Shown one piece after another: positions 1 to 64,000 of a stretch of 64,000 nt of DNA; the first letter of the stretch is position 1, and each line of letters starts with the position of its first letter. Source of the DNA: Acholoe squamosa (Eukaryota > Annelida > Polychaeta > Phyllodocida > Polynoidae). The position numbers and the translations under genes were made by a program. The stretch covers positions 12,834,395-12,898,394 of the forward strand of contig OX439049.1 of NCBI GenBank assembly GCA_949317995.1, read 5' to 3'. The notes under the pieces were generated by a model. That model had not been told where the DNA came from, ran no database searches, and saw only the letters and a program-made list of their open reading frames with translations.

Positions 1-511
1 CCCGCCTCCTCCCACTGGAGGATACGCCCGTCAATCACGAGCAGCCCACTGCATGCTGAAAGTTCCTGAGCAGCTATGTTTAGACCAACTCCTTGATCAT
101 GAGCAGCTCACAGCATGCCAGGAATTCCCAGCAGCTATATTTAGAACCGTACTGAACTCTGTGAACCCCAGTGCTATGTTTAGGATCCCCCTACATACCT
201 GCACTGGAGTTCCCCAGTTACTATATTTAGCTCACCTGATACTATTTTTAGGATGAGCTGGGTGAGCAGCTCCTACTATAAATACCTGTAGATAGAGCGG
301 CTCACTCATCTTTCTACCTTCATACTCCATACCTCACACACCCACTTGAGACAAGAGCCCTTGGCTCAAGGGCTAGGCTTGGACACTGTTGGGCACCTTA
401 TACTGTATCACCATATATACCTCGTGGACTTCAATGAATAAAGTGGATATCAAACTGGATTCCTGATTCGTCTGTATTCATCCTCATTCATCATTTACGG
501 ACTCATTGACA
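1..511 (+). mobile_element. 3' part of an LTR, cut by the window edge
   Basis: This stretch has the order expected of an LTR read on the plus strand: an array of short motifs, a TATA box (TATAAATA, 277-284), a start region near 305, a polyadenylation signal AATAAA at about 436-441, and a terminal ...TTGACA ending at 511. No pol or primer site follows, so it is probably a solo LTR whose 5' end lies outside the window. The 3' boundary is a guess from the CA end and no target duplication could be tested. It could instead be a host promoter with its first exon. Confidence 0.4.
74..251 (+). promoter_or_regulatory. Five MEF2-like decamers upstream of a TATA box
   Basis: Decamers of the form CTATNTTTAG occur at 74-83, 135-144, 174-183, 221-230 and 242-251. 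Two are CTATATTTAG and one is CTATTTTTAG, both of which fit the MEF2 consensus (YTAWWWWTAR); two have a G in the core. They sit in loosely repeated units that share a preceding CAG/CCAG and lie just upstream of the TATA box at 277. MEF2 binding is an inference from motif match only. Confidence 0.4.
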
Positions 512-1715
512 GCAGCATCAGAAAGATTAAATCTGATTATCTCCACTCACACTACCCCCAGCTGACTACCATTAGGTCCTTTTTACCCTTGAGCCTCTGA
601 CTGAAATACCAGTCTCACCCACCCAGGCAGTAAAGAATGAACAGAAGACAGTGGTGGATCCAGGATTATCTAGAAGGGGGACCCAAACTTGGTGAGGTAC
701 TACATGTCCCAGAGCTCCACAAGTGAAGGCAAGTGGTCAGAATAGGGGGTTTGAGAAGGGGGAGGGGCATGCCCCTAAGAAAGGTCTGAGGGTTTAGACT
801 TGAAATGGTGCATTGTGATGCATTCTAATTGAACTGGTATAGGAGGCATGTTTGTGTTCAGATTTAGGCGTTTAAAGATTTGGGGGTTAGGGGCTTGGCC
901 CCCCAATGAAATTTTAAAATTTAAGACTGGAAATGGTGTATTCTGAGACATCCTGGGACCCCTTTTCAACCCACCCACCCCCAACAAAAGCAAACAAACT
1001 TGAAATTCAATACGTGAAACAGTACATTCTGATCGTATTTTTACAATCATACTACCTATTGAACTTTGGTGTTCAAAGTAAATCATCATGTGTTAAGTTG
1101 CAAGGTCTCGGGAAAATGTTGAAGTCCTTGAGGCTGAATGTCACTTCTGGTGCCATCTAAGAATAAATACCCTCAGTCCAAATTATACCAAGACACCCCC
1201 CAAAAAAAGTGACAAAATGGTTTCTCAAAAGACCAAACAAATCACAAGATATAACTTGGTGCCTCATGTTTAGGCCCCCACTACACTTTTTTCCCTTCCC
1301 CTTCCCCCCCTCTTTCTCCTTTTTTCCCTCTTCTTCTTTCTTTATTTTTTTTGGCGGCGGGGGGCCCCTTGACCCGCCAATGGAAGAAAATCTGATTTCA
1401 TGTAGGCATATATATCATGAAAAGCATAGACCTCTCTGTTTCTTCTATGTAAGGGAAACATTTGCATCCTTACAGAACAAAGCTTAGAAATTTTTCAAAA
1501 TAGCCATCATTATTGATACAGGCAGTTTTTTGTTCACTTAAAATCTGTTTTGATGGTAATATGATTCTATTCGGCAGAAATCAACAAAGGGTGTTTCGTT
1601 TGTTTTGACAGTTTTATCAGGGCAGATGGTTGTCTTTAATATGGAGATATGATTAAGGAACAGACAGAATATGCCATAGGGGTACTGTATTACATTATAG
1701 CTGCAGGTATCTCAG
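512..1715. other. No gene seen; pyrimidine tract
   Basis: No ORF here looks protein-like. A pyrimidine-rich tract runs about 1287-1352 and ends in a G-rich run. Nothing else recognisable. Confidence 0.6.
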
Positions 1716-2086
1716 TAGGCTGTTGCTCCTATTGTAAAAAGAGCTGTAAGTATGTGCCCTCTTTTCTAAACAAGTCGTGCACTGCTTCACCTAAGTACTT
1801 GCACTCACCACATTAGTCTGAAAAGTCACCTGCCTTGTTTAAAATAGATAGAGCTGCACTACCAGGTACCTACTCATGTCACACGCTCTATAGTTTATTT
1901 ATAGTTTATAGTACTGACTGACTTCTCCCAACTAGGTACCTACTCAAATCCCCCTTTTTGAGCACCGTACTTGAATGACCACTTGTGAGCAACAAAAGGG
2001 ACAAGTTATAGCTACATGAAAAGAAAGAACTGGAAATGAGGGCATTTTTAGCCAGCTCTTCCTTTTACTATAGGAGCAACACCCTC
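1716..2086 (-). mobile_element. MITE family A, copy 1
   Basis: Non-autonomous inverted-repeat element. Its ends are complementary (GCTGTTGCTCC at the left, GGAGCAACACCCTC at the right), and its interior matches four other copies in the window (28729, 34696, 35858, 55154). The orientation is the same as copy 4. The right flank is CTG while the left flank is CAG, so the 3-bp CWG duplication is imperfect here. No transposase ORF. Confidence 0.8.
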
Positions 2087-3628
2087 CTGTGGTTTCTACT
2101 GGCAGGAATACAGCCATTTATTGTATTACACAATTACTTTATATTCCTACTGTGATAGATCATGAAAAGACCTCCAGGATCAATAAACCTGAAAATTGAC
2201 AAAGCATTGTAACAGATCTTTCACTATTCCTTTCCACATACCATGTCCCCTACAACTTTATGACTAGGCTTTTCAACAGTAGTAATACAAGGTAATTGTA
2301 GTGTTGTTATTTCTAGTCCCTACTAGGTAGTCCTTGGATCTCATGTTAAGATGGATGAGCAATCAAATGGTTGATGTCTCCTCATCTACTTCATCAGGTT
2401 TTTCCTCCTTTTCTTTGTGCTTTTTTTTTATCTTTTCTGCACATCCCTTTTTCAGAACCTTGTTTTGGTGGGCTCTCTGAGCACCTTATGGTTATGCCTT
2501 GATAAGAAGGTTGTTACTCTCTTGTGGCTTTTTTCCCTATGTCATATTTTTTCTTATTATCTACTCCTACTCATGGTAGGGATGTGATTGTGCCAGGACA
2601 GTATCTTTCAAAGATGGACCACCACATATAAGTCAATACTTAAAGTGCCAGAAAATGGCTGATGTCCAGCACCAGCAGTCTGTCTGAAAGATATTGTGAA
2701 ATCGGGACAGGAGTCCATTTGGAAACACTCTAGCCCAAATCTCAACCATCACAGTCAGAGGAAATTGGAAATTGGACTAGGAAATTGCCTTATAGGACAC
2801 TGACAGCTTGTCTCCTTGTACATCTGTCCGTAAAGTAGCCCTGGTGCCTCATTCTTTTATTTGACTTTGATGAGATTTCCATTCCCAATTTAGATGTTAA
2901 GCTGTCCAAATATGATTGTGTTCCCCACCACCAATAGAGTGTAAAATGACATCATCAAGTTAACATGCAATGATCAGCATGGGTTAAATTGTGTCATGCC
3001 TTCTAGGGAAGGCAAGGCAATGCTAGAAATTGATTAGAGAGGAATTTGTTTTGCTAAGATGCTCAGCAGTGAGGCAGCTAATAGCAATGGCAGACCATGG
3101 CTTGTCTAGCTTAGTATGATTAACTCTAAGTATGTTTGGAATATTGGTATTGTAATTGGAGGTCTGGTGTGTGTCATGAAATAGTACTAAAGGTGCCTTT
3201 TTAGATCATGTTGTACATTAGTATTAGTAACGAGATATAACTATTTATAATGGCCTTGTTTTCTCTACCTTGTAGCACCATTCTAGATGAGCATGATCAA
3301 CTAATATTATGTGGGAAGGTTCTTTATCTTACCTATTGCACAGACTTGGGCCTTATCAATATTATGAATAGTCCTCATAATTGTTTTAACAAGTTAAAAA
3401 AATGAAGCTAATTACCTTTATAATTGGCCTTTGTATAAAACCATCAACAGTAGGTGCTCATTATTGCATCCAGAAGCAGAACTTATGGTCAAGCCTAAAT
3501 GTCAGATCATAAGGGAATCATTACTGAAAGAGAGTACATTAAGCCTGAAATGAAAAAAAAAGTTGAATTCCATGTACTTGTACAAAGGTGTTTAAAGATA
3601 CACACCAAATTTTCTCAACACCCACATT
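2087..3628. other. No gene seen
   Basis: AT-rich DNA with no protein-like ORF, RNA gene or repeat that I can identify. Confidence 0.55.
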
Positions 3629-3663
3629 TAAACACCTAAACACTTCAAGTGTTTAGGTGTTTA
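3629..3663. repeat. 35-bp perfect palindrome at the insertion site
   Basis: Two 17-bp arms built from GTGTTTA units around a single central base at 3646. It lies 5 bp from the LTR. Related GTGTTTA/TAAACAC units continue on the far side of the element at 21596-21770, so the retroelement inserted inside one pre-existing palindromic repeat. Confidence 0.8.
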
Positions 3664-3739
3664 GCTTTTGTCGACGGACCGTTACAAGTCATGAACATGA
3701 GCAACTCAGGAGTCCGGAGAGTACAGTTGATGAATCCAC

Positions 3740-3745
3740 TTTATT
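3740..3745 (-). terminator. LTR polyadenylation signal
   Basis: AATAAA on the minus strand, about 135 bp downstream of the inferred start, so R would span roughly 3880 to 3720. In the 5' LTR it lies at 20982-20987. Confidence 0.6.
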
Positions 3746-3903
3746 GTAGTGTTAGGCAGGTACATGTTGGCATGGTGAAGTACAATGTGTATGCTGCCCA
3801 CCTGATCAAGCTAGCTCTATACCAAGGCACTGTGTGTCATGGAGACTAGGTGTGGAGAGAGGAAGGTAAAGAATAAGAGAGTATCCCAAGCTAGTCCTGT
3901 ATT

Positions 3904-3914
3904 CATATATATAG
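3904..3914 (-). promoter_or_regulatory. LTR TATA box
   Basis: Run of alternating TA which on the minus strand reads CTATATATATG, 21 bp downstream of the nearer CRE. The equivalent position in the 5' LTR, which would drive the genomic transcript, is 21146-21156. Confidence 0.65.
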
Positions 3915-3933
3915 GAGCAGCTCGGGGTAGGCA

Positions 3934-3970
3934 TGACGTCAGTCTTGGGAGAAGCATGACGTCATGCTTA
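3934..3970 (-). promoter_or_regulatory. Paired CRE/ATF sites in U3, one inside an 18-bp palindrome
   Basis: TGACGTCA, the full CREB/ATF consensus, occurs at 3934-3941 and 3957-3964. The second is the centre of a perfect 18-bp palindrome (3953-3970). Both lie about 20-50 bp upstream of the TATA box in the sense direction. The same sites are in the 5' LTR at 21176-21183 and 21199-21206. Binding by CREB/ATF is inferred from the motif. Confidence 0.7.
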
Positions 3971-4338
3971 GGGATTGGCAAGACCCGGTGTGCCTTGCAT
4001 CATCTCACCCTGGAGGGGGGGAGGGGGCTTGCCTAAAGGTGGGTCGAGCTGCCCACCTGTTGGAGGAGCAGCTCGATCCCTGATTGGCTAGGAACGGAGG
4101 TGGGTGTGAGCACACTCCCACCCCGTACCTAGGGTTTAGCGGGGGTCGAGGTCATGACCCCTAGCCAGGATCCGGAGGTGAATCTGAGGTCACTGGCCAG
4201 GAGAGGCAGAGCTGGGTAGAGATACCTGGCTCTGTCAGATCCAAAGGTTTGGTGTAAGGGAGCCTTATAGGCGAGCTTGATCATTCGGCTTAAAATATTT
4301 CATATAATAATTAATGAACCTTGAATACCCCATTGACA

Positions 4339-4355
4339 TATCCCCACATTCCTAT
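4339..4355 (-). other. Candidate polypurine tract
   Basis: Immediately upstream (sense direction) of the 3' LTR the minus strand is purine-rich with a GGGG core. The tract is short and interrupted by T, so its role as plus-strand primer is inferred mainly from position. Confidence 0.45.
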
Positions 4356-5301
4356 TCGATTCTACGCGAATGCAAAAGGTAGAGAAAGTTCTTATACTCG
4401 TCATTGGTGCATTCAAGGTTTGGCAAAAATTTATAAGGTCACTCAAAACCTTGTGTATACCTGGCTTAATACCGGTATAAAAATTTTAACATACATACTT
4501 GAATCATCCACTGTGTATATAGGTCTACTTCTAAGAACAATGACATCCTCAATAGTGAGGCAGGCTTCGTTTGAAAAAATACATACAAAAAATATCGTCG
4601 GGCCCACAAGGTTGTGGTGACAGTCTCTACTGTGTGCTAATTGCTATAAAAATCTTACATATACATGCAAATCAAGAGAAAACGCATGGATGAGAAATAC
4701 TTCGAGAATCCTGGTGACAATAGCGATACTCATTGCTGTGTCCTGCCTTGAGCAATCAGGGCAGAAACAGCAGCCATACTCTGTCACATATACCGGTTCC
4801 TGTATGAGATCAAGTGTACATAGTTAACAAGTTTGTATAAAAATACATGCTTCAAAAATATATCCTCTACATGTCTGGATATTGACTAGGTCAGTAATCT
4901 TGCAATACAATAAATACAGAGGAAAAATGTAACATGCTGGCTAAGACTAAAACCCATAAATACAAATGCAAACTGTTTTGGGCTTGAAGAACATGGTATC
5001 GTCCTTTAAGAGAAAAGGTAACTTTGTTGGGGGGGGGGGCTCTGTGGCACCTAGGTTTCTGATTTCGCTCAGTATCCTCACAGAGTGGATTAGTGTTAAG
5101 AAAACTTACATGTGGTTTTAAATGTTTCACAGTACAGATTGAACTTTTTATATCAGCTTTCTTGAAAACCATTCAGCGTATAAATTTGTAAACGTGTGGT
5201 GACTCTGGGAGTCCCATGGGTGGGGGGTGGGAAAAATTGTGTCCCTACAATGTCAGATTAAGAAGATATAAAAGTTCATAATTTTGCATGTATGTGCAGT
5301 C
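4356..5301 (-). other. 3' non-coding region of the giant element
   Basis: Lies between the last long ORF and the polypurine tract. No coding sequence seen. It has a G/C run at about 5029-5038 and another G-rich patch near 5219-5230. It would be the 3' untranslated region of the element transcripts. Confidence 0.5.
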
Positions 5302-5821
5302 CTAGTACTTAAATTTTCTCAATTTCGTGCCAATGCTACTTGGTGGTAAGTTGTAGTGTTCCATGGGGGATCTACAGAAATGTCTTCCAGCAGCTGATCT
5401 TCTCCTCTGTTTGGCTTCCATGTTGTAGTCGTCATCAAAGGAGTCTATTCTAAATTGTGAAAAAGAGGCTTCCATGAAAGCCATGTCTCCAACCTCAGGG
5501 GAAGTTGAGGAGGAGGAGGATGAGCTGCTGTCATCAAGGGGTGGGTCGAATGTCGTGTTACTTCTTGGTGGTGGTGTTGGCTTGAAAGGATGTCTTTTTG
5601 AATTTCTGTCGATGGGCCTGAAGGTGGTAAAAGAAGGTGAACTGTGTATTGTGGCTTGTTCCTGGCTTTGATAATAAGCAAAGGGGCAAGCAAAAGTTCC
5701 TGGACCGTCCAAACATAAAGTACACAGGTTCAAGGTGGGTGGCCTGGTTGGGTGTACAGGCTTGGGGGAGAAGTAGCTGTCCTTCCAAACCGCATAGCCT
5801 GGTGGAATTGGGGTTCCAGGC
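5302..5821 (-). CDS. 3' accessory ORF, Cys- and Ser/Asp-rich, function unknown
   Basis: Frame open on the minus strand from within exon 4 to a stop at 5304-5302. It has no early ATG, so it is probably an exon. The text looks protein-like: a Pro/Thr-rich part, a CxxC...C cluster (LCTLCLDGPGTFACPF), a block of eight serines after DD, an acidic patch (FDDDY), a basic patch (KQRRR) and a C-terminal LRKFKY. Phase-2 acceptors are possible at 5821 (after CAACAG) or 5743 (after CAACCAG). Either would join in frame to a phase-2 donor (GA|GTAAGC, exon end 5959) hidden in exon 4. A regulatory protein from a multiply spliced transcript is a guess; no family is recognised. Confidence 0.4.
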
Positions 5822-5954
5822 CTGTTGGTTGCAAGACCTACTTGCGTGTAGGACCTGCCGGTGCAGCTTGTTGGGTGACTGGTGGTGTTGCTTGGGGTCC
5901 TTGGGTCTATTGGGCCGGTTGGGATGGCTTCTTGGCAGGTTTTACTAGCCCTGC

Positions 5955-6064
5955 TTACTCTTTGGTGGCACCTTCTGCTGTAGGGGCTTGGCCTGGGTCT
6001 GTAGATGGAGGCAAATCTGATCCCAGGCCGCGCTTGCCTTTGTTGCCCTTCTTCTTCGGTGGTC
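5955..6064 (-). CDS. env: Exon 4: basic C-terminal exon of the envelope transcript
   Basis: Begins after a strong acceptor (pyrimidine tract then CTGCAG, exon start 6064) and runs to a TAA at 5957-5955. Joined to the envelope donor at 8248 it continues in frame, because both sides are phase 1, and adds 35 residues beginning with a Lys/Arg-rich stretch (KKKGNKGKRG). The same exon could be joined directly to the gag leader donor at 20851, giving a tiny basic protein. A donor-like GTAAGC overlaps the last codons, so an alternative C terminus from the downstream ORF is possible. The splice is predicted, not shown. Confidence 0.5.
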
Positions 6065-6696
6065 CTGCAGACAGAGACAAGAACAGAGGGGTGTCTGACG
6101 TTAGAAACAGGTTAAAGACGTATGGTTCACAAGTTGGTCCACAAAAATACCGAATTTGACCAAAGAGGTTAATTTGTCCGTGTGTCGACCATGAAAACAA
6201 GATGCAGTAGCATTGGTATTGTAAAACTGTGGGGTGGTGGCTGTAAATTAGGGAAAAATAATTTAGTTCATGGACCTATAGTTTGTTTGTTTTGGGTTGC
6301 AGGCAGACTACGGTCAATACGGAGAAAGGACATGAGGTTAATGTTATTTTCCTTTCAACGTACAAACCTGAATGCAGAGCTCAATTTATTCACTTGGCTT
6401 AGCGCGGGTCCTGTATCCAGGGACGCTGTGGTTAGTTTGTCTTAGTTTCACCAGGTGGTGGTAGTGAGCTGGTGCTGCACCGTAATGGCGAGGAGTCGAA
6501 TAAGTTATGGGGAATAAGTACAGGTATGACCCGCTCAGATCGACTCCTACCTGTGTCGATTGCCTTGAAGGAAATTGTGTTTGAGATGATTTGAAGGAAA
6601 ATTTATTTTTGGTCGAAATGGGGGGCGGAGGAAAGAAAAATAGAGAAAAGAAAAAGAAAATTTTATCCCTCGCGCTAAATTTTTGATCCAAGGTGC

Positions 6697-6705
6697 TATA
6701 AAAAG
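6697..6705 (+). promoter_or_regulatory. Antisense TATA box
   Basis: TATAAAAAG in a GC-flanked context on the strand opposite to the retroelement genes, about 30 bp before an expected start near 6727 and 52 bp before the ATG at 6749. The spacing fits a TATA promoter. Confidence 0.45.
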
Positions 6706-6748
6706 GGGCGCTCGTTCGTCTGTGATGTCATAATGTTACATAACCAGG

Positions 6749-6822
6749 ATGGAGGTGTATGAAGTCGAGCTGGTAATGCCCAACGGCATTCTGCACCTCA
6801 CTATCACCATGTCAGGTGGATT
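6749..6822 (+). CDS. Antisense microprotein, exon 1
   Basis: The ATG at 6749 lies behind the antisense TATA box. The frame stays open for 24 codons and two bases, up to a clear donor (ATT|GTAAGT, 6823). Without splicing the next codons give TAA at once. Two earlier ATGs (6725 and 6734) open very short frames, so this start is not the first in the transcript. With exon 2 the product would be 43 residues. No family recognised. Confidence 0.35.
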
Positions 6823-6922
6823 GTAAGTATTTTCTGACCTCAAGGGTGATTATGGATTTTGCGAATTGGCTTATTCAAAACGTGGAGCCTTGGTTTAATA
6901 TGACTTTTAATTTGTATTTCAG

Positions 6923-6981
6923 CATCACGCAGATCCAATGGGTGATCATCCCTCCTGGCGGGGCGATCAATGGCTATTGAG
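6923..6981 (+). CDS. Antisense microprotein, exon 2
   Basis: Starts after a clean acceptor (TTTGTATTTCAG, ending 6922) and keeps the frame of exon 1 through a 100-bp intron. TGA falls at 6978-6980, one base before another perfect donor (G|GTAAGT, 6982), so at least one untranslated exon should follow. Possible later exons near 7100-7213 and up to the donor at 7589, and AATAAA at 8233-8238, would fit a plus-strand transcript. The peptide is hydrophobic with a PPGG turn near its end. Function unknown. Confidence 0.35.
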
Positions 6982-7312
6982 GTAAGTTCGATCTAAGCAA
7001 GTCAAAGTCTGAACATGTGCTAATGTTGTTGTTGTGGTAGAGATGCCACGTGCGGGTGTCACATGACCGATGGTAGTCATGGTGACGGCCGTGACGTCCG
7101 TCAGTTTCGGTGTTTGGAACGAAAACCAAGATGGCGCCGAGCTGCCGCGTATGGCGCGAAAGTGGTCGGGCCAGACGCTGCAACCGGTGCTAATACCGAT
7201 GAACATTAATGTAAGCCAATCTATTGTGTTGGTTAGGTTAGCTGTGGTTATCATGCTGTTTTAGCTTAGTGTTGATAATGATGGCTGTGTGTGGGTGTGT
7301 TTTGGGCGTCTT

Positions 7313-7383
7313 TCGGGGGTTGGGGGGTTCAGTGTGGGGCGGGGGGGAGGGGGGGTAAAGGGTAGGCTAGGTGGGCGGGGGGG
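7313..7383 (+). other. G-run cluster (possible G-quadruplex)
   Basis: Several runs of four to seven guanines in about 70 bp on the plus strand, i.e. C runs on the element's sense strand. Located in the predicted envelope 3' intron and downstream of the antisense TATA box. Confidence 0.5.
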
Positions 7384-8232
7384 CGATCCCCACATAAGCG
7401 TCTTTGCGGCGTATGTGTAAAGGCTACCTGCCATCCCCACATAAGTGTGATGGTACCTTCCAAACGCTACTGACATTTGGGTATAGCCTCGGGACGGTCC
7501 AAAGTTATATGATTGTGGGGGTGGCCGGTAGTGGCTGGGTTCGGACGGTGGTCTCCGTCATGAACCGAAACTCGGCCATGTTGGAATGGTGAGTCGAAAT
7601 TTTACCTACCATAGAATATGTAATAGGCCCTCTCAGCCAGTTTGAAATTAAACACATATAGGCAGTTGGGATGCTGGGCTTCCTGGGGTTCAGGGGAGTT
7701 GATATAGTGAGCTCGGATTGCTTTGCCGCTGCCTGGGCCCGAGCTTTCTTTCTGCTATGATCTCCTGGATCGGGGAACAGTGCCGTGGCTGAATTCGCCG
7801 GGTGTTCACTATCAACGCGCGGGGACACCTGTTCTATAAATAGAGTGGGTGGTTCCCCCGTTGTTATGGTAACGGGTATACTGACAACAAACGGTTTGTT
7901 TTGGTTTAGCCAGTGCACACGTGCTCTACTGGAGTAGTTACTTAGACGAAAGTTTGATCTTGGGGGGGGTGGGGGTTGGGGCTTTGAGTGGGGTTGGGGA
8001 CCCTGGGAAGATGGTGTAAAGCAAGGGGCTCGGTGTAACCGGGCTGGGTAGTTTATGGGCCTATCCCCACATAAAAGGTGATATCCTCAGGGGTGGGGCT
8101 ATCCGGTGGATCGTTCATGGAGAGGGGTCGGGGTCTGTTTACATGATCTTAACAGGGTGCGGGGTGGCCTAATTGCCGCCTTTTTCCAATTGATGATCCC
8201 TACATGTGGCCTTGCTGTGTGTTTCTAATTAA

Positions 8233-8238
8233 AATAAA
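8233..8238 (+). terminator. Plus-strand AATAAA, possible antisense transcript end
   Basis: Single polyadenylation hexamer about 1.5 kb downstream of the antisense TATA box, overlapping the end of the envelope ORF on the other strand. Supported only by position. Confidence 0.2.
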
Positions 8239-8247
8239 TAGACTTAC

Positions 8248-10935
8248 CGCTGGGGGATGACTTTTTGGGCCTTTCATCCGATGTGGTGGGGTCAAAGAGA
8301 TATTTGTCTGAATCCGGCTGTAGCTCCAGGTTAGTGAACTTAGTGAGTTCCACTAAGCTCCTAGAGGTAGAGGGGGCTTCCATTTTGGGGCAAAGAGGGG
8401 ATCTATATCTGGTGGGTGGTGATAGCTGGGGCATTGGGACAGTGTCTGATGGTGAAAGCTGGAAATCCGGCTGTCCCTTTTCCTTGATTACCAGGGTCAA
8501 GACGTGGGGGCTGGATGTTAGGGCCTTGTGTAGCCGTAGCCTCCAGAACAGAGGGCATCTCGGGTAACGTTCCAATTTAACTTGCTTGATCTTTCCGGCG
8601 ATTATGAAGGTCACTTCCCCCTTCCACTCCACTTCCAGATGGCGGCCGAAAGGGCTAGTTAGCCGGGGCTTAGCCACCTTGGGTGCCATGATGGAGAAAG
8701 GCCACAAGTTTCTGCCAAAGATCATCCTGCCGACGACGAAATCATAGGTCCTACCCTCTGAGTGGATTTGGAGGACGAATTTTGGCATCTCCGTGATATC
8801 ATCCACTCTAGCTAGGTAGGGCCAGTGTCGCCAGCATCTCCTGGCCAGGGCGCGGGCCAGGTACAAGGCTAGGAAAACTAGGATCCAGGCCCACATGGTA
8901 TCATACCTGCCAGCCTGGTATGGAGGCTGGTATTTCTCCAGGCTGCTTTCTGCATGTGGCGAAGTTGTTGCCTGAGGCGGCCACAAGCTGCTGATGTTCA
9001 GCACTAGCTTCCTTAAGGTGTTGAACTTTGCCGCGTCCGCCATGGTTGGTGTCTTCAGCGCAATGTGCATGGTGACTAGCTGCGCCAGTCTCGTCACGCG
9101 CAGCTGACCGTGGCACGTGATTGCACAGCACAAGATGGCCAGTAGCGGGGACAGAAGATGTAACCAGGGGGAATATTCCAGATGGTAGCCAAGATGCATT
9201 AATGTATTTACTGACAAGAAGGGTCTTGACTTGGTCAAACCTAGGGCGGCTTTCCTGAGGGCTATTACTTCTTTAAATATGGGCAATAATCTTTGGTTGT
9301 GGAGGTGTTTTAGATATTCAAAATTTGGTAGATCTAGGGTCCGGGGAATGGTTGTCATGGTGACGCCTGAAACATTGGCTGGTGGGTTGCCAAAATGGCG
9401 CCATAGAGGGAGGTTGATGGGTATCCTGACGAAGGGCCGTAATGTGGTGTTATGTATGCAGGAAAGATTTGAATTTATCATTATCATCCCAGCATTTCTA
9501 ATTGAGCACATGCATGGTACTGATATTACTGAAGAGGCTGCATTTTTAAGCTCAATTTGGCCTTCATTGGGGCATAGCATAAGTGAGGGCGATTCATTGG
9601 TAACTAATAGGTAGTCTGAGTGTGATATAGACTTAACTAAGCGTGGAATGGGGGCGGACATGTGTGCAGCAAAGCTGCATGTGTGGTGTACTGCGTCTGG
9701 TGTGTCTAACAGTAGTGACAGGGAGCATGTGGGGTTTAGGGGTGATAACAAAGGTAGGGGCCGGTCACAACTGATAAAGGTATCGTGTGTACACAGGTCC
9801 ATGTCGGCTTGTTGTAGCTCAATGTAGTGTGAGTGTGTTGGTGGTAATGCTATGAACGGGGGTAGTTTTTGTAAAAGGGTGTATCCTATTGAGTGGGGGT
9901 TGGAGGTATCGAAGGGGATGGGGAAGGTTTCTGTTCTATATATGGAATAGGTATTTTCCCCTAGACCTATGGGTACCGGTATGGTTATAAGTAATGTGGT
10001 ATTATCATTCCACTGTGCTCTAACTTTCCTTTTGTAGTAGAAGTCTACCGGTAATTTCAGAATATTTATTTCTGGGTGGTTGCTACTGAGGGCGTCTGAA
10101 AGGTTATTCAGTCCTATTTCTAATGTGTCGTGTGGGATGAGGGTGAGGGGTAGCTCGCCCTCCATGAGTGAATTTAGAGCAGATAATAGGTTGCTTAAGT
10201 CATCATGGAGATCGATGAGTGATTCTATTTGTGGATTTGCGGCCGAGAATAGCATTGAGTAGAAGGTATCCTGTTTGGTTTGTGATTCCAAATTTAGAAA
10301 AATGTCAGAAAGATTTGAGTCTAAATTTTGAAATCTATTTGCTAACAGTGATAAGGCGTCATCTGTGTCATTTTGGAATTCTGAGAAGGCGGTGAGTGTG
10401 TGATAATTATATTCTGACATATTTAAAAGGAAATGTGTGGCTAGTTCCACTACATGCATTTTGGTAGCGAATCTTTTGTCCAACTCTGACATCTCTGAAT
10501 TTAGGATATCAATTTCAGGCTGTGTTCCCAAACCTACCAGGATTCTCAGGATATCTCCTATGGGCTGGCCTGGGGCATTTCTTGGATATCTCATGGTGGG
10601 CGTGCTTACAATTTTGATTAGGTCATTCAGTAGGGTCTGTGATTTGTAGAAAAGGTTATCTAACATGTGATCCAAGTTTGTGGCTGTTTGGGTTATGTAT
10701 GGGGGTGCGCTGGGTTTCACTAGTGGAGAGATATTGTCTGGTTTTCTGAGGGGCTGGTCTAGGGTCAGGTTTAGGCTTAATACTAGTGGGTAATCCATGT
10801 AGTTGGAGAGGAGGGGTTGGTCCATTTTTGTAAAAATCACTCCAAAATTTGGTCTGAAGATGGTCCTTTGGTTAGATTCCTGGTGTACCAATCCGACAGT
10901 TGTGGCTAGGATTGCTGCTAGGGTAGTCATCAGGA
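8248..10935 (-). CDS. env: Envelope-like F-type glycoprotein, main exon
   Basis: Long ORF (901 codons from the internal ATG at 10930, to a stop at 8227-8225 if unspliced). Order along the ORF: hydrophobic leader (3-16); a minimal furin site RYPR (114-117); a Gly/hydrophobic fusion-peptide-like segment (124-135); a long heptad-rich region (140-255); a Cys-rich ectodomain (380-490) with several NxS/T sites; a hydrophobic segment (589-606); a second one (679-695); then about 200 residues of tail. This order resembles the baculovirus F / errantivirus Env family (class I fusion proteins), which is my inference. The exon starts after a poly-T acceptor (CTGCAG, exon start 10935) and ends at donor G|GTAAGT (8248). 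Joining to the gag leader would put a basic residue right before the hydrophobic leader, giving a good signal peptide. The two hydrophobic segments and long tail are unusual. Confidence 0.75.
9351..9364. promoter_or_regulatory. X-box-like motif, one of three
   Basis: GTTGTCATGGTGAC here, GTAGTCATGGTGAC at 7073-7086 and GTTGTTATGGTAAC at 7860-7873 resemble the RFX-factor X-box (GTNRCC...RGYAAC). Inside env the motif also encodes protein, so chance or protein constraint may explain it. Confidence 0.2.
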
Positions 10936-11021
10936 CTGCAGCCCTAAAAAAAAAAAATTTTTAAAGAATATGTAGGGTCTTAGAAAAATGATTTTGAAAA
11001 AGACATGAGGGAGCGGCGGTT

Positions 11022-11043
11022 TGTGTGTGTGTGTGTGTGTGTG
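11022..11043 (+). repeat. (GT)n microsatellite
   Basis: About eleven GT units followed by a G run, inside the short predicted intron between exon 2 and the envelope exon. Confidence 0.9.
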
Positions 11044-11222
11044 GGGGGGGTATTGCATTGGGTGCTTGTTTGTGTGTGGGGGGTTATGTGTGGGGTGTTG
11101 GTGAGATAAAAGGTTTGGAGGAAACAGGGGTGTGGGTTAGGGTGGTGTCTTTGTATGACCTTGGTTAGTAAGGTGTTAAAGATAATTGTAAGAAATATAA
11201 TATGTGAATGTAGGTAGCTTAC

Positions 11223-11747
11223 CCCTGCGTGAGTCTAAGCCGGGTACTTGGAGCCGGAAATATCTGGACCTGCCTGACCAGTGATACCATTCAAAGATGG
11301 CCTGTTGGAGAACCAGATCTATCGAATCGTTGATTGCTAGACTTCTGCCTACACTTGTAAAGTGTCTAGGCAGGTTAGCTAGCGGCTTCTCTGAAGCCAG
11401 GAGCGTCCTTGCGCTCAATAGGGCTAAGTAACTAGCCACATGCTGGTCAAACCTCGCCCAGATAGGTTTAGTGGGTGTGTCAGAGCACACCATAGTGAGT
11501 ACTGTTTTTATCACAGCTTGAACGCGATCATTGGTTAAGTCCATCTGCTTTAATACAGCAGGATTTGTCAAATAGAAAGCCACGTCACAGGGAGATATTC
11601 CCAGGACCAAGTTCCTATACCGGCAGATCAGAGATCTTAATTCAAGGATTTCTCTATCAGCGTCCAATAATCCCTCAGGACCCAATAGGTCATGTATGGT
11701 CCAGCAATCAATGGTATCCAATCTGTGGTTTGGAAAGAAATCAAATT
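11223..11747 (-). CDS. 174-codon accessory exon (exon 2), function unknown
   Basis: Open frame between an acceptor (CCCTGCAG, exon start 11747) and a donor (GG|GTAAGC, exon end 11223), both phase 1. There is no in-frame ATG near its start, so it depends on splicing. The gag-leader donor at 20851 would supply the AUG in frame. At its end it can splice in frame to the envelope exon (287-nt intron), or stop at 11178-11176 if the intron is kept. The product is rich in Leu/Ala helices with an aromatic/basic end (FEWYHWSGRSRYFRLQ). It may be a separate accessory protein or a long envelope leader. No family recognised. Confidence 0.5.
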
Positions 11748-13179
11748 CTGCAGGGTAAGTCTACCTGTGTAATAGTTTTTGGTTGAGTGTATTTGAGATA
11801 TTAGGTTCACACGAGATGGAGGATTCAGCAGGCACAAATATTGGGCAGTGAAGAGTGAAGATCATTCAACTTTTTCTAGATACTCTGAGCTCACACTACC
11901 ATTGGTGAATTGAGGAGTCTGGGCAGTATGACAACAAATATGTCATTACCAAATACAAGAACGACTGATGGTCTATGTACTAAAATGGACACTTAAGACA
12001 GGCCTACCTGGGCTGGCTGCATGCCCTGTTCGCCATGGTTGTCTCCAATCAGGCACTTGCTCTCAGAAAAACGGGAAGTGGTTGGAGATGGTGTATTATT
12101 GAGAATGGATAAGATTGGGGTGGGTCAAGGCTTATAAACCTGGTCGTGAGGGAAGCTAACCCTCAGTCGCAGATCTCCCATATAGGTATGTCTTGCCCTT
12201 AAAAGGCTTGGCCTTATCTTATTGGATGAATGCAGTGGGGGCAGGCCTGCCCCGTATGCAAATCTCTGGTGGTCTCTGCGCTGAGGCCTGGTATGTATTG
12301 ATTAAAAATTGGAATTTTTAGGTCAAGAAGGTTGGTAGATGCTGGTCAAGGTTATGATTGACCTCTGACCGGGTGGGTTTGCCTGCTTTGTGGAAGCCTG
12401 GCGTGAAATTGGGGCTGTGGTTGATTACAGCCAATCAGAAAGGTATTCCACCTGCATTACCGGATCTGAGAAAAACAGGGGTGCAAACATGGTTGGAGCA
12501 TGGGAGACAGGGACTCCTACAGTAGGCGTGTCGGTGGCAAGAATACCGAATTTAACAGGAGTCCTGACAAGCCATCAAGCCGGTGTATGAATGTATAAAA
12601 TAAAAATTTTATACATATACCCTAGAATGCGCTGCTGCCTTGGGTAGTATATGTGGCGTATCGAACCATTAAATGTGGGTGTGCTGAAGGCGTCCATGGG
12701 CGCGGAAAAACTAAATCTCCAAGACTCATTTCAGTGTTATGTAACTTTCATACAACGTATGACAAAAAGGAAAAAGGGTGTATTGGTGTTTTTGAGAAGA
12801 AAAGAAAAAGAAAAAGAAAAAAATTGATGAATAGAAAACAGGAAAAATAAAATAAAAGATCTGGGATGGGGGTTGGGTGTTGGGAGGTTTCTGGGAGGTG
12901 GTCAGTATTTGGTGTTGGACAGGTGGCGCGTGGGGTGCTGGGTGTAATGTGGTTGGTATGTATGTGCTCTGAGGGTAATGTGTTTGGCAAATTAAGTGGG
13001 GGGGGGCGGTGGTGGATGCGGATTTCTGCACTTGATCAGGGATCAAGGTGTAGGCACGTGGTGGTTATCCAGATCACTGGTGCATAGGATGGAGGTATGT
13101 TTGACTTGCAGTGTATTTGGTTGTGGTGTTTTGGGGGGGGCTGTGCTTTTTGGTGTGTGAGAGTGTGTAGTTTGCGTAT
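11748..13179 (-). other. Untranslated spacer between integrase and exon 2
   Basis: No sense ORF of note. Contains an A/G-rich run on the plus strand (12795-12830), an acceptor for exon 2 at its low-coordinate end and AT-rich patches near 12588-12615. Confidence 0.5.
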
Positions 13180-13920
13180 TTATTTTTGCTGATGGCGCTT
13201 TTTAGCCTTTTTTGGTGGTGAGAAACTGACAATACCCTTTTTGGCTGGTCTCCCTCTCTTTCTTTTTGGTGGGGGAGTGGGGGTATTGGTGGAAGGTGTT
13301 AAGTTCAAGTCTGGGTCGTAGAGAGATAAAACCGGGCCAGTCTGTAGTCTTTTGACTATGGCTTTGGCGCTGGCTTTGGATGTTGGTGTTCTCAATCTGG
13401 ACACATGTACTGCTTTTTTGAAAACTTTGCCATCCTGCAATCTTTTGACGATTGCAGTTACTAATGAGGTCATTTTCACGATGATATATGGGCCAGAGTA
13501 GGTAGGCTGCAGCTTTTTACTTGTGTGTTTTACCAGCAGGTTGGGAATGTGTAAATACACGAGCTGACCTGTGGCATATGTACTAAGTTCTGCTGAGGCG
13601 TCGTGTTTTGCCTTCATCTTTTTGTGAACTTTGATCATGTTTTCTGCTGCCTTCAATTGAATATCATCCCTGAGGTTGAGCAAATGTAGGGCCATACCTT
13701 CCCTTTGTTTGGTATCACTTAGTGATGTGCCTAGTGCTAGGGCTGCTTCTGTTGGTAAGTGAGATTGTTTGCCAAATACCAAAAGATTTGGTGAGTAGCC
13801 CAGAGCGCTGGAGACTGTATTGTTCATGCTGAAAATTACAGCCTGTAAGAAGGTGGACCAGTGTTTTTGTGATTTTGACACAAAAGCTCTCAGGGAGGAT
13901 TCAATAGTCTGGTGCTGGCG
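13180..13920 (-). pseudogene. pol: Integrase C-terminal part, frameshifted from the rest of pol
   Basis: In the -1 frame relative to upstream pol. It continues the catalytic core helix (QHQTIESSLRAF), then a GPY/F-type module (YSGPYIIVK) and a basic tail with an AT-hook-like KRGRPAK and NLS-like Lys/Arg clusters (PPKKAKKR). The join to the upstream frame is disrupted by one extra base at 13921, directly after the codon for the catalytic Glu (13924-13922). The tail has no recognisable chromodomain; the AT-hook-like motif may serve in chromatin targeting, which is inference. Confidence 0.8.
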
Positions 13921-15334
13921 CCTCACATAGAGCTTGTGATCGGCTCCAATGTGCTGACCCTGTGACATGTTTAATGCCAAATTTCTTGCAGAAAAGTGCA
14001 AAGAATTTTGAGGTGAATTGTTTGGCATTATCAGTGTTAAGTACTGAAGGTGTACCGTGGATGCAAATGACTCTTTGGAAGAATCCAAGTGCCACAATGG
14101 CGCTTGTGTTTTCCTCAGTTGACCATGCAGTGACGTGCCTAGTGGCGTGGTCTGTCACCACATGTATGTAGTGTGAGCCATCTACAGCCTTGGAGAATGG
14201 GCCTATAGTGTCCATAGTTAAATGGGAATAGGCAGTCAGTACCGGTTCACGAAGGGTCATAGGTGTTTTGAGATTTTTGGGCTTCTTTTTGGTGGTGAGG
14301 CATGCATGACATGTGCCACAAAAATCAAACACCTGTTTGAACATTGAGCGCCAGTAGTAACGTGACCTTATGGCTGCGTAGGTTTTCACTGAACCCAGGT
14401 GGCCACCTAGAGGTGAGCAGTGGGTGGATTCAATGAGGGACTCTGCCCAGATTTCTGGGATCACGATTTGTAATGTAGGATCCAATGAGTGGCCCATTAC
14501 AGTATCTGTGATCCTGAAAAGAACCTCGTCAAGAATGATGAACTGATCATGGTTTCTTAGAATCTGATTTATCAAACCAGAGTCATGTGGCAATTGACCT
14601 TTTTCAATGTAATTTAGCATGGATGAGGCAAAAAGGTCTTTTTGTTGAGCCTCAATTAATGCTTCTCTTGATGGGGTGAGGGAGTGATGTTTGCAAATTT
14701 TGGTGATGGCACTCTCAGCTATAGGTAAAACCTTCTGAGATAACTTGACCCTTCTAGCATTGGCGGCCTTCACTGAAACCCTGGGTGACCTGGGCGCACT
14801 GGGTCGACCCCTTGACCTAGTTGTGGTGGATTTGACCTTCTTAGGTCGGGTCGGCTTGGTGTGCTTGGTGCTGGGTTCTGATTGGCCGATGGTCGGGGGT
14901 GTGTCTTGTGTGTTCCGGGACTGGGCCCTGGTCAAGACGCATAGCTCTGAATATCCCTTGGGTGTTTTAGAATATATTCTTTCAGAGCTATTTTTCTTTG
15001 CAACTACTCCTCTTGGTAATTTTCCTGTGCTTCCCCAAATTCTTCCTCCCTTTAGTATCGATCTGGGAGGTCCCATTAAGACAGGGTTATTTGGTACTGG
15101 CGCGTTTGATTTAAAAACCTTGGTCATGGTAATATCAGAGAAAGTCACTTTCTTAGGGGGGAGGATGATCTGTCCCTTTGATCTTATTGGTACTGGATCA
15201 TCAGAGCTTGGTGAGTATTTCCTCCTGGAGAGGAAATCAGCCACAATGTTGGCTCTGCCCTGCAGGTACTTTACTTCAAAATCATATGACATGACTGTAT
15301 CCACCCATCTAGCCAATCTTCCATTTGTGATATT
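13901..15334 (-). pseudogene. pol: RNase H end and integrase core
   Basis: Same frame as the PR-RT part, separated from it by one UAG (15337-15335). It starts with the last RNase H residues and a connection (RLARW, VADFLSRR), a basic linker with an AT-hook-like RSRGRP near 14800, the integrase zinc region (HCSPLGGH and CGTCHAC, about 14430-14290) and the DDE core. Asp lies near 14208 (TMDTIGPF), Asp near 14032 (TDNAKQF) and Glu at 13924-13922, with exactly 35 residues between the last two, as in retroviral and Ty3/gypsy integrases. Beyond Glu the frame is lost through a one-base insertion and ends at 13903-13901. Confidence 0.85.
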
Positions 15335-17698
15335 CTATTTTTTATTAAAAAGAGAGACTAGGGCTGTATGGTCTGAATACACTTTGAAGTGGGTTCCATC
15401 CACATAGTGGTGGAATTTCTTTACCGCATAGACAATACCTAAGAGTTCCTTGTCTGTTATACCGTATCTGGTTTCTTGAGGGGTCAAACCTCTTCCTGCA
15501 AATTCTATTGGCCTGTAGAAACCATGTTCATCAACCTGAGTGATCACGGCTCCCAGGCTGTAATTGCTTGAGTCAGTGAAAATCACAAAAGGCTTCCTGT
15601 AATCAGGGAATTTGAGGATGGCTTCCGTGCAGATTGAGGCCTTGATTTTCTCAAAGGCTCTTTGACAGTCTGCGGTCCATGCAAAAGCACTCTTGGTGGC
15701 ATCGTAGAGTGGCTTCATTATGTGGGCAAAACCCTTAATGAATCTTTTGTAGAATTGTGCCATACCATTGAAACATCTAAGGTCATGGATGTTTTTGGGT
15801 GGTGGGAAGGTTTTGACTGGCCAGATTTTGTCTGGGGAAGGTGACACACCATGCTGGTCTACAGAAAAACCCAAGAAATCCATCTTGGTTGTGCCAAATT
15901 CACATTTTTCAGATTTCAGTTTGATATTTCCCTTTATGAAAAGTTTGAGTACCTCATCTAGATCTTGTAGATGTCTCTCCCAGGTGGGACTGTATATAGC
16001 TACATCATCGACGTAGGCTACAGCGTTTCTGTATTTACATTTCATGAGCAGCTGTTCCATAACATTCATGAAGGATAGGCCTGATGTTTTGAGTCCCATG
16101 GGCAATACTTTTGCCATGTATCTGGTTCCATTTGCAGAGAAGGTGGTGATAGGTCTGGATTCTTCCGCTAGGGGGATCTGGTGGTAGGCGCTGTAGACAT
16201 CTAATTTAGAGAAAAACTTGGCGCCTGTTCTACCAATTTGCTGCATGAGATCGTCTGCCCTTGGGAAGGAATATGAAAAGGACTTGAGGTTTTGGTTAAC
16301 CCATCTGTAGTCCACTACAATCCTCCATCCTGATGCTACAGATCTGTCACCTTGGGGTTTTGGTACCAAGAAGGCTGGGGAGTTCCACTCACAAGGCTTT
16401 GTACATTCCTCAATTACTCCCTGCTTCAGGTGTTTCTCCAGGAGCTCTCTTTGAAAAATCTCCTTGTGTGGGGACATTCTGTATGACGGTCTGTTACAGG
16501 GTTTGAAGTCTGGGATCAGTTCAAGTTTGATCTCATTCTCTACATTTAGACCGATAGCACTGTCATTAAGTACAAAGGCCTGCCTGTTTTCTTCAACAAT
16601 ATTGCGGATTTGCTCCTTCTGTTTGTCATTGAGCTGCTCACAGATTTTATACTTTAGAGGCTCGTTGCTTTTAGGGAGCTGTTGCAATGGATCATCCCCA
16701 CAATTAATTGGGAAAAGATCTTTGGCAGATCTGCTGTCCTTTTTTGAAGGCTGCTGGTCTTCAAGGGAACCTATGGGCACAGCTTTTTCGATATTGAAAA
16801 GCTTGAAGGTACCTAGGGTGGTATGTCTTTTCAATGGTACGGGAAAATCATTTGGATTTGCCATAGTTACCGGTATTAATTTTGACTCTGTCTTGGGTTT
16901 AACCAAGGCATGTTTGATCAGTATTGGTAATCTGAGACCAATGTTTTCAGTGATGCCTGTTGAGTTGATAATGTCCTGTGGCCCAGCTACAAAGGCATTT
17001 AGAGTTGCCTCAGAATTTGGTGGGATAATTGAATCTTCAGTAGGTCTGATTGGGTACCCTATGGGAGGTTTTGGTCTGAAACTGAGCCTGGCCTTGTATT
17101 TGGTCATAAAGTTTACGCCAAGGATGAGTGGGTGGTTCAGTTTGGGGACAATATGGAATTTACAAGAGAATTCTGCTCCCTGAATCAAGAATTTTAGTGT
17201 TATTGAGTTGTTTACCTGTACTGAGGATTTGTCTGCTAGGAGTACAACAAGTCTGGATCTGTTACCGTGAAGGAAGTTAGGGCTGTTTGACACTCTATCT
17301 GCCATTTTCTGACTGATGAAAGATAGGGAGGCACCTGAGTCTATCAATGCTCTGTATAGATGGTCATTTATGTCGACAAACACAGATCCCTTAGTCAAAT
17401 CAGTATTAATGTAAGAGACCTTACCTTGCTGCCCATACTTATCTGTTCTGATCCTGAGTCGCAGTCTGGTCACCCTCCTGCTGTCGTCCTCACAGCAGTC
17501 CTCACTGTCTGAAGATGAGCTGTAATCCAGCTTTGGTTGGAATTTAATTTTGTTTTTGCTGGTAGGGGGCCGTAGTGAATTGAGTTCTGCATCACTGTGA
17601 ACACCGGTAGGTTGATGGCGTGTGGGGGGCGTTCCAGGTTTCTTTTTCGCTGAGGTGGGGGCGGGGTTGCTAGGTGCAAGGTAGCCTTCCCCCGAAAC
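15335..17698 (-). CDS. pol: Pol: protease, reverse transcriptase, RNase H (N part)
   Basis: Opens directly after the Gag UAG (17701-17699) in the Gag frame; it has no ATG of its own near the start, so it should be made by readthrough as a Gag-Pol fusion. In order: a Pro/Lys-rich spacer, an acidic Ser stretch, an aspartic protease (LIDSGASLSFIS, near 17345-17310), reverse transcriptase with the AYVDDVAIYS active site at about 16020-15990, and RNase H with FTDSSNYSLG, KELLGI and YSDHTALV carrying the catalytic Asp/Glu/Asp. The layout and motifs are Ty3/gypsy type. The frame is 787 codons and stops at UAG 15337-15335 inside RNase H, where related proteins read on, so this is probably a point mutation. 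Confidence 0.9.
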   Translation of the reverse strand, partial: VSGEGYLAPSNPAPTSAKKKPGTPPTRHQPTGVHSDAELNSLRPPTSKNKIKFQPKLDYSSSSDSEDCCEDDSRRVTRLRLRIRTDKYGQQGKVSYINTDLTKGSVFVDINDHLYRALIDSGASLSFISQKMADRVSNSPNFLHGNRSRLVVLLADKSSVQVNNSITLKFLIQGAEFSCKFHIVPKLNHPLILGVNFMTKYKARLSFRPKPPIGYPIRPTEDSIIPPNSEATLNAFVAGPQDIINSTGITENIGLRLPILIKHALVKPKTESKLIPVTMANPNDFPVPLKRHTTLGTFKLFNIEKAVPIGSLEDQQPSKKDSRSAKDLFPINCGDDPLQQLPKSNEPLKYKICEQLNDKQKEQIRNIVEENRQAFVLNDSAIGLNVENEIKLELIPDFKPCNRPSYRMSPHKEIFQRELLEKHLKQGVIEECTKPCEWNSPAFLVPKPQGDRSVASGWRIVVDYRWVNQNLKSFSYSFPRADDLMQQIGRTGAKFFSKLDVYSAYHQIPLAEESRPITTFSANGTRYMAKVLPMGLKTSGLSFMNVMEQLLMKCKYRNAVAYVDDVAIYSPTWERHLQDLDEVLKLFIKGNIKLKSEKCEFGTTKMDFLGFSVDQHGVSPSPDKIWPVKTFPPPKNIHDLRCFNGMAQFYKRFIKGFAHIMKPLYDATKSAFAWTADCQRAFEKIKASICTEAILKFPDYRKPFVIFTDSSNYSLGAVITQVDEHGFYRPIEFAGRGLTPQETRYGITDKELLGIVYAVKKFHHYVDGTHFKVYSDHTALVSLFNKK

Positions 17699-17701
17699 CT
17701 A
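17657..17701 (-). promoter_or_regulatory. Gag-Pol UAG readthrough site with downstream stem
   Basis: UAG at 17701-17699 separates Gag and Pol in one frame. Five bases later the RNA has GGGGG (17693-17689), complementary to C runs at 17666-17663 and 17661-17657. Between them a small hairpin can form (AAGG 17688-17685 with CCUU 17681-17678). Gammaretroviruses use a UAG followed by a structured element in the same way; by analogy this is a programmed readthrough signal. Confidence 0.6.
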
Positions 17702-18874
17702 TTCATTGTCATTTGTATCGTGGCCATCCTCCTCATGGTCATCCTCTTCTGGGTTGCTGTCCATGTTATTGAGGTTGGCTTCACTCTCTGATTCAGAGGT
17801 GTATTTATTTTGGTCCCTTTTAGGGTATCTGCCAGGGGTTCTGTCTCTGGGTTTTCTTTTGGCCTGAGATATGTCATCAGTGATGGTGAAAACAGAGGGG
17901 ACCACGAGTTTCTTGAAGGAAACTTGATTGTTGTCAGTGGGGGTGGTGGCCACAGGGATGAAAAATACGTTCCTGTTGCTGTCACTGGACTGGGATCTCC
18001 TGTAGTTACTTGGAGAAGTGCCCCTGTTGTTGTAGGGCTGGTTGTTTCTGTTGTAAGACTCGGATCTGTCGCCAGAAGGGGTTCTAAATCTGGTCCTCCT
18101 GTTGTTGGGGTCAGATTGGCTGTTAAAACCACTTCTGTACTTGGCTTCATATTGCTTGCTGTAGCTACCACTGGGGAGTCTGTCTTCCTTCTTTTGGTTG
18201 TTATTTTGGTAGTTGTCCTTTCTGGATCTCTGATAGTTATTTTTTGTGTTGTTGTTCTTGTTATTATTGTAGCTGTTGTTGTGGCCCATGGCGCAGAGAT
18301 CTGCTGATTGGCTGGAGGCCTGGGCAATGCTGTTTGCTTCTATGTTCAGCTCCTGCTTGAGTGCTAAACGTTCAACGTCAGCTATTTTCTCAGGAGTGTC
18401 GGACAGAACCACGTTTTTGATTTCTGGTCTGAGGCCATTTAGCAGGTAGTCTACCTGAACGGATTCATCTAGGTTACTGTTGGCCAGCAGTAGAGTCATG
18501 TCTGAGATATAATCCTCTACAGACTCTTTTGGTTGCTGTTTTCTGGTCCTGTACCCTTTAATGATAGTTGCAGGGTCAAGCTGGCCAAAACGCTTCAGGA
18601 AGGCTGTGTAAACGGCTTCTGCGTCATAGATGATGGGTTTATCAAATATGTTGGCGTAGAACCATTGAGCAGCTCTGCCTTTGAGGAAGGTGTACATACA
18701 TGATGCATGTAGGTCTGGTCTAGTGGCGTGGACGTTCCTGATCCAAAATTTGAATTCTGCTATGAATTTGGAGGCAGATCTGTATGGAGATGGTTTGTCA
18801 AAAGGCTCAGGTTTGTTGAATGAGCTCATTTGTACTGAGGTGAGTTTGTCATGATTGAAGCTTATGTTACCCAT
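17702..18874 (-). CDS. gag: Gag capsid-type protein (391 aa)
   Basis: Starts at ATG 18874, which has A at -3 and G at +4. Residues about 20-165 look like a retrotransposon Gag capsid: KFWIRNVHATRPD, GRAAQWF, FLKRFGQL, ESVEDYI and LLNGLRPEI occur in the usual order. The rest is low in complexity: Asn/Lys/Arg/Gln-rich (180-300), then Ser-rich, ending in a very acidic tail (EEDDHEEDGHDTND). There is no CCHC zinc knuckle; RNA binding may rest on the Asn/Arg-rich part. It is in frame with the preceding 648-codon ORF, from which it is parted by UGA and 13 codons, and with pol, which follows its UAG. Confidence 0.85.
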
Positions 18875-18913
18875 ACTTCCAGTGACGTGTGCAGGTGCCT
18901 GTGGGTATGGGGT

Positions 18914-18916
18914 TCA
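18914..18916 (-). other. In-frame UGA between the two Gag ORFs
   Basis: The 648-codon ORF, this UGA, 13 further sense codons and the capsid ORF share one frame. Readthrough would give a single large Gag. Reinitiation at the well-placed ATG 18874, or a recent nonsense mutation, are alternatives. The following base is A, not the CUA of strong UGA readthrough sites, and I see no downstream stem. Confidence 0.5.
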
Positions 18917-20860
18917 GTATTGGCCTGTCGCACTCATTGTTGTTGGAGTGTGTGAGTGCAGGGTCTGCATAGGGATGGGCTGGTGGTTGGGGGTTTGCCC
19001 TTGAGGTGAGTAGTATACACCCTTGTAAACCGAGCCCAGGCTTGGTCCAGCGGCTGGTTGCCTCTGAGATGGCGCTCCTGCTGCCATCTGGTGTGAAAAA
19101 GGGATACTACCCATTCTGTCTTGGCTCTGATGGTGAGAAAAGGGCGTGGCACCTGTAACACCTCGAGCTGTGTTGTCTTGAAAAGCGCAGGGTGGTGTCA
19201 AAGTGTTCCCTGGTGTGAGGGCTGTTGGGTTTGAACTACCAGTTGTTCTGTTTACTCCCTGTTGGAGACCATGTTGTTGTTGGCCTTGAGGGGGATTTGT
19301 TGGGTTGGATAGGCTTGGTGCTGGAGGAGGCGCTGTTTGTTGCTGGTCAAGTATTCTGAAGATGTCTGACTTCATGTCGTCAAGATTTCTGGCGATCCTG
19401 TCATAGATTTCCGCAGTCATAGCTTCAGTCTGCTTTAGGGTAGCTTCACTCCTTTCTACTGCAGATCTGTGGACAGCTGTCATGCCGCGCTCCATATTTG
19501 ATTTCCAAGTGTCCATTGTATCCAGTCTGTCATTCACCCTGGAGAGCTGTTCTGCAGTGCTGCTTCCAATCCTTCTGATTTCAGTGGAGATAAGGCTGAT
19601 TTGACCGGCTAGTTCATTAGATAATGTATCACTGACAGCTGCAGTGCACTCTCTTATGATGTCTCTGGTCATAGCTTGGGTGTCGTTTGGTGGGGGTTGT
19701 GCAGAGGACATGTTTCTGGTGTTTTTGTGTCTGTTGAGATGTGGGAAGGTTATCTCTGGATCTTCCTCTGATGTGCTGGAGCTGGTTAGTGTGTTGTTTG
19801 GTAATTGTGGCGTTGTGTTGAACACACTAGATGTAGCTCTGATGTTCCCCCTGATGGCGTTATCTACACTCCTATCAAGTCTGTAATATGGGGTTCTGCT
19901 TCTAGGTCTAGGTGAGCAGGACCTGGCTCTTTTCCTGGGGCTAGGGTCTAGGGTGTGCAGGGGCAGGGAAAAGTATGATGTATTCCTGCTGCTGGCGCCG
20001 GATGACAGGTTATCAGAAGTGGCAATGCCTTCTGGGTTAGAAGGATTGTAGTATGTGCTAAAACAATCAGTGGGTGGTCTTGAGCTAGGCCACTCTTCGT
20101 ATAGCAGATTGTTGATTCTGGCTGCGAAGGCTGAGGGGGATTCCTCGGATTGGCTGCTCCGAAAACTGCAGGGGTTTACCTCTACAGCTCGTCCTACAGC
20201 GTGGCTTGGTGCTAGTCTCCACCTGGCGAAAGCTGACCTTATTCTCTCTCCCCAGTAATCAGCGTCAAGCTGTGTAGGTGTATTTGGTTCTTGGACTATA
20301 TAGTTGTCCCAAGTCAAGTCAGTAGGACTGGTGTTTACAGAGTTTGTTGAGGATGGGCCAGTACTGGTATTGTGCTGCTCGGGGTGAGTGGGGATGCTTT
20401 CCAAAGCGGCTTGTAGGTGGGGTGATCTGGCTTCCAGGTGGGAGTCAAGTTCTAGGTGGCTCGGTGTGTGGCACACAGGTGAGGTGGTAATATTGCCTGG
20501 TATTCCAGCAAGTCTTAAAGATGGAGAGTCTGAGGCAGACAGGCCAGGTAATGTTAGATTTAACTCTGGGGCAGGTGATGCCACTGGTGTACTGGTCTGT
20601 CCTCCAGTATTGTCTCCAATATGAGTGGGTGAAAAGGTGGTTTTTGTTTTACTCACAGGTGTTGATTTTTGTAGAGATGCTGGTAATATTGGGTCTAGAG
20701 TCAGTGCATCAGGTGATGAGTCTCTCTGGGTGGGTTCCTGATTTGGTGTTGCTTCTGCTGCTGCTGCTGCTGCTAGCTGGTTTTGGGTCGTGTCTCGTCC
20801 CGGTGTTGTAATGGCACGTTCAGGAGTTGGCTCTTTGGGCGTTGTCTCACTTTTATTCAT
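18914..20860 (-). CDS. gag: Gag N-terminal ORF (648 aa), Pro/Ser/Thr-rich with coiled coil
   Basis: First ORF after the primer site; ATG at 20860 only 50 nt from the LTR. The first 380 residues are Pro/Ser/Thr-rich with an alanine run (20757-20774 in the DNA is a GCT repeat). A better-folded patch lies near 180-270 (DYWGERIRSAFARW, FAARINNLLYEEW). Residues about 400-500 form a heptad-rich coiled coil (LISTEIRRIGSSTAEQLSRVNDRLDTMDTW). The end is Gln/Pro/Gly-rich. It stops at UGA 18916-18914, in frame with the capsid ORF. It may act as a matrix-like assembly domain or a separate product; no family recognised. Confidence 0.75.
   Translation of the reverse strand: MNKSETTPKEPTPERAITTPGRDTTQNQLAAAAAAEATPNQEPTQRDSSPDALTLDPILPASLQKSTPVSKTKTTFSPTHIGDNTGGQTSTPVASPAPELNLTLPGLSASDSPSLRLAGIPGNITTSPVCHTPSHLELDSHLEARSPHLQAALESIPTHPEQHNTSTGPSSTNSVNTSPTDLTWDNYIVQEPNTPTQLDADYWGERIRSAFARWRLAPSHAVGRAVEVNPCSFRSSQSEESPSAFAARINNLLYEEWPSSRPPTDCFSTYYNPSNPEGIATSDNLSSGASSRNTSYFSLPLHTLDPSPRKRARSCSPRPRSRTPYYRLDRSVDNAIRGNIRATSSVFNTTPQLPNNTLTSSSTSEEDPEITFPHLNRHKNTRNMSSAQPPPNDTQAMTRDIIRECTAAVSDTLSNELAGQISLISTEIRRIGSSTAEQLSRVNDRLDTMDTWKSNMERGMTAVHRSAVERSEATLKQTEAMTAEIYDRIARNLDDMKSDIFRILDQQQTAPPPAPSLSNPTNPPQGQQQHGLQQGVNRTTGSSNPTALTPGNTLTPPCAFQDNTARGVTGATPFSHHQSQDRMGSIPFSHQMAAGAPSQRQPAAGPSLGSVYKGVYYSPQGQTPNHQPIPMQTLHSHTPTTMSATGQY
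20851..20860 (-). CDS. Shared leader exon and splice donor in the gag ORF
   Basis: Three codons and one base after the gag ATG lies a donor-like AAAA|GTGAGA (exon end 20851, GT at 20850-20849). Phase 1 matches the acceptors at 11747 (exon 2), 10935 (envelope) and 6064 (exon 4), so all three can be translated from the gag AUG. Avian sarcoma-leukosis virus env uses its gag AUG in the same way. Confidence 0.55.
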
Positions 20861-20891
20861 GGCTCATGAGAGGTGGTAACAATGGAATCTT

Positions 20892-20909
20892 CAGAGGGGT
20901 TCTCCACCA
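20892..20909 (-). other. Candidate primer-binding site
   Basis: One base inside the 5' LTR the sense strand reads TGGTGGAGAACCCCTCTG, starting with the TGG complementary to a tRNA CCA end. I could not assign the tRNA. Confidence 0.5.
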
Positions 20910-20910
20910 T

Positions 20911-21580
20911 TGTCGACGGACCGTTACAAGTCATGAACATGAGCAACTCAGGAGTCCGGAGAGTACAGTTGATGAATCCACTTTATTGTAGTGTTAGGCA
21001 GGTACATGTTGGCATGGTGAAGTACAATGTGTATGCTGCCCACCTGATCAAGCTAGCTCTATACCAAGGCACTGTGTGTCATGGAGACTAGGTGTGGAGA
21101 GAGGAAGGTAAAGAATAAGAGAGTATCCCAAGCTAGTCCTGTATTCATATATATAGGAGCAGCTCGGGGTAGGCATGACGTCAGTCTTGGGAGAAGCATG
21201 ACGTCATGCTTAGGGATTGGCAAGACCCGGTGTGCCTTGCATCATCTCACCCTGGAGGGGGGGAGGGGGCTTGCCTAAAGGTGGGTCGAGCTGCCCACCT
21301 GTTGGAGGAGCAGCTCGATCCCTGATTGGCTAGGAACGGAGGTGGGTGTGAGCACACTCCCACCCCGTACCTAGGGTTTAGCGGGGGTCGAGGTCATGAC
21401 CCCTAGCCAGGATCTGGAGGTGAATCTGAGGTCACTGGCCAGGAGAGGCAGAGCTGGGTAGAGATACCTGGCTCTGTCAGATCCAAAGGTTTGGTGTAAG
21501 GGAGCCTTATAGGCGAGCTTGATCATTCGGCTTAAAATATTTCATATAATAATTAATGAACCTTGAATACCCCATTGACA
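20911..21580 (-). repeat. 5' LTR of the giant element
   Basis: 670 bp, same features as the 3' LTR; T instead of C at 21415 is the only difference found. In the sense direction this copy carries the promoter, with CREs (21176-21206) and TATA box (21146-21156). Confidence 0.95.
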
Positions 21581-21584
21581 CTTT

Positions 21585-23286
21585 TGCACACTTGTACTTA
21601 AACATCTAAACACTGAAGTGTTTAAGTGTTTAGCATTTAAACACTTGGTTAAACACTTTGTAGTTAAATGCGTTTAAAATTGAACGCGTTTAGCACTAAA
21701 GAAACGTTTAGAAAAGTGGGACAAATAAGTGTTTAAACATATGTTTAAGTCTTAAACACTGGTGTTCAATCCCTACAAATTATATTTGTAAAGAAAAAGA
21801 AAAAAAAGGGTTGAGGGTTAGAGGCTTCTAGTCAGATATTATCATCATCTAATACCTCACTCAGTAGGTCTCCACTGTGTTTCCCTTCAAAGGAAACAAA
21901 ATCCCTTACTCTATTCATAACTAACCTAAAGCTACCCAATACAAAGTGATGCAGATTATGGCTAGATGTTTACATTGGTTCATCACAATGGATAAAAAGA
22001 TGATCATACATGGGCTTTTATGGCACAAAGCTAGTGAAAAACTGCAGGTTTTGTCATACAAACCGATTATCCCAATTTATTATACTACTCTTCGCTGAAG
22101 TAGGGGTACAACAAAAGGCCTATCTATAGCGTTGTGATGTACACAGGGGTGAAGACAGGCATGTAAAGAAGGAGACCTAGTCTATGCATCACTATACAGG
22201 AGGAGGATTCAATCCATACTGAAGTCCATTTCCTAAATCAACCTTTTACAATAGAAACTTGGAGGGGAGGTGGGATCAGGCACCCTCCTGTCACACCAGG
22301 AGGGATGTGTAAATAATTGGGGCCATCTACAAAAGGGCAGTGCCGCCAATATAGTGAGGGGAGTATGTATAGATGTTTAGCAAATACAAACTCCAATCTT
22401 GCCTGTGGTCCTCAAGCCCCTTTGCCCCCCTTCTCCAAACCAAAAGCATTCCTTTTCCTTGTCTGTTACCAACAGGATGGTGAAGGAGATTGACTTTGTA
22501 ATGATTGACTTTGTAATGATTGAGAGTATCTACATTGTCCTGTGCTAGTAGAGATTTGTGTTGCCGTATATATGTACAAATTATTAGACATGAAGGGTGA
22601 TTTTCCTACAATTGATAAAGCAAATCAATGGAAACATCCCCGTACGTAGGTACATCACCATGGATTGGTCTCAGGCTAAAAGTTGATGTATTGAAAAACA
22701 TGATGAAGGTTTAATTTTTTTTCAATATAGCTAGTTGACCATTTTATTCAATTCATGCAAAAAACAATCACTTTTCCAAAGCATTTTACTCATGGTAGGC
22801 AGAAACCATGGTCCCATCACCGTACATAGGTACATGGCCATGGGTAGGTGGCTCACCATGAGTGGTATAATCAGAGTGAGTGAGTGGGTGAGTAATAGTG
22901 GTTTAACGCCATTTCGACAGCTAAGGTCATATTCATGGCGAGAACTACATTACACAATTTCACAGAGGAATGTGTCAGTGCCCCCGCATATGTTCACCAC
23001 ACACATCCTGAGGGGATAGGAAAGAGGAGAAATAGACCCTTTTAAGTGGGCTAGGGAAGCCCGAGTGGTATAATCAAAATCTGATCCTGTAAATATGACA
23101 CTAGAAGTTTGAAGTTTTAACACTGTTTATTGGCTAATGGAAGCACTACATATGTAGTTGTTATATTCAGTCGCCAGTTACAACAAATAGCACATGTTCC
23201 AGGGTATAATGAATGGTATACAAGTGGTTTCCATGAACTTATCGTATCATCAACTTTGTCATAACACATATATTACCAATTGCAGT
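21585..23286. other. Flank with GTGTTTA repeats; no gene
   Basis: From 21596 to about 21770 many GTGTTTA/TAAACAC units, some as inverted pairs, continue the target repeat of the giant element. A 16-bp unit is duplicated at about 22492-22523. No coding sequence seen. Confidence 0.6.
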
Positions 23287-23673
23287 TCATAATCTGCCTA
23301 CTGCCATAAGTATATCACCTCTCAAACTCGATTTAAAGCCACCTATATTAGGTTTTAGTTGACTTTCCACCGGTAACAATTCCCATATTTGGTTTCCACG
23401 CTATAATGGACTACTTCTATATATCTCCCTCTTTGGTCTGCTCACTTTGAGTTTTCTCTTATTATGACCTCGTAATTCTCTAGGGGGAACCACAACATTC
23501 TCTCCACATTTAGCATATTTATACATATAACATGCCAGTGATTTTTTACGTCTAATACTAAGTGATTCCACTTTACATCTTGTTAGAAGATCTACTATAT
23601 GGACATCTTGGGCATTTCTCACCCTCAAACATGCACGCAGGCAATGGTTTTGTATTATATCAATATGATCCAC
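23287..23673 (-). pseudogene. LINE ORF2 C-terminal remnant
   Basis: Minus-strand frame with IQNHCLRACL, then RRKKSLACYMYKYAK and a YRSSPL[stop]RG...LLPVE pattern. This is the usual end of non-LTR reverse transcriptase ORF2 proteins (IQNRCLR...RR...Y...SPLYRG...LWN.LP). A stop at 23403-23401 interrupts it and the rest of the element is missing. AATAAA lies about 150 bp downstream in the sense direction. The clade (CR1/L2/Jockey-like) is not resolved. Confidence 0.6.
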
Positions 23674-23735
23674 TATTACGAGGTACGAGTGTAAATGTAC
23701 AGGTGCCTAGATATGGCAGTTTGAGTGGGTGTTAA

Positions 23736-24037
23736 GGGAGTGATCATTTTTTAACAACAGGGGGGGGGCTGGTGGGTTTGCACGCAGACGCGCGAAAAAA
23801 ATTTCGACCCCCCCTCTCGAGGGGGTAAAACTTTTTCGACCCCCCCATAAGGGACAAAAATCACTTTTAGCCTATAGTAACGCGCGGGGTTTTCCACTGA
23901 AAACAGGTGAAATTATTTTGACCCCCCCATCAGAGGTATTGAAAAAATTCTGACCCCCCCGGTCAAGGGGTTAAAAAAATTCTGCCCCCCCCCTCAAACC
24001 CACCAGCCTCCCCTGTTGTTAAAAAATGATCACTCCC
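23736..24037. mobile_element. MITE with TAA target duplication (302 bp)
   Basis: Terminal inverted repeats of about 26 bp (GGGAGTGATCATTTTTTAAC...) with TAA on both sides (23733-23735, 24038-24040). The interior is made of C-rich repeats. A 3-bp TWA duplication fits PIF/Harbinger-type elements. Confidence 0.75.
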
Positions 24038-24572
24038 TAATTGGCACTTTGCCCATGTGCAGGGCATACAAAAGAGGCAACGATGTACATGCAAGGTGTT
24101 TGCAAGCAGGGTACTTAACTTAAGTACCTTGGTTCTATTATCATTTTTGGCAATGTAAACACCAAGTTATGCCATGATACTAAATCTATGAGCATTGCTA
24201 AGTTTTGAATTAAGATTGTTTGAGACACTGTCGCTCAAAATAATGAAGGCCAAAAGACAGTTTGGATAAGAAAGACTTTAAAGTACTTCACATCCACAGA
24301 CATTTTGTCTAGTGGTAAACTTACAAGTGTAACTTGCATAAGAGTGCCTTGTATCTCTTTTCCCCAACTTCCATTTCCACTTGGTGCAACTATAAAAACT
24401 GCCATTATTGATCTGTATGTGTGGAGGCGTAACCTGCACTCGAGAAAACTCCTGTTGGTTCAGGGTGTCCAATGTGCAGCTGGCCACTGTATTGGCAAAG
24501 GTCATAATCTCTCTCTTTCTGTCTCTGTCTCTCCATTTCTGAATAATAATTTCACTATGATATATCCTATAA
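24038..24572. other. No gene seen
   Basis: AT-rich DNA between two MITEs; ORFs on both strands near 24280-24610 overlap each other and look random. Confidence 0.5.
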
Positions 24573-24934
24573 GGCCAAGAAAAAAAATTGTGTGTTTCCA
24601 GTAACATGATCCAAATGTCCAGGGTCGGTAGGTCGGATTTTTTTTTTTTTTTTTATATATATTTATATAGGAAATGTCAGGGCACATATCAATGGATGTA
24701 TCAAATTCTTTGATCTCATTATAAAATAATGATGGGGAAATAACAACTATGAGAGAGGGGAAGAACACAAAAGGGATACAGGAAAAAACCTCAAAAAGTA
24801 ATGCAATATTTCTTTAATATATGAAAATATGAGACAAAATTCTTCAAAATCAAAAAAGAAATAAAGTTCTTTTTCCCCTGTTTTGCTAGGGTCGGTCGGG
24901 TTACTGGAAACAAACCTTTTTTTTTTATTTGGCC
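24573..24934. mobile_element. MITE with TAA target duplication (362 bp)
   Basis: Ends are inverted: GGCCAAGAAAAAAA...GTTTCCAGTAAC at the left and GTTACTGGAAAC...TTTGGCC at the right, with GGGTCGGT also mirrored. Flanked by TAA (24570-24572 and 24935-24937). T run at about 24637-24655. A different family from the previous one. Confidence 0.7.
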
Positions 24935-24937
24935 TAA

Positions 24938-27900
24938 GTACTGATCAACACCCTTTGTAAGGGCAGGGAAATTCAATATCTGTCCAATGGATTCATGGGG
25001 TAATGCACTATAGAATGAGGCATTCTTTAGAAGTTTAAATCAACTCCAGACTGTAACTAGACTCTTTTGTCAAATCGCATCTGGAAAAAAAAGAAAAGGC
25101 AAAAGGCCTGTATAACAGTCCTTAAAAAGAACAATATGCATAGAAAAGACAAATTGTTTTGTAATTCCAGGATCTTCATTGCAAGTTTTCCAGCCATTTA
25201 TATAAAAAGTTATCTCTATCATATTAAGGTATTTGAGACACTTTTGTCCAGAGAGGCCATTATCATGCAACATTGTGAGCAGGTCCAGACACAAAGCAGT
25301 TAATTAGTAATGAGCCAGATTCTGGGTAAGGGGGAACTTAAATATTTATGTGAAATTGTGAAGATGTGTATTCCAGTAATGCAAAATAATGGATTGAAAG
25401 TTCGGGGATTTTGGGGATGTAGTTGTTATGCAGTTACATTTATATATAAACTAGGAATAAAAATGTTTGTGCTTATAAATATGCCCGAGAGTATTTTCAT
25501 AAACATGAAAACAGATATTACCAGGACAGTAGACAACATTGGATATCAGAGGTGTGCAAACACATTATAATAGTTGGCTGTGTAGGCTGACCATTCATCA
25601 TAGAAATGACCACATTCATCAGTGTTCCTGGTGCTCTCCTGGACCCACTGGGGTGGCTTCTACTTAGTCCAGGAGCACCTTTTATAAACCTAATACACTC
25701 TGATGGTGTCTGGTGTCTGCTGCCTACTGTCAGAACCACCTTTCTCCAGGGTCCATTGTACAGTGTGGTATCTAGAACACTGGGGCCTCCTACCCAGTGC
25801 TGTAGTAGATGTATGGCCGCACTTACAGATGCTATAGGTTGTTCAGAATTAAGATTTTTGGTTGGAACCATTAATGTGGTTATGCCCACTAAAAGGCCAC
25901 AAATATCATTGTTCACTGACATGGACTGGTATACTGAATTAACAAATACGTCCACTGATATTCCCTTTATTTAATCTGACTCTACTGTTTTTAGATTCCA
26001 TCATATTTATGTGTACAATGTGTCTACTTATCATTGCAGACTATACCTCACAAATATGATGCTGTATAATTAGAGAAAGACTTTGACAAAAGAATATCTA
26101 TATTGACAGTTAAGTATTGCCACATTAAGGTAAAAAACAGACAGGGTGGGAAAAGAGCAGGATGAAAGGAAAATACTGAGCGATTATCTCTCCGATACCC
26201 TGGAGCACTGATAAAGGGTCAGAAGAATCACTGTACGATTCATTAATACACTGCAGTGTTATGTGAGTTTACTAGTCAGATGTGGGTACTAGTCAGATGG
26301 GTGTAATGTAGCAGAAATTCCTTGTTCTCGTACAATACTCCTGCCTCCTCACTCTTGAACACCCAGAAGTGATGGGAGGATTGAGGCCTCCCTGTAAATG
26401 CTACACTTACATACCCCACAGATTGTAGTACCTGATTACCGGGGGCATCTTCGAGATAATTCTGTCATAGCTGGTTGCTCAAAGATGATTGGCCATAGTA
26501 AGAATAGATCTTGGTTGACGAATCCCCTCTAAAGGTCTAGGATTGTAGAGGGGGACTAAGATCCTTGCTAGGTCTAATATGAAGCAGTAAATTAGATTGG
26601 TTGTCTATATTTTCAGGTTCCTCTGTACTTGATGTGCTTAAGTGTTGGCATGATCTTAGTTTAGGTCGCTAATAATACTAGCGACCAGTTTTGGTGACCA
26701 GAATTTTGGCTTACTCCATATAAGAAAGTCGCGACCACTTTTTAGTGACCACTATATTCTGTATTTAATGACCTTGATGTAGATATGGCCGAAGCATTAA
26801 CTAATATGGTATTCAACACCTAATAAGAATGATGTAACCCATTCTTTGCTTGATAAATGCGCGGTACGTTATTGGAAAGCAATAAAAAAAAGTAATTTGA
26901 TCTGCTGATCCTTAATCTCTGATTTTTTTCTGAAGCATCTTGTTACATCAAGATCTAGAGATGCTGTCATGCATCCAGTGTGTTGTTGTCAATCACATTA
27001 GTTCCAATCCGCCATGAGTATATAATAATTATGTATCAATGTGTGTGGATGGCCTTCTTCCACCTCACAGTGTGATATCAAAAGTGAAATAGCAGTTACT
27101 TAGTCTTAACCTTCACTATGTATGCTTGACATTGTAGCCATTCTTTTCATAATGGGTACTTGCAGAATATCAATGTCTTCAGAACATTAGTGAGGAATAT
27201 TTTCAGTCATATTGTGAAATAGATTTCATCTCACCATAACATTTCTACCTTGCAGAATGAAGACCAATCAAATACAGTTCATGACACATTGGGCAGGCAA
27301 GAATCATTGTCAATCAATGATTCGTATCCAACTCATGGTTTTGTTTATCATTGTTCAATACAATGTTATTTCTATTTCACTTCATGTAGACATATTTGTC
27401 AATACAATGACAGGAGGTAGCCTGTCACTTTCCCAACTAGCTAACTCCCAGTATAAGAATGTGTGTACACGTTTGCCAATAATGGCAGTCTTGGCAGTTA
27501 AATAATGAGGTCTTAAAGCACCCATTGGCATTCAGAATATCTTTGGTGATATGCTTGGACACATTATTAAAATCATCATGGAACTAAGGAGTTTTTTCAT
27601 AACATTTTCAATTAACCAGCTGCAAAATTAAAGGCAATACATATAGGTTAATGTTCTGCCTATGGGAAATATGATGCTGCTTGGAAACACCCATTTGAAA
27701 TTTGAAGAATAGTGATGGCTCATTACTCAACTCTACATTTATAATGATTAGGTTGATGAATTATTTGCACTTGCTCAACAACGTTTACATGGGCTTACAC
27801 TTTGATTAAATTGCTTATCTCCCAATTGAAATCAACATGTTCATAGTTAACACTAATTACTTTAATAGCCCATAATTAGGTATGTGGCTTGTAATGAGTT

Positions 27901-28728
27901 GGTAAATATTCAAATAATTGGTCAATCACAAGGCTAATAGTAGACACTACATAGTTTTGAAATTAGATTCTTCAGGCAGGTTTCATTAGTTCCACAAGCC
28001 AGTATATATTGTTTTCCTCTGTCCCTGAATCTAATCAATAAACATTGTTTCGAAATTTAATCGTATGCTTTTTTTTCCAAATTATAAAAAAAAACTGAAT
28101 AGATCAGTCTGGCTTCTAATTGAATGCAGTCGTCTTGGTGTGCACAAGTAGGACATTTCATTTTTAGACACGTTCCTAGTGGCATAATTTAGATCCGTCA
28201 CCATGTAGCAGGAGCAGAACGACCTACCTCACATTTCTGTATGTTTTGAATGGAATGGATGTAGATCTAGCGTTTGCTCTTTTAATGATTTGCCTGTATA
28301 TTGTGTTTCATATTGTGTAATGCATATAGAATAAAGAGTGCATGGTGGTACAGGAAGAGGGGTGAAAATTGGATTTGCATTTTTCGATGTTTTGACAATT
28401 ATAAATGATATGACATCCTTACTATCTCACATGTACAATAAATAATTGAGCCTATCATAGATATAAATTAAAAATTGTGATGTGTATTTCTAAAGTGCAT
28501 AAAATCCTTGACATTTCCTTACAGCCCAAACCTGTTCCGAGTTTATAATTTCAAATCTCGCAGGTCATTAGAGTATTGTAACTCTTTGTGTCTTTTTTAA
28601 CCTGCAATAGATAGGTAGCTCCTGCTCTGTGTGTGAATGGCGGTGCTAGTTGGTATCTGGGTTGAAGACATATCTGAGCTCTCTTCAATAGGTTAAGGTA
28701 AACCATGATCTAAGTACTATAAACACTG
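24938..28728. other. Intergenic; overlapping ORFs of unknown origin near 25.5-26 kb
   Basis: Mostly AT-rich and featureless. At 25606-25974 (+, 122 codons) and 25518-25955 (-, 145 codons) two frames overlap in a more GC-rich patch that also has a short inverted repeat (CCTGGTGCTC...GAGCACC, about 25628-25680). The ORFs match no family I know; a decayed mobile element is the best guess. Confidence 0.35.
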
Positions 28729-29099
28729 GAGGCTGTTGCTCCTATAGTAAAAGGAAGAGCTGGCTAAAAATGCCCTCATTGCCAGTCCTTTCTTTTCATG
28801 TAGCTATAACTTGTCCCTTTTGTTGCTCACAAGTGGTCATTCAAGTACCGTGCTCAAAAAGGGGGATTTGAGTAGGTGCCTAGTTGGGAGAAGTCAGTCA
28901 GTACTATAAACTATAAATAAACTATAGAGCGTGTGACATGAGTAGGTACCTGGTAGTGCAGCTCTATCTATTTTAAACAAGGCAGTTGACTTTTCAGACT
29001 AATGTGGTGAGTGCAAGTACTTAGGTGAAGCAGTGCACGACTTGTTTAGAAAAGAGGGCATATACTCACAGCTCTTTTTACAATAGGAGCAACAGGCTA
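28729..29099 (+). mobile_element. MITE family A, copy 2
   Basis: Same family as 1716, opposite orientation. Starts GAGGCTGTTGCTCC and ends with the complement, with CTG on both sides (28726-28728, 29100-29102). Confidence 0.85.
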
Positions 29100-29537
29100 C
29101 TGGTATAAATTCCTATATAGCTAGGTGGTAGTACTAGTAGACAGAGAGGTAAATGTTCTCAGCACATTTACCATGTCCACGTTGTCTGCACCCTGCATCC
29201 CACTATTGCCCAGCTGCCACCCACATCTTTGATAATCCTGCCCCATAGTAGGACATTGATTCCATCTGTAGTGCCACATCCTGTAGCTTATATTGGTCTT
29301 ATACATAAGGACAGACACTTTATTGTGTAAAGGGGTGCAGTGAAGGCAGGCCAGGAGAGGATTTGAGTTAACAAAGTCAATCCTAAACTGGATCAGGTGA
29401 CTGGATTGCCTGCCTAACTCCTATGTATAATGTGGACATAGGGAAATTCACAGGATGAGTCAGGCCAGGGGGAATACGAGAAGTTCAAGAGGTGTAAGAC
29501 TAGACAGTCTATTTGCTCTGAAGGGTTTGGATATATA

Positions 29538-29609
29538 TGTGGATCAACACGGTAAAAGGTACGCCCGCGAGGGGGTGCACGGGCGTACCTTTTACAATGT
29601 TGATCCACA
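29538..29609. mobile_element. Foldback element, copy 1 (about 70 bp)
   Basis: Nearly the whole unit is one hairpin: GTGGATCAACA...GGTAAAAGGTACGCCC pairs with GGGCGTACC...TGTTGATCCAC around a short GC-rich loop. Flanked by ATAT on both sides. A second copy with other flanks is at 32904. Confidence 0.8.
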
Positions 29610-30509
29610 TATACACTTGGGTGGATACTACGATGGGTTGACGCTATGGATGTTGTATTGAAAAAGCCTATGCGAGAAAATAAGTAGTGAATGTTCTTTG
29701 AACTTTTATTGAGTAACTCTACATATTAATCATTATATGAGTATTTTCTGCTGTTCCATTTATTTTACACAACAGGGTGCATGTGAATAAAATGCCACAG
29801 GAACAAAATCAATTGCCACAGCCATCCGTTATAGATCTCCATTAAAAAAAGATTAAATGTTCACCCATCATAAAATTTGTCTGGCTGACACAGACACAAG
29901 TATTTGTCCTGAGTTAATTTTCTCTCTCCATTAGCAGGCCTCAACTCTGGAAATCCATAATGTTTTTAAATAGGCTGACAGATCCGTGGTGCACAGAGAG
30001 GGAAAATAGGCTACCACTTTTATAGATGTTCACCACAGGTCTCCAGCTTCCCCTACTCTGTCTTCTGGTTAAATATAGCATAGTGTCAGGGAATTGGTGG
30101 CCCTATGTAACCCATTAGCTGTGAAAGTTTTTGTTCCTAATTCGAGTGCATTGAAGTGGTAGCCCCCATCTAGGACAGGACATTATTTCCATATCTTATA
30201 TAGAATATGTAGAATTTGCCTATTAAATGATTTTTCAACACATTGTATTCCCATTATCAGTATGAAGTAAATAATTTGTCTTGATTCGTTTCTAATTCAG
30301 AAGCAGTAAAGGTTCAGTTGATGAACTTATCATGCATGATATAGAGCATATCCGAAAGATTATTAAGATAGTAAGAGAGTAAGAAATGGGCTACTGGGCA
30401 GCAAATTCAGTGTATCATAGGATATTGTAACGAGTGGCCGTATTTTATTACACACTTAATCAATAAATAATCAATAGAATAGCAATAAATACAAGTTGAA
30501 AACAAAAAT
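29610..30509. other. Intergenic with a diverged duplicate
   Basis: About 29860-30000 resembles 32280-32400 (shared TTTGTCTGGCTGA and TGTCCTGAGTTAATTT patches), an old local duplication. No gene. Confidence 0.45.
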
Positions 30510-30655
30510 GGGGCCGGGACTCGAAGCCTGCCATAGTGTGTGTACACACAGCGAAAAAAAAAAATCACCCGGACTGGGACTCGTCCCGCCAGCAGGGTGC
30601 AATGCGCTAACCACTAGACGACTGAGTCATACACCTCGGCGCCCGGCAGCCGTTT
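30510..30655 (-). repeat. tRNA-derived SINE remnant
   Basis: On the minus strand an A-box-like TAGTGGTTAGCGC is followed by tRNA-like stems and a B-box-like CTTCGAGTCCC. The two are parted by inserted sequence. Not a functional tRNA. Confidence 0.45.
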
Positions 30656-30848
30656 GTTTGTTCTGAACGCGTCCAGCAGTACCCTATATCCTCGTGTTAA
30701 GGCCTGGTCAATTTGCCACTTAGTAAGGAGGTTTAGGTACTAATACAAGCCTGGGCGTATAAACGGGGAAATATGGTAGCTATGGGACAGGCAGCTCTGA
30801 CCACTGTGCTGTAATCCTAACTTAATTCTACTGCTGCTATTCTCATCA

Positions 30849-31083
30849 GTCCCTGTGGCGCAATGCGTAGGGAGTTGGATTTGGGATCAGGAGACTGCAG
30901 GTTTGACCCCTACCCTGGCAATGAAAAATTCGTAGGTTTTAACATGTAACATATGACATGTTAGGATATGTAAGGAGTGCTGATATCCATGGATATCAGC
31001 ACTCCTAGGACCTGCAATATCGACAGGTATCAGAACCGGAATATCCAGAAAAAGCACCCAAAATCACAGAGGTCGTGTAATAA
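30849..31083 (+). mobile_element. tRNA-derived SINE with central palindrome, copy 1
   Basis: A tRNA-like head (GTGGCGCAATGCGTAGG as A box, GGTTTGACCCC as B box) is followed by a spacer, a perfect 34-bp palindrome (30973-31006) and a core of about 70 bp. The core (about 31010-31083) closely matches a minus-strand copy at 44052-44120. The shared core, including AATATCGACAGGTATCAGA and GTCGTGTAATAA, defines the family. Confidence 0.7.
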
Positions 31084-32042
31084 ATAGTTATACACAATTT
31101 CTTCTCTCTATCAATATTTGGCTCCACAACCTTTAGAGTAAATTGAGCAGAAATTGAGATGAAGGGGTGGCGGATAGTAAACCCATTCAAATTGTTTTCT
31201 TCAACTTCTTTCACAATGTCCTCTCTAAAATAACCATTTTATCTCATCTAATAGTGTCTTAAGTACACTGCCACTAGACAGATGATATCACAATAGACAC
31301 ATCACATTTTAAGGTAGCAACATAATATATTCAAAATAGCTTCAAGAAGCCTCATATCTGTATCAGGACACAATCATAAGTGCCAATACAGCAGGCAGAA
31401 CTGACTGCAGGCCAGAGGATATGACACAACACATCCGTCATGGTTGACTCATGTTGACTACTGGAGGCCGTGCTGCAGGGAGAGAGTAGGAAACAAGCTG
31501 GAATGGGTCAGGAGGCTATTGCGAAAAGAATCGGAATTTTATTCTCACTGACGCAACTCACCTTCCAGTTCCTGGCTGTTCAGAACAAACTTCTTACCTT
31601 ACACTCAGAATCAATCCTCTTAATGTGAGTCATACTGGGAAGCATTCCCCAATTCATGAAAACTTAAGAATCAATTCTATAACCTATTACCTTGCTGCAA
31701 AACAGGGAAGAAGTCATTGCTTAGGGGTAGTCAGTTCCCATTTGGGAATAGCACCTCCGACAGAATTGAGTTCCTGTCCTTTCGCAACACCCTCCAGGTG
31801 CTGTCTTGGCAGGTCCAGGTGACAGATGGATAGCCATGTGGGAATCACATCCCATATTGACTCTATTGCCTACTGAGGTCAATCCAGGGCATGCTAGATA
31901 TATATCAACTTTTGCATTTGTTCATAGCAATTCGGCCTTGATTTCATGCTTGAATCGTAGGTCGATGCTGATGTCAATATGGTTGAGAATTGGTAAGGAA
32001 TGGCTCACCTAAACCACACTATCCTAAGGGTTAGTTTGCTGA
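31084..32042. other. No gene seen
   Basis: No coding sequence or repeat recognised beyond short AT-rich runs. Confidence 0.5.

Positions 32043-32107
<65 letters not shown>
32043..32107 (+). repeat. Compound (AC)n(AT)n microsatellite
   Basis: About 13 AC units run into about 19 AT units. Confidence 0.95.
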
Positions 32108-32109
<2 letters not shown>

Positions 32110-32903
32110 TGTAAATTCAACATGTTTTCAACTTAAATTGACCAAGAATATATTAATCATATGACAGTATTTACCGATGACTTTATATTCCACACCACAA
32201 TGCATTGGAGGAAAATTTTGCAGGGACTGCCAGCATCCATTGCCTCATCAGACACCTCATACCTCCATTAAGAAATGTTTGATGTCCGCCCATCATGAGG
32301 TTTGTCTGGCTGATGCAGACAGAACTATTTGTCCTGAGTTAATTTCTACTCCCCATGAACAGGGGCTAACTCTAGAAGTTCATTAAGTTCTTAACTAGGC
32401 TGGCAGATCTGTGGTGCACAAACATTGAAAATAGGCTACGCCTTTCATATTCATCACAGGTTTCTGGCTTCACTGATTTTGTAGTCTGGTAGAATGTAGA
32501 ATAGTGTAATACGATTGCTGAGCCTATGTTTACCAGTAGTGCTGGTCCATCTCTTTTTATCCATTTTCTTTCCCCCGGTCTTTTTCACAGTGTTTCAATA
32601 ATCTTCTCAGTCAAACCTTTTTTTTCAAACTGAATAGAATATTGGTGAATTTTCTCTTAGCTAAAATTTTTTTTTGGAGGTCAAAGGTAGCTACCGGTAT
32701 AGGTTCTAAAAGATATCATACAATACTTCCTATGCATAATGAAGAATATGGTTAAAATCCTATGGATAGAGGTATAGAACTAAACATCAAATTGAACTTA
32801 GGCTCCTCTACGGCCTAAATTTAAAATATGCTACATATACAACAGCAGGAAAATTGATGTTCAGAAAGTTGTCAGTCTCCTCCTCCTCTAATTATTGAAT
32901 AAT

Positions 32904-32975
32904 TGTGGATCAACATGGTAAAAGGTATGCCCACGCACCCCCTCGCGGGCGTACCTTTTACCATGTTGATCCACA
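32904..32975. mobile_element. Foldback element, copy 2
   Basis: Same hairpin as 29538-29609 with only a few changes, here flanked by AATT on both sides. Different flanks at the two copies show that the hairpin itself is the mobile unit. Confidence 0.8.
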
Positions 32976-33185
32976 ATTATAGGAGCAAAAAATGCATATT
33001 CTTTGCAGGGTATGAAGATGGGCAAGATGTTTGTGCCATGGGGGTTAACTTACATTTTGCTGTTCAGAATGTGTCCTGACATAAAATGCTCTACTCAAAC
33101 ACAGAACCATCTCAGTAAAAAACCAGACCGCTCTATTTTACATATTCTGAAAAAGAGCCAGACAATGCCTTCATGAATTGTACTT

Positions 33186-33878
33186 GGAGGTTAATTCAAA
33201 AGGCTCTGCCATCACGACCTATGAGATGTTCGTGACTCCCCTCCCTTATTCTTTACTGTGATGGTAAGATCAGCCTGCCTTCCTTTCTGATAGCCAGTAC
33301 TATTTAGTGAGCTCTGTTAGCCTCAGCCCTGCTTTCACTATTCCAAGCAGAACACACTGTGCACAGTGGCAACAGGTCCACAGAGAGAAAATAGCAGTAG
33401 AAAAACCTATTCTCTCAAGAGTCCCTCAACAGGGGTTCTGCTTAGAAGTACAGTGCCCCCCCCCTTGCACCAACTAAGAGAGAGAAGGGAAGTATGACGT
33501 TACTATGCCCTTAACACATGAGTACACTTAAGAGCCCTCAAGGAGTCAGAGAGAATTCATTCAAGTGCACTTAACTCATGAGTAGCCTCAGAAGCCCCCA
33601 CGGACTCTCAGCAGGTGCATTCACTTTTGTGATGAGGAATGCCCCCCACACAGGTGCACTTGCTCTCAAGGGAAACCACTATTTTATCACACTAACATCG
33701 GGTGTTATTAGAAGTGGAACTGGAATAGTGAAGAACTGCATGGTACCTGCTATTCCTGACTGGCCTAACACCACTATAAAATTTAGTGTAGTAACACTAG
33801 GTCTTTAGAGATGGTATGAGATGTGTCTACGCTAACATCTCATAGGTAGCGATGGCAGAGCCTTTTTGATTAACCTCC
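33186..33878. mobile_element. Inverted-repeat element B1 (693 bp)
   Basis: Ends pair over about 40 bp: GGAGGTTAATTCAAAAGGCTCTGCCATC at the left, its complement at the right. The interior (GAGAGAGAAGGGAAG, CACTTAACNCATGAGTA, GAGCCCTCAAGGA) is shared with 49791-50526. No transposase; non-autonomous DNA transposon. Confidence 0.75.
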
Positions 33879-34695
33879 AGGGGGATGAGAAAAGATTGTA
33901 ATGCAAGACTAATCATAAAAGTAATGAAACCCCGCCATACATTTGAAATATCTGATTTAAGTGCAATCAGTACCAGGCTTCAAGCAATAAAGTGAACAAT
34001 TGTTAAGTCATTAGAATATGTTAACTTAATTGTGGGACAATCAGCCATAAATCTTACAAGTACATTTTAATTTTGAATGGGAATTGCATATGATGAATAA
34101 AATCCTTGCGTCTTGCGAAATAATGTCTCGAATTACTCATAAGCTATTGGAACTAATGATCATAGAGTTCCTTGCGAACAATGTACATCAATATTCTCTA
34201 GCAATGTGGAATTTCGCATGAAATCAACAGTAGCTTCAGATTTCAATATCTACTCATTAAGTAAAATCCTTTATGTCCTTCATCTACTAGGTGTGCGACA
34301 ACATTGCCATACTCTGGCAGAAGAATGATTTTGTGATACTATACACCATATTCAACTTTTACTTTTGGTGTCAGCAGGAGACCGCGAAAGCTTCCTGCTG
34401 TCACTATGTTGAGGAAAAATGCCCATGTGCGCATGAATTGAAAGACAAAATAATATTGCCTATAGTACGTATCCCATGTACCAAATAGGACCCTGAACTT
34501 GGAGCATGAAGCGGAATAACAAATACTCTATTAGCTTGTCTGTCTGCCCCATCTGTCTTGCACTGTAAGGCCTCTTGTGGTACCAAGCTTCACCCTATAG
34601 AATCAAGGTCTAATGGCAGAAATGCATTGGAGGATTTAGCTTTCAACATCTGTAGTTAGATATACACAGTATGCCTAATAGCAATTGGTGACCTG
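33879..34695. other. No firm gene; Cys-rich exon-like ORF
   Basis: A frame at 34291-34488 (+) follows an acceptor-like TCTACTAG and gives a Cys-rich 65-codon stretch (CCHYVEEKCPCAH). It ends in TAG with no donor. It may be a last exon or chance. Confidence 0.2.
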
Positions 34696-35055
34696 GAGGG
34701 TGTTGCTCCTATAGTAAAAGGAAGAGCTGGCTAAAAATGCCCTTGTTTCCAGTCCTTTCTTTTCATGTAGCTATAACCTGTCCCTTTTGTTGCTCACAAG
34801 GGGTCATTCAAGTACGGTGCCGAAAAAGGGGGATTTGAGTAGGTACCTAGTTGGGAGAAGTCAGTCAGTATAATAAAATATAGAGCGTGTGACATGAGTA
34901 GGTACCTGGTAGTGCAGCTCTCTCTATTTTAAACAAGGCAGGTGACTTTTCAGACTAATGTGGTGAGTGCAAGTACTTAGGTGAAGCAGTGGACGACTTG
35001 TTTAGAAAAGAGGGCACATACTCACAGCTCTTTTTACAATAGGAGCAACACCCTC
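34696..35055 (+). mobile_element. MITE family A, copy 3
   Basis: GAGGGTGTTGCTCC ends in inverted orientation, CTG duplicated at 34693-34695 and 35056-35058. Complete copy of the family. Confidence 0.9.
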
Positions 35056-35857
35056 CTGAATTTCATAGATGATGACAGTCAGAAAATATATGTTTGATTA
35101 TGATACATTCCTTTCTTAATTAGAGTAACAGGCTACTGCTATGGGATATTATGCTAGACCCCAACATCCTTAGACCTACATTTACCCATTCTGTAAAGCT
35201 TTTAACGGATACTCGCTTATAATTTCCCAAGCCAAAAGACACAATGATTGGACCCATATATTAATATAAAAAGAGATGATTGCATTCAGAATATGTTACT
35301 ATGATAGCAGCAATACCATACATATCTGCAAGGAGAGGAATCTGCCTCAACCTAATTCGGCCTTTTCCAGATTCATCAGAATATAAGATAGGTTAAACGA
35401 TTGTGAGGATTTACAAAAAAAAGAGGCAACGACCAGGTAATATTATGTATTGCCATGCTCCAAGACTATACAAGACTGGGTCTCATCATAATAAAATAAA
35501 AACAGAGTCAAAGTTTTCATCAGATAATAAACGCTATTTGCATATCCTGTATATCCAAAGCCAAGCCAGGCTTTCATTGGGTAAGATATCTACTGCAGGG
35601 AAATAACAATTATATCCCCATCAGTATTAGAGCTGTCCATCACCGTTATAGCTAGACCAGATACATCACTGCGGTGACTAAATGAGACCAATTATGATGA
35701 ACTGCTTCATTGAATACAGACCAAAGAAAAGCTCAGTTCCTCTCTAGAATCCCATACTTTTAAAGGCGGATACATATACCTAGATCTATTCTTCATATAT
35801 AGAGTCAATCATCTGTAGGCAACCAACCGAGAGAGAATAGCACCCCAATGTGCCCAG
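35056..35857. other. No gene seen between two MITEs
   Basis: AT-rich spacer; MITE copies 3 and 4 face opposite ways on either side of it. Confidence 0.5.
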
Positions 35858-36217
35858 GAGGGTGTTGCTCCTATTGTAAAAAGAGCTGTCAGTATGTGCC
35901 CTCTTTTCTAAACAAGTCATGCACTGCTTCACCTAAGTACTTGCACTCACCACATTAGTCTGAAAAGTCACCTGCCTTGTTTAAAATAGAGAGAGCTGCA
36001 CTACCAGGTACCTACTCATGTCACATGCTCTATAGTTTATTATACTGACTGACTTCTCCCAACTAGGTACCTACTCAAGTCCCCCTTTTTTAGCACCGTA
36101 CTTGAATGACCACTTGTGAGCAACAAAAGGGACAAGTTATAGCTAAATGAAAAGAAAGGACTGGAAACAAGGACATTTTTAGCCAGCTCTTCCTTTTACC
36201 ATAGGAGCAACACCCTC
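35858..36217 (-). mobile_element. MITE family A, copy 4
   Basis: Complete copy in opposite orientation to copy 3, with CAG duplicated at 35855-35857 and 36218-36220. Confidence 0.9.
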
Positions 36218-36860
36218 CAGGGGAATACAATCTGTGGGATCTATTGGTTTAGGATTCACAAAGAGACCTCCATCTTCTCAGCACTTCTGGGCTCCCTGAT
36301 GGATCTTAAAGTGGGTGGGGACCGATTTTATACCATAGGATGATATATACCCCCATGTAACATCTCACTACGTCTGAAAAATATCCTCTCAGGGGAGCAT
36401 CACTCTGTGATGTGATGCTACCTATACGTAGAGCAAAAAGGAGTGCAGTTTGAAAGATCTACTGAATGATGTAAGTATATATTAGAGATGTTAGGCCTGG
36501 TGGAAGATGGTGCCTATAGCCACTATTGTTAAAACACAAGTACTGCCCATTGCCCTGGGGATCATGAATGGGAAATATGGATATTGGATAAGTTATCAAG
36601 AACCGGATTGATATTTACTCATATACATGTTCCCCTGTCAATCACCCGACCACCTATAGGTAGAACTGTTAATATTGCCTATTCTTTTCTGACAAAGAGC
36701 ATGGATCCAATTGCTACAGTCAGATCAGAAATCATTCTTTCTCCTTGTCTCTGTCTGTCTGAGATTTCCTGGTGATGTACTTCCATATGTGTATGACAAT
36801 AAATTTTTCATGTACTTCTATTCTAATAGACTTTTAATATCGATTGCCTTTCCTTTACAG

Positions 36861-36971
36861 ATACACCTTGCCATTAAAGGCCTGGATATTGGATACGACT
36901 GTAGATGTGGACAGCTAAGTTAAACATGTAGGTCGGGCCACTGAGCAGCACTTCATGAAGCTATTCCTCAG
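36861..36971 (+). other. Exon-like segment (possible non-coding or last exon)
   Basis: Begins after TTGCCTTTCCTTTACAG and ends CTCAG|GTAAAA. The similar segment at 56379-56496 also has both splice-like ends and shares an AAAGGCCTGGATATTGGATAC / AAGATCTGGATACCAGATAC core. All frames contain stops. Could be an exon of a duplicated non-coding or partly coding gene. Confidence 0.3.
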
Positions 36972-37439
36972 GTAAAAACAAATTTAATACTTCTATTTAG
37001 ATTATGCTTAGGCCATAAAGCAGTTTTTCAGGTTATGCTGTCTAAATGTCTAGAGACACATAACAGAAGAAAGGCATGGTGTAGGAGCAGGACCTTTGAG
37101 TCAAGAAATGGAGAAGATTTAAACGTGTATATGTTGGAAATGTCTTCAAATATTTTTTTTGTATCACTCATGTTGCAAATTCACTGCGATCTTAAAAGGA
37201 AAAGCCGAAAAACAATAAAATAAATTCACTGTTCAAATGATTTGTGATAGACATATGAAGGTCAATCAACTCAAAGAAAAACTTCCAAAAAAAGGTGTTC
37301 TGAATTCAGATTTGAATAACAAATTGCTAGGGTGGGTGGTGTTTGCTAGGTAGGGTCAAATAATCCAAAGGGGAATTTTAGCCTTCCTAGTGTTTAGATT
37401 AATTAAGATAGAATGAAGAAACAACCCCGTTAAAAAGGC

Positions 37440-40000
37440 GTTGCTCCACCAGACTTGGAAACAAATAATGACCTCCAGATATCAGGGTAGAACTCAAGAT
37501 TGCAAAGGATTTCTGAACTTGGAGGTAGTGCAAGGTATTCAAGTTAAGTACCCTGCTTCCAAATACTGTTCACCTTGCACATCATTGCCTTCTTTATATG
37601 CCCTGTGCAGAATCAGGCAAAAGCCAACCATCACCTGATCAAACTGCTGCTCATACTCTCTAGGCACCTGCATATCCTGCAGCCACTGCTCCTGTAAATA
37701 GACGGCAGTAAAATGCAAGGAGGGGTCAGGTGGCAGTAGATTTACTAGGGACGTGCAGGACATTCAACACAAGCCGACAACCCCTGCTTCCATCATATCA
37801 CTCCCTCATAACCACCAGCTCTGGTGCTTACTTCTCATCCCAATGGGCCTGCTATGAACCTGGTCCAGTACCAGAGGTCTGAGTTGAGATGTTACTGCCC
37901 CTGGTATTTCAGTTTAGGTTCACCATAATTGTTCTTTCTGTAGAATGAGGTTCCTAAGGTCCATTATAATACAGCTCATTCATGATAAAGAGCCTCAGTG
38001 AACATCTCTTCTCTATCACTGTAAATGCATTAAGAAGTATACTTATCATCTCTTTTGAATTTCTAAGCTGCATACTAATATAAAATACATGTACAATTTA
38101 TTAACTTTTGCACATTATATCCGAATTCAATTTCAAAATCTCTCCTATCCAGTACCTCCTGAGTATTTTGCTATATTATATTAAAAGGATTGAGAAGTGC
38201 CCTCTCAAAATATTTTATTGAGTTTAAGTAATCTTATCTCCTTTCATGTCATACAGGCCATGTTTCTCTACCACGTATTGATAAACACCTCCTCTTCTAA
38301 TATTTACAAGTGAGTCGTCAAGCAATGATAGAATTATTGATTCTTGATAAATCAAATCATAGGCCCTATGATTTGATACGACTGTGAATTCAGTCTTAAG
38401 ATGTTGGTCTCTTTGTAAAAAAAAAAAAAAGACTGTGCTTATAAAATGTAATTAGGAATGTCAACTCACATTTGAAAGCACACTGTCTGATTGGAAGTGC
38501 AAGAAAATCATAGTGACAGATAACACTGTGATGTGTTTTCTTTCATGTAAAGTGTTATTAATATGTTTCTTTAATAATGTAGATGATGGGCCTTCTGTGT
38601 TTGAACCAAAGGACTGAGAGCCTTTAATTGCTGTTACTTTTTTTCAAATTGGATGTCTGAAGTGATATATGATGTGTTCATAATTTATTACACGGATAAG
38701 GTTTTTGGACATTTTTTTGACAATACGGGAGCTATCATTGCAAAATTGGCATCTAGTTTGTCTTATATCTACACACAAATATTCCATAATAAGCAAACTA
38801 GACCAGATAGTATTTCAAAACTTATACGATACTAAATAAGTCGTGGCCATGTAAAGGCAATCCCTCTATAAGTAGAGGAGGAGGTCTTCTTTCTAGATAT
38901 ATACCCAACTATAAGCACTTTCACAGGAACCTTGGCCTTCACTGTAAAATGACATTTTAATTGTAAAAAACGATACCAGAGTAACTTGAGATGAAGAAAT
39001 GTTGAACATGCAATGCCATTAGTACAGAAATATCATGCAAAATTCCCATCTTCTTAGTGATGCTAAAACAGAGTGCTCAGAATACTTTGCAACATCAAGA
39101 ACCTCACAAATGTATAGAAGCCAAGGATTTCATTTGGTTCCCCCTATTATTTGCACCATACGATACTCCCTTCACATTTCGCCATCCACATGTGCCACTG
39201 CTATCAAGTCGCATCACACAGATAGGATAATTGATGACTATGCCTAGATCCCTGTATACATTAATATATACATAAAACTTGGTAAGGAAGCATACTCATT
39301 GTGTAACCATGTAACGATTACTTTACAAGACATCAGAGGAATATCCCAAACAGTTTGCTCTAATGAGTGTGAACAGTGTTATCCTCAGACAACCACTAGC
39401 AAAATCCCAGGACTAAAGCTGGTTACACAGTGAAAGAAAATATGAAATAATTCCCTTTTGATATAACATTAGAAAAATAATCAGCCCTTGGCAGATACGA
39501 TCATTACTATAGATTAGTACTAGAACAGCCGTATTCCATGGGGGGCATGGAATACAATATGCTTGTATTCAATATATATATATATAAATGCAGAATGAAG
39601 GATGATCCTCCCTACAGTTTCCTTGAGCATCCTTTTGATAACATGCAGAATGAAAATGAATGCCTCTGGAGCAAGGAGAAATGTGGAGGAGGGTTCAGAT
39701 TGGAGTTGTAGTTGGTCAACCTCCATATATTGCTCCCCCCCTCTGTTGGTGGCATCACACTCCTATTTATAGAAATGACCCCTTTCTTTTTTTACAAATC
39801 CCTTTGGGGTTAAAGGAGGGTGCCAAATCTAACACCCCTGTATACGTTTCTGTCACACAGTGTTGATTTAGGAAAGGGCCTTTACTATAGATTGATCCCT
39901 CCTCCTGGATGGTGATGCATAGACTAGGTCTGCTTCTTTATGTATCCGTGTTCAACTATGTATACATCATACATCTATAGATGGGCATTCCATCCAATCT
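37440..40000 (+). repeat. Large diverged duplication, block 1 copy 1
   Basis: Matches 45830-48560 in order along its length. Landmarks: CCTGTAAATAG...GGGGTCAGGTG near 37690 / 46040; GTGCCACTGCTAT near 39190 / 47670; CACCCCTGTATACGTTTCTGT near 39833 / 48424. Further partial copies lie at 57410-57700 and 62370-62500. No coding sequence found in it. Confidence 0.7.
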
Positions 40001-41305
40001 GCACTCTATGGAGAGGTAGTGTATATGTAGTGGTAGTTTGAATAAGAGTAATTGGGCTGTATGACAGACCCTGCAGTGTCTCTCTGTAATTATTTTTGCG
40101 ATCCACTGTGCTCGGCCTGAAAGGAACATAATATACATCTTATATCGGAGATATTACACAGTAATTATCTGTGACTAGCAGCCTCTGATTTCCAGCTTCC
40201 TTTTACACATCCCAGAACAATCATCATCAATCTAAGGATTATTTAGGTACGTAGACAGTGGCATTTTAACCCTACTCTTTGTACCCCTCCTAATGAAGTA
40301 CGGTATATTTAACACTCTTTTAATCATATTATTACTTTATGCCCAAATAACCCACATTTCATACCAGGATAAAAATTATGTTATGTAATTTGGGGGAAAG
40401 TATTAGGTTTACACACAACTATTGATACAATTCAATTAATCCAGTGCTCTAGTTAAAGTGAATCAGCAAAAGCCCACCTACATCAAAGTTGATTTTTTTT
40501 ATACAAACTGACTATATTATTAATATGACCAGAGTGATAAAAGACCATTATGATTGGCTGACCTAATGCATAAACTGTTAAAGACGCCGTCAGTATCACA
40601 ATGATGGAAAACATCAGTCCACCGTGAAAATAGGACTTTTAATTTAATAGTTATAGCTTATTTTCCTCTCAGTTTTTATCAGTAAGACAATCCATAATAT
40701 GCAGCCAATCAAACATGTCTCAACGCTACAACTCCCAGGTTTCTGATCATACTGTCACGTTTCTGTGATTATTTCCCACCAGGAGATCAGAATCCCTTGC
40801 TCATGGTTTTAAACAATGAAAACTATCCAAGATGGTGAATCCATCTTACCAGTGGGTTGGAAACCCTTATAGCCAAGTTTACATTACAAAATGGAAAGTG
40901 CTCCAGGATGCCCTCAGGTTAAGACTGTTGTTCACTATGATACAATAGTAAAGCTCTCTGTTTATGAATTGGAGCTTGTATAATCAAAATATTCAGCGGT
41001 ACACATGAAGCTATTTAAATGCCTGGTGCCATATTATCAACAGGTATACTGCAGAAAGTCACTATTATGCTAGGGGGCAGGTTGAGAGGATATGTCAGCT
41101 TATAGGTTGTTAGCTTTGATTATCTAACTATCTGAGCCTCAGGAGTGCTTTTTTGCTCATAACCCCAGTGCGTTATCCAGCCATAACGCACTCTCAGACC
41201 TTTTCTTCGTCTTCAAGAGGCTGCTAGTTTCAATCTGGACATGTTAATAAATTGGAGGAATATACAAAGTCAACTCCTCCATACATTTCCTGTTAAAACC
41301 GTTTA
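40001..41305. other. Intergenic with a 100-bp direct repeat
   Basis: About 40948-41035 (AGTAAAGCTCTCTGTTTATGAATTGGAGC...) recurs at about 42362-42440, bracketing 1.3 kb with a SINE and two hairpins. A smaller hairpin lies at about 41169-41192 (GTGCGTTAT...ATAACGCAC). No gene. Confidence 0.5.
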
Positions 41306-41376
41306 GGTTCAACGGGGAATCGATCCCCGGCCGCTGGGGCAGGAGGCGAGCTCGCTGTCCACTATACCAAGCCGAC
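41306..41376 (-). repeat. tRNA-like SINE head, copy 3
   Basis: Minus strand begins GTCGGCTTGGTATAGTGG (A box) and has GGATCGATTCCCC as B box. The start matches the head at 44291 (GTCAGCTTGGTCTAGAGG). The body downstream differs, with its own hairpin of TGGAGGAG...CTCCTCCA type. Confidence 0.55.
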
Positions 41377-41536
41377 CGGTGGTAGAAATGAATCTACATC
41401 AAGAATTTGAAAAAGTTGTCCGACATACCTGATGTTTACACACCTCGTTAGCCTAGAATCCATGGAGCCTGGTGGAGTTATTAACAGAGAACCATCCTTA
41501 GATATCCTAGATGAACATGCCATGCCAAATTCCCCC

Positions 41537-41754
41537 ATTTTCTTCGAAATAAATAAGAATCCATTGATTTTTCATACCGATCCAACGCACACGGCCCGGT
41601 ACACGGCCATTGCTTCTTGTTGACAGAGCGGGTAGGTGCCCGGATGTAAAAACTAGGTCAGCCACGCGTCGAGCAAGGAATGGCCGTATGAGGTGGGTGC
41701 CGACACGTATCGATGTGGAAAATCAATGGATTCTTATTTATTTCGAAGAAAATG
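41537..41754. repeat. Inverted repeat (about 218 bp)
   Basis: Outer arms TTCTTCGAAATAAATAAGAATCCATTGATTTT and complement, inner arms around GGCCATTGCTTCTTG / CAAGGAATGGCC. Probably a foldback element. Confidence 0.65.
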
Positions 41755-42003
41755 GAGACAAAATGTATGCGAACACCAACTAGAGATCGTATATTTGGCG
41801 CTGCTAGAATAACAGGGCTTGACATCCTTGGATTATACCCGAAAATTCGTTGGAAATACGAGGGTTTGACGGGTGGACTAAAAACAATGGCTACGCTGGC
41901 TTGTCAAACCGTGCGGATCGGATGCACTTACAAAATGTCTTCTCATGGATTAATTCTTGGGTTATAAGGTAAGAAATTAATACAAAATGGAGAAATATGT
42001 TCG

Positions 42004-42136
42004 ATAAACGCTTTAATGCATGTTATGGGTATGCACTCGTGGGTTTATGGGTTAATAATCCACTCGCCCTTCGGGCTCGTGGATTATTAACCCATAAACC
42101 CACTCGTGCGTACCCATAACATACATTAAACGCTTA
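42004..42136. repeat. Near-perfect hairpin (about 133 bp)
   Basis: Two arms of about 60 bp (ATGTTATGGGTATGCACTCGTGGG...) meet at GCCCTTCGGGC (42066-42076). It looks like a foldback element; only one copy in the window. Confidence 0.75.
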
Positions 42137-42429
42137 TTACAGGGCACAGTTGTAGAATCCTCATCGATTCTACCCTGTGGTTGAGCCACACCAACACCAT
42201 GATCACAGCCATAGGGTGTGTTGGTAGCCGACTAAAAGATATGGCACTTAACCTCTTACAGGGGCATATGGTGCAGTTGATATTCATTTCGTTGACTGCT
42301 ATGGAAGAAATATGAAGGATCAACAGTGTTATTTATTTGATAGTACTGACAACAGCCATGCAGTAAAGCTCTCTGTTTATGAATTGGAGCCTGTAAAATC
42401 AAAATATTCAGCAGTAAACAGGAAGCTAT

Positions 42430-43370
42430 TTAAATGCCTGTGTTTCAAGTGTATGCTAACAAAGGGAAATGAGTTAAGAGATATAATGGGACAGTAAGGA
42501 AGTCAGTTGATGCAATGAATGGAAAACAGGGTAGACACCATACAGCTTAAGTAAGGTTGGAAGAGGATATTGTGAAATAAGAAAGGTGTGCCAAAGAAAA
42601 TGAATGGGTTTGCCCTGTCACATGGGTTCGAGGCTATAGTAACCTTTCCCAACCTCTCCATCATGTGAAGAACAATGATGTATAGGAAAGACTGTCAAAG
42701 CTCAACAAAGTAGTGAAGGAAATTCATCAAGCCATCACAGGAAATCAATACAGAGAGAGCTGGAAGGGTAAATAGAACTAGCAAAGACATGATGCTATGC
42801 AGGGAGCAGACAGGAGATTTGGACAGCTGATAGAAACTGTGGAGGTTCTCGACTGAAGTAAAATGATAACTGTCATGCAGCTAAACAAAGGAGAGGTACA
42901 AGACAAATAGGTCTTCTATTTGAAATCCCTTTTTGACAGAATTATGAAGCAGTGACCAGAATACTGATAAACTGAGTAGAAGCGAGACTCTTTTCAAAAT
43001 CAACTGGCATACCAATATTTCAATGTTGAATGCAATATTAAATTACTTTTCTCCTAGAATTGGGGGTTTCTGAAACACTGAATTTACCTACCCACACTGA
43101 ATAATCATATTCTTCCAAATTGTCCAGGAAAGGATCCCGATTTGATTGATCATAGTTGTGATGAGATGCAACACCTTCAAAATGTTGGACTGAATTTATA
43201 AAACCCTAATCAAGCATGAATGACAGAATGAATGGTTCATTAGTTGCTGATTTTAGACCATCATCAAACTTTGGTTGAAAATGTTAATTGCACAGTCATG
43301 CAGTTTTATAATAAGCTGAGAAACATTTCAGAAGAACAGATGGTTTGTCACCAAAGGAATACCCACAACA
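42430..43370 (+). repeat. Large diverged duplication, block 2 copy 1 (first part)
   Basis: Matches 52430-53050 and 54700-54940 with clear patches (ACACCATACAGCTTA, TTTGCCCTG, CATGGGTTC, CCATCATGTG, GGTTTGTCA). A weaker third copy lies near 59830-60170. The match continues after the MITE, at 43626-44050 and 45060-45310, with 54950-56040. Confidence 0.65.
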
Positions 43371-43373
43371 CTA

Positions 43374-43625
43374 CACTGAGAAAATATTCTTACTCACATG
43401 AGTCTAGATCCAGGCTCAGGCAATGTCGCCAAAATGAGTATTGCTTGAGACTCAGCCTGATCCTTGGATGATACTCAGGCAAAACCAGAGTATTTTCCCA
43501 GAATCAGCCTCAGGATCTGCCTGAGTAACATTCAAGGATCAGGCTGAGTCTCAAACAATACTCATTTTGGCGACATTGCCTGAGTCTAGCTCTAGACTCA
43601 TGTGAGTAAGAATATTTTCTCAGTG
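43374..43625. mobile_element. Palindromic MITE with TA duplication (252 bp)
   Basis: Starts CACTGAGAAAATATTCTTACTCA and ends with the complement. The arms extend nearly to the centre (ACTCAGGCAAAACC/CAGGATCTGCCTGAGT). TA on each side (43372-43373, 43626-43627). TA duplication fits Tc1/mariner-type mobilisation. Confidence 0.75.
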
Positions 43626-44051
43626 TAGGTCATTGAACAGTGTTACAAAGATGCTACACCCTTCTATTTAGCCCAAATGGATTCTCCTGCCTTGCACTCC
43701 TGGACCCCCTCCTCCTCGCTGATCTACTATTATATCCTACCCAGTCAATGTATTCCCATATGTCCACACTATGCATGAAAGCACAGACCTCCCCTCCTTA
43801 CATCTCTACAACTTAAGGTGTCTGTCCTTGTTTATTGGACCGATATAGGCTGTCATAATCTCACTGTGGCATCGCAGAGGAAATCAATGTTCTCCTCCAG
43901 GGCAGAATTAAGAAAGTTTCCAAATACCTTTACTCGGGATGGAGTCAGAATGGATAGGGTTAATGTGTTGTGAATGTACCCTGTCTGTGTGCTAGCCATT
44001 GCAGCTGACACAAAGTTGTATTAGGCGCTAAACAGAACCATTTAACACAAG

Positions 44052-44291
44052 TTATTACACGACTTTTGTGATTTTGGGTTCTTTTTGTGGATGTTCCCAG
44101 TCTGATACCTGTCGATATTGCACGCCATGATGCATGCATCATGACCTTTGTAAGGTGTGCTGATATTCATGGATATATGAAGCACACCTTACATGTGGGG
44201 GAACATATTTAAAACCGTTCTACCCCAGCTGGGAATCGAACCCGGACCGCCATATTGAAAAGCGAGAGTCTTACCTCTAGACCAAGCTGAC
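44052..44291 (-). mobile_element. tRNA-derived SINE with central palindrome, copy 2
   Basis: Head GTCAGCTTGGTCTAGAGG...GGTTCGATTCCC (A and B boxes), then an imperfect palindrome at 44151-44190 (TAAGGTGTGCT...AGCACACCTTA) and the same core as copy 1, ending GTCGTGTAATAA. The palindrome sequence varies between copies while its pairing is largely kept. Confidence 0.7.
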
Positions 44292-44342
44292 AATGGTGCA
44301 GAGAGGGTTAATACTTGAAGCCACTCGGAAAGAATTAATATC

Positions 44343-44951
44343 ATGACAGCTCACATGGTTGAAATCCACAGAAGTAGAGATTCCATAGATAATGATTGCA
44401 CCCATAATTAATGTCTCCATTACTTAGATTGATCGTAAAACCAAATTTTCCTGCAGTAAATACAGCCTGGCTAGCGATAACCATGCGAGTCACCTTGCTT
44501 GGCACCAGGCGCAGGGAGGGGTTATTATTTCTAATGTACGTTCAAACACGGCAAGTTGACCTCGGTGACTCCCTTCACCTTGCACACAGAATTATACATA
44601 CATTTGATAAGAAATCGATTTTGATATGTTATTCTATCATTATTAAACCTTTACATAGCCTAGTTATGTCCTCTTCACATAGAATAGCTATATACAGCGA
44701 GCGCGGCAAACGACAACAAATCTATTTTAGATACAATGTATGCTCCCTTCTCAAATCAAACCGAGGCTCACCCAAGAAGACGATGCTTCACGGAGCCCCA
44801 GCAATGGCGAAGGAGACGAGTGTGCCGGGCTGTATTTACTGCTGGAAAATTGGATTTTACGTTGAATTAAAGCAATGGAGACATTAATTAGGGTGCAATC
44901 ATCATCTATGGGATCGCTACTTCTATGGATTTCAAGCATGTGAGCTGTCAT
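44343..44951. mobile_element. Long-arm inverted-repeat element (609 bp)
   Basis: ATGACAGCTCACATG at the left pairs with CATGTGAGCTGTCAT at the right. The arms continue for about 140 bp each (TGATTGCACCC..., GTAAATACAGCC...). The frame open across it (44411-44887) has no protein-like features. Confidence 0.7.
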
Positions 44952-45829
44952 CGTCCTAAATATTCATAATCCTATGCATTCTTCTATGGACCCACCGAGG
45001 TTCAGCCATGGTGACTTGACAGGGGAGCCCCGCTTCAAATCACTACCAGAATTTTTCAAAATTAAGGTAAATTGCCCCCAAGTTGCATGTTATTGTTTGA
45101 TATCAGGCATGCATCATGACATATCCATTAATTACTTGTTCAATAAAGACAATTCATTTCAGTTGCAAAAAGTGTTTTGCTAAGTTGTCATGGCTGGATT
45201 TTAAAAATAGACGATCTGTTCTGCTTGCCTGCTCAGGTATAATATTAGCTAATACACTCTCACATGTACAAGGAGGGGTGCATGCTGAAGATGCTATGTG
45301 CTGGCCGCATCAGACGAGTTATCTCACACATTTCAATGTAACGCAAATTGAGTTGAAAACTGAGCCTTATATATAAACACCTTTTTCCCAAATGGTGATT
45401 TTTGAGATGACACCTCACATGGATTTAGGAGGTATTTTTCTGTAGGGTGCGTTTTCATAGAAGCTTGATTTGTATTATAATGATCACTTATCCTAATTAG
45501 AAATTGACCACATGTATCCCTATCATATGGTATACATACTTTTGTTTAAGGTGGGGGGATTTCATTGGAGATCCGCCGCAATTTGACAATGTTGAAGCGA
45601 ATTTTATCTACATCAATCGAGCTTGTAAGTAGTTCATGTCAAACAATTTATATCTTACCATGTTTTTTTCACATTTTGATCAGCCATCCATTATAGCTTT
45701 TCGACCAAAGTGCCTAAGAGATGCTTAATTCAGTTTCTATTCTCTTTAGCACCGGGTGAAGTAGCCAAGCTTCCACTGATTGAATGACTCAATGAGGGGA
45801 TTTCAAGGAACTATCTCGAAATATAAACA
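44952..45829. other. Part of duplicated block 2; no gene
   Basis: 45065-45310 matches 55720-56040 (AAGTGTTTTGC, ATGGCTG, ACGATC, CTTGCCTG patches). Splice-like motifs near 45630 (CTT|GTAAGT) and 45750 (TTCTCTTTAG) are present but not supported by open frames. Confidence 0.45.
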
Positions 45830-48560
45830 ATATAACCTGGTATCAAGATTACAAAAGGTTTTCTCAACTTGGTTTTAAAGCAAAGGATCAAAGTTAAGTA
45901 CCCTGCTGCCAAACACTGTTTCCCTTCAACATCTGTGCCTCCCTTACATGTCATGCATATAATCAGGCAAAGGCCAGCTAACACCTGCTCAAACTGCCTC
46001 TAGTATCCCCCAGGCACCTGCATATCCTGTATGGCCACTGATCCTGTAAATAGTGGGAGTGGGTTGAGGGGAGGGGTCAGGTGCCAGCAGATTTCCTGAG
46101 GGCGCGCGGGGCATTATACCCCAGCCAACAACCCATGCTACTCTCATTCCAATCCCTCATAAAGCTCCTGTGCTTGCTTCTCATCCCAATTGATATGTTT
46201 CATACCAAAGTTTTAGGATGACTGTCCTCTGAGAATTTGAATTAAAGTAAGCTGAACATTTTCCGTGTCATTCAATCTGTTGAGTGAAGTTCATTAGGTC
46301 CATCACTGTACAGCTCATTAAAGCACAGTTTCATGGTTTTTTTCTCCCTTAGTGTAATTGCATTTGGAGAGGGTAAATTATCATTTCATTTGAATCTTTA
46401 GACTGCAATATAAGATGTGCACTTCCTGAAACATTAACGAGTGCAAAATATTCTTTCAATTCAATTTCATCATCTCTCCTAGCCTCTACACACTCACTTA
46501 AGTATTTCTACAAATATGAAATAGAAGATTTGAGAAATGCCGTCTGGTATACCTTATTGAGCACTGGTTATCTAATCTCCTAACATGTAATGTATGACTT
46601 GTTAGATGCAAATGAGTTGCCAAACAATGTCAGAATAACTGTTGTTGATTTCTGATGAATCACATCATTACTGTTGATTAAGCCTTACAATGTGTTGGTC
46701 GGTTTGGAAAATGATCTTGCTCATAAAATGTAATTGGTACTGCCAACTCACATTTGAAAACATGATGTCTGAAATGGCAAATAAATCACAGTGACAGAGG
46801 CAAGGAGAAAGGGTGCTCCGTGCTAAAAGTCAACTTTAAAATTTAAATCACTAGCTTTACAGTCATATATTGCATGAGAAGATACTTCTGTTAGTTTTGG
46901 CTTAATATGGGTAGGTATGACCATTGTCTGTATGTTAATAAGCTATACATCTAATTGGTCATGAGATATATACCTAATTAGCATTATTTATGCTAATGTT
47001 GTTTTCATTCTGTTTTCACCATAGTAATCCCTGTGGAATGTTCCTTCAAATGGGATCATTGATTTTCCTATTTAGAATGAAAATTATTTTTCCATGGCAA
47101 CAGAAATCAACAGAAAGGCCTATTTTGACCCAAAACATTCTTTTTACATGCCAAATTTGGAACCTTTCCACCCAAAATAGAACTTTTTCTTTCAGAAAAC
47201 TTTGGATTCTCCTTAAAAAAGGAGCCTATAACAGTGTTAGGCATATTTTGTCCTATTCTAGCCCATAGTGGTGCACCCTGGTGGCTAAATCTGGTACTAA
47301 ATCCCGCTGGAACTGTCCTTTCTGCTTGCTGGCTCACAGATAACTCCATGATTTGCTTTCTTTTACATTAAGTGTTATTGATATGTTACTCTCATGAAGG
47401 AGAGAAGGGGCCTGCTGTGTTTGAATCAGAAGTCTGACAGACTTCAATTTTCTTTTTCAGATTGCTCAATTTGGATGTCTGATATAATGGGTTGTTGATG
47501 GGTTGGTTTCGATTCAACCATACAGAAGCTTGCCATATTGCCTGGATTGGTAAAAGGGAGTTAACAGAATATTAGCACCATCAAGAACCTCATAAATTCC
47601 CAAAATGCACTGGTTTCAGTTCGTTTCCCCCTACTATACCGCAGTTGTTCCCCTTTAAATAACGCCAACCTTATATGTGCCACTGCTATTGAGTGGCATC
47701 ATATAGACCTAGTTCTAAAGGAAGCATACTCAATGAGTCTACAGGTACGGATTATTTGCTGTGTTGCAGAATGGATATAAGGCTAATGTGGAGCAGGTGG
47801 CATTACCCGCCCCCGCTCCCTACCTCCCATCCTCCCACCCAACATGCTAAGTGCTAACTTATCTCTGTCACAACCCAGCTTGCTCTACCACATTACAGTC
47901 CATCAATACAAATGCCTGCATTAAACACTATTTTGATACCAAGGTGATACACTCGTGTGCACGATGTATACCCATATATGGACATGCAAGAGAATATAAC
48001 AGCAAAGGGTCAAAGCTACTAAGACAGCTCATGTTGTCTTAATTGTCTAGATTGTCCTAGTGCTATATGGATACCCCTCTTTGCATTATTTGTAAAAGGG
48101 CCTATACAGCATATTATACTAATGCAATAGAGACAGGATCAAGGGCATTTAATTTCAATGAATGAAAAAAAAACTCTGAGGAATTATGTCTTGTTTTTTC
48201 AAATATCCCACTATGGTTTCGGTATGCATCCTATCGCTATCAGACAGAACCTGGAAGTTTAGGAGCAGAGGTGACTGTTGAGGCAGCTTCGGGGCACAGG
48301 CATGATTGCAGTTGTAGTTGGTAAACATCCATCCCTTGCCTCTATTGGTGGCATCACCCTCCTAGAAATGGCCCCTATTTTTTAAAAATCCCCTTTAAGG
48401 TTACAGCAGGGTGCTAAATTTAGCACCCCTGTATACGTTTCTGTAACCGAGTGTTGATTTAGGAAAGGGCCTTTGCTATGGATTGAATCATCTTCCTGGA
48501 TAGTGATGCATACTCCAGAGTGGTACACTGTAGTATGCATTGGAATATAATGGGGCTGTA
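45830..48560 (+). repeat. Large diverged duplication, block 1 copy 2
   Basis: Second copy of 37440-40000, offset by about 8.4-8.6 kb, with an extra insertion around 46800-47340. No gene seen. Confidence 0.7.
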
Positions 48561-49790
48561 TGGCAAAAACTGTCTTATACAATAAAATGCCAATATATGG
48601 TGGATTTTGCCGTACATTTTGATGCCATAGTACTTATTAGTGGACTAAATATCTCCCTAGTCCCCATTTTGTGTTAAATATAGTATTGCTTTATTAGACA
48701 AAGCCATTTCATGAGAGGGGGTTTCTATAGAGGTTTGTTATATAGACACTCTGTGCTTGTGTGACTAAAACACAACATAACACCTGTGACCGCACTCGGT
48801 GGGCAGAATAACAGCATGCTTATATAGGGTTTACTGAAACGACCCCTTCTACAGACATTTTGGTTGAAAAGACCCATTTTCCATAGACAAATTCTCATAC
48901 TTTTATCTCCAGTCGTCCTCTTTATTTGAAGAAATGCAGCCATTTCTGTCCCCCTTTTTCTCAAAAACAGTTGAACTGTAATAACATTCACCTACTCCCA
49001 TGAGTTGATAAAAATCTGCCAAGACCTTATGGCTAGATGCTTATAAGGTGAAAAAGATTAAAGATTGGTGTGTGAACTAAGTGGATCATAATTCAATGGC
49101 ACGGACTTATTTTTATTGATATGGAGTGTAATATCATAACAAGTCTTATTATCAACACACAAAAAAGGTGAGTAAACAAAACTCTTCCTCCATCAATTCT
49201 CAGCCTGGCAATCTCTAGAAATGATGACCCGATTTAACCCGTGCTGATCATTGTATGTTTACTTGATGAAGTCATTTTATGCAGCATTTTAAGTCTTCAT
49301 ATGCTGTATTTAAGCAGTGACACGATCTTATTAAATATTGGACAGTAAAACATCTAAATTGGGGAAAGGAAATTCCATCAAAGTCAAATAAAAAAAATGA
49401 ATCACAGTGGCTACCTCAGGTACAGATGCACTAGAGGACTGACCATGGGCATCCTAAAAGGGAATTTCCCAGTCCACTTTCCCATTTCCTAAGTCTGCTC
49501 TCGTTGAATTGGGATTTTGGCTAGAGTGTTTCTTAGTGGACTCCCCACCATGATTTGACAATATCTTTTTGACAGACTGTACTTGCTGGACTTCAGCCAT
49601 TTCCTGCCATTTTAATCTTAGTGTATGGAGTGGGGGTTCCTGAAAGAGGCATTACTGGCAAGCTATGAATAAAATAATCCCAAACTATGAATAAAATAAT
49701 ATGGCGAAGAAAACAGCCACCATAGTGGAACAACAAACACCTAAAGTTACCACGGCCAACCATTCATATAGCCCATCACAACAAGGCTCT
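48561..49790. other. No gene seen
   Basis: AT-rich DNA without recognisable coding, RNA or repeat features. Confidence 0.5.
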
Positions 49791-50526
49791 GGAGCTTAAT
49801 TCAAAACATCCTGGGATCACGACCCCAGCAATCTTAGGAATAAATCAGCCTTATCCTATTAAGTGATCTTAAGAGTTGACTGGGTTCACATATCCTAGCC
49901 AGCACTAAGATCGCATCGATCTTAGCCTCAGCCCTTCTACACTATTCGAAGAAGAACTGACTAGGCACAGGAGTAAGAGTCCCAAAATAAAGGAATAGCT
50001 GTGGAGTCACTCTTCTTCACAAGAGTGCTTATACCATCATTCCCCGTCCCCATATGGGCTAACAAAAGAGCACAGGGTGCAGTTGACCCCCATACAGTAT
50101 TCAAGAGTTGTTCCCATGAATGTATGATTTATGCTTGCCTATTAGAAGCATTGTGCCCTCCCCCCAGGACAAAGAGAGAGAAGGGAAGAATTACCTTACA
50201 GTGCACTTAACGCATGAGTAGCCCTAAGAGCCCTCAAGGACACTCAGCAAACGTCCTCCCTCCCCTCAGCAGGCTATTCACTCTTTCAATCAGGAGTGTT
50301 CCCTGTAAGTGCTCTTGTACTCAGGTGAAACCACTATGCATTTCTTTCACTAAGATCGCAGTGATCTTAGTGGTGGAAATGGAATAGTGAAGTGATCCCA
50401 AGACTAGCTATTCTGGACAGGCCTGCAACCACTGCATTACATAGGGTAGACCAGCCAGGTCTTATGATATGTGCCTACACTAAGATCGCTGGGGTTGGGA
50501 TCCCAGGATGTTTTGAATTAAGCTCC
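49791..50526. mobile_element. Inverted-repeat element B2 (736 bp)
   Basis: Relative of 33186-33878. Ends GGAGCTTAATTCAAAACATCCTGGGATC and complement; interior shares several patches with B1. AAGATCGC/GCGATCTT motifs recur inside. Confidence 0.75.
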
Positions 50527-50696
50527 TCATGTAGGTAACTGCAGTCACAGTAAAGTGACAAAAAGTAAAGTCAGGAAGAAAGAATTGAAATAAGAAACTG
50601 GGGATATTAACCATTCCATTCCTCGTCCATCTGAGTGGGCGTTTTTTAGCATGCCTGCTGGTGACTAGAAATCAGTGTTTGGCTAGGTTCCTAAGG

Positions 50697-51269
50697 GTGA
50701 GGCTCCACTAAGCGATTTTTTGGTACAGTCTCACCTAATTTTATCCCTATAGTGCCTAAGGTACAGGGTGTTGACATTCCTATATTGTAAACATGAGATT
50801 CAAAATTGTTAACATGAGATTTCAGGGGTTATTTTATGGGTGATCTCTCTCCTTGTGTGCCATATTTACCAACTAACCTGCACCTGCATAGACTCTGTGA
50901 TTGGGTGGGAGTTCAATATATAAACATCAACACAGCAAAATATAAATAACAACACAGCAGTCACACAGATTGCAGGGTCTTCTACTGTAAACATCAAACC
51001 TGTCTGATATTGAGTTGCAGAGAATAATCAGTGTGAAAGTCTGCAATATTTACATTAGGTCAACTTGATTTAGTAAACAAAAACATCTTTTGGCAACAAA
51101 AATGTGTCTGAGATTGTACACAAAGCCTTCCACACATAAACAGAAAGCTCTCTCAATCTTCTATTTACACTTTGAAGTAATAACAAATACAACTCTATAA
51201 TCTGTGTTTGTCTCTGCTTTTGTGAGAATACCTCCGATTTCCAGCAAAAATCGCGTAGTGGAGCCTCAC
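50697..51269. mobile_element. Inverted-repeat element C (573 bp)
   Basis: Ends GTGAGGCTCCACTAAGCGATTTTT and its near-exact complement. No ORF; target duplication not clear. Confidence 0.7.
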
Positions 51270-52429
51270 GTTATGCATACATCTGACTGTGAGAGGGGAG
51301 ATCGGCGGAGATATGTTTTGCTTTTATCCCTAAGTGACTTATAGGTGGAAAAGCCTTGACACTCTGTCACACCGAAATTCGAATAACACTTAGCAGACCC
51401 ACAGATATGTAGTTTTTAGCATTCTCAGTAAGAGATTTACTGGGTTGGTATACTATTTACTGATTGATTCTATTTACAGTAAACAGGCCTGATACTGATT
51501 GGATTAAAAAGGATTGGCCTAAGCAGGATCCCAGTCTATCTCTTTCCCAACAGAAAGATGTCAGAGTATTAGCATTATTAACAGTTCAATGATTCCAAGA
51601 GTCCTCCGTTCTTGAGCCCTAGATCATACTTGGTTTCCCACCAGAGTTCAAAAGAATGCTTCCCTCAGTTCCGAGCAGCATAACAATGCATATGGTTAAG
51701 TGGCATCACACAGATACAATTAAAGATTCAGACTCCTGTCAAAATTGGGTCCTGTGATGGTGCCGTTTTGATGTGACCAATATGCAATGGGTAGGTTAAC
51801 GGTGTTTGAGAGCAGAGCTTCTCTCTTTTTATCACTGTACCCTCTTCAATGAGGTGTAGGCCACTTAAAGCGTCTTTGATTTTTATAGACATGTGATGTT
51901 AGAGATTTACACTGCTACAGCACATTTTGTATGAAGCCTGCCTGTAAAGATCTGTACATGTATACTTGACACTCACACCTTTGAATATAGTCAACTATGC
52001 AATCATAACGTAATGTATTATTTATGAGTTGAATTCTTATATGTCATAGACATTCCTACTTGTAGAATAAAAAAAGTAATCTATCTCAGGACACAATCTT
52101 TGAAATTCGTCTAGGAAAACCATAATCAAGGCCAACCTTCCAAGGCACAGGAGCAAACCTAATGGCGGTTGCTGAGAGCAGTGGGAGTGGAGATAAGATC
52201 AATTATCAAAAAAGAAATGTTGATGTTGCCATGGGAACAGAGTGATTTAATTACCATGAAAATCGTCACTCAAGTTAGGGTCACATTAGAATATATTTCC
52301 ACTTTATTATGAAGCCACTTGACTTACTATAGTGGTAGATTAGATAAGTAAAGAAAGGGGGAGGCAGTAGACATGATGAAGTATTTGGACAAAGGGGAGG
52401 GGCAGTTGACAAAATTATGTAAGTACACT
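51270..52429. other. Diverged duplicate of 62.4-63.3 kb; no gene
   Basis: 51600-52300 and 62380-63250 share order and short patches (AGTGGCATCACACAGA / AGTGACATCACACAGA; CCATAATCAAG / CCATAGTCAAG; GGGAGTGGAGATAA / AGAGTGGAAATAA). Confidence 0.45.
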
Positions 52430-53468
52430 GATAAAAGGAAATGAGTTAAGATATTTGAAATGGAATAGGAAGAATGAATAGAAAAATGGGTAAACACCAT
52501 ACAGCTTAGGTAAGGAGGAGAGGAAATTGTGAAATAAGAAAAGTGGGGAGAAGAAAATAAATGGCTTTGCCCTGACACATGGGTTCAATGTTATAATAAC
52601 CTTTCCGAACCTTTCCATCATGTGCAAGAACAATGCAGTATAGAAAAAAAAACTCCATGTGTACACATTCATCTTACTGCAAACCTCAACTCAAATGGGA
52701 AGGAGATTCAACAAACCCTCACAGGATATACATATAGGGAGTGCTGAACAGGTAAAAAGAACTAGTAAAGACAATACACTATGAATCTAGCAGACAGAAT
52801 TTGGACATCTTATAGGAACAGAAGTTGCTAGAGTTTAGAGGAATGACTATAGTGAAATGACAATCACCAGACAGCTAAACAAGGTAGCAATACAACACAA
52901 GTAGATCCTCTGGCAGAAAACTACAAGCTAGGATTACATATTGACCGATTATGAGCCAGTGAGCAGAATGCTGATGGACTGTAAAGAAATGAGGATTTTT
53001 CCATAACCTATACTGCTAAAACCAGTGGTTGAATGAACAATGGCAATGTTTCATTGTTGAAAGGAACATTGAATTCCTTTAGACTTGTATTTGGTGGTTT
53101 CTAAAACACTATATTCGCCCAACCATGCTGATCAGATTAAGATAATTTCAACACCAAAAGTTTCGTAATGTCAAGGGCTTTCCACGATATCAAATTTGCT
53201 ATGGTGCATTAGGTATAGAATTATTGATGGATTCCATTGCAGAAAATAATGCAATGAGAATAGGCTTAAAATACATGAAAAGTGCGTGCTCTGGACTTGA
53301 AAACAATGGGAAAATACAGAAATTTCACAACAAAATATAAAAAAAAAATAGATATTGAGAAATTACCAAAAATAATAGGAAACATTTTTTATGTGATTTT
53401 TTTTTCAATTTCCATCAATATGACCTGCTTTAAAATATGAAAATGTAGTGGTCAGCGGAAAATGTCAT
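52430..53468 (+). repeat. Large diverged duplication, block 2 copy 2 (first part)
   Basis: Second copy of 42430-43370 up to about 53100; the remainder is AT-rich with A and T runs. Confidence 0.6.
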
Positions 53469-53539
53469 GGAGAAACCGGGACTTGAACCAGGGACCCTCC
53501 AACTTCGAAGTGCAAGCTCTACCCCTGAGCTACTTCCCC
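53469..53539 (-). repeat. tRNA-like sequence, degenerate
   Basis: Folds partly as a tRNA on the minus strand: acceptor GGGGAAG with TTTCTCC, D arm GCTC...GAGC, B box GGTTCAAGTCC. The anticodon stem pairs badly, so it is a tRNA pseudogene or SINE head rather than a working tRNA. Confidence 0.5.
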
Positions 53540-54193
53540 TGGCCTGACATACCCTGTCACCAACATGGCCCCACTGACATTTCCACCTTATACTACCCTG
53601 GATCGGTATGGTATACATAGGGGGAGTGACACAATCAAGTGAACAGTCCCTCTGAAGGCTCTGTGCACCCGAAGGGGGAATAAACCCCTACAAAAATAAT
53701 GCTTTATTAATTGATACTAGTCTATTCCCTACCAAAATAATAAGAAAAATAATCTCTGGACACTTTCATCAAAATCAGGCTCTTGCCAACTTCTTGTGCC
53801 ATCATCATTCCCTACTGTGTCATATGAAGCTCTAACCCATGCTTCATATTACATTTTCTGAAAGCTATTTTACTGCCCTATGTGTTACAATTTGAGTTGG
53901 ACATGACATGGGTCATGGGCTCTGATATGTCAAGTTTGTTGAATAAAGCAGCCTCCTCAAAATAAATCTGGGCACGAAAGGGACTGTCATGCTCTTCCAA
54001 AATACGTTTCAAGGGATCCTAATTAGTTTTCTTTTAATTATTACAATTTTTGCAATAGGTGACCATATATGCATATTGTAGAAGAGACCTATCAAAGTAT
54101 GGAACAGAGAAGTCCAGGGGACACAAACAAGATGAGGTGGATCTAAATCCCACTAGGTCTGACAGGGCAACAGATGAGGCCATGTCATGTTAT
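53540..54193. other. No gene seen
   Basis: AT-rich sequence up to the solo LTR. Confidence 0.5.
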
Positions 54194-54197
54194 GTAT

Positions 54198-54637
54198 TGT
54201 AATGGAGTCGGCTTCGGTGTACTACACGGGGGGAGACGGGCGAGTCCGGCGGAGGGGCCAGATGTTAGTTGGAGCGGCCGTCGCCGGGTGGCGCCGCTGT
54301 CGGCGGTCTACACCCGTATTTGGTAGTGTGACGTCACCGGGACATCAGGGGGGTATATAAGGGGGAGTTTCTAGGGGCGACGGGGTTCGGAAGACTCGAG
54401 GTGGAGCCGACAAGTCGCACAGTGAGGCAGCAGGGGCTAAGAGCAGCAGATACGCCGGGATCCGGATGGGAGACGGGTTGCTGCCGGAAACGCTGAAGCG
54501 AGCTAGTTGCCGCCGCACGAGCCGGGTTGATTATTACTCGATGAACCTAAGCCCACAGGGCAGGCCGGGATGTGGTCTATGAATAAAAGTAATTAAGTCG
54601 TTAACTCAGAATCCAGTGTCAATCCTTATTTATTACA
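54198..54637 (+). mobile_element. Solo LTR (440 bp)
   Basis: Starts TGTAATGG and ends TTATTACA, flanked by GTAT on both sides (54194-54197, 54638-54641). It holds a CRE (TGACGTCA, 54329-54336), a TATA box (TATATAA, 54354-54360) and AATAAA (54582-54587). Its GC content is far above the flanks. The start resembles the giant element's (TGTCAATGG), both have 4-bp duplications and both place a CRE about 20 bp before the TATA box, so they may be related families. No internal part remains. Confidence 0.85.
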
Positions 54638-54647
54638 GTATATAGTT

Positions 54648-54823
54648 ATAATGAAATGCAATTTAAACCATAAAACACTCTTTGGGAATTATGATAGAAT
54701 GGATAGTTCAATAGTTGCTATTTTTAGATCATTTTATAATGAAATGCAATTTAAACCATAAAACACTCTTTGGGAATTATGATAGAATGGATAGTTCAAT
54801 AGTTGCTATTTTTAGATCATTTT
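54648..54823 (+). repeat. 88-bp tandem duplication, two copies
   Basis: The unit from TTATAATGAAATGC to TAGATCATTT is repeated exactly once with a period of 88 bp, right after the solo LTR. A diverged single-copy match lies near 43200-43260. Confidence 0.9.
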
Positions 54824-56060
54824 CGTTTCCTTAATACATTGTATTCAAAATCATATGTTTTATTCAGGGTGAGAAACATTTATGAAACCAACACATGGTT
54901 TGTCAACAAAGGAATACTCACAACACTAGCCTGTCAATCAGTCTTGGAAAGCACCTACCCCCTTCATTCGACCCAAATCAGGCAGCTGCATTCTGCAAGT
55001 CTTTCATCTGATCATTCTATTCTATATTCTACTCAGTCAGTGTATTTACATATGTACACACCATGCATTGAGTGCAGACAGGCAATCCAGTTCAGAATTG
55101 ACTTTGCTAACACAGGACCTCCCCTATGCACGTCTTTACACATTAGGTGCCTGGAGGGCATTGCTCCTATAGTAAAAGGAAGAGCTGGCTAAAAATGCTC
55201 TCGTTGCCAGTCCTTTCTTTTCATGTAGCTATAACTTGTCCCTTTTCTTGCTCACAAGTAGTCATTCAAGTATGGTGCTAAAAAAAGGGGGGATTTGAGT
55301 AGGTACCTAGTTGGGATAAGTCAGTCAGTATAATACACTATAGACAGTAGTAGGTACCTGATAGTGCAGCTCTCTCTGTTTTAAACAAGGTAGGTGAAAA
55401 GAGGGTACCTAGTGACAGCTCTTTTTACCATAGGAGCAACACGCTCCTGTCCTTGTTTGTTGGACCAATATTGGCTGCAGTATGTGGTGCTACACAGGAA
55501 ATCAATGTCCACCTCTGGGGCAGTATTATCAAAGAAGCGGGTGACAGTTGGCCAATAGTAGGACCCTTGGTTCACACAATGTGGACATGGTTAATGTGCT
55601 TAGAACATGTGCCCTCTCTGTCTACTAGCTCCGTTTTCAAACAATTTTCTAACTGAAGCAAATTGCTACCCCTTTATAATTAACTTTAAATGGCAGGATC
55701 TGAAAAATAAATCGGGTGACTTCAGGCTATTGCAGCTGACACATTATTTCATTGAAATCCATACATAAGACAATAAGAAGTGAAGTTCTAAGTAAATACA
55801 ATGTGATTTCCCTATTGTCAAAGTGTTTTGCAAAATGCTTAGTTTTCATGGCTGAATATGAAAACAAGACGATCCTTTCTACTTGCCTGTTCACATGTGA
55901 CTAGCTAAAGCACCCTCACACTTGTAAGGCGGTGGCATGCTGGGCATCTATGAGACATCCCAATCAGCAATGGAGAATTGGACCTGGGATGTGGTGGCTG
56001 CATCAGGAAATCTATGTCAAACATGTTGGTGCAACGGTTACCAAATTGTCTAAAGCCTTC
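54824..56060 (+). repeat. Large diverged duplication, block 2 copy 2 (second part)
   Basis: Continues the match to 43270-44050 and 45060-45310 and is interrupted by MITE copy 5. The corresponding site in the other copy, near 43822-43824, lacks the MITE. Confidence 0.65.
55154..55446 (+). mobile_element. MITE family A, copy 5 (internally deleted)
   Basis: GAGGGCATTGCTCC...GGAGCAACACGCTC with CTG on both sides (55151-55153, 55447-55449). Shorter than the other copies through an internal loss. The paralogous segment at 43.8 kb reads straight through with one CTG, i.e. an empty site. Confidence 0.9.
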
Positions 56061-56378
56061 AGAATAATTTCTGAAGACTTCTGACCTTCACTTACATGTT
56101 TGTGTTCTGTATTCCTAGATAATATGCATATCCCCAGTATCACACAGCAAATGGAATCAATATAGAGGTTAAGCTCATGATGTGTATGACAATGTGTACA
56201 CCTACACTGATTGGAAACGGTAGGCTAGACATTGCCATACATGTTACACGTAGGGAAATCTTAACCTCTCTAATAATGTGCTCTTTGAGGACAATAAATG
56301 TTGTATTAAGATAACAATGAATAACTTCTATGTGTATTATGGCTCACTTAATTTTTACTGTTTTCTTTCCTCTTTCAG

Positions 56379-56496
56379 GGATGCTATATTCATGAAGATC
56401 TGGATACCAGATACTAGTAGATGCTTTAAGGAATGGCTCTTCTAGACCTGTGTCAACATAAAATATTCTATAAAGAGCAGAAAGTTTATAACTCAG
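56379..56496 (+). other. Exon-like segment, partner of 36861-36971
   Basis: Follows TTTTCTTTCCTCTTTCAG and ends ACTCAG|GTAAGG, both good splice signals. Related to 36861-36971 in sequence and in its place upstream of block 1. Stops in all frames. Confidence 0.3.
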
Positions 56497-57409
56497 GTAA
56501 GGAAACAATTCAAAAATATAAATGTGCTCTTACAATTGTATAGCATTCTTAAAATATCTTGAACAACCAAATTAGGTCAGCATGATCCATCAACTTTATG
56601 ATGTCTCTAAAAAAGGGCAATGGAAACAAAACAGGCACCAGAATGTTAATCAGTGACACCATCAGTAGTTAATGATAATTGGCTCCCACGGATCATCTAA
56701 ACAAAAAGCTAGCGTATATATCACTGCCACGGTAGTCATATAAGAGCGCATCGCCAGCCACTAAGACATCTGAGGAGACTGCTGATAAAACCAAGTATGG
56801 GTTTCATTTGGTAATAACATGTAGATATCAATCATACCAGGCTAATAACCCAGTGCTTCAGCAATGTGAAATACATGCGGGGGTATTGTTGGTAAGTGGG
56901 GAGGCCTGTGAGGCATAACGTGAGTACATCACTTTCTATCCCATTAGATCACCATAAACAGGGGAAACAGGGGTGGATCTGGCAAGGCTATATGTATGCA
57001 TTATATGCATCGGGATTTATAGATGGGAAAGGGCCCTGAGCAGCCTGCAAGTCTGTAGGGAGGGGCCACAGAATGTCATATTAATATGTGCTCCGTCTGC
57101 TGCAAGCCATAATGGCCTTATTAGATGTCTCAAAAAAGCACTTGGCCAGAGGGCTATGAAATTTATTCAATACATTATTTCAGATTTCAAATAAGTTCCT
57201 TATAGTAGCACAAGAATAACATGGTGACCATCCAGATTAATAACCATGCAATAGGGGATCAGCTGGGGATCTTGAAACATTACATTGTCCTCACAACCCG
57301 TTAATGACTCAGTTCAGGGAAATAAGACAGGAATAAGATAATATCCCATGGTTTGCTGCAGATTGAGATATATGGCGTTATTTGCATCTAATCTTTAATT
57401 CAGGTTATT

Positions 57410-60400
57410 GAAGGCTGAACCATTTTCCTGCTCCCTGCTTTCAAACACTGCTCCCCCTACACCTATTTGCCTTCTTTATATGCCCTGTGCATGATCAGGC
57501 AGAAGCCAACTAACACCCGCTCAAACCGCCTTCATAGACCTCTGGGCATCTCCATATAGCACAGCCATTGATCCTGTAAATAGACCACAGTAGGATGCAG
57601 GGAGGGGCCAGGTGGCAGCAGATTTACTGAAGGTGTACAGGGCATTATACCATGGGCAATGACCCCTGCTACCCCCTCCCCAACTGCTTTTCTATCCCAG
57701 TACCCCTATACATCCATCCCAGTGGGCCCTCTATGAATATGGCTACTATGCCACTGTTATTGACCTAGCTGAAGATGTTACAGCCCACAGGTTGGCTATG
57801 GGTTGCATATCTATATGAGCTCTATGCTTTAATTTTGCTTATAGAAGTTAGGATTTTGTGAGTTTTGATATATAATATCCACAAGGAAGGGGGGAGAATA
57901 TAATATATTCAACAGTTTATTTAGAGCCTCTTGTGTATACCTTAGCCTCAACACTTTAAAGAAAAAAGTATTGATCACCAAAAGAAAACCATCTTCTACA
58001 CCGAATGCAGAAAAAACACAGTTTAAAGGAAATGTGAATACTTTATGGCAAATACTGTTTAAATCATACAGGGAGGTGTCTCTAGAGGTGTCATTAAATC
58101 TCAGCCCTGCTATTAAGAACAAAAGAAGTGATTTACTTCTTGTGGTCATCATGCTGATGAAAATAATGGCTTTTATCACCAGAGAGATCATTTTATTATG
58201 TAAAAGCACAGGAGGTTCCAGCCAGTATCAACCTCCGCAGAGACTGAGGAAAATTACCTAATGGCCATTGGCTGAGACTGATATTTTGAAGGTGGTGTTA
58301 TAGGTAAGCCATTGCAATTACACCTTGCATATAAGGCACACCTCAAATACAAGATACAGCCTGAGTTTATACCTATTCCATAAGGTACATTTGGAGTTAT
58401 ATATTTTGGACAATTTAGTACTGTTCTATATAAGATATAATCGCTTCTTGTAATGTGCACCGCCAACTTATCCTGATTCTATACACTCTCAGTCGCAATT
58501 GTAAACGGGCAATAAATACCACTGTAGTGCATACAGTAGGATCCACATCAGTTCATTGGTTTTGTACCTACAGCAGCTACTGCTGTATTTCAGAATGAGA
58601 GGCACTGTAAAGCCCTTGTGGTGGACTGACAGTGTATGGTGCACTTAGGATCCTTACATAAAAGCCCTGCCTTATGCAAAAGTTATTGCTGTAGGTGTTA
58701 GTATGAAGTAGTGAAGCAGTAGGAGATGAGTGAGGGGAGAAACCATGGGTTTAATTGATGAAGTGAGGTTATCGATGAGGAAAGTATGTCTGTGATGAAT
58801 GAAAGCAGGAGGTGCAATGGTTGGCAGGAGATGGGTATGATAGTGATAACAGTAATATGTGAAATCACCTGAAAATATGTGGAATTCTCCATGGGAAAAT
58901 GAAAGACAGGTTATGTGTGAAGCAGCCAGAAATGTCAGAGGAAATTGTCAATTAGTAGAATAGACGATTAGTATTCTAATTGCCTTTGACTTTTTCCTTG
59001 ATCTCTTAAAGGAGACAACCTGCATTAGCCATACGCCTGTTAAAAAACAAATAGCTTCCGCTGGAGCAGGTGGTAAGGCAGACTATGAGGCTTTTGTGTT
59101 TCATTGTGCAGTTGCATCAGTTGTGTAGAGGATAGCTATCTCCAGGGGATATAACAAGCCCATTACCACTTTAATCAAGCTGTGTTTAAAAATGATTCAT
59201 CAGTGTCAATAACATTCAGGGTATACAGGAGGGTATTTGTGTCATAACGACATCATGACAGACTGTTTTATGCTTGTTGCGAGCAATCTAATAAAAAAGA
59301 AATGACTGTCTCTAGTTAAGGAAAGCCCTCCAGAGGTAGGAAGTCCATTTCGGGTTTGATCAAGAGGTGTATACACATCTGTAACTTGCCATAGCTATAA
59401 CAGTTTATGCCCTCTCTACCACCTTGCACTCCCCCTCCCCTATACAGCATTGCCTCCAGGCAAAGATAAAAGATATTACAAGTCATGTTCTATTCACTCT
59501 GGTGTTGGCTGAATGCTTCCCATTGCCAGTTGCAACAATTTCCCAATGAATATGTTTGGCTTCTTAGAATAACCACATTTTGAACCAGGTGCCTCTGGTT
59601 GAGTATCACATGTTTTAAAGCAATCTAGATAGTAAAAGGACCAGACGGACATCTACTTGATATAAGATGTCATAAGTGGTGGTTAGTTCATGACCCATTG
59701 TAACTAAAACCTTGGTAATAGTAGGTTAGAAGGAAAAATATTATAAAGAAAGTAAGAAGATAATTACAAAAATTCATTATTAGACAGGGCCTAGGGTCTT
59801 TAGTGCAACAGGACTACATGGAGACAAAGGTAAGACGGCAATATTTTGTCATATCTAGGCAAGGCTGCAAACAAATTAATCAAGATTACCATCAGTACAA
59901 TGAACTATTTCCCCTCCAGGAAACAAACCAGACAGAACAACAGGAAATCCATCAACCTAATACAGTAAACTGGTGAAGACAAGGTAATATCTTCTCAGCA
60001 GATAGAAAAGCTGAAACACAGACAGCCAAATGCTGTGCTAGTGGAAATGAAAGTTTATACCAATATTAACTGCCAGACAGCTAGACAAAAAAGGTAGGCA
60101 AGACAAATATGCCTACTGGTGGAAAGCCAAATATTGAGAGGTTATTCTCAGTAAGAAGCAGAATTCTTATAAATAGGGAAAGGGTCTGAAAGAGAAGTGT
60201 CTTCATTTTCTGTGAGGCTTCCACAGCTTGATTCTGAATAATTCCTTCTAGAATCTATATATAACATTTATAATCTGAATCCTCTTGGCCAGACAGGTAC
60301 TTGATAATTGGGTTTCTTCTGACATAAGAACATGGGGACTAGCCTATTCAAACAAGAGTAGGAATTATTGAACCAATCACACAAGTATAGCCTTTCTCTT

Positions 60401-61407
60401 GGACCTTTTTTCCACAGTATGTATGATGTGGAAGATGATTTTCTGGGGCCATTTTACAAAGAAAAAGAAAAAAGATTAGCATTACAAATGAAGCGTATGC
60501 TGTGCATTATCAGGGAAATTGATTACATTTCAAATCACACTTGGGAATGGGAAATATTGTGAAAGTATTAGAATCTCTCAGCAATAAGTCACATAATCAG
60601 TCATCAGAATTCATTAAGCTAATTTAGAAATTGTGTGCTACATTAATTATGGTGATGGAGGGGGGATGGGCAGTGGAAGTTCATGTTTGATATGACATAT
60701 GATTAATTGAATTCAGAGTGCCCACTGTGAACATGATCTAGTATTCTACCAATTCATTAGATACTACCAACAGACCTTGTTGATACACATAACACTTGAA
60801 TGATAAATTGAATACTCCTTGTGTAATTGAACCTGATCAACTGTGAAATGCAAACCCAGTGCAACACATTGACCTTTAATTACAGTGGACAGTGCCGTAA
60901 AATTAAGTAGGCAACTTCTGTTCCAGCAGCCTTTGTGGTAAATGCAGCAAAAGGTGCTGGAACAAAGGTTGTCGGCCATCTTTGCATAAATTTAGAGTGT
61001 TTAGATCGAACAGTGACACTAATGGTCTAATACTGGTTTCTTACATCAATAAAAGTTCTGCTCTTTGTATATATGGGTCAATCCACTGAAAGTGGGCACT
61101 TGTCCATGGTAGAGGGTCATTTTTGAAAGCTCATGAAACCTAATTTTTTTGATAGCCCCCCCTATATCTTGGCTCTTTGGAAAGGTTCATTCTAGTGACT
61201 AACTCCCAAGCATTCAGTTTTTATTGCAGATATTCAAAATTATGAAAATGTAATGTGCGTGAGCAAGATGAATTCTTCTCTAAATCACAGAAATATTTGT
61301 CAGAACTACATGATTTTCAGTTAGCATATTTGACAAATGGTCCCAAAGAAACACTATGAAGAAAAAAAGGGAAAAACATCAATATTGACAATACATAAGG
61401 AAATAAT
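57410..61407. other. Partial duplicates of blocks 1 and 2; no gene
   Basis: 57410-57700 is a third copy of the start of block 1. About 59390-59660 matches about 63560-63850 (GCTGAATG.TTCCCAT, CTTAGAATAACCA). 59830-60170 resembles block 2. No convincing exon was found. Confidence 0.4.
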
Positions 61408-61632
61408 GTGAATGTAATGGGCGTGAGCATAATGGGCATGAGCGAAACAACTTTTCCAGGCTTCAGACAGCCACTCAGTAATATAACCTCAACCAGCATT
61501 GATCTAGTTAAGAGAAATAATTTAAAAATACATATAGGATGCATTTGGAATGCATCCAGCCTGCCAACATTCTTGCACTACATTTTACTCACGCCCATTA
61601 CGCTCATGCCCATAACACTCACACCCATTACA
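61408..61632. repeat. Inverted repeat with GGGCGTGAGC units
   Basis: GTAATGGGCGTGAGCATAATGGGCATGAGC at 61415-61444 pairs with GCTCATGCCCATAA...CGCCCATTAC around 61590-61632; a related single unit lies at 61250. Probably another foldback element. Confidence 0.5.
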
Positions 61633-64000
61633 TCTGTCAGTTAACCCCTCTGTTTGGCATAACCAAGGCATGTAGAGACTCCATTATTTTTTAAAATGAC
61701 TTATTAACAGTAGATCTTCCTGTTAGGCTGATTGAAAGAAAGAAAAGTTTGATAGTATTTGTCCTGCAGTAGAGGATCAACAACGTGGCAAGCACAAAAG
61801 CATCACCCATCAAAATAACACCCTGGTGGCAAAACGCTGCTAAAAGAAAAAAAGTACAAACAGAAATATGAGGAAATCAGATGCCTTGATAATTGCATTG
61901 CCAGCATCACAGTTAATCAGTGATCAGCTAATCCCAGAAACCTCAGTGGAATCCTTAAGGTTCATTAAAGGTTGCCATGGAAACTCAAAGCATGTTTCGA
62001 TTCTTTTATCATATTCATGCATACTCTCAATGTTTCCTCCAACTAAATGAGAATGGTATTTTTGAAGTGGTATTGAAGTTCAGCACCCATGTAATTAAAT
62101 ACTAAATGCCAAACAATTTATCCTGTTCTTTACCTTTGAGGTATTATCCAATCAATTTTGACCCAATTGAATTTCTACTGTTATTCCTATATTTAGAATA
62201 ATTCCAATTTCATCCTTACCTTAAAGAAGGAAACTAAATACCACAATGAATAATGCCATCAAAAACAGAAGGTATTAAAGATATATATTCTTAGTAATAT
62301 GCTGGTCTTGTATACAAAGGCAATAGGGAGTGTTAAAGATTTTTAATGTTATTGTCAGTACAAGGCTTCCCAGAACAAATTCTGTGTCCCTAAGTCCCAG
62401 ATTCCATTTAGTTGCCACTGTTGTTTCAGTATAAACTACTTACACCTCTACCAAGCCACAGCAAGAGTGTCATCAAGTGACATCACACAGAGGCACAATC
62501 ACAGTTTACAACACGCATATTCTTCACACCCAAAAAGAAATAGGCCCCTTGTGTGTGGGGCCAATGTGTGATCACCATTCATTGGTTGGCTTAGCCTTCA
62601 GGGATAGGGTACTGGTGAGGGGTGTGTATGGTTGTGTATGCCATCCCAAGTTACATATGATTGGCTCTGAGATTTAGGATGCTCTTTAGTTTAATTGTAT
62701 ATTCTATGGTATGCCCTACCCCCAGTGATACATTTTCTTCTTATCCAAAACTAGGAAAAGCATTGCTATAGAAATAGATGTCTGCAAGCCTTAGTAAGGA
62801 CTGCACAGAATTGTTATTCAGGCAGGGCCATCCATTCTTTTCGGACAAATTCGGATGATTAACAAAGAACTTACAGCCATAATTGTGATGAAGAATGATG
62901 ATTATAATAACGCTATCATTACACTTTTTCCCTGCTTGAAACAACCATAGTCAAGACAGTCCTTTTGGTTATTAGCTCTGTTTCAGGAGAAGTCTGCTGA
63001 ATATCGAAAAGCTGTGGTGAATCCCATCCAGCATCAAGCTCCCAACAGGAAGGGTAAAAAGCACCTACTTGTGGTTGTCTGGGAGCAGAGAGAGTGGAAA
63101 TAATCAAATGTTTCCAAAAAGGTTCTCCTCAAAAAAAAATAGTGCCTTTGGCATAAAAGATCAATTGTCGTGAAAGTAATCACATTGACAGGCTAAGTGG
63201 TTCAGCAGCATTTTGTGGTGACCTTAAATTTTTATGTATTAGGTCCTGGATCGAAGGGGGGAAGGTAGGGCCTTACAGGCATGATTGATGAAGTGATATT
63301 AATGATCGTGGTTAGGGGATTTGTGACTGATAAAAAAAAATGAATGTCTGAAGGGAGGTTTAGTGTGATGGTCACTAAATTGATATTTCTCACAGTTATG
63401 TCTTATACATGTTTTATTGTTTTTGGGCAAAGAAAGAATGGTTATGCGTGAACATGAAGGTAATTATAAAGTTGGAAATTGAATACTGACATTGTGAAAA
63501 TGCATCAAAATGGCCAAGTAGTTAGCTTTCAAACCAACTGGAAGAGAAGCAATCATTTAATATCTAACACTCTGGCTACCCATCTGTTGCTTAGACCAGG
63601 TATTACAGCCACTGCCCCTCTTACTCAACCAGTCTCCCCTCACCTAGCAACCCAGGGTTGCCTTAAGCCCACCATGACAAATTCCAGCAGTCATGCCCTC
63701 TAACTCTCAGGTTTGCTGAATGTTTCCCATCACTACATAGAGAAATGTCCTCATACATAGCCTATACGTTGGCTCTCTTAGAATAACCATTCTTTGAATC
63801 AGGTTATGCTTCAGGAGCCTTATATGTTAATAGGCACTCTAGGTCATGAGGAAACAGGCGGATACCCTATTGAATTAGAATGTTCAAACAATTGTAGTTC
63901 TATGGCTACATTAGAAACTATAGAATATGTTGTTATTGAAGGAGAGGATTGTGACGAAAGGAGAAAGCATAAACCAATTACTCAAAAAGACAGGAAATCA
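61633..64000. other. Diverged duplicate sequence; no gene
   Basis: Contains the copies paired with 51600-52300 and 59390-59660. No protein-like ORF. Confidence 0.45.

What the first reader, a model, noticed from the sequence alone, without database searches (positions are those of the whole stretch)
5955..20860. One leader donor in gag matches three phase-1 acceptors (complex-retrovirus-like splicing)
The donor at 20851|20850, three codons and one base into gag, joins in frame to acceptors at 11747, 10935 and 6064. The internal donors at 11223 and 8248 are also phase 1. Every combination keeps the frame. Joining to the envelope exon puts a basic leader residue before a hydrophobic stretch, giving a classic signal peptide that the envelope exon lacks alone. 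This could yield gag-pol, an accessory protein, Env and a small basic protein from one AUG.
Basis: partly seen in the sequence, partly recalled or inferred. Interest (0 to 1): 0.9.

Follow-up and report, generated by a model that had tools for sequence, protein, structure and literature searches.

The report
Env-bearing Ty3/gypsy provirus with candidate splicing
This is a recently inserted, partly broken virus-like jumping gene whose sequence suggests that its envelope and extra proteins are made by splicing, but one of the proposed splice products is probably read in the wrong frame and no RNA evidence was available.

Summary
The finding lies in a 17.9-kb Ty3/gypsy-type (Metaviridae) provirus on the minus strand: LTRs with one mismatch in 670 bases, a 4-bp target-site duplication, gag, protease, RT, RNase H and integrase, then an orphan 911-codon envelope-like ORF. 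All six splice sites exist at the stated coordinates. By a consensus score, 6064, 10935, 8248 and 11223 rank among the best sites of the element and strong sites sit at ORF edges more than chance gives (24 of 16,570 rotations). Donor 20851 is moderate and acceptor 11747 weak. The phase claim holds by arithmetic for the leader, the 175-codon exon and the envelope exon. The envelope exon also has its own ATG at its second codon. Splicing of an envelope exon from within gag is known in insect Ty3 elements, and Cer1 makes a spliced export factor. The multi-exon plan here is a plausible variant, untested by RNA or sister copies: the genome search did not complete (25 tries). This copy is defective in gag-pol.

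The parts
20911..21580 (-). 5' LTR; TATA-like sequence near 21155, AATAAA at 20987
   Evidence: one mismatch to 3669-4338 over 670 bases (671-base match); motifs located
3669..4338 (-). 3' LTR
3665..3668 (.). target-site duplication, CTTT on + strand (other copy 21581-21584)
20892..20909 (-). candidate primer-binding site (begins TGGTGG), one base after the 5' LTR
   Evidence: sequence and position; matching tRNA not identified
18914..20863 (-). gag N-terminal ORF (ATG at 20860, 648 codons from it), ends at an in-frame TGA
   Evidence: no Pfam domain over cut-off
20850..20851 (-). leader splice donor, phase 1, AAAA|gtgaga
   Evidence: score 3.4, rank 14 of 588 internal donors
17699..18913 (-). 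gag capsid/nucleocapsid ORF, 404 codons, ends at in-frame TAG
   Evidence: Retrotrans_gag 24.9 bits, cut-off 24.1
15335..17698 (-). protease, RT and RNase H; ends at TAG inside RNase H
   Evidence: RVT_1, RT_RNaseH_2, gag-asp_proteas; relatives P0001 and P0002 read on past this point
13901..15334 (-). integrase zinc-binding and core; frame broken between about 13901 and 14154
   Evidence: Integrase_H2C2, rve
13180..14154 (-). rest of integrase in another frame, SH3_Tf2-1-like C-terminus
   Evidence: SH3_Tf2-1 24.6 bits, below the 30-bit cut-off
11223..11747 (-). candidate accessory exon, 525 nt, phase 1 at both ends; ORF itself runs 11760-11176
   Evidence: acceptor score -2.4, rank 197 of 1100; donor 5.0, rank 7 of 588; codon score reached by 15 of 425 non-coding stretches
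10936..11222 (-). candidate short intron, 287 nt
   Evidence: codon scores near or below zero in its three frames
8248..10935 (-). envelope exon, 2688 nt, phase 1 at both ends; ORF to stop at 8225-8227; own ATG at 10930
   Evidence: acceptor rank 4, donor rank 2; 2 hydrophobic 19-residue segments over 1.4, 12 N-x-S/T sites, RYPR at residue 115; no homologue found
6065..8247 (-). candidate intron, 2183 nt
   Evidence: length; codon scores negative in all three frames of 8224-6065; longest open run 193 codons, reached by 49 of 1000 shuffles
5302..6064 (-). candidate 3' exon: best acceptor of the element; phase-2 frame open 252 codons; phase-1 frame stops at 5955 after 35 codons
   Evidence: rank 1 of 1100; ORF length 0 of 1000 and 1 of 1000 shuffles; codon score 0 of 329 non-coding stretches

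Best explanation
A young, full-length insertion of an env-bearing Ty3/gypsy (Metaviridae) element. Unspliced RNA encodes Gag and Pol. Spliced RNAs carry the first ten coding bases of gag (from the ATG at 20860 to donor 20851) joined to downstream exons. The best supported junction is 20851 to 10935, which starts Env at the gag AUG. The 3' exon at 6064 is a real exon whose main product is a protein of about 250 residues in the frame that is phase 2 at 6064, not the 35-residue basic peptide; how that frame is entered is unresolved (another donor such as 8907 or 20238, a further exon, or a length change in this copy). The 175-codon exon (11747-11223) is an accessory exon with a weak acceptor, used alone or as an N-terminal addition to Env. 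Shown: LTRs, duplication, domains, sites, phases, ORF and codon statistics. Inferred: every junction, the use of the AUG, all functions of the 3' proteins.
For: LTRs and duplication; Pol domains and RT closest to Ty3 among solved structures; tree with P0001-P0005; site ranks and rotation test; only the gag ATG reads through 20851; missing early ATGs in the accessory and 3' ORFs; coding-like phase-2 frame of the 3' exon; non-coding gap 8224-6065; precedents.
Against: No RNA and no sister copy seen. 20851 is only moderate and 11747 weak. Seven ATGs lie between the likely start of transcription and the gag ATG, three of their frames ending on a TGA that overlaps it. Env could start at its own ATG at 10930. 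A higher-scoring leader donor without the gag ATG exists at 21044. The strongest donor of the element is 17425 inside pol, which the scheme does not use. The long frame of the 3' exon is out of phase with the three named donors, and the phase-1 frame also scores well over its 35 codons.
Confidence: 0.55

Rival explanations
1. Env is spliced from a non-coding leader donor (for example 21044 in the LTR) and starts at its own ATG at 10930; the gag AUG and its phase play no part.
For: Env exon has an ATG at its second codon, before the hydrophobic stretch; donor 21044 scores higher (4.9) than 20851 (3.4).
Against: The accessory and 3' ORFs have no early ATG; the ATG at 10930 has no purine at -3 (read); the phase-1 agreement of four sites would be chance.
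Confidence: 0.2
2. The 175-codon exon is not a separate protein but an N-terminal leader of Env: 20851-11747, 11223-10935, with the hydrophobic stretch acting as an internal signal, as in retroviruses with long Env leaders.
For: 11223 and 10935 are both strong, in the same phase and 287 nt apart. A lentiviral Env (FIV) has a signal peptide of 175 residues (PMC10128041, title and abstract start in search listing; the title gives it a role against tetherin).
Against: 11747 is weak, so skipping is likely; the ORF also runs on past 11223 to its own stop at 11176; no homologue.
Confidence: 0.2
3. The sites are by-products of a stop-poor strand with many chance consensus matches; only gag-pol and Env are real genes, and the 3' ORFs are chance.
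For: 11747 is rank 197 of 1100; the accessory ORF length is reached by 14 of 1000 shuffles and its codon score by 15 of 425 non-coding stretches; other high-scoring sites, such as donor 17425 and acceptor 15858, lie inside pol.
Against: Rotation test 24 of 16,570; 3' frame 0 of 1000 shuffles of 6300-5000 for length and 0 of 329 for codon usage.
Confidence: 0.15
4. One reading: all three acceptors used from 20851 in phase 1, with the 35-residue basic peptide as a separate product.
For: Phase arithmetic; the phase-1 frame scores well over its 35 codons (1 of 631 non-coding stretches as high).
Against: All three frames are open there and phase 2 stays open and coding-like for 252 codons.
Confidence: 0.15

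Closest known systems
Insect errantiviruses / iERVs (gypsy, ZAM, idefix, springer subclades)
   Same: Ty3/gypsy element with env downstream of integrase and Env made from a spliced RNA; in the idefix subclade env is spliced from within gag, in gypsy the start codon is made of AT from the gag side and G from the env side (PMC12992720 and PMC2585583, passages seen)
   Different: Here the donor gives three full gag codons plus one base, two more candidate exons exist, the internal region is 16.6 kb, and Env gives no Pfam match
Cer1 of C. elegans with its spliced CERV protein
   Same: Ty3/gypsy element with a large gag region before the capsid and an accessory protein from a spliced RNA that shares its 5' end with gag; CERV is needed for export of the genomic RNA (PMC10309623, abstract and passages seen)
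   Different: CERV is a five-exon product whose exons 1-3 are in the gag frame; no sequence link to this element was tested
Alpharetroviruses such as Rous sarcoma virus (recalled; two searches gave no passage on it)
   Same: Env starts at the gag AUG and first gag codons through a donor just inside gag
   Different: A retrovirus; here Pol is of Ty3 type
Bdelloid rotifer LTR elements with additional ORFs
   Same: Family-specific third ORFs in addition to gag and pol; the paper says ORF3s typically are expressed from spliced messages (PMC5408684, passages seen)
   Different: No sequence comparison was possible; no multi-acceptor scheme in the passages seen

Membership tests
Metaviridae (Ty3/gypsy) | LTRs flanking gag and pol, with protease, RT, RNase H and integrase domains | tested here: met
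   genome plan as in the ICTV profile (PMC7879559, whole held text read)
Metaviridae (Ty3/gypsy) | RT of Ty3 type | tested here: met
   best solved-structure matches are two Ty3 entries (E about 4e-55; 7q5b is named Ty3 in the table, 4ol8 is recalled as Ty3); the next is at 1.2e-33
Metaviridae (Ty3/gypsy) | PBS and polypurine tract at the edges of the internal region | tested here: inconclusive
   TGGTGG begins one base after the 5' LTR and a purine-rich stretch precedes the 3' LTR; primer tRNA not identified
Metaviridae (Ty3/gypsy) | 4-6 bp target-site duplication, TG..CA ends | tested here: met
   4 bp, TGTC..GACA; excludes Troyka, which has 3 bp and CG ends (PMC12440569, part 1 of 5 read)
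Errantivirus | monophyletic clade in Pol | not tested
   no named errantivirus in the tree; nearest rows P0001-P0005 are unnamed
Errantivirus | baculovirus F-type Env | tested here: inconclusive
   no Pfam or PDB match; an RYPR site and the cysteines recall F proteins, from memory only
Complex retrovirus-like splicing | multiply spliced RNAs seen in cells | not testable with these tools
   no RNA data; genome search not answered (25 calls)

The most novel reading that the evidence does not exclude
A Ty3/gypsy provirus that evolved complex-retrovirus-like gene expression on its own: one gag-leader AUG feeds a set of phase-1 exon cassettes (accessory, Env, 3' tail) that can be combined freely, and the 3' exon encodes a regulatory protein that, like Rev or CERV, controls export of the unspliced RNA.
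Probability: 0.2. Interest if true: 0.75.

Novelty: new variant of a known kind. Interest (0 to 1): 0.42.

Why it matters
How elements with introns in their genomic RNA get that RNA out of the nucleus, and how they share one start codon between genes, is worked out in few cases outside vertebrate retroviruses (my judgement; Cer1 is the one I read about). If the exon plan is real, this element would be another such case, with an orphan envelope and two orphan accessory exons. The sequence makes sharp predictions that a few long cDNA reads would settle.

Tried and rejected
Sister copies: the genome search 'own' with one unchanged query (window:8300-8900) did not complete, 25 calls (11, 13, 17, 22, 25, 31, 33, 37, 42, 45, 51, 55, 57, 61, 68, 71, 73, 76, 78, 81, 83, 85, 87, 90, 92). 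Protein searches: env none, accessory ORF none, pol 132 with 120 listed; the 3' ORF was searched only in Pfam and the PDB (none).

Readthrough structure after the TAG at 17699: folding no better than shuffles (z 0.11; 103 of 200 fold as well). Troyka rejected by ends and duplication size. tRNA and Rfam: only a tRNA-Ser at 53468-53539, outside the element. Open frames of 95 codons or more outside the element were listed and not annotated further. A frame switch inside the first 110 bases of the 3' exon was considered: phase 1 scores higher at first, phase 2 later, but the stretch is too short to decide.

Searches gave no passage on gag-leader env in avian viruses, so the Rous sarcoma virus comparison is recalled. 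One search was this report with four fields in the wrong form.
Full report
What the thing is. The coordinates fall inside one complete insertion on the minus strand. A direct repeat of 671 bases with one mismatch lies at 3668-4338 and 20910-21580. Bounded by TG and CA it is a 670-bp LTR pair with one mismatch, flanked by CTTT on both sides (4 bp). The element is 17.9 kb and its internal region 16,571 bases; larger Ty3 elements are known (planarian Burro, up to 25 kb inside; PMC6431247, passages seen). Pfam finds Retrotrans_gag (17702-18913), protease, RT and RNase H (15338-17698), integrase zinc-binding and core (13904-15334) and a weak SH3_Tf2-1 tail (13183-14154, below its cut-off). Among solved structures the RT is closest to Ty3. 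In a quick tree of 121 RT-RNase H pieces (all 120 proteins held plus the window) it groups with two unnamed proteins, P0001 and P0002 (SH-aLRT 100; nearest 79% identical over 398 columns), then with P0003 and P0004 (96) and P0005 (96); the named animal proteins fall in another branch. It is therefore a Ty3/gypsy (Metaviridae) provirus. The host was not identified; that it is an animal is inferred from the element.

This copy is defective. In-frame stops stand at 18914 (TGA), 17699 (TAG) and 15335 (TAG), and the integrase frame is broken between about 13901 and 14154. The stop at 15335 cuts RNase H, and relatives P0001 and P0002 read on there. The stop at 17699 lies at the gag/protease border and might be a natural readthrough site, but the stretch from there does not fold better than shuffles. 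The near-identical LTRs mean the insertion is young, so the faults may be older than this insertion or may be sequencing errors; this was not tested.

The splice sites. All six sites are as described. I scored every GT and AG of the internal region with consensus matrices recalled from memory. Of 588 donors, 8248 is second, 11223 seventh and 20851 fourteenth. Of 1100 acceptors, 6064 is first, 10935 fourth and 11747 number 197. Sliding the ORF edges around the internal region, 37 of 16,570 rotations match the two best edge acceptors, 35 match the two donors and 24 match both; rotations by a few bases, which keep the real sites, are included. So strong sites at the ORF edges are unlikely to be chance, with two weak points: the 11747 acceptor, which does not enter that statistic, and the only moderate leader donor. 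The best donor of all, 17425 (score 8.1), lies inside pol and has no part in the scheme.

The phases. The gag ATG at 20860 is the only leader ATG whose frame runs through 20851, and it leaves phase 1. The accessory exon (525 nt) and the Env exon (2688 nt) enter and leave in phase 1. Phase 1 is also the commonest phase among donors scoring 1.5 or more in these ORFs (11 of 25), so the agreement is suggestive only. At 6064 the phase is uninformative: all three frames are open over the first 35 codons. The frame that is phase 1 ends at 5955. The frame that is phase 2 stays open for 252 codons, to 5302. Its open run is not reached in 1000 shuffles of 6300-5000, and once in 1000 shuffles of 6064-4339 and of 8224-4339; the two gap controls gave 443 of 1000 (13179-11761) and 49 of 1000 (8224-6065). 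Its codon usage scores 0.128 bits per codon against gag, pol and Env codons; 0 of 329 stretches of the non-coding parts score as high, and the highest of 108 out-of-frame stretches of the real genes is 0.076 (stretches overlap). The phase-1 frame also scores well over its 35 codons (0.196; 1 of 631 as high). Both results stand; the simplest readings are a different donor, a further exon, or a length change in this copy. I did not try to mend it.

The accessory exon. ORF 11760-11176 (194 codons) has no ATG in its first 72 codons, so it needs a start from elsewhere. Its length is reached by 14 of 1000 shuffles of 13179-11000, its codon score by 15 of 425 non-coding stretches, and none of 171 candidate proteins is a homologue. 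This is moderate support.

The envelope exon. The 902 residues from 10933 hold two 19-residue segments over 1.4 in hydropathy (at 589 and 679), twelve N-x-S/T sites and five R-x-x-R sites, two of them RYPR (115 and 789). Residues 2-16 form a further hydrophobic stretch: only 9 of 888 windows of 15 score as high, itself included. Nothing matched the protein: none of 7999 scored candidates, no PDB entry below E 0.7, no Pfam family over cut-off. The RYPR site at 115 and the spacing of cysteines recall baculovirus F and gypsy Env; that is memory, not a test.

The leader. A TATA-like sequence is near 21155 and AATAAA at 20987. If transcription starts about 30 bases after the TATA (recalled rule), seven ATGs precede the gag ATG, and three of their frames (from 20940, 20934 and 20910) end on a TGA that overlaps it. 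The gag AUG would therefore be reached by leaky scanning or reinitiation, for unspliced and spliced RNAs alike (inference).

What is known. In Drosophila elements env comes from a spliced RNA; the main env exon joins a short exon upstream of gag (ZAM and Beagle subclades), an AU dinucleotide (springer) or a site within gag (idefix) (PMC12992720, passages). In gypsy the splice makes the start codon (PMC2585583, passages). Cer1 makes CERV, needed for export of its genomic RNA, from a five-exon spliced RNA whose first three exons share the gag frame (PMC10309623, abstract and passages). Rotifer elements carry third ORFs that the authors say are typically expressed from spliced messages (PMC5408684, passages). 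A 175-residue Env signal peptide exists in FIV (PMC10128041, abstract start in listing).

Verdict. The anatomy is real. Splicing of Env from the gag leader is likely and ordinary in kind. The accessory exon is possible. Whether it adds up to a complex-retrovirus-like scheme needs RNA or sister copies, neither of which I could obtain.

Noticed in passing
18914-18916, 17699-17701, 15335-15337, 13901-14154 (minus strand): Three in-frame stops and one frame break in gag-pol of an insertion whose LTRs differ at one base in 670; the element is young but defective, or the assembly has errors.
   Followed up: partly
20940-20857 (minus strand): Three upstream reading frames (ATGs at 20940, 20934 and 20910) end on a TGA that overlaps the gag ATG (ATGA), a layout that recalls reinitiation sites.
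   Followed up: partly
17425 (minus strand): The strongest donor consensus of the whole element lies in the N-terminal part of pol, phase 1, with no obvious use.
   Followed up: no
18917-20860 (minus strand): A 648-codon gag N-terminal part with no known domain precedes the capsid; Cer1 Gag also has a large region before its capsid-like domain (PMC10309623, passage seen).
   Followed up: no
1712-2098, 28718-29103, 34692-35059, 35854-36221, 55142-55449: Copies of one dispersed repeat of up to about 380 bases (88-97% alike), in both orientations, outside the provirus.
   Followed up: no
53468-53539 (minus strand): tRNA-Ser (CGA) gene or tRNA-derived repeat.
   Followed up: no
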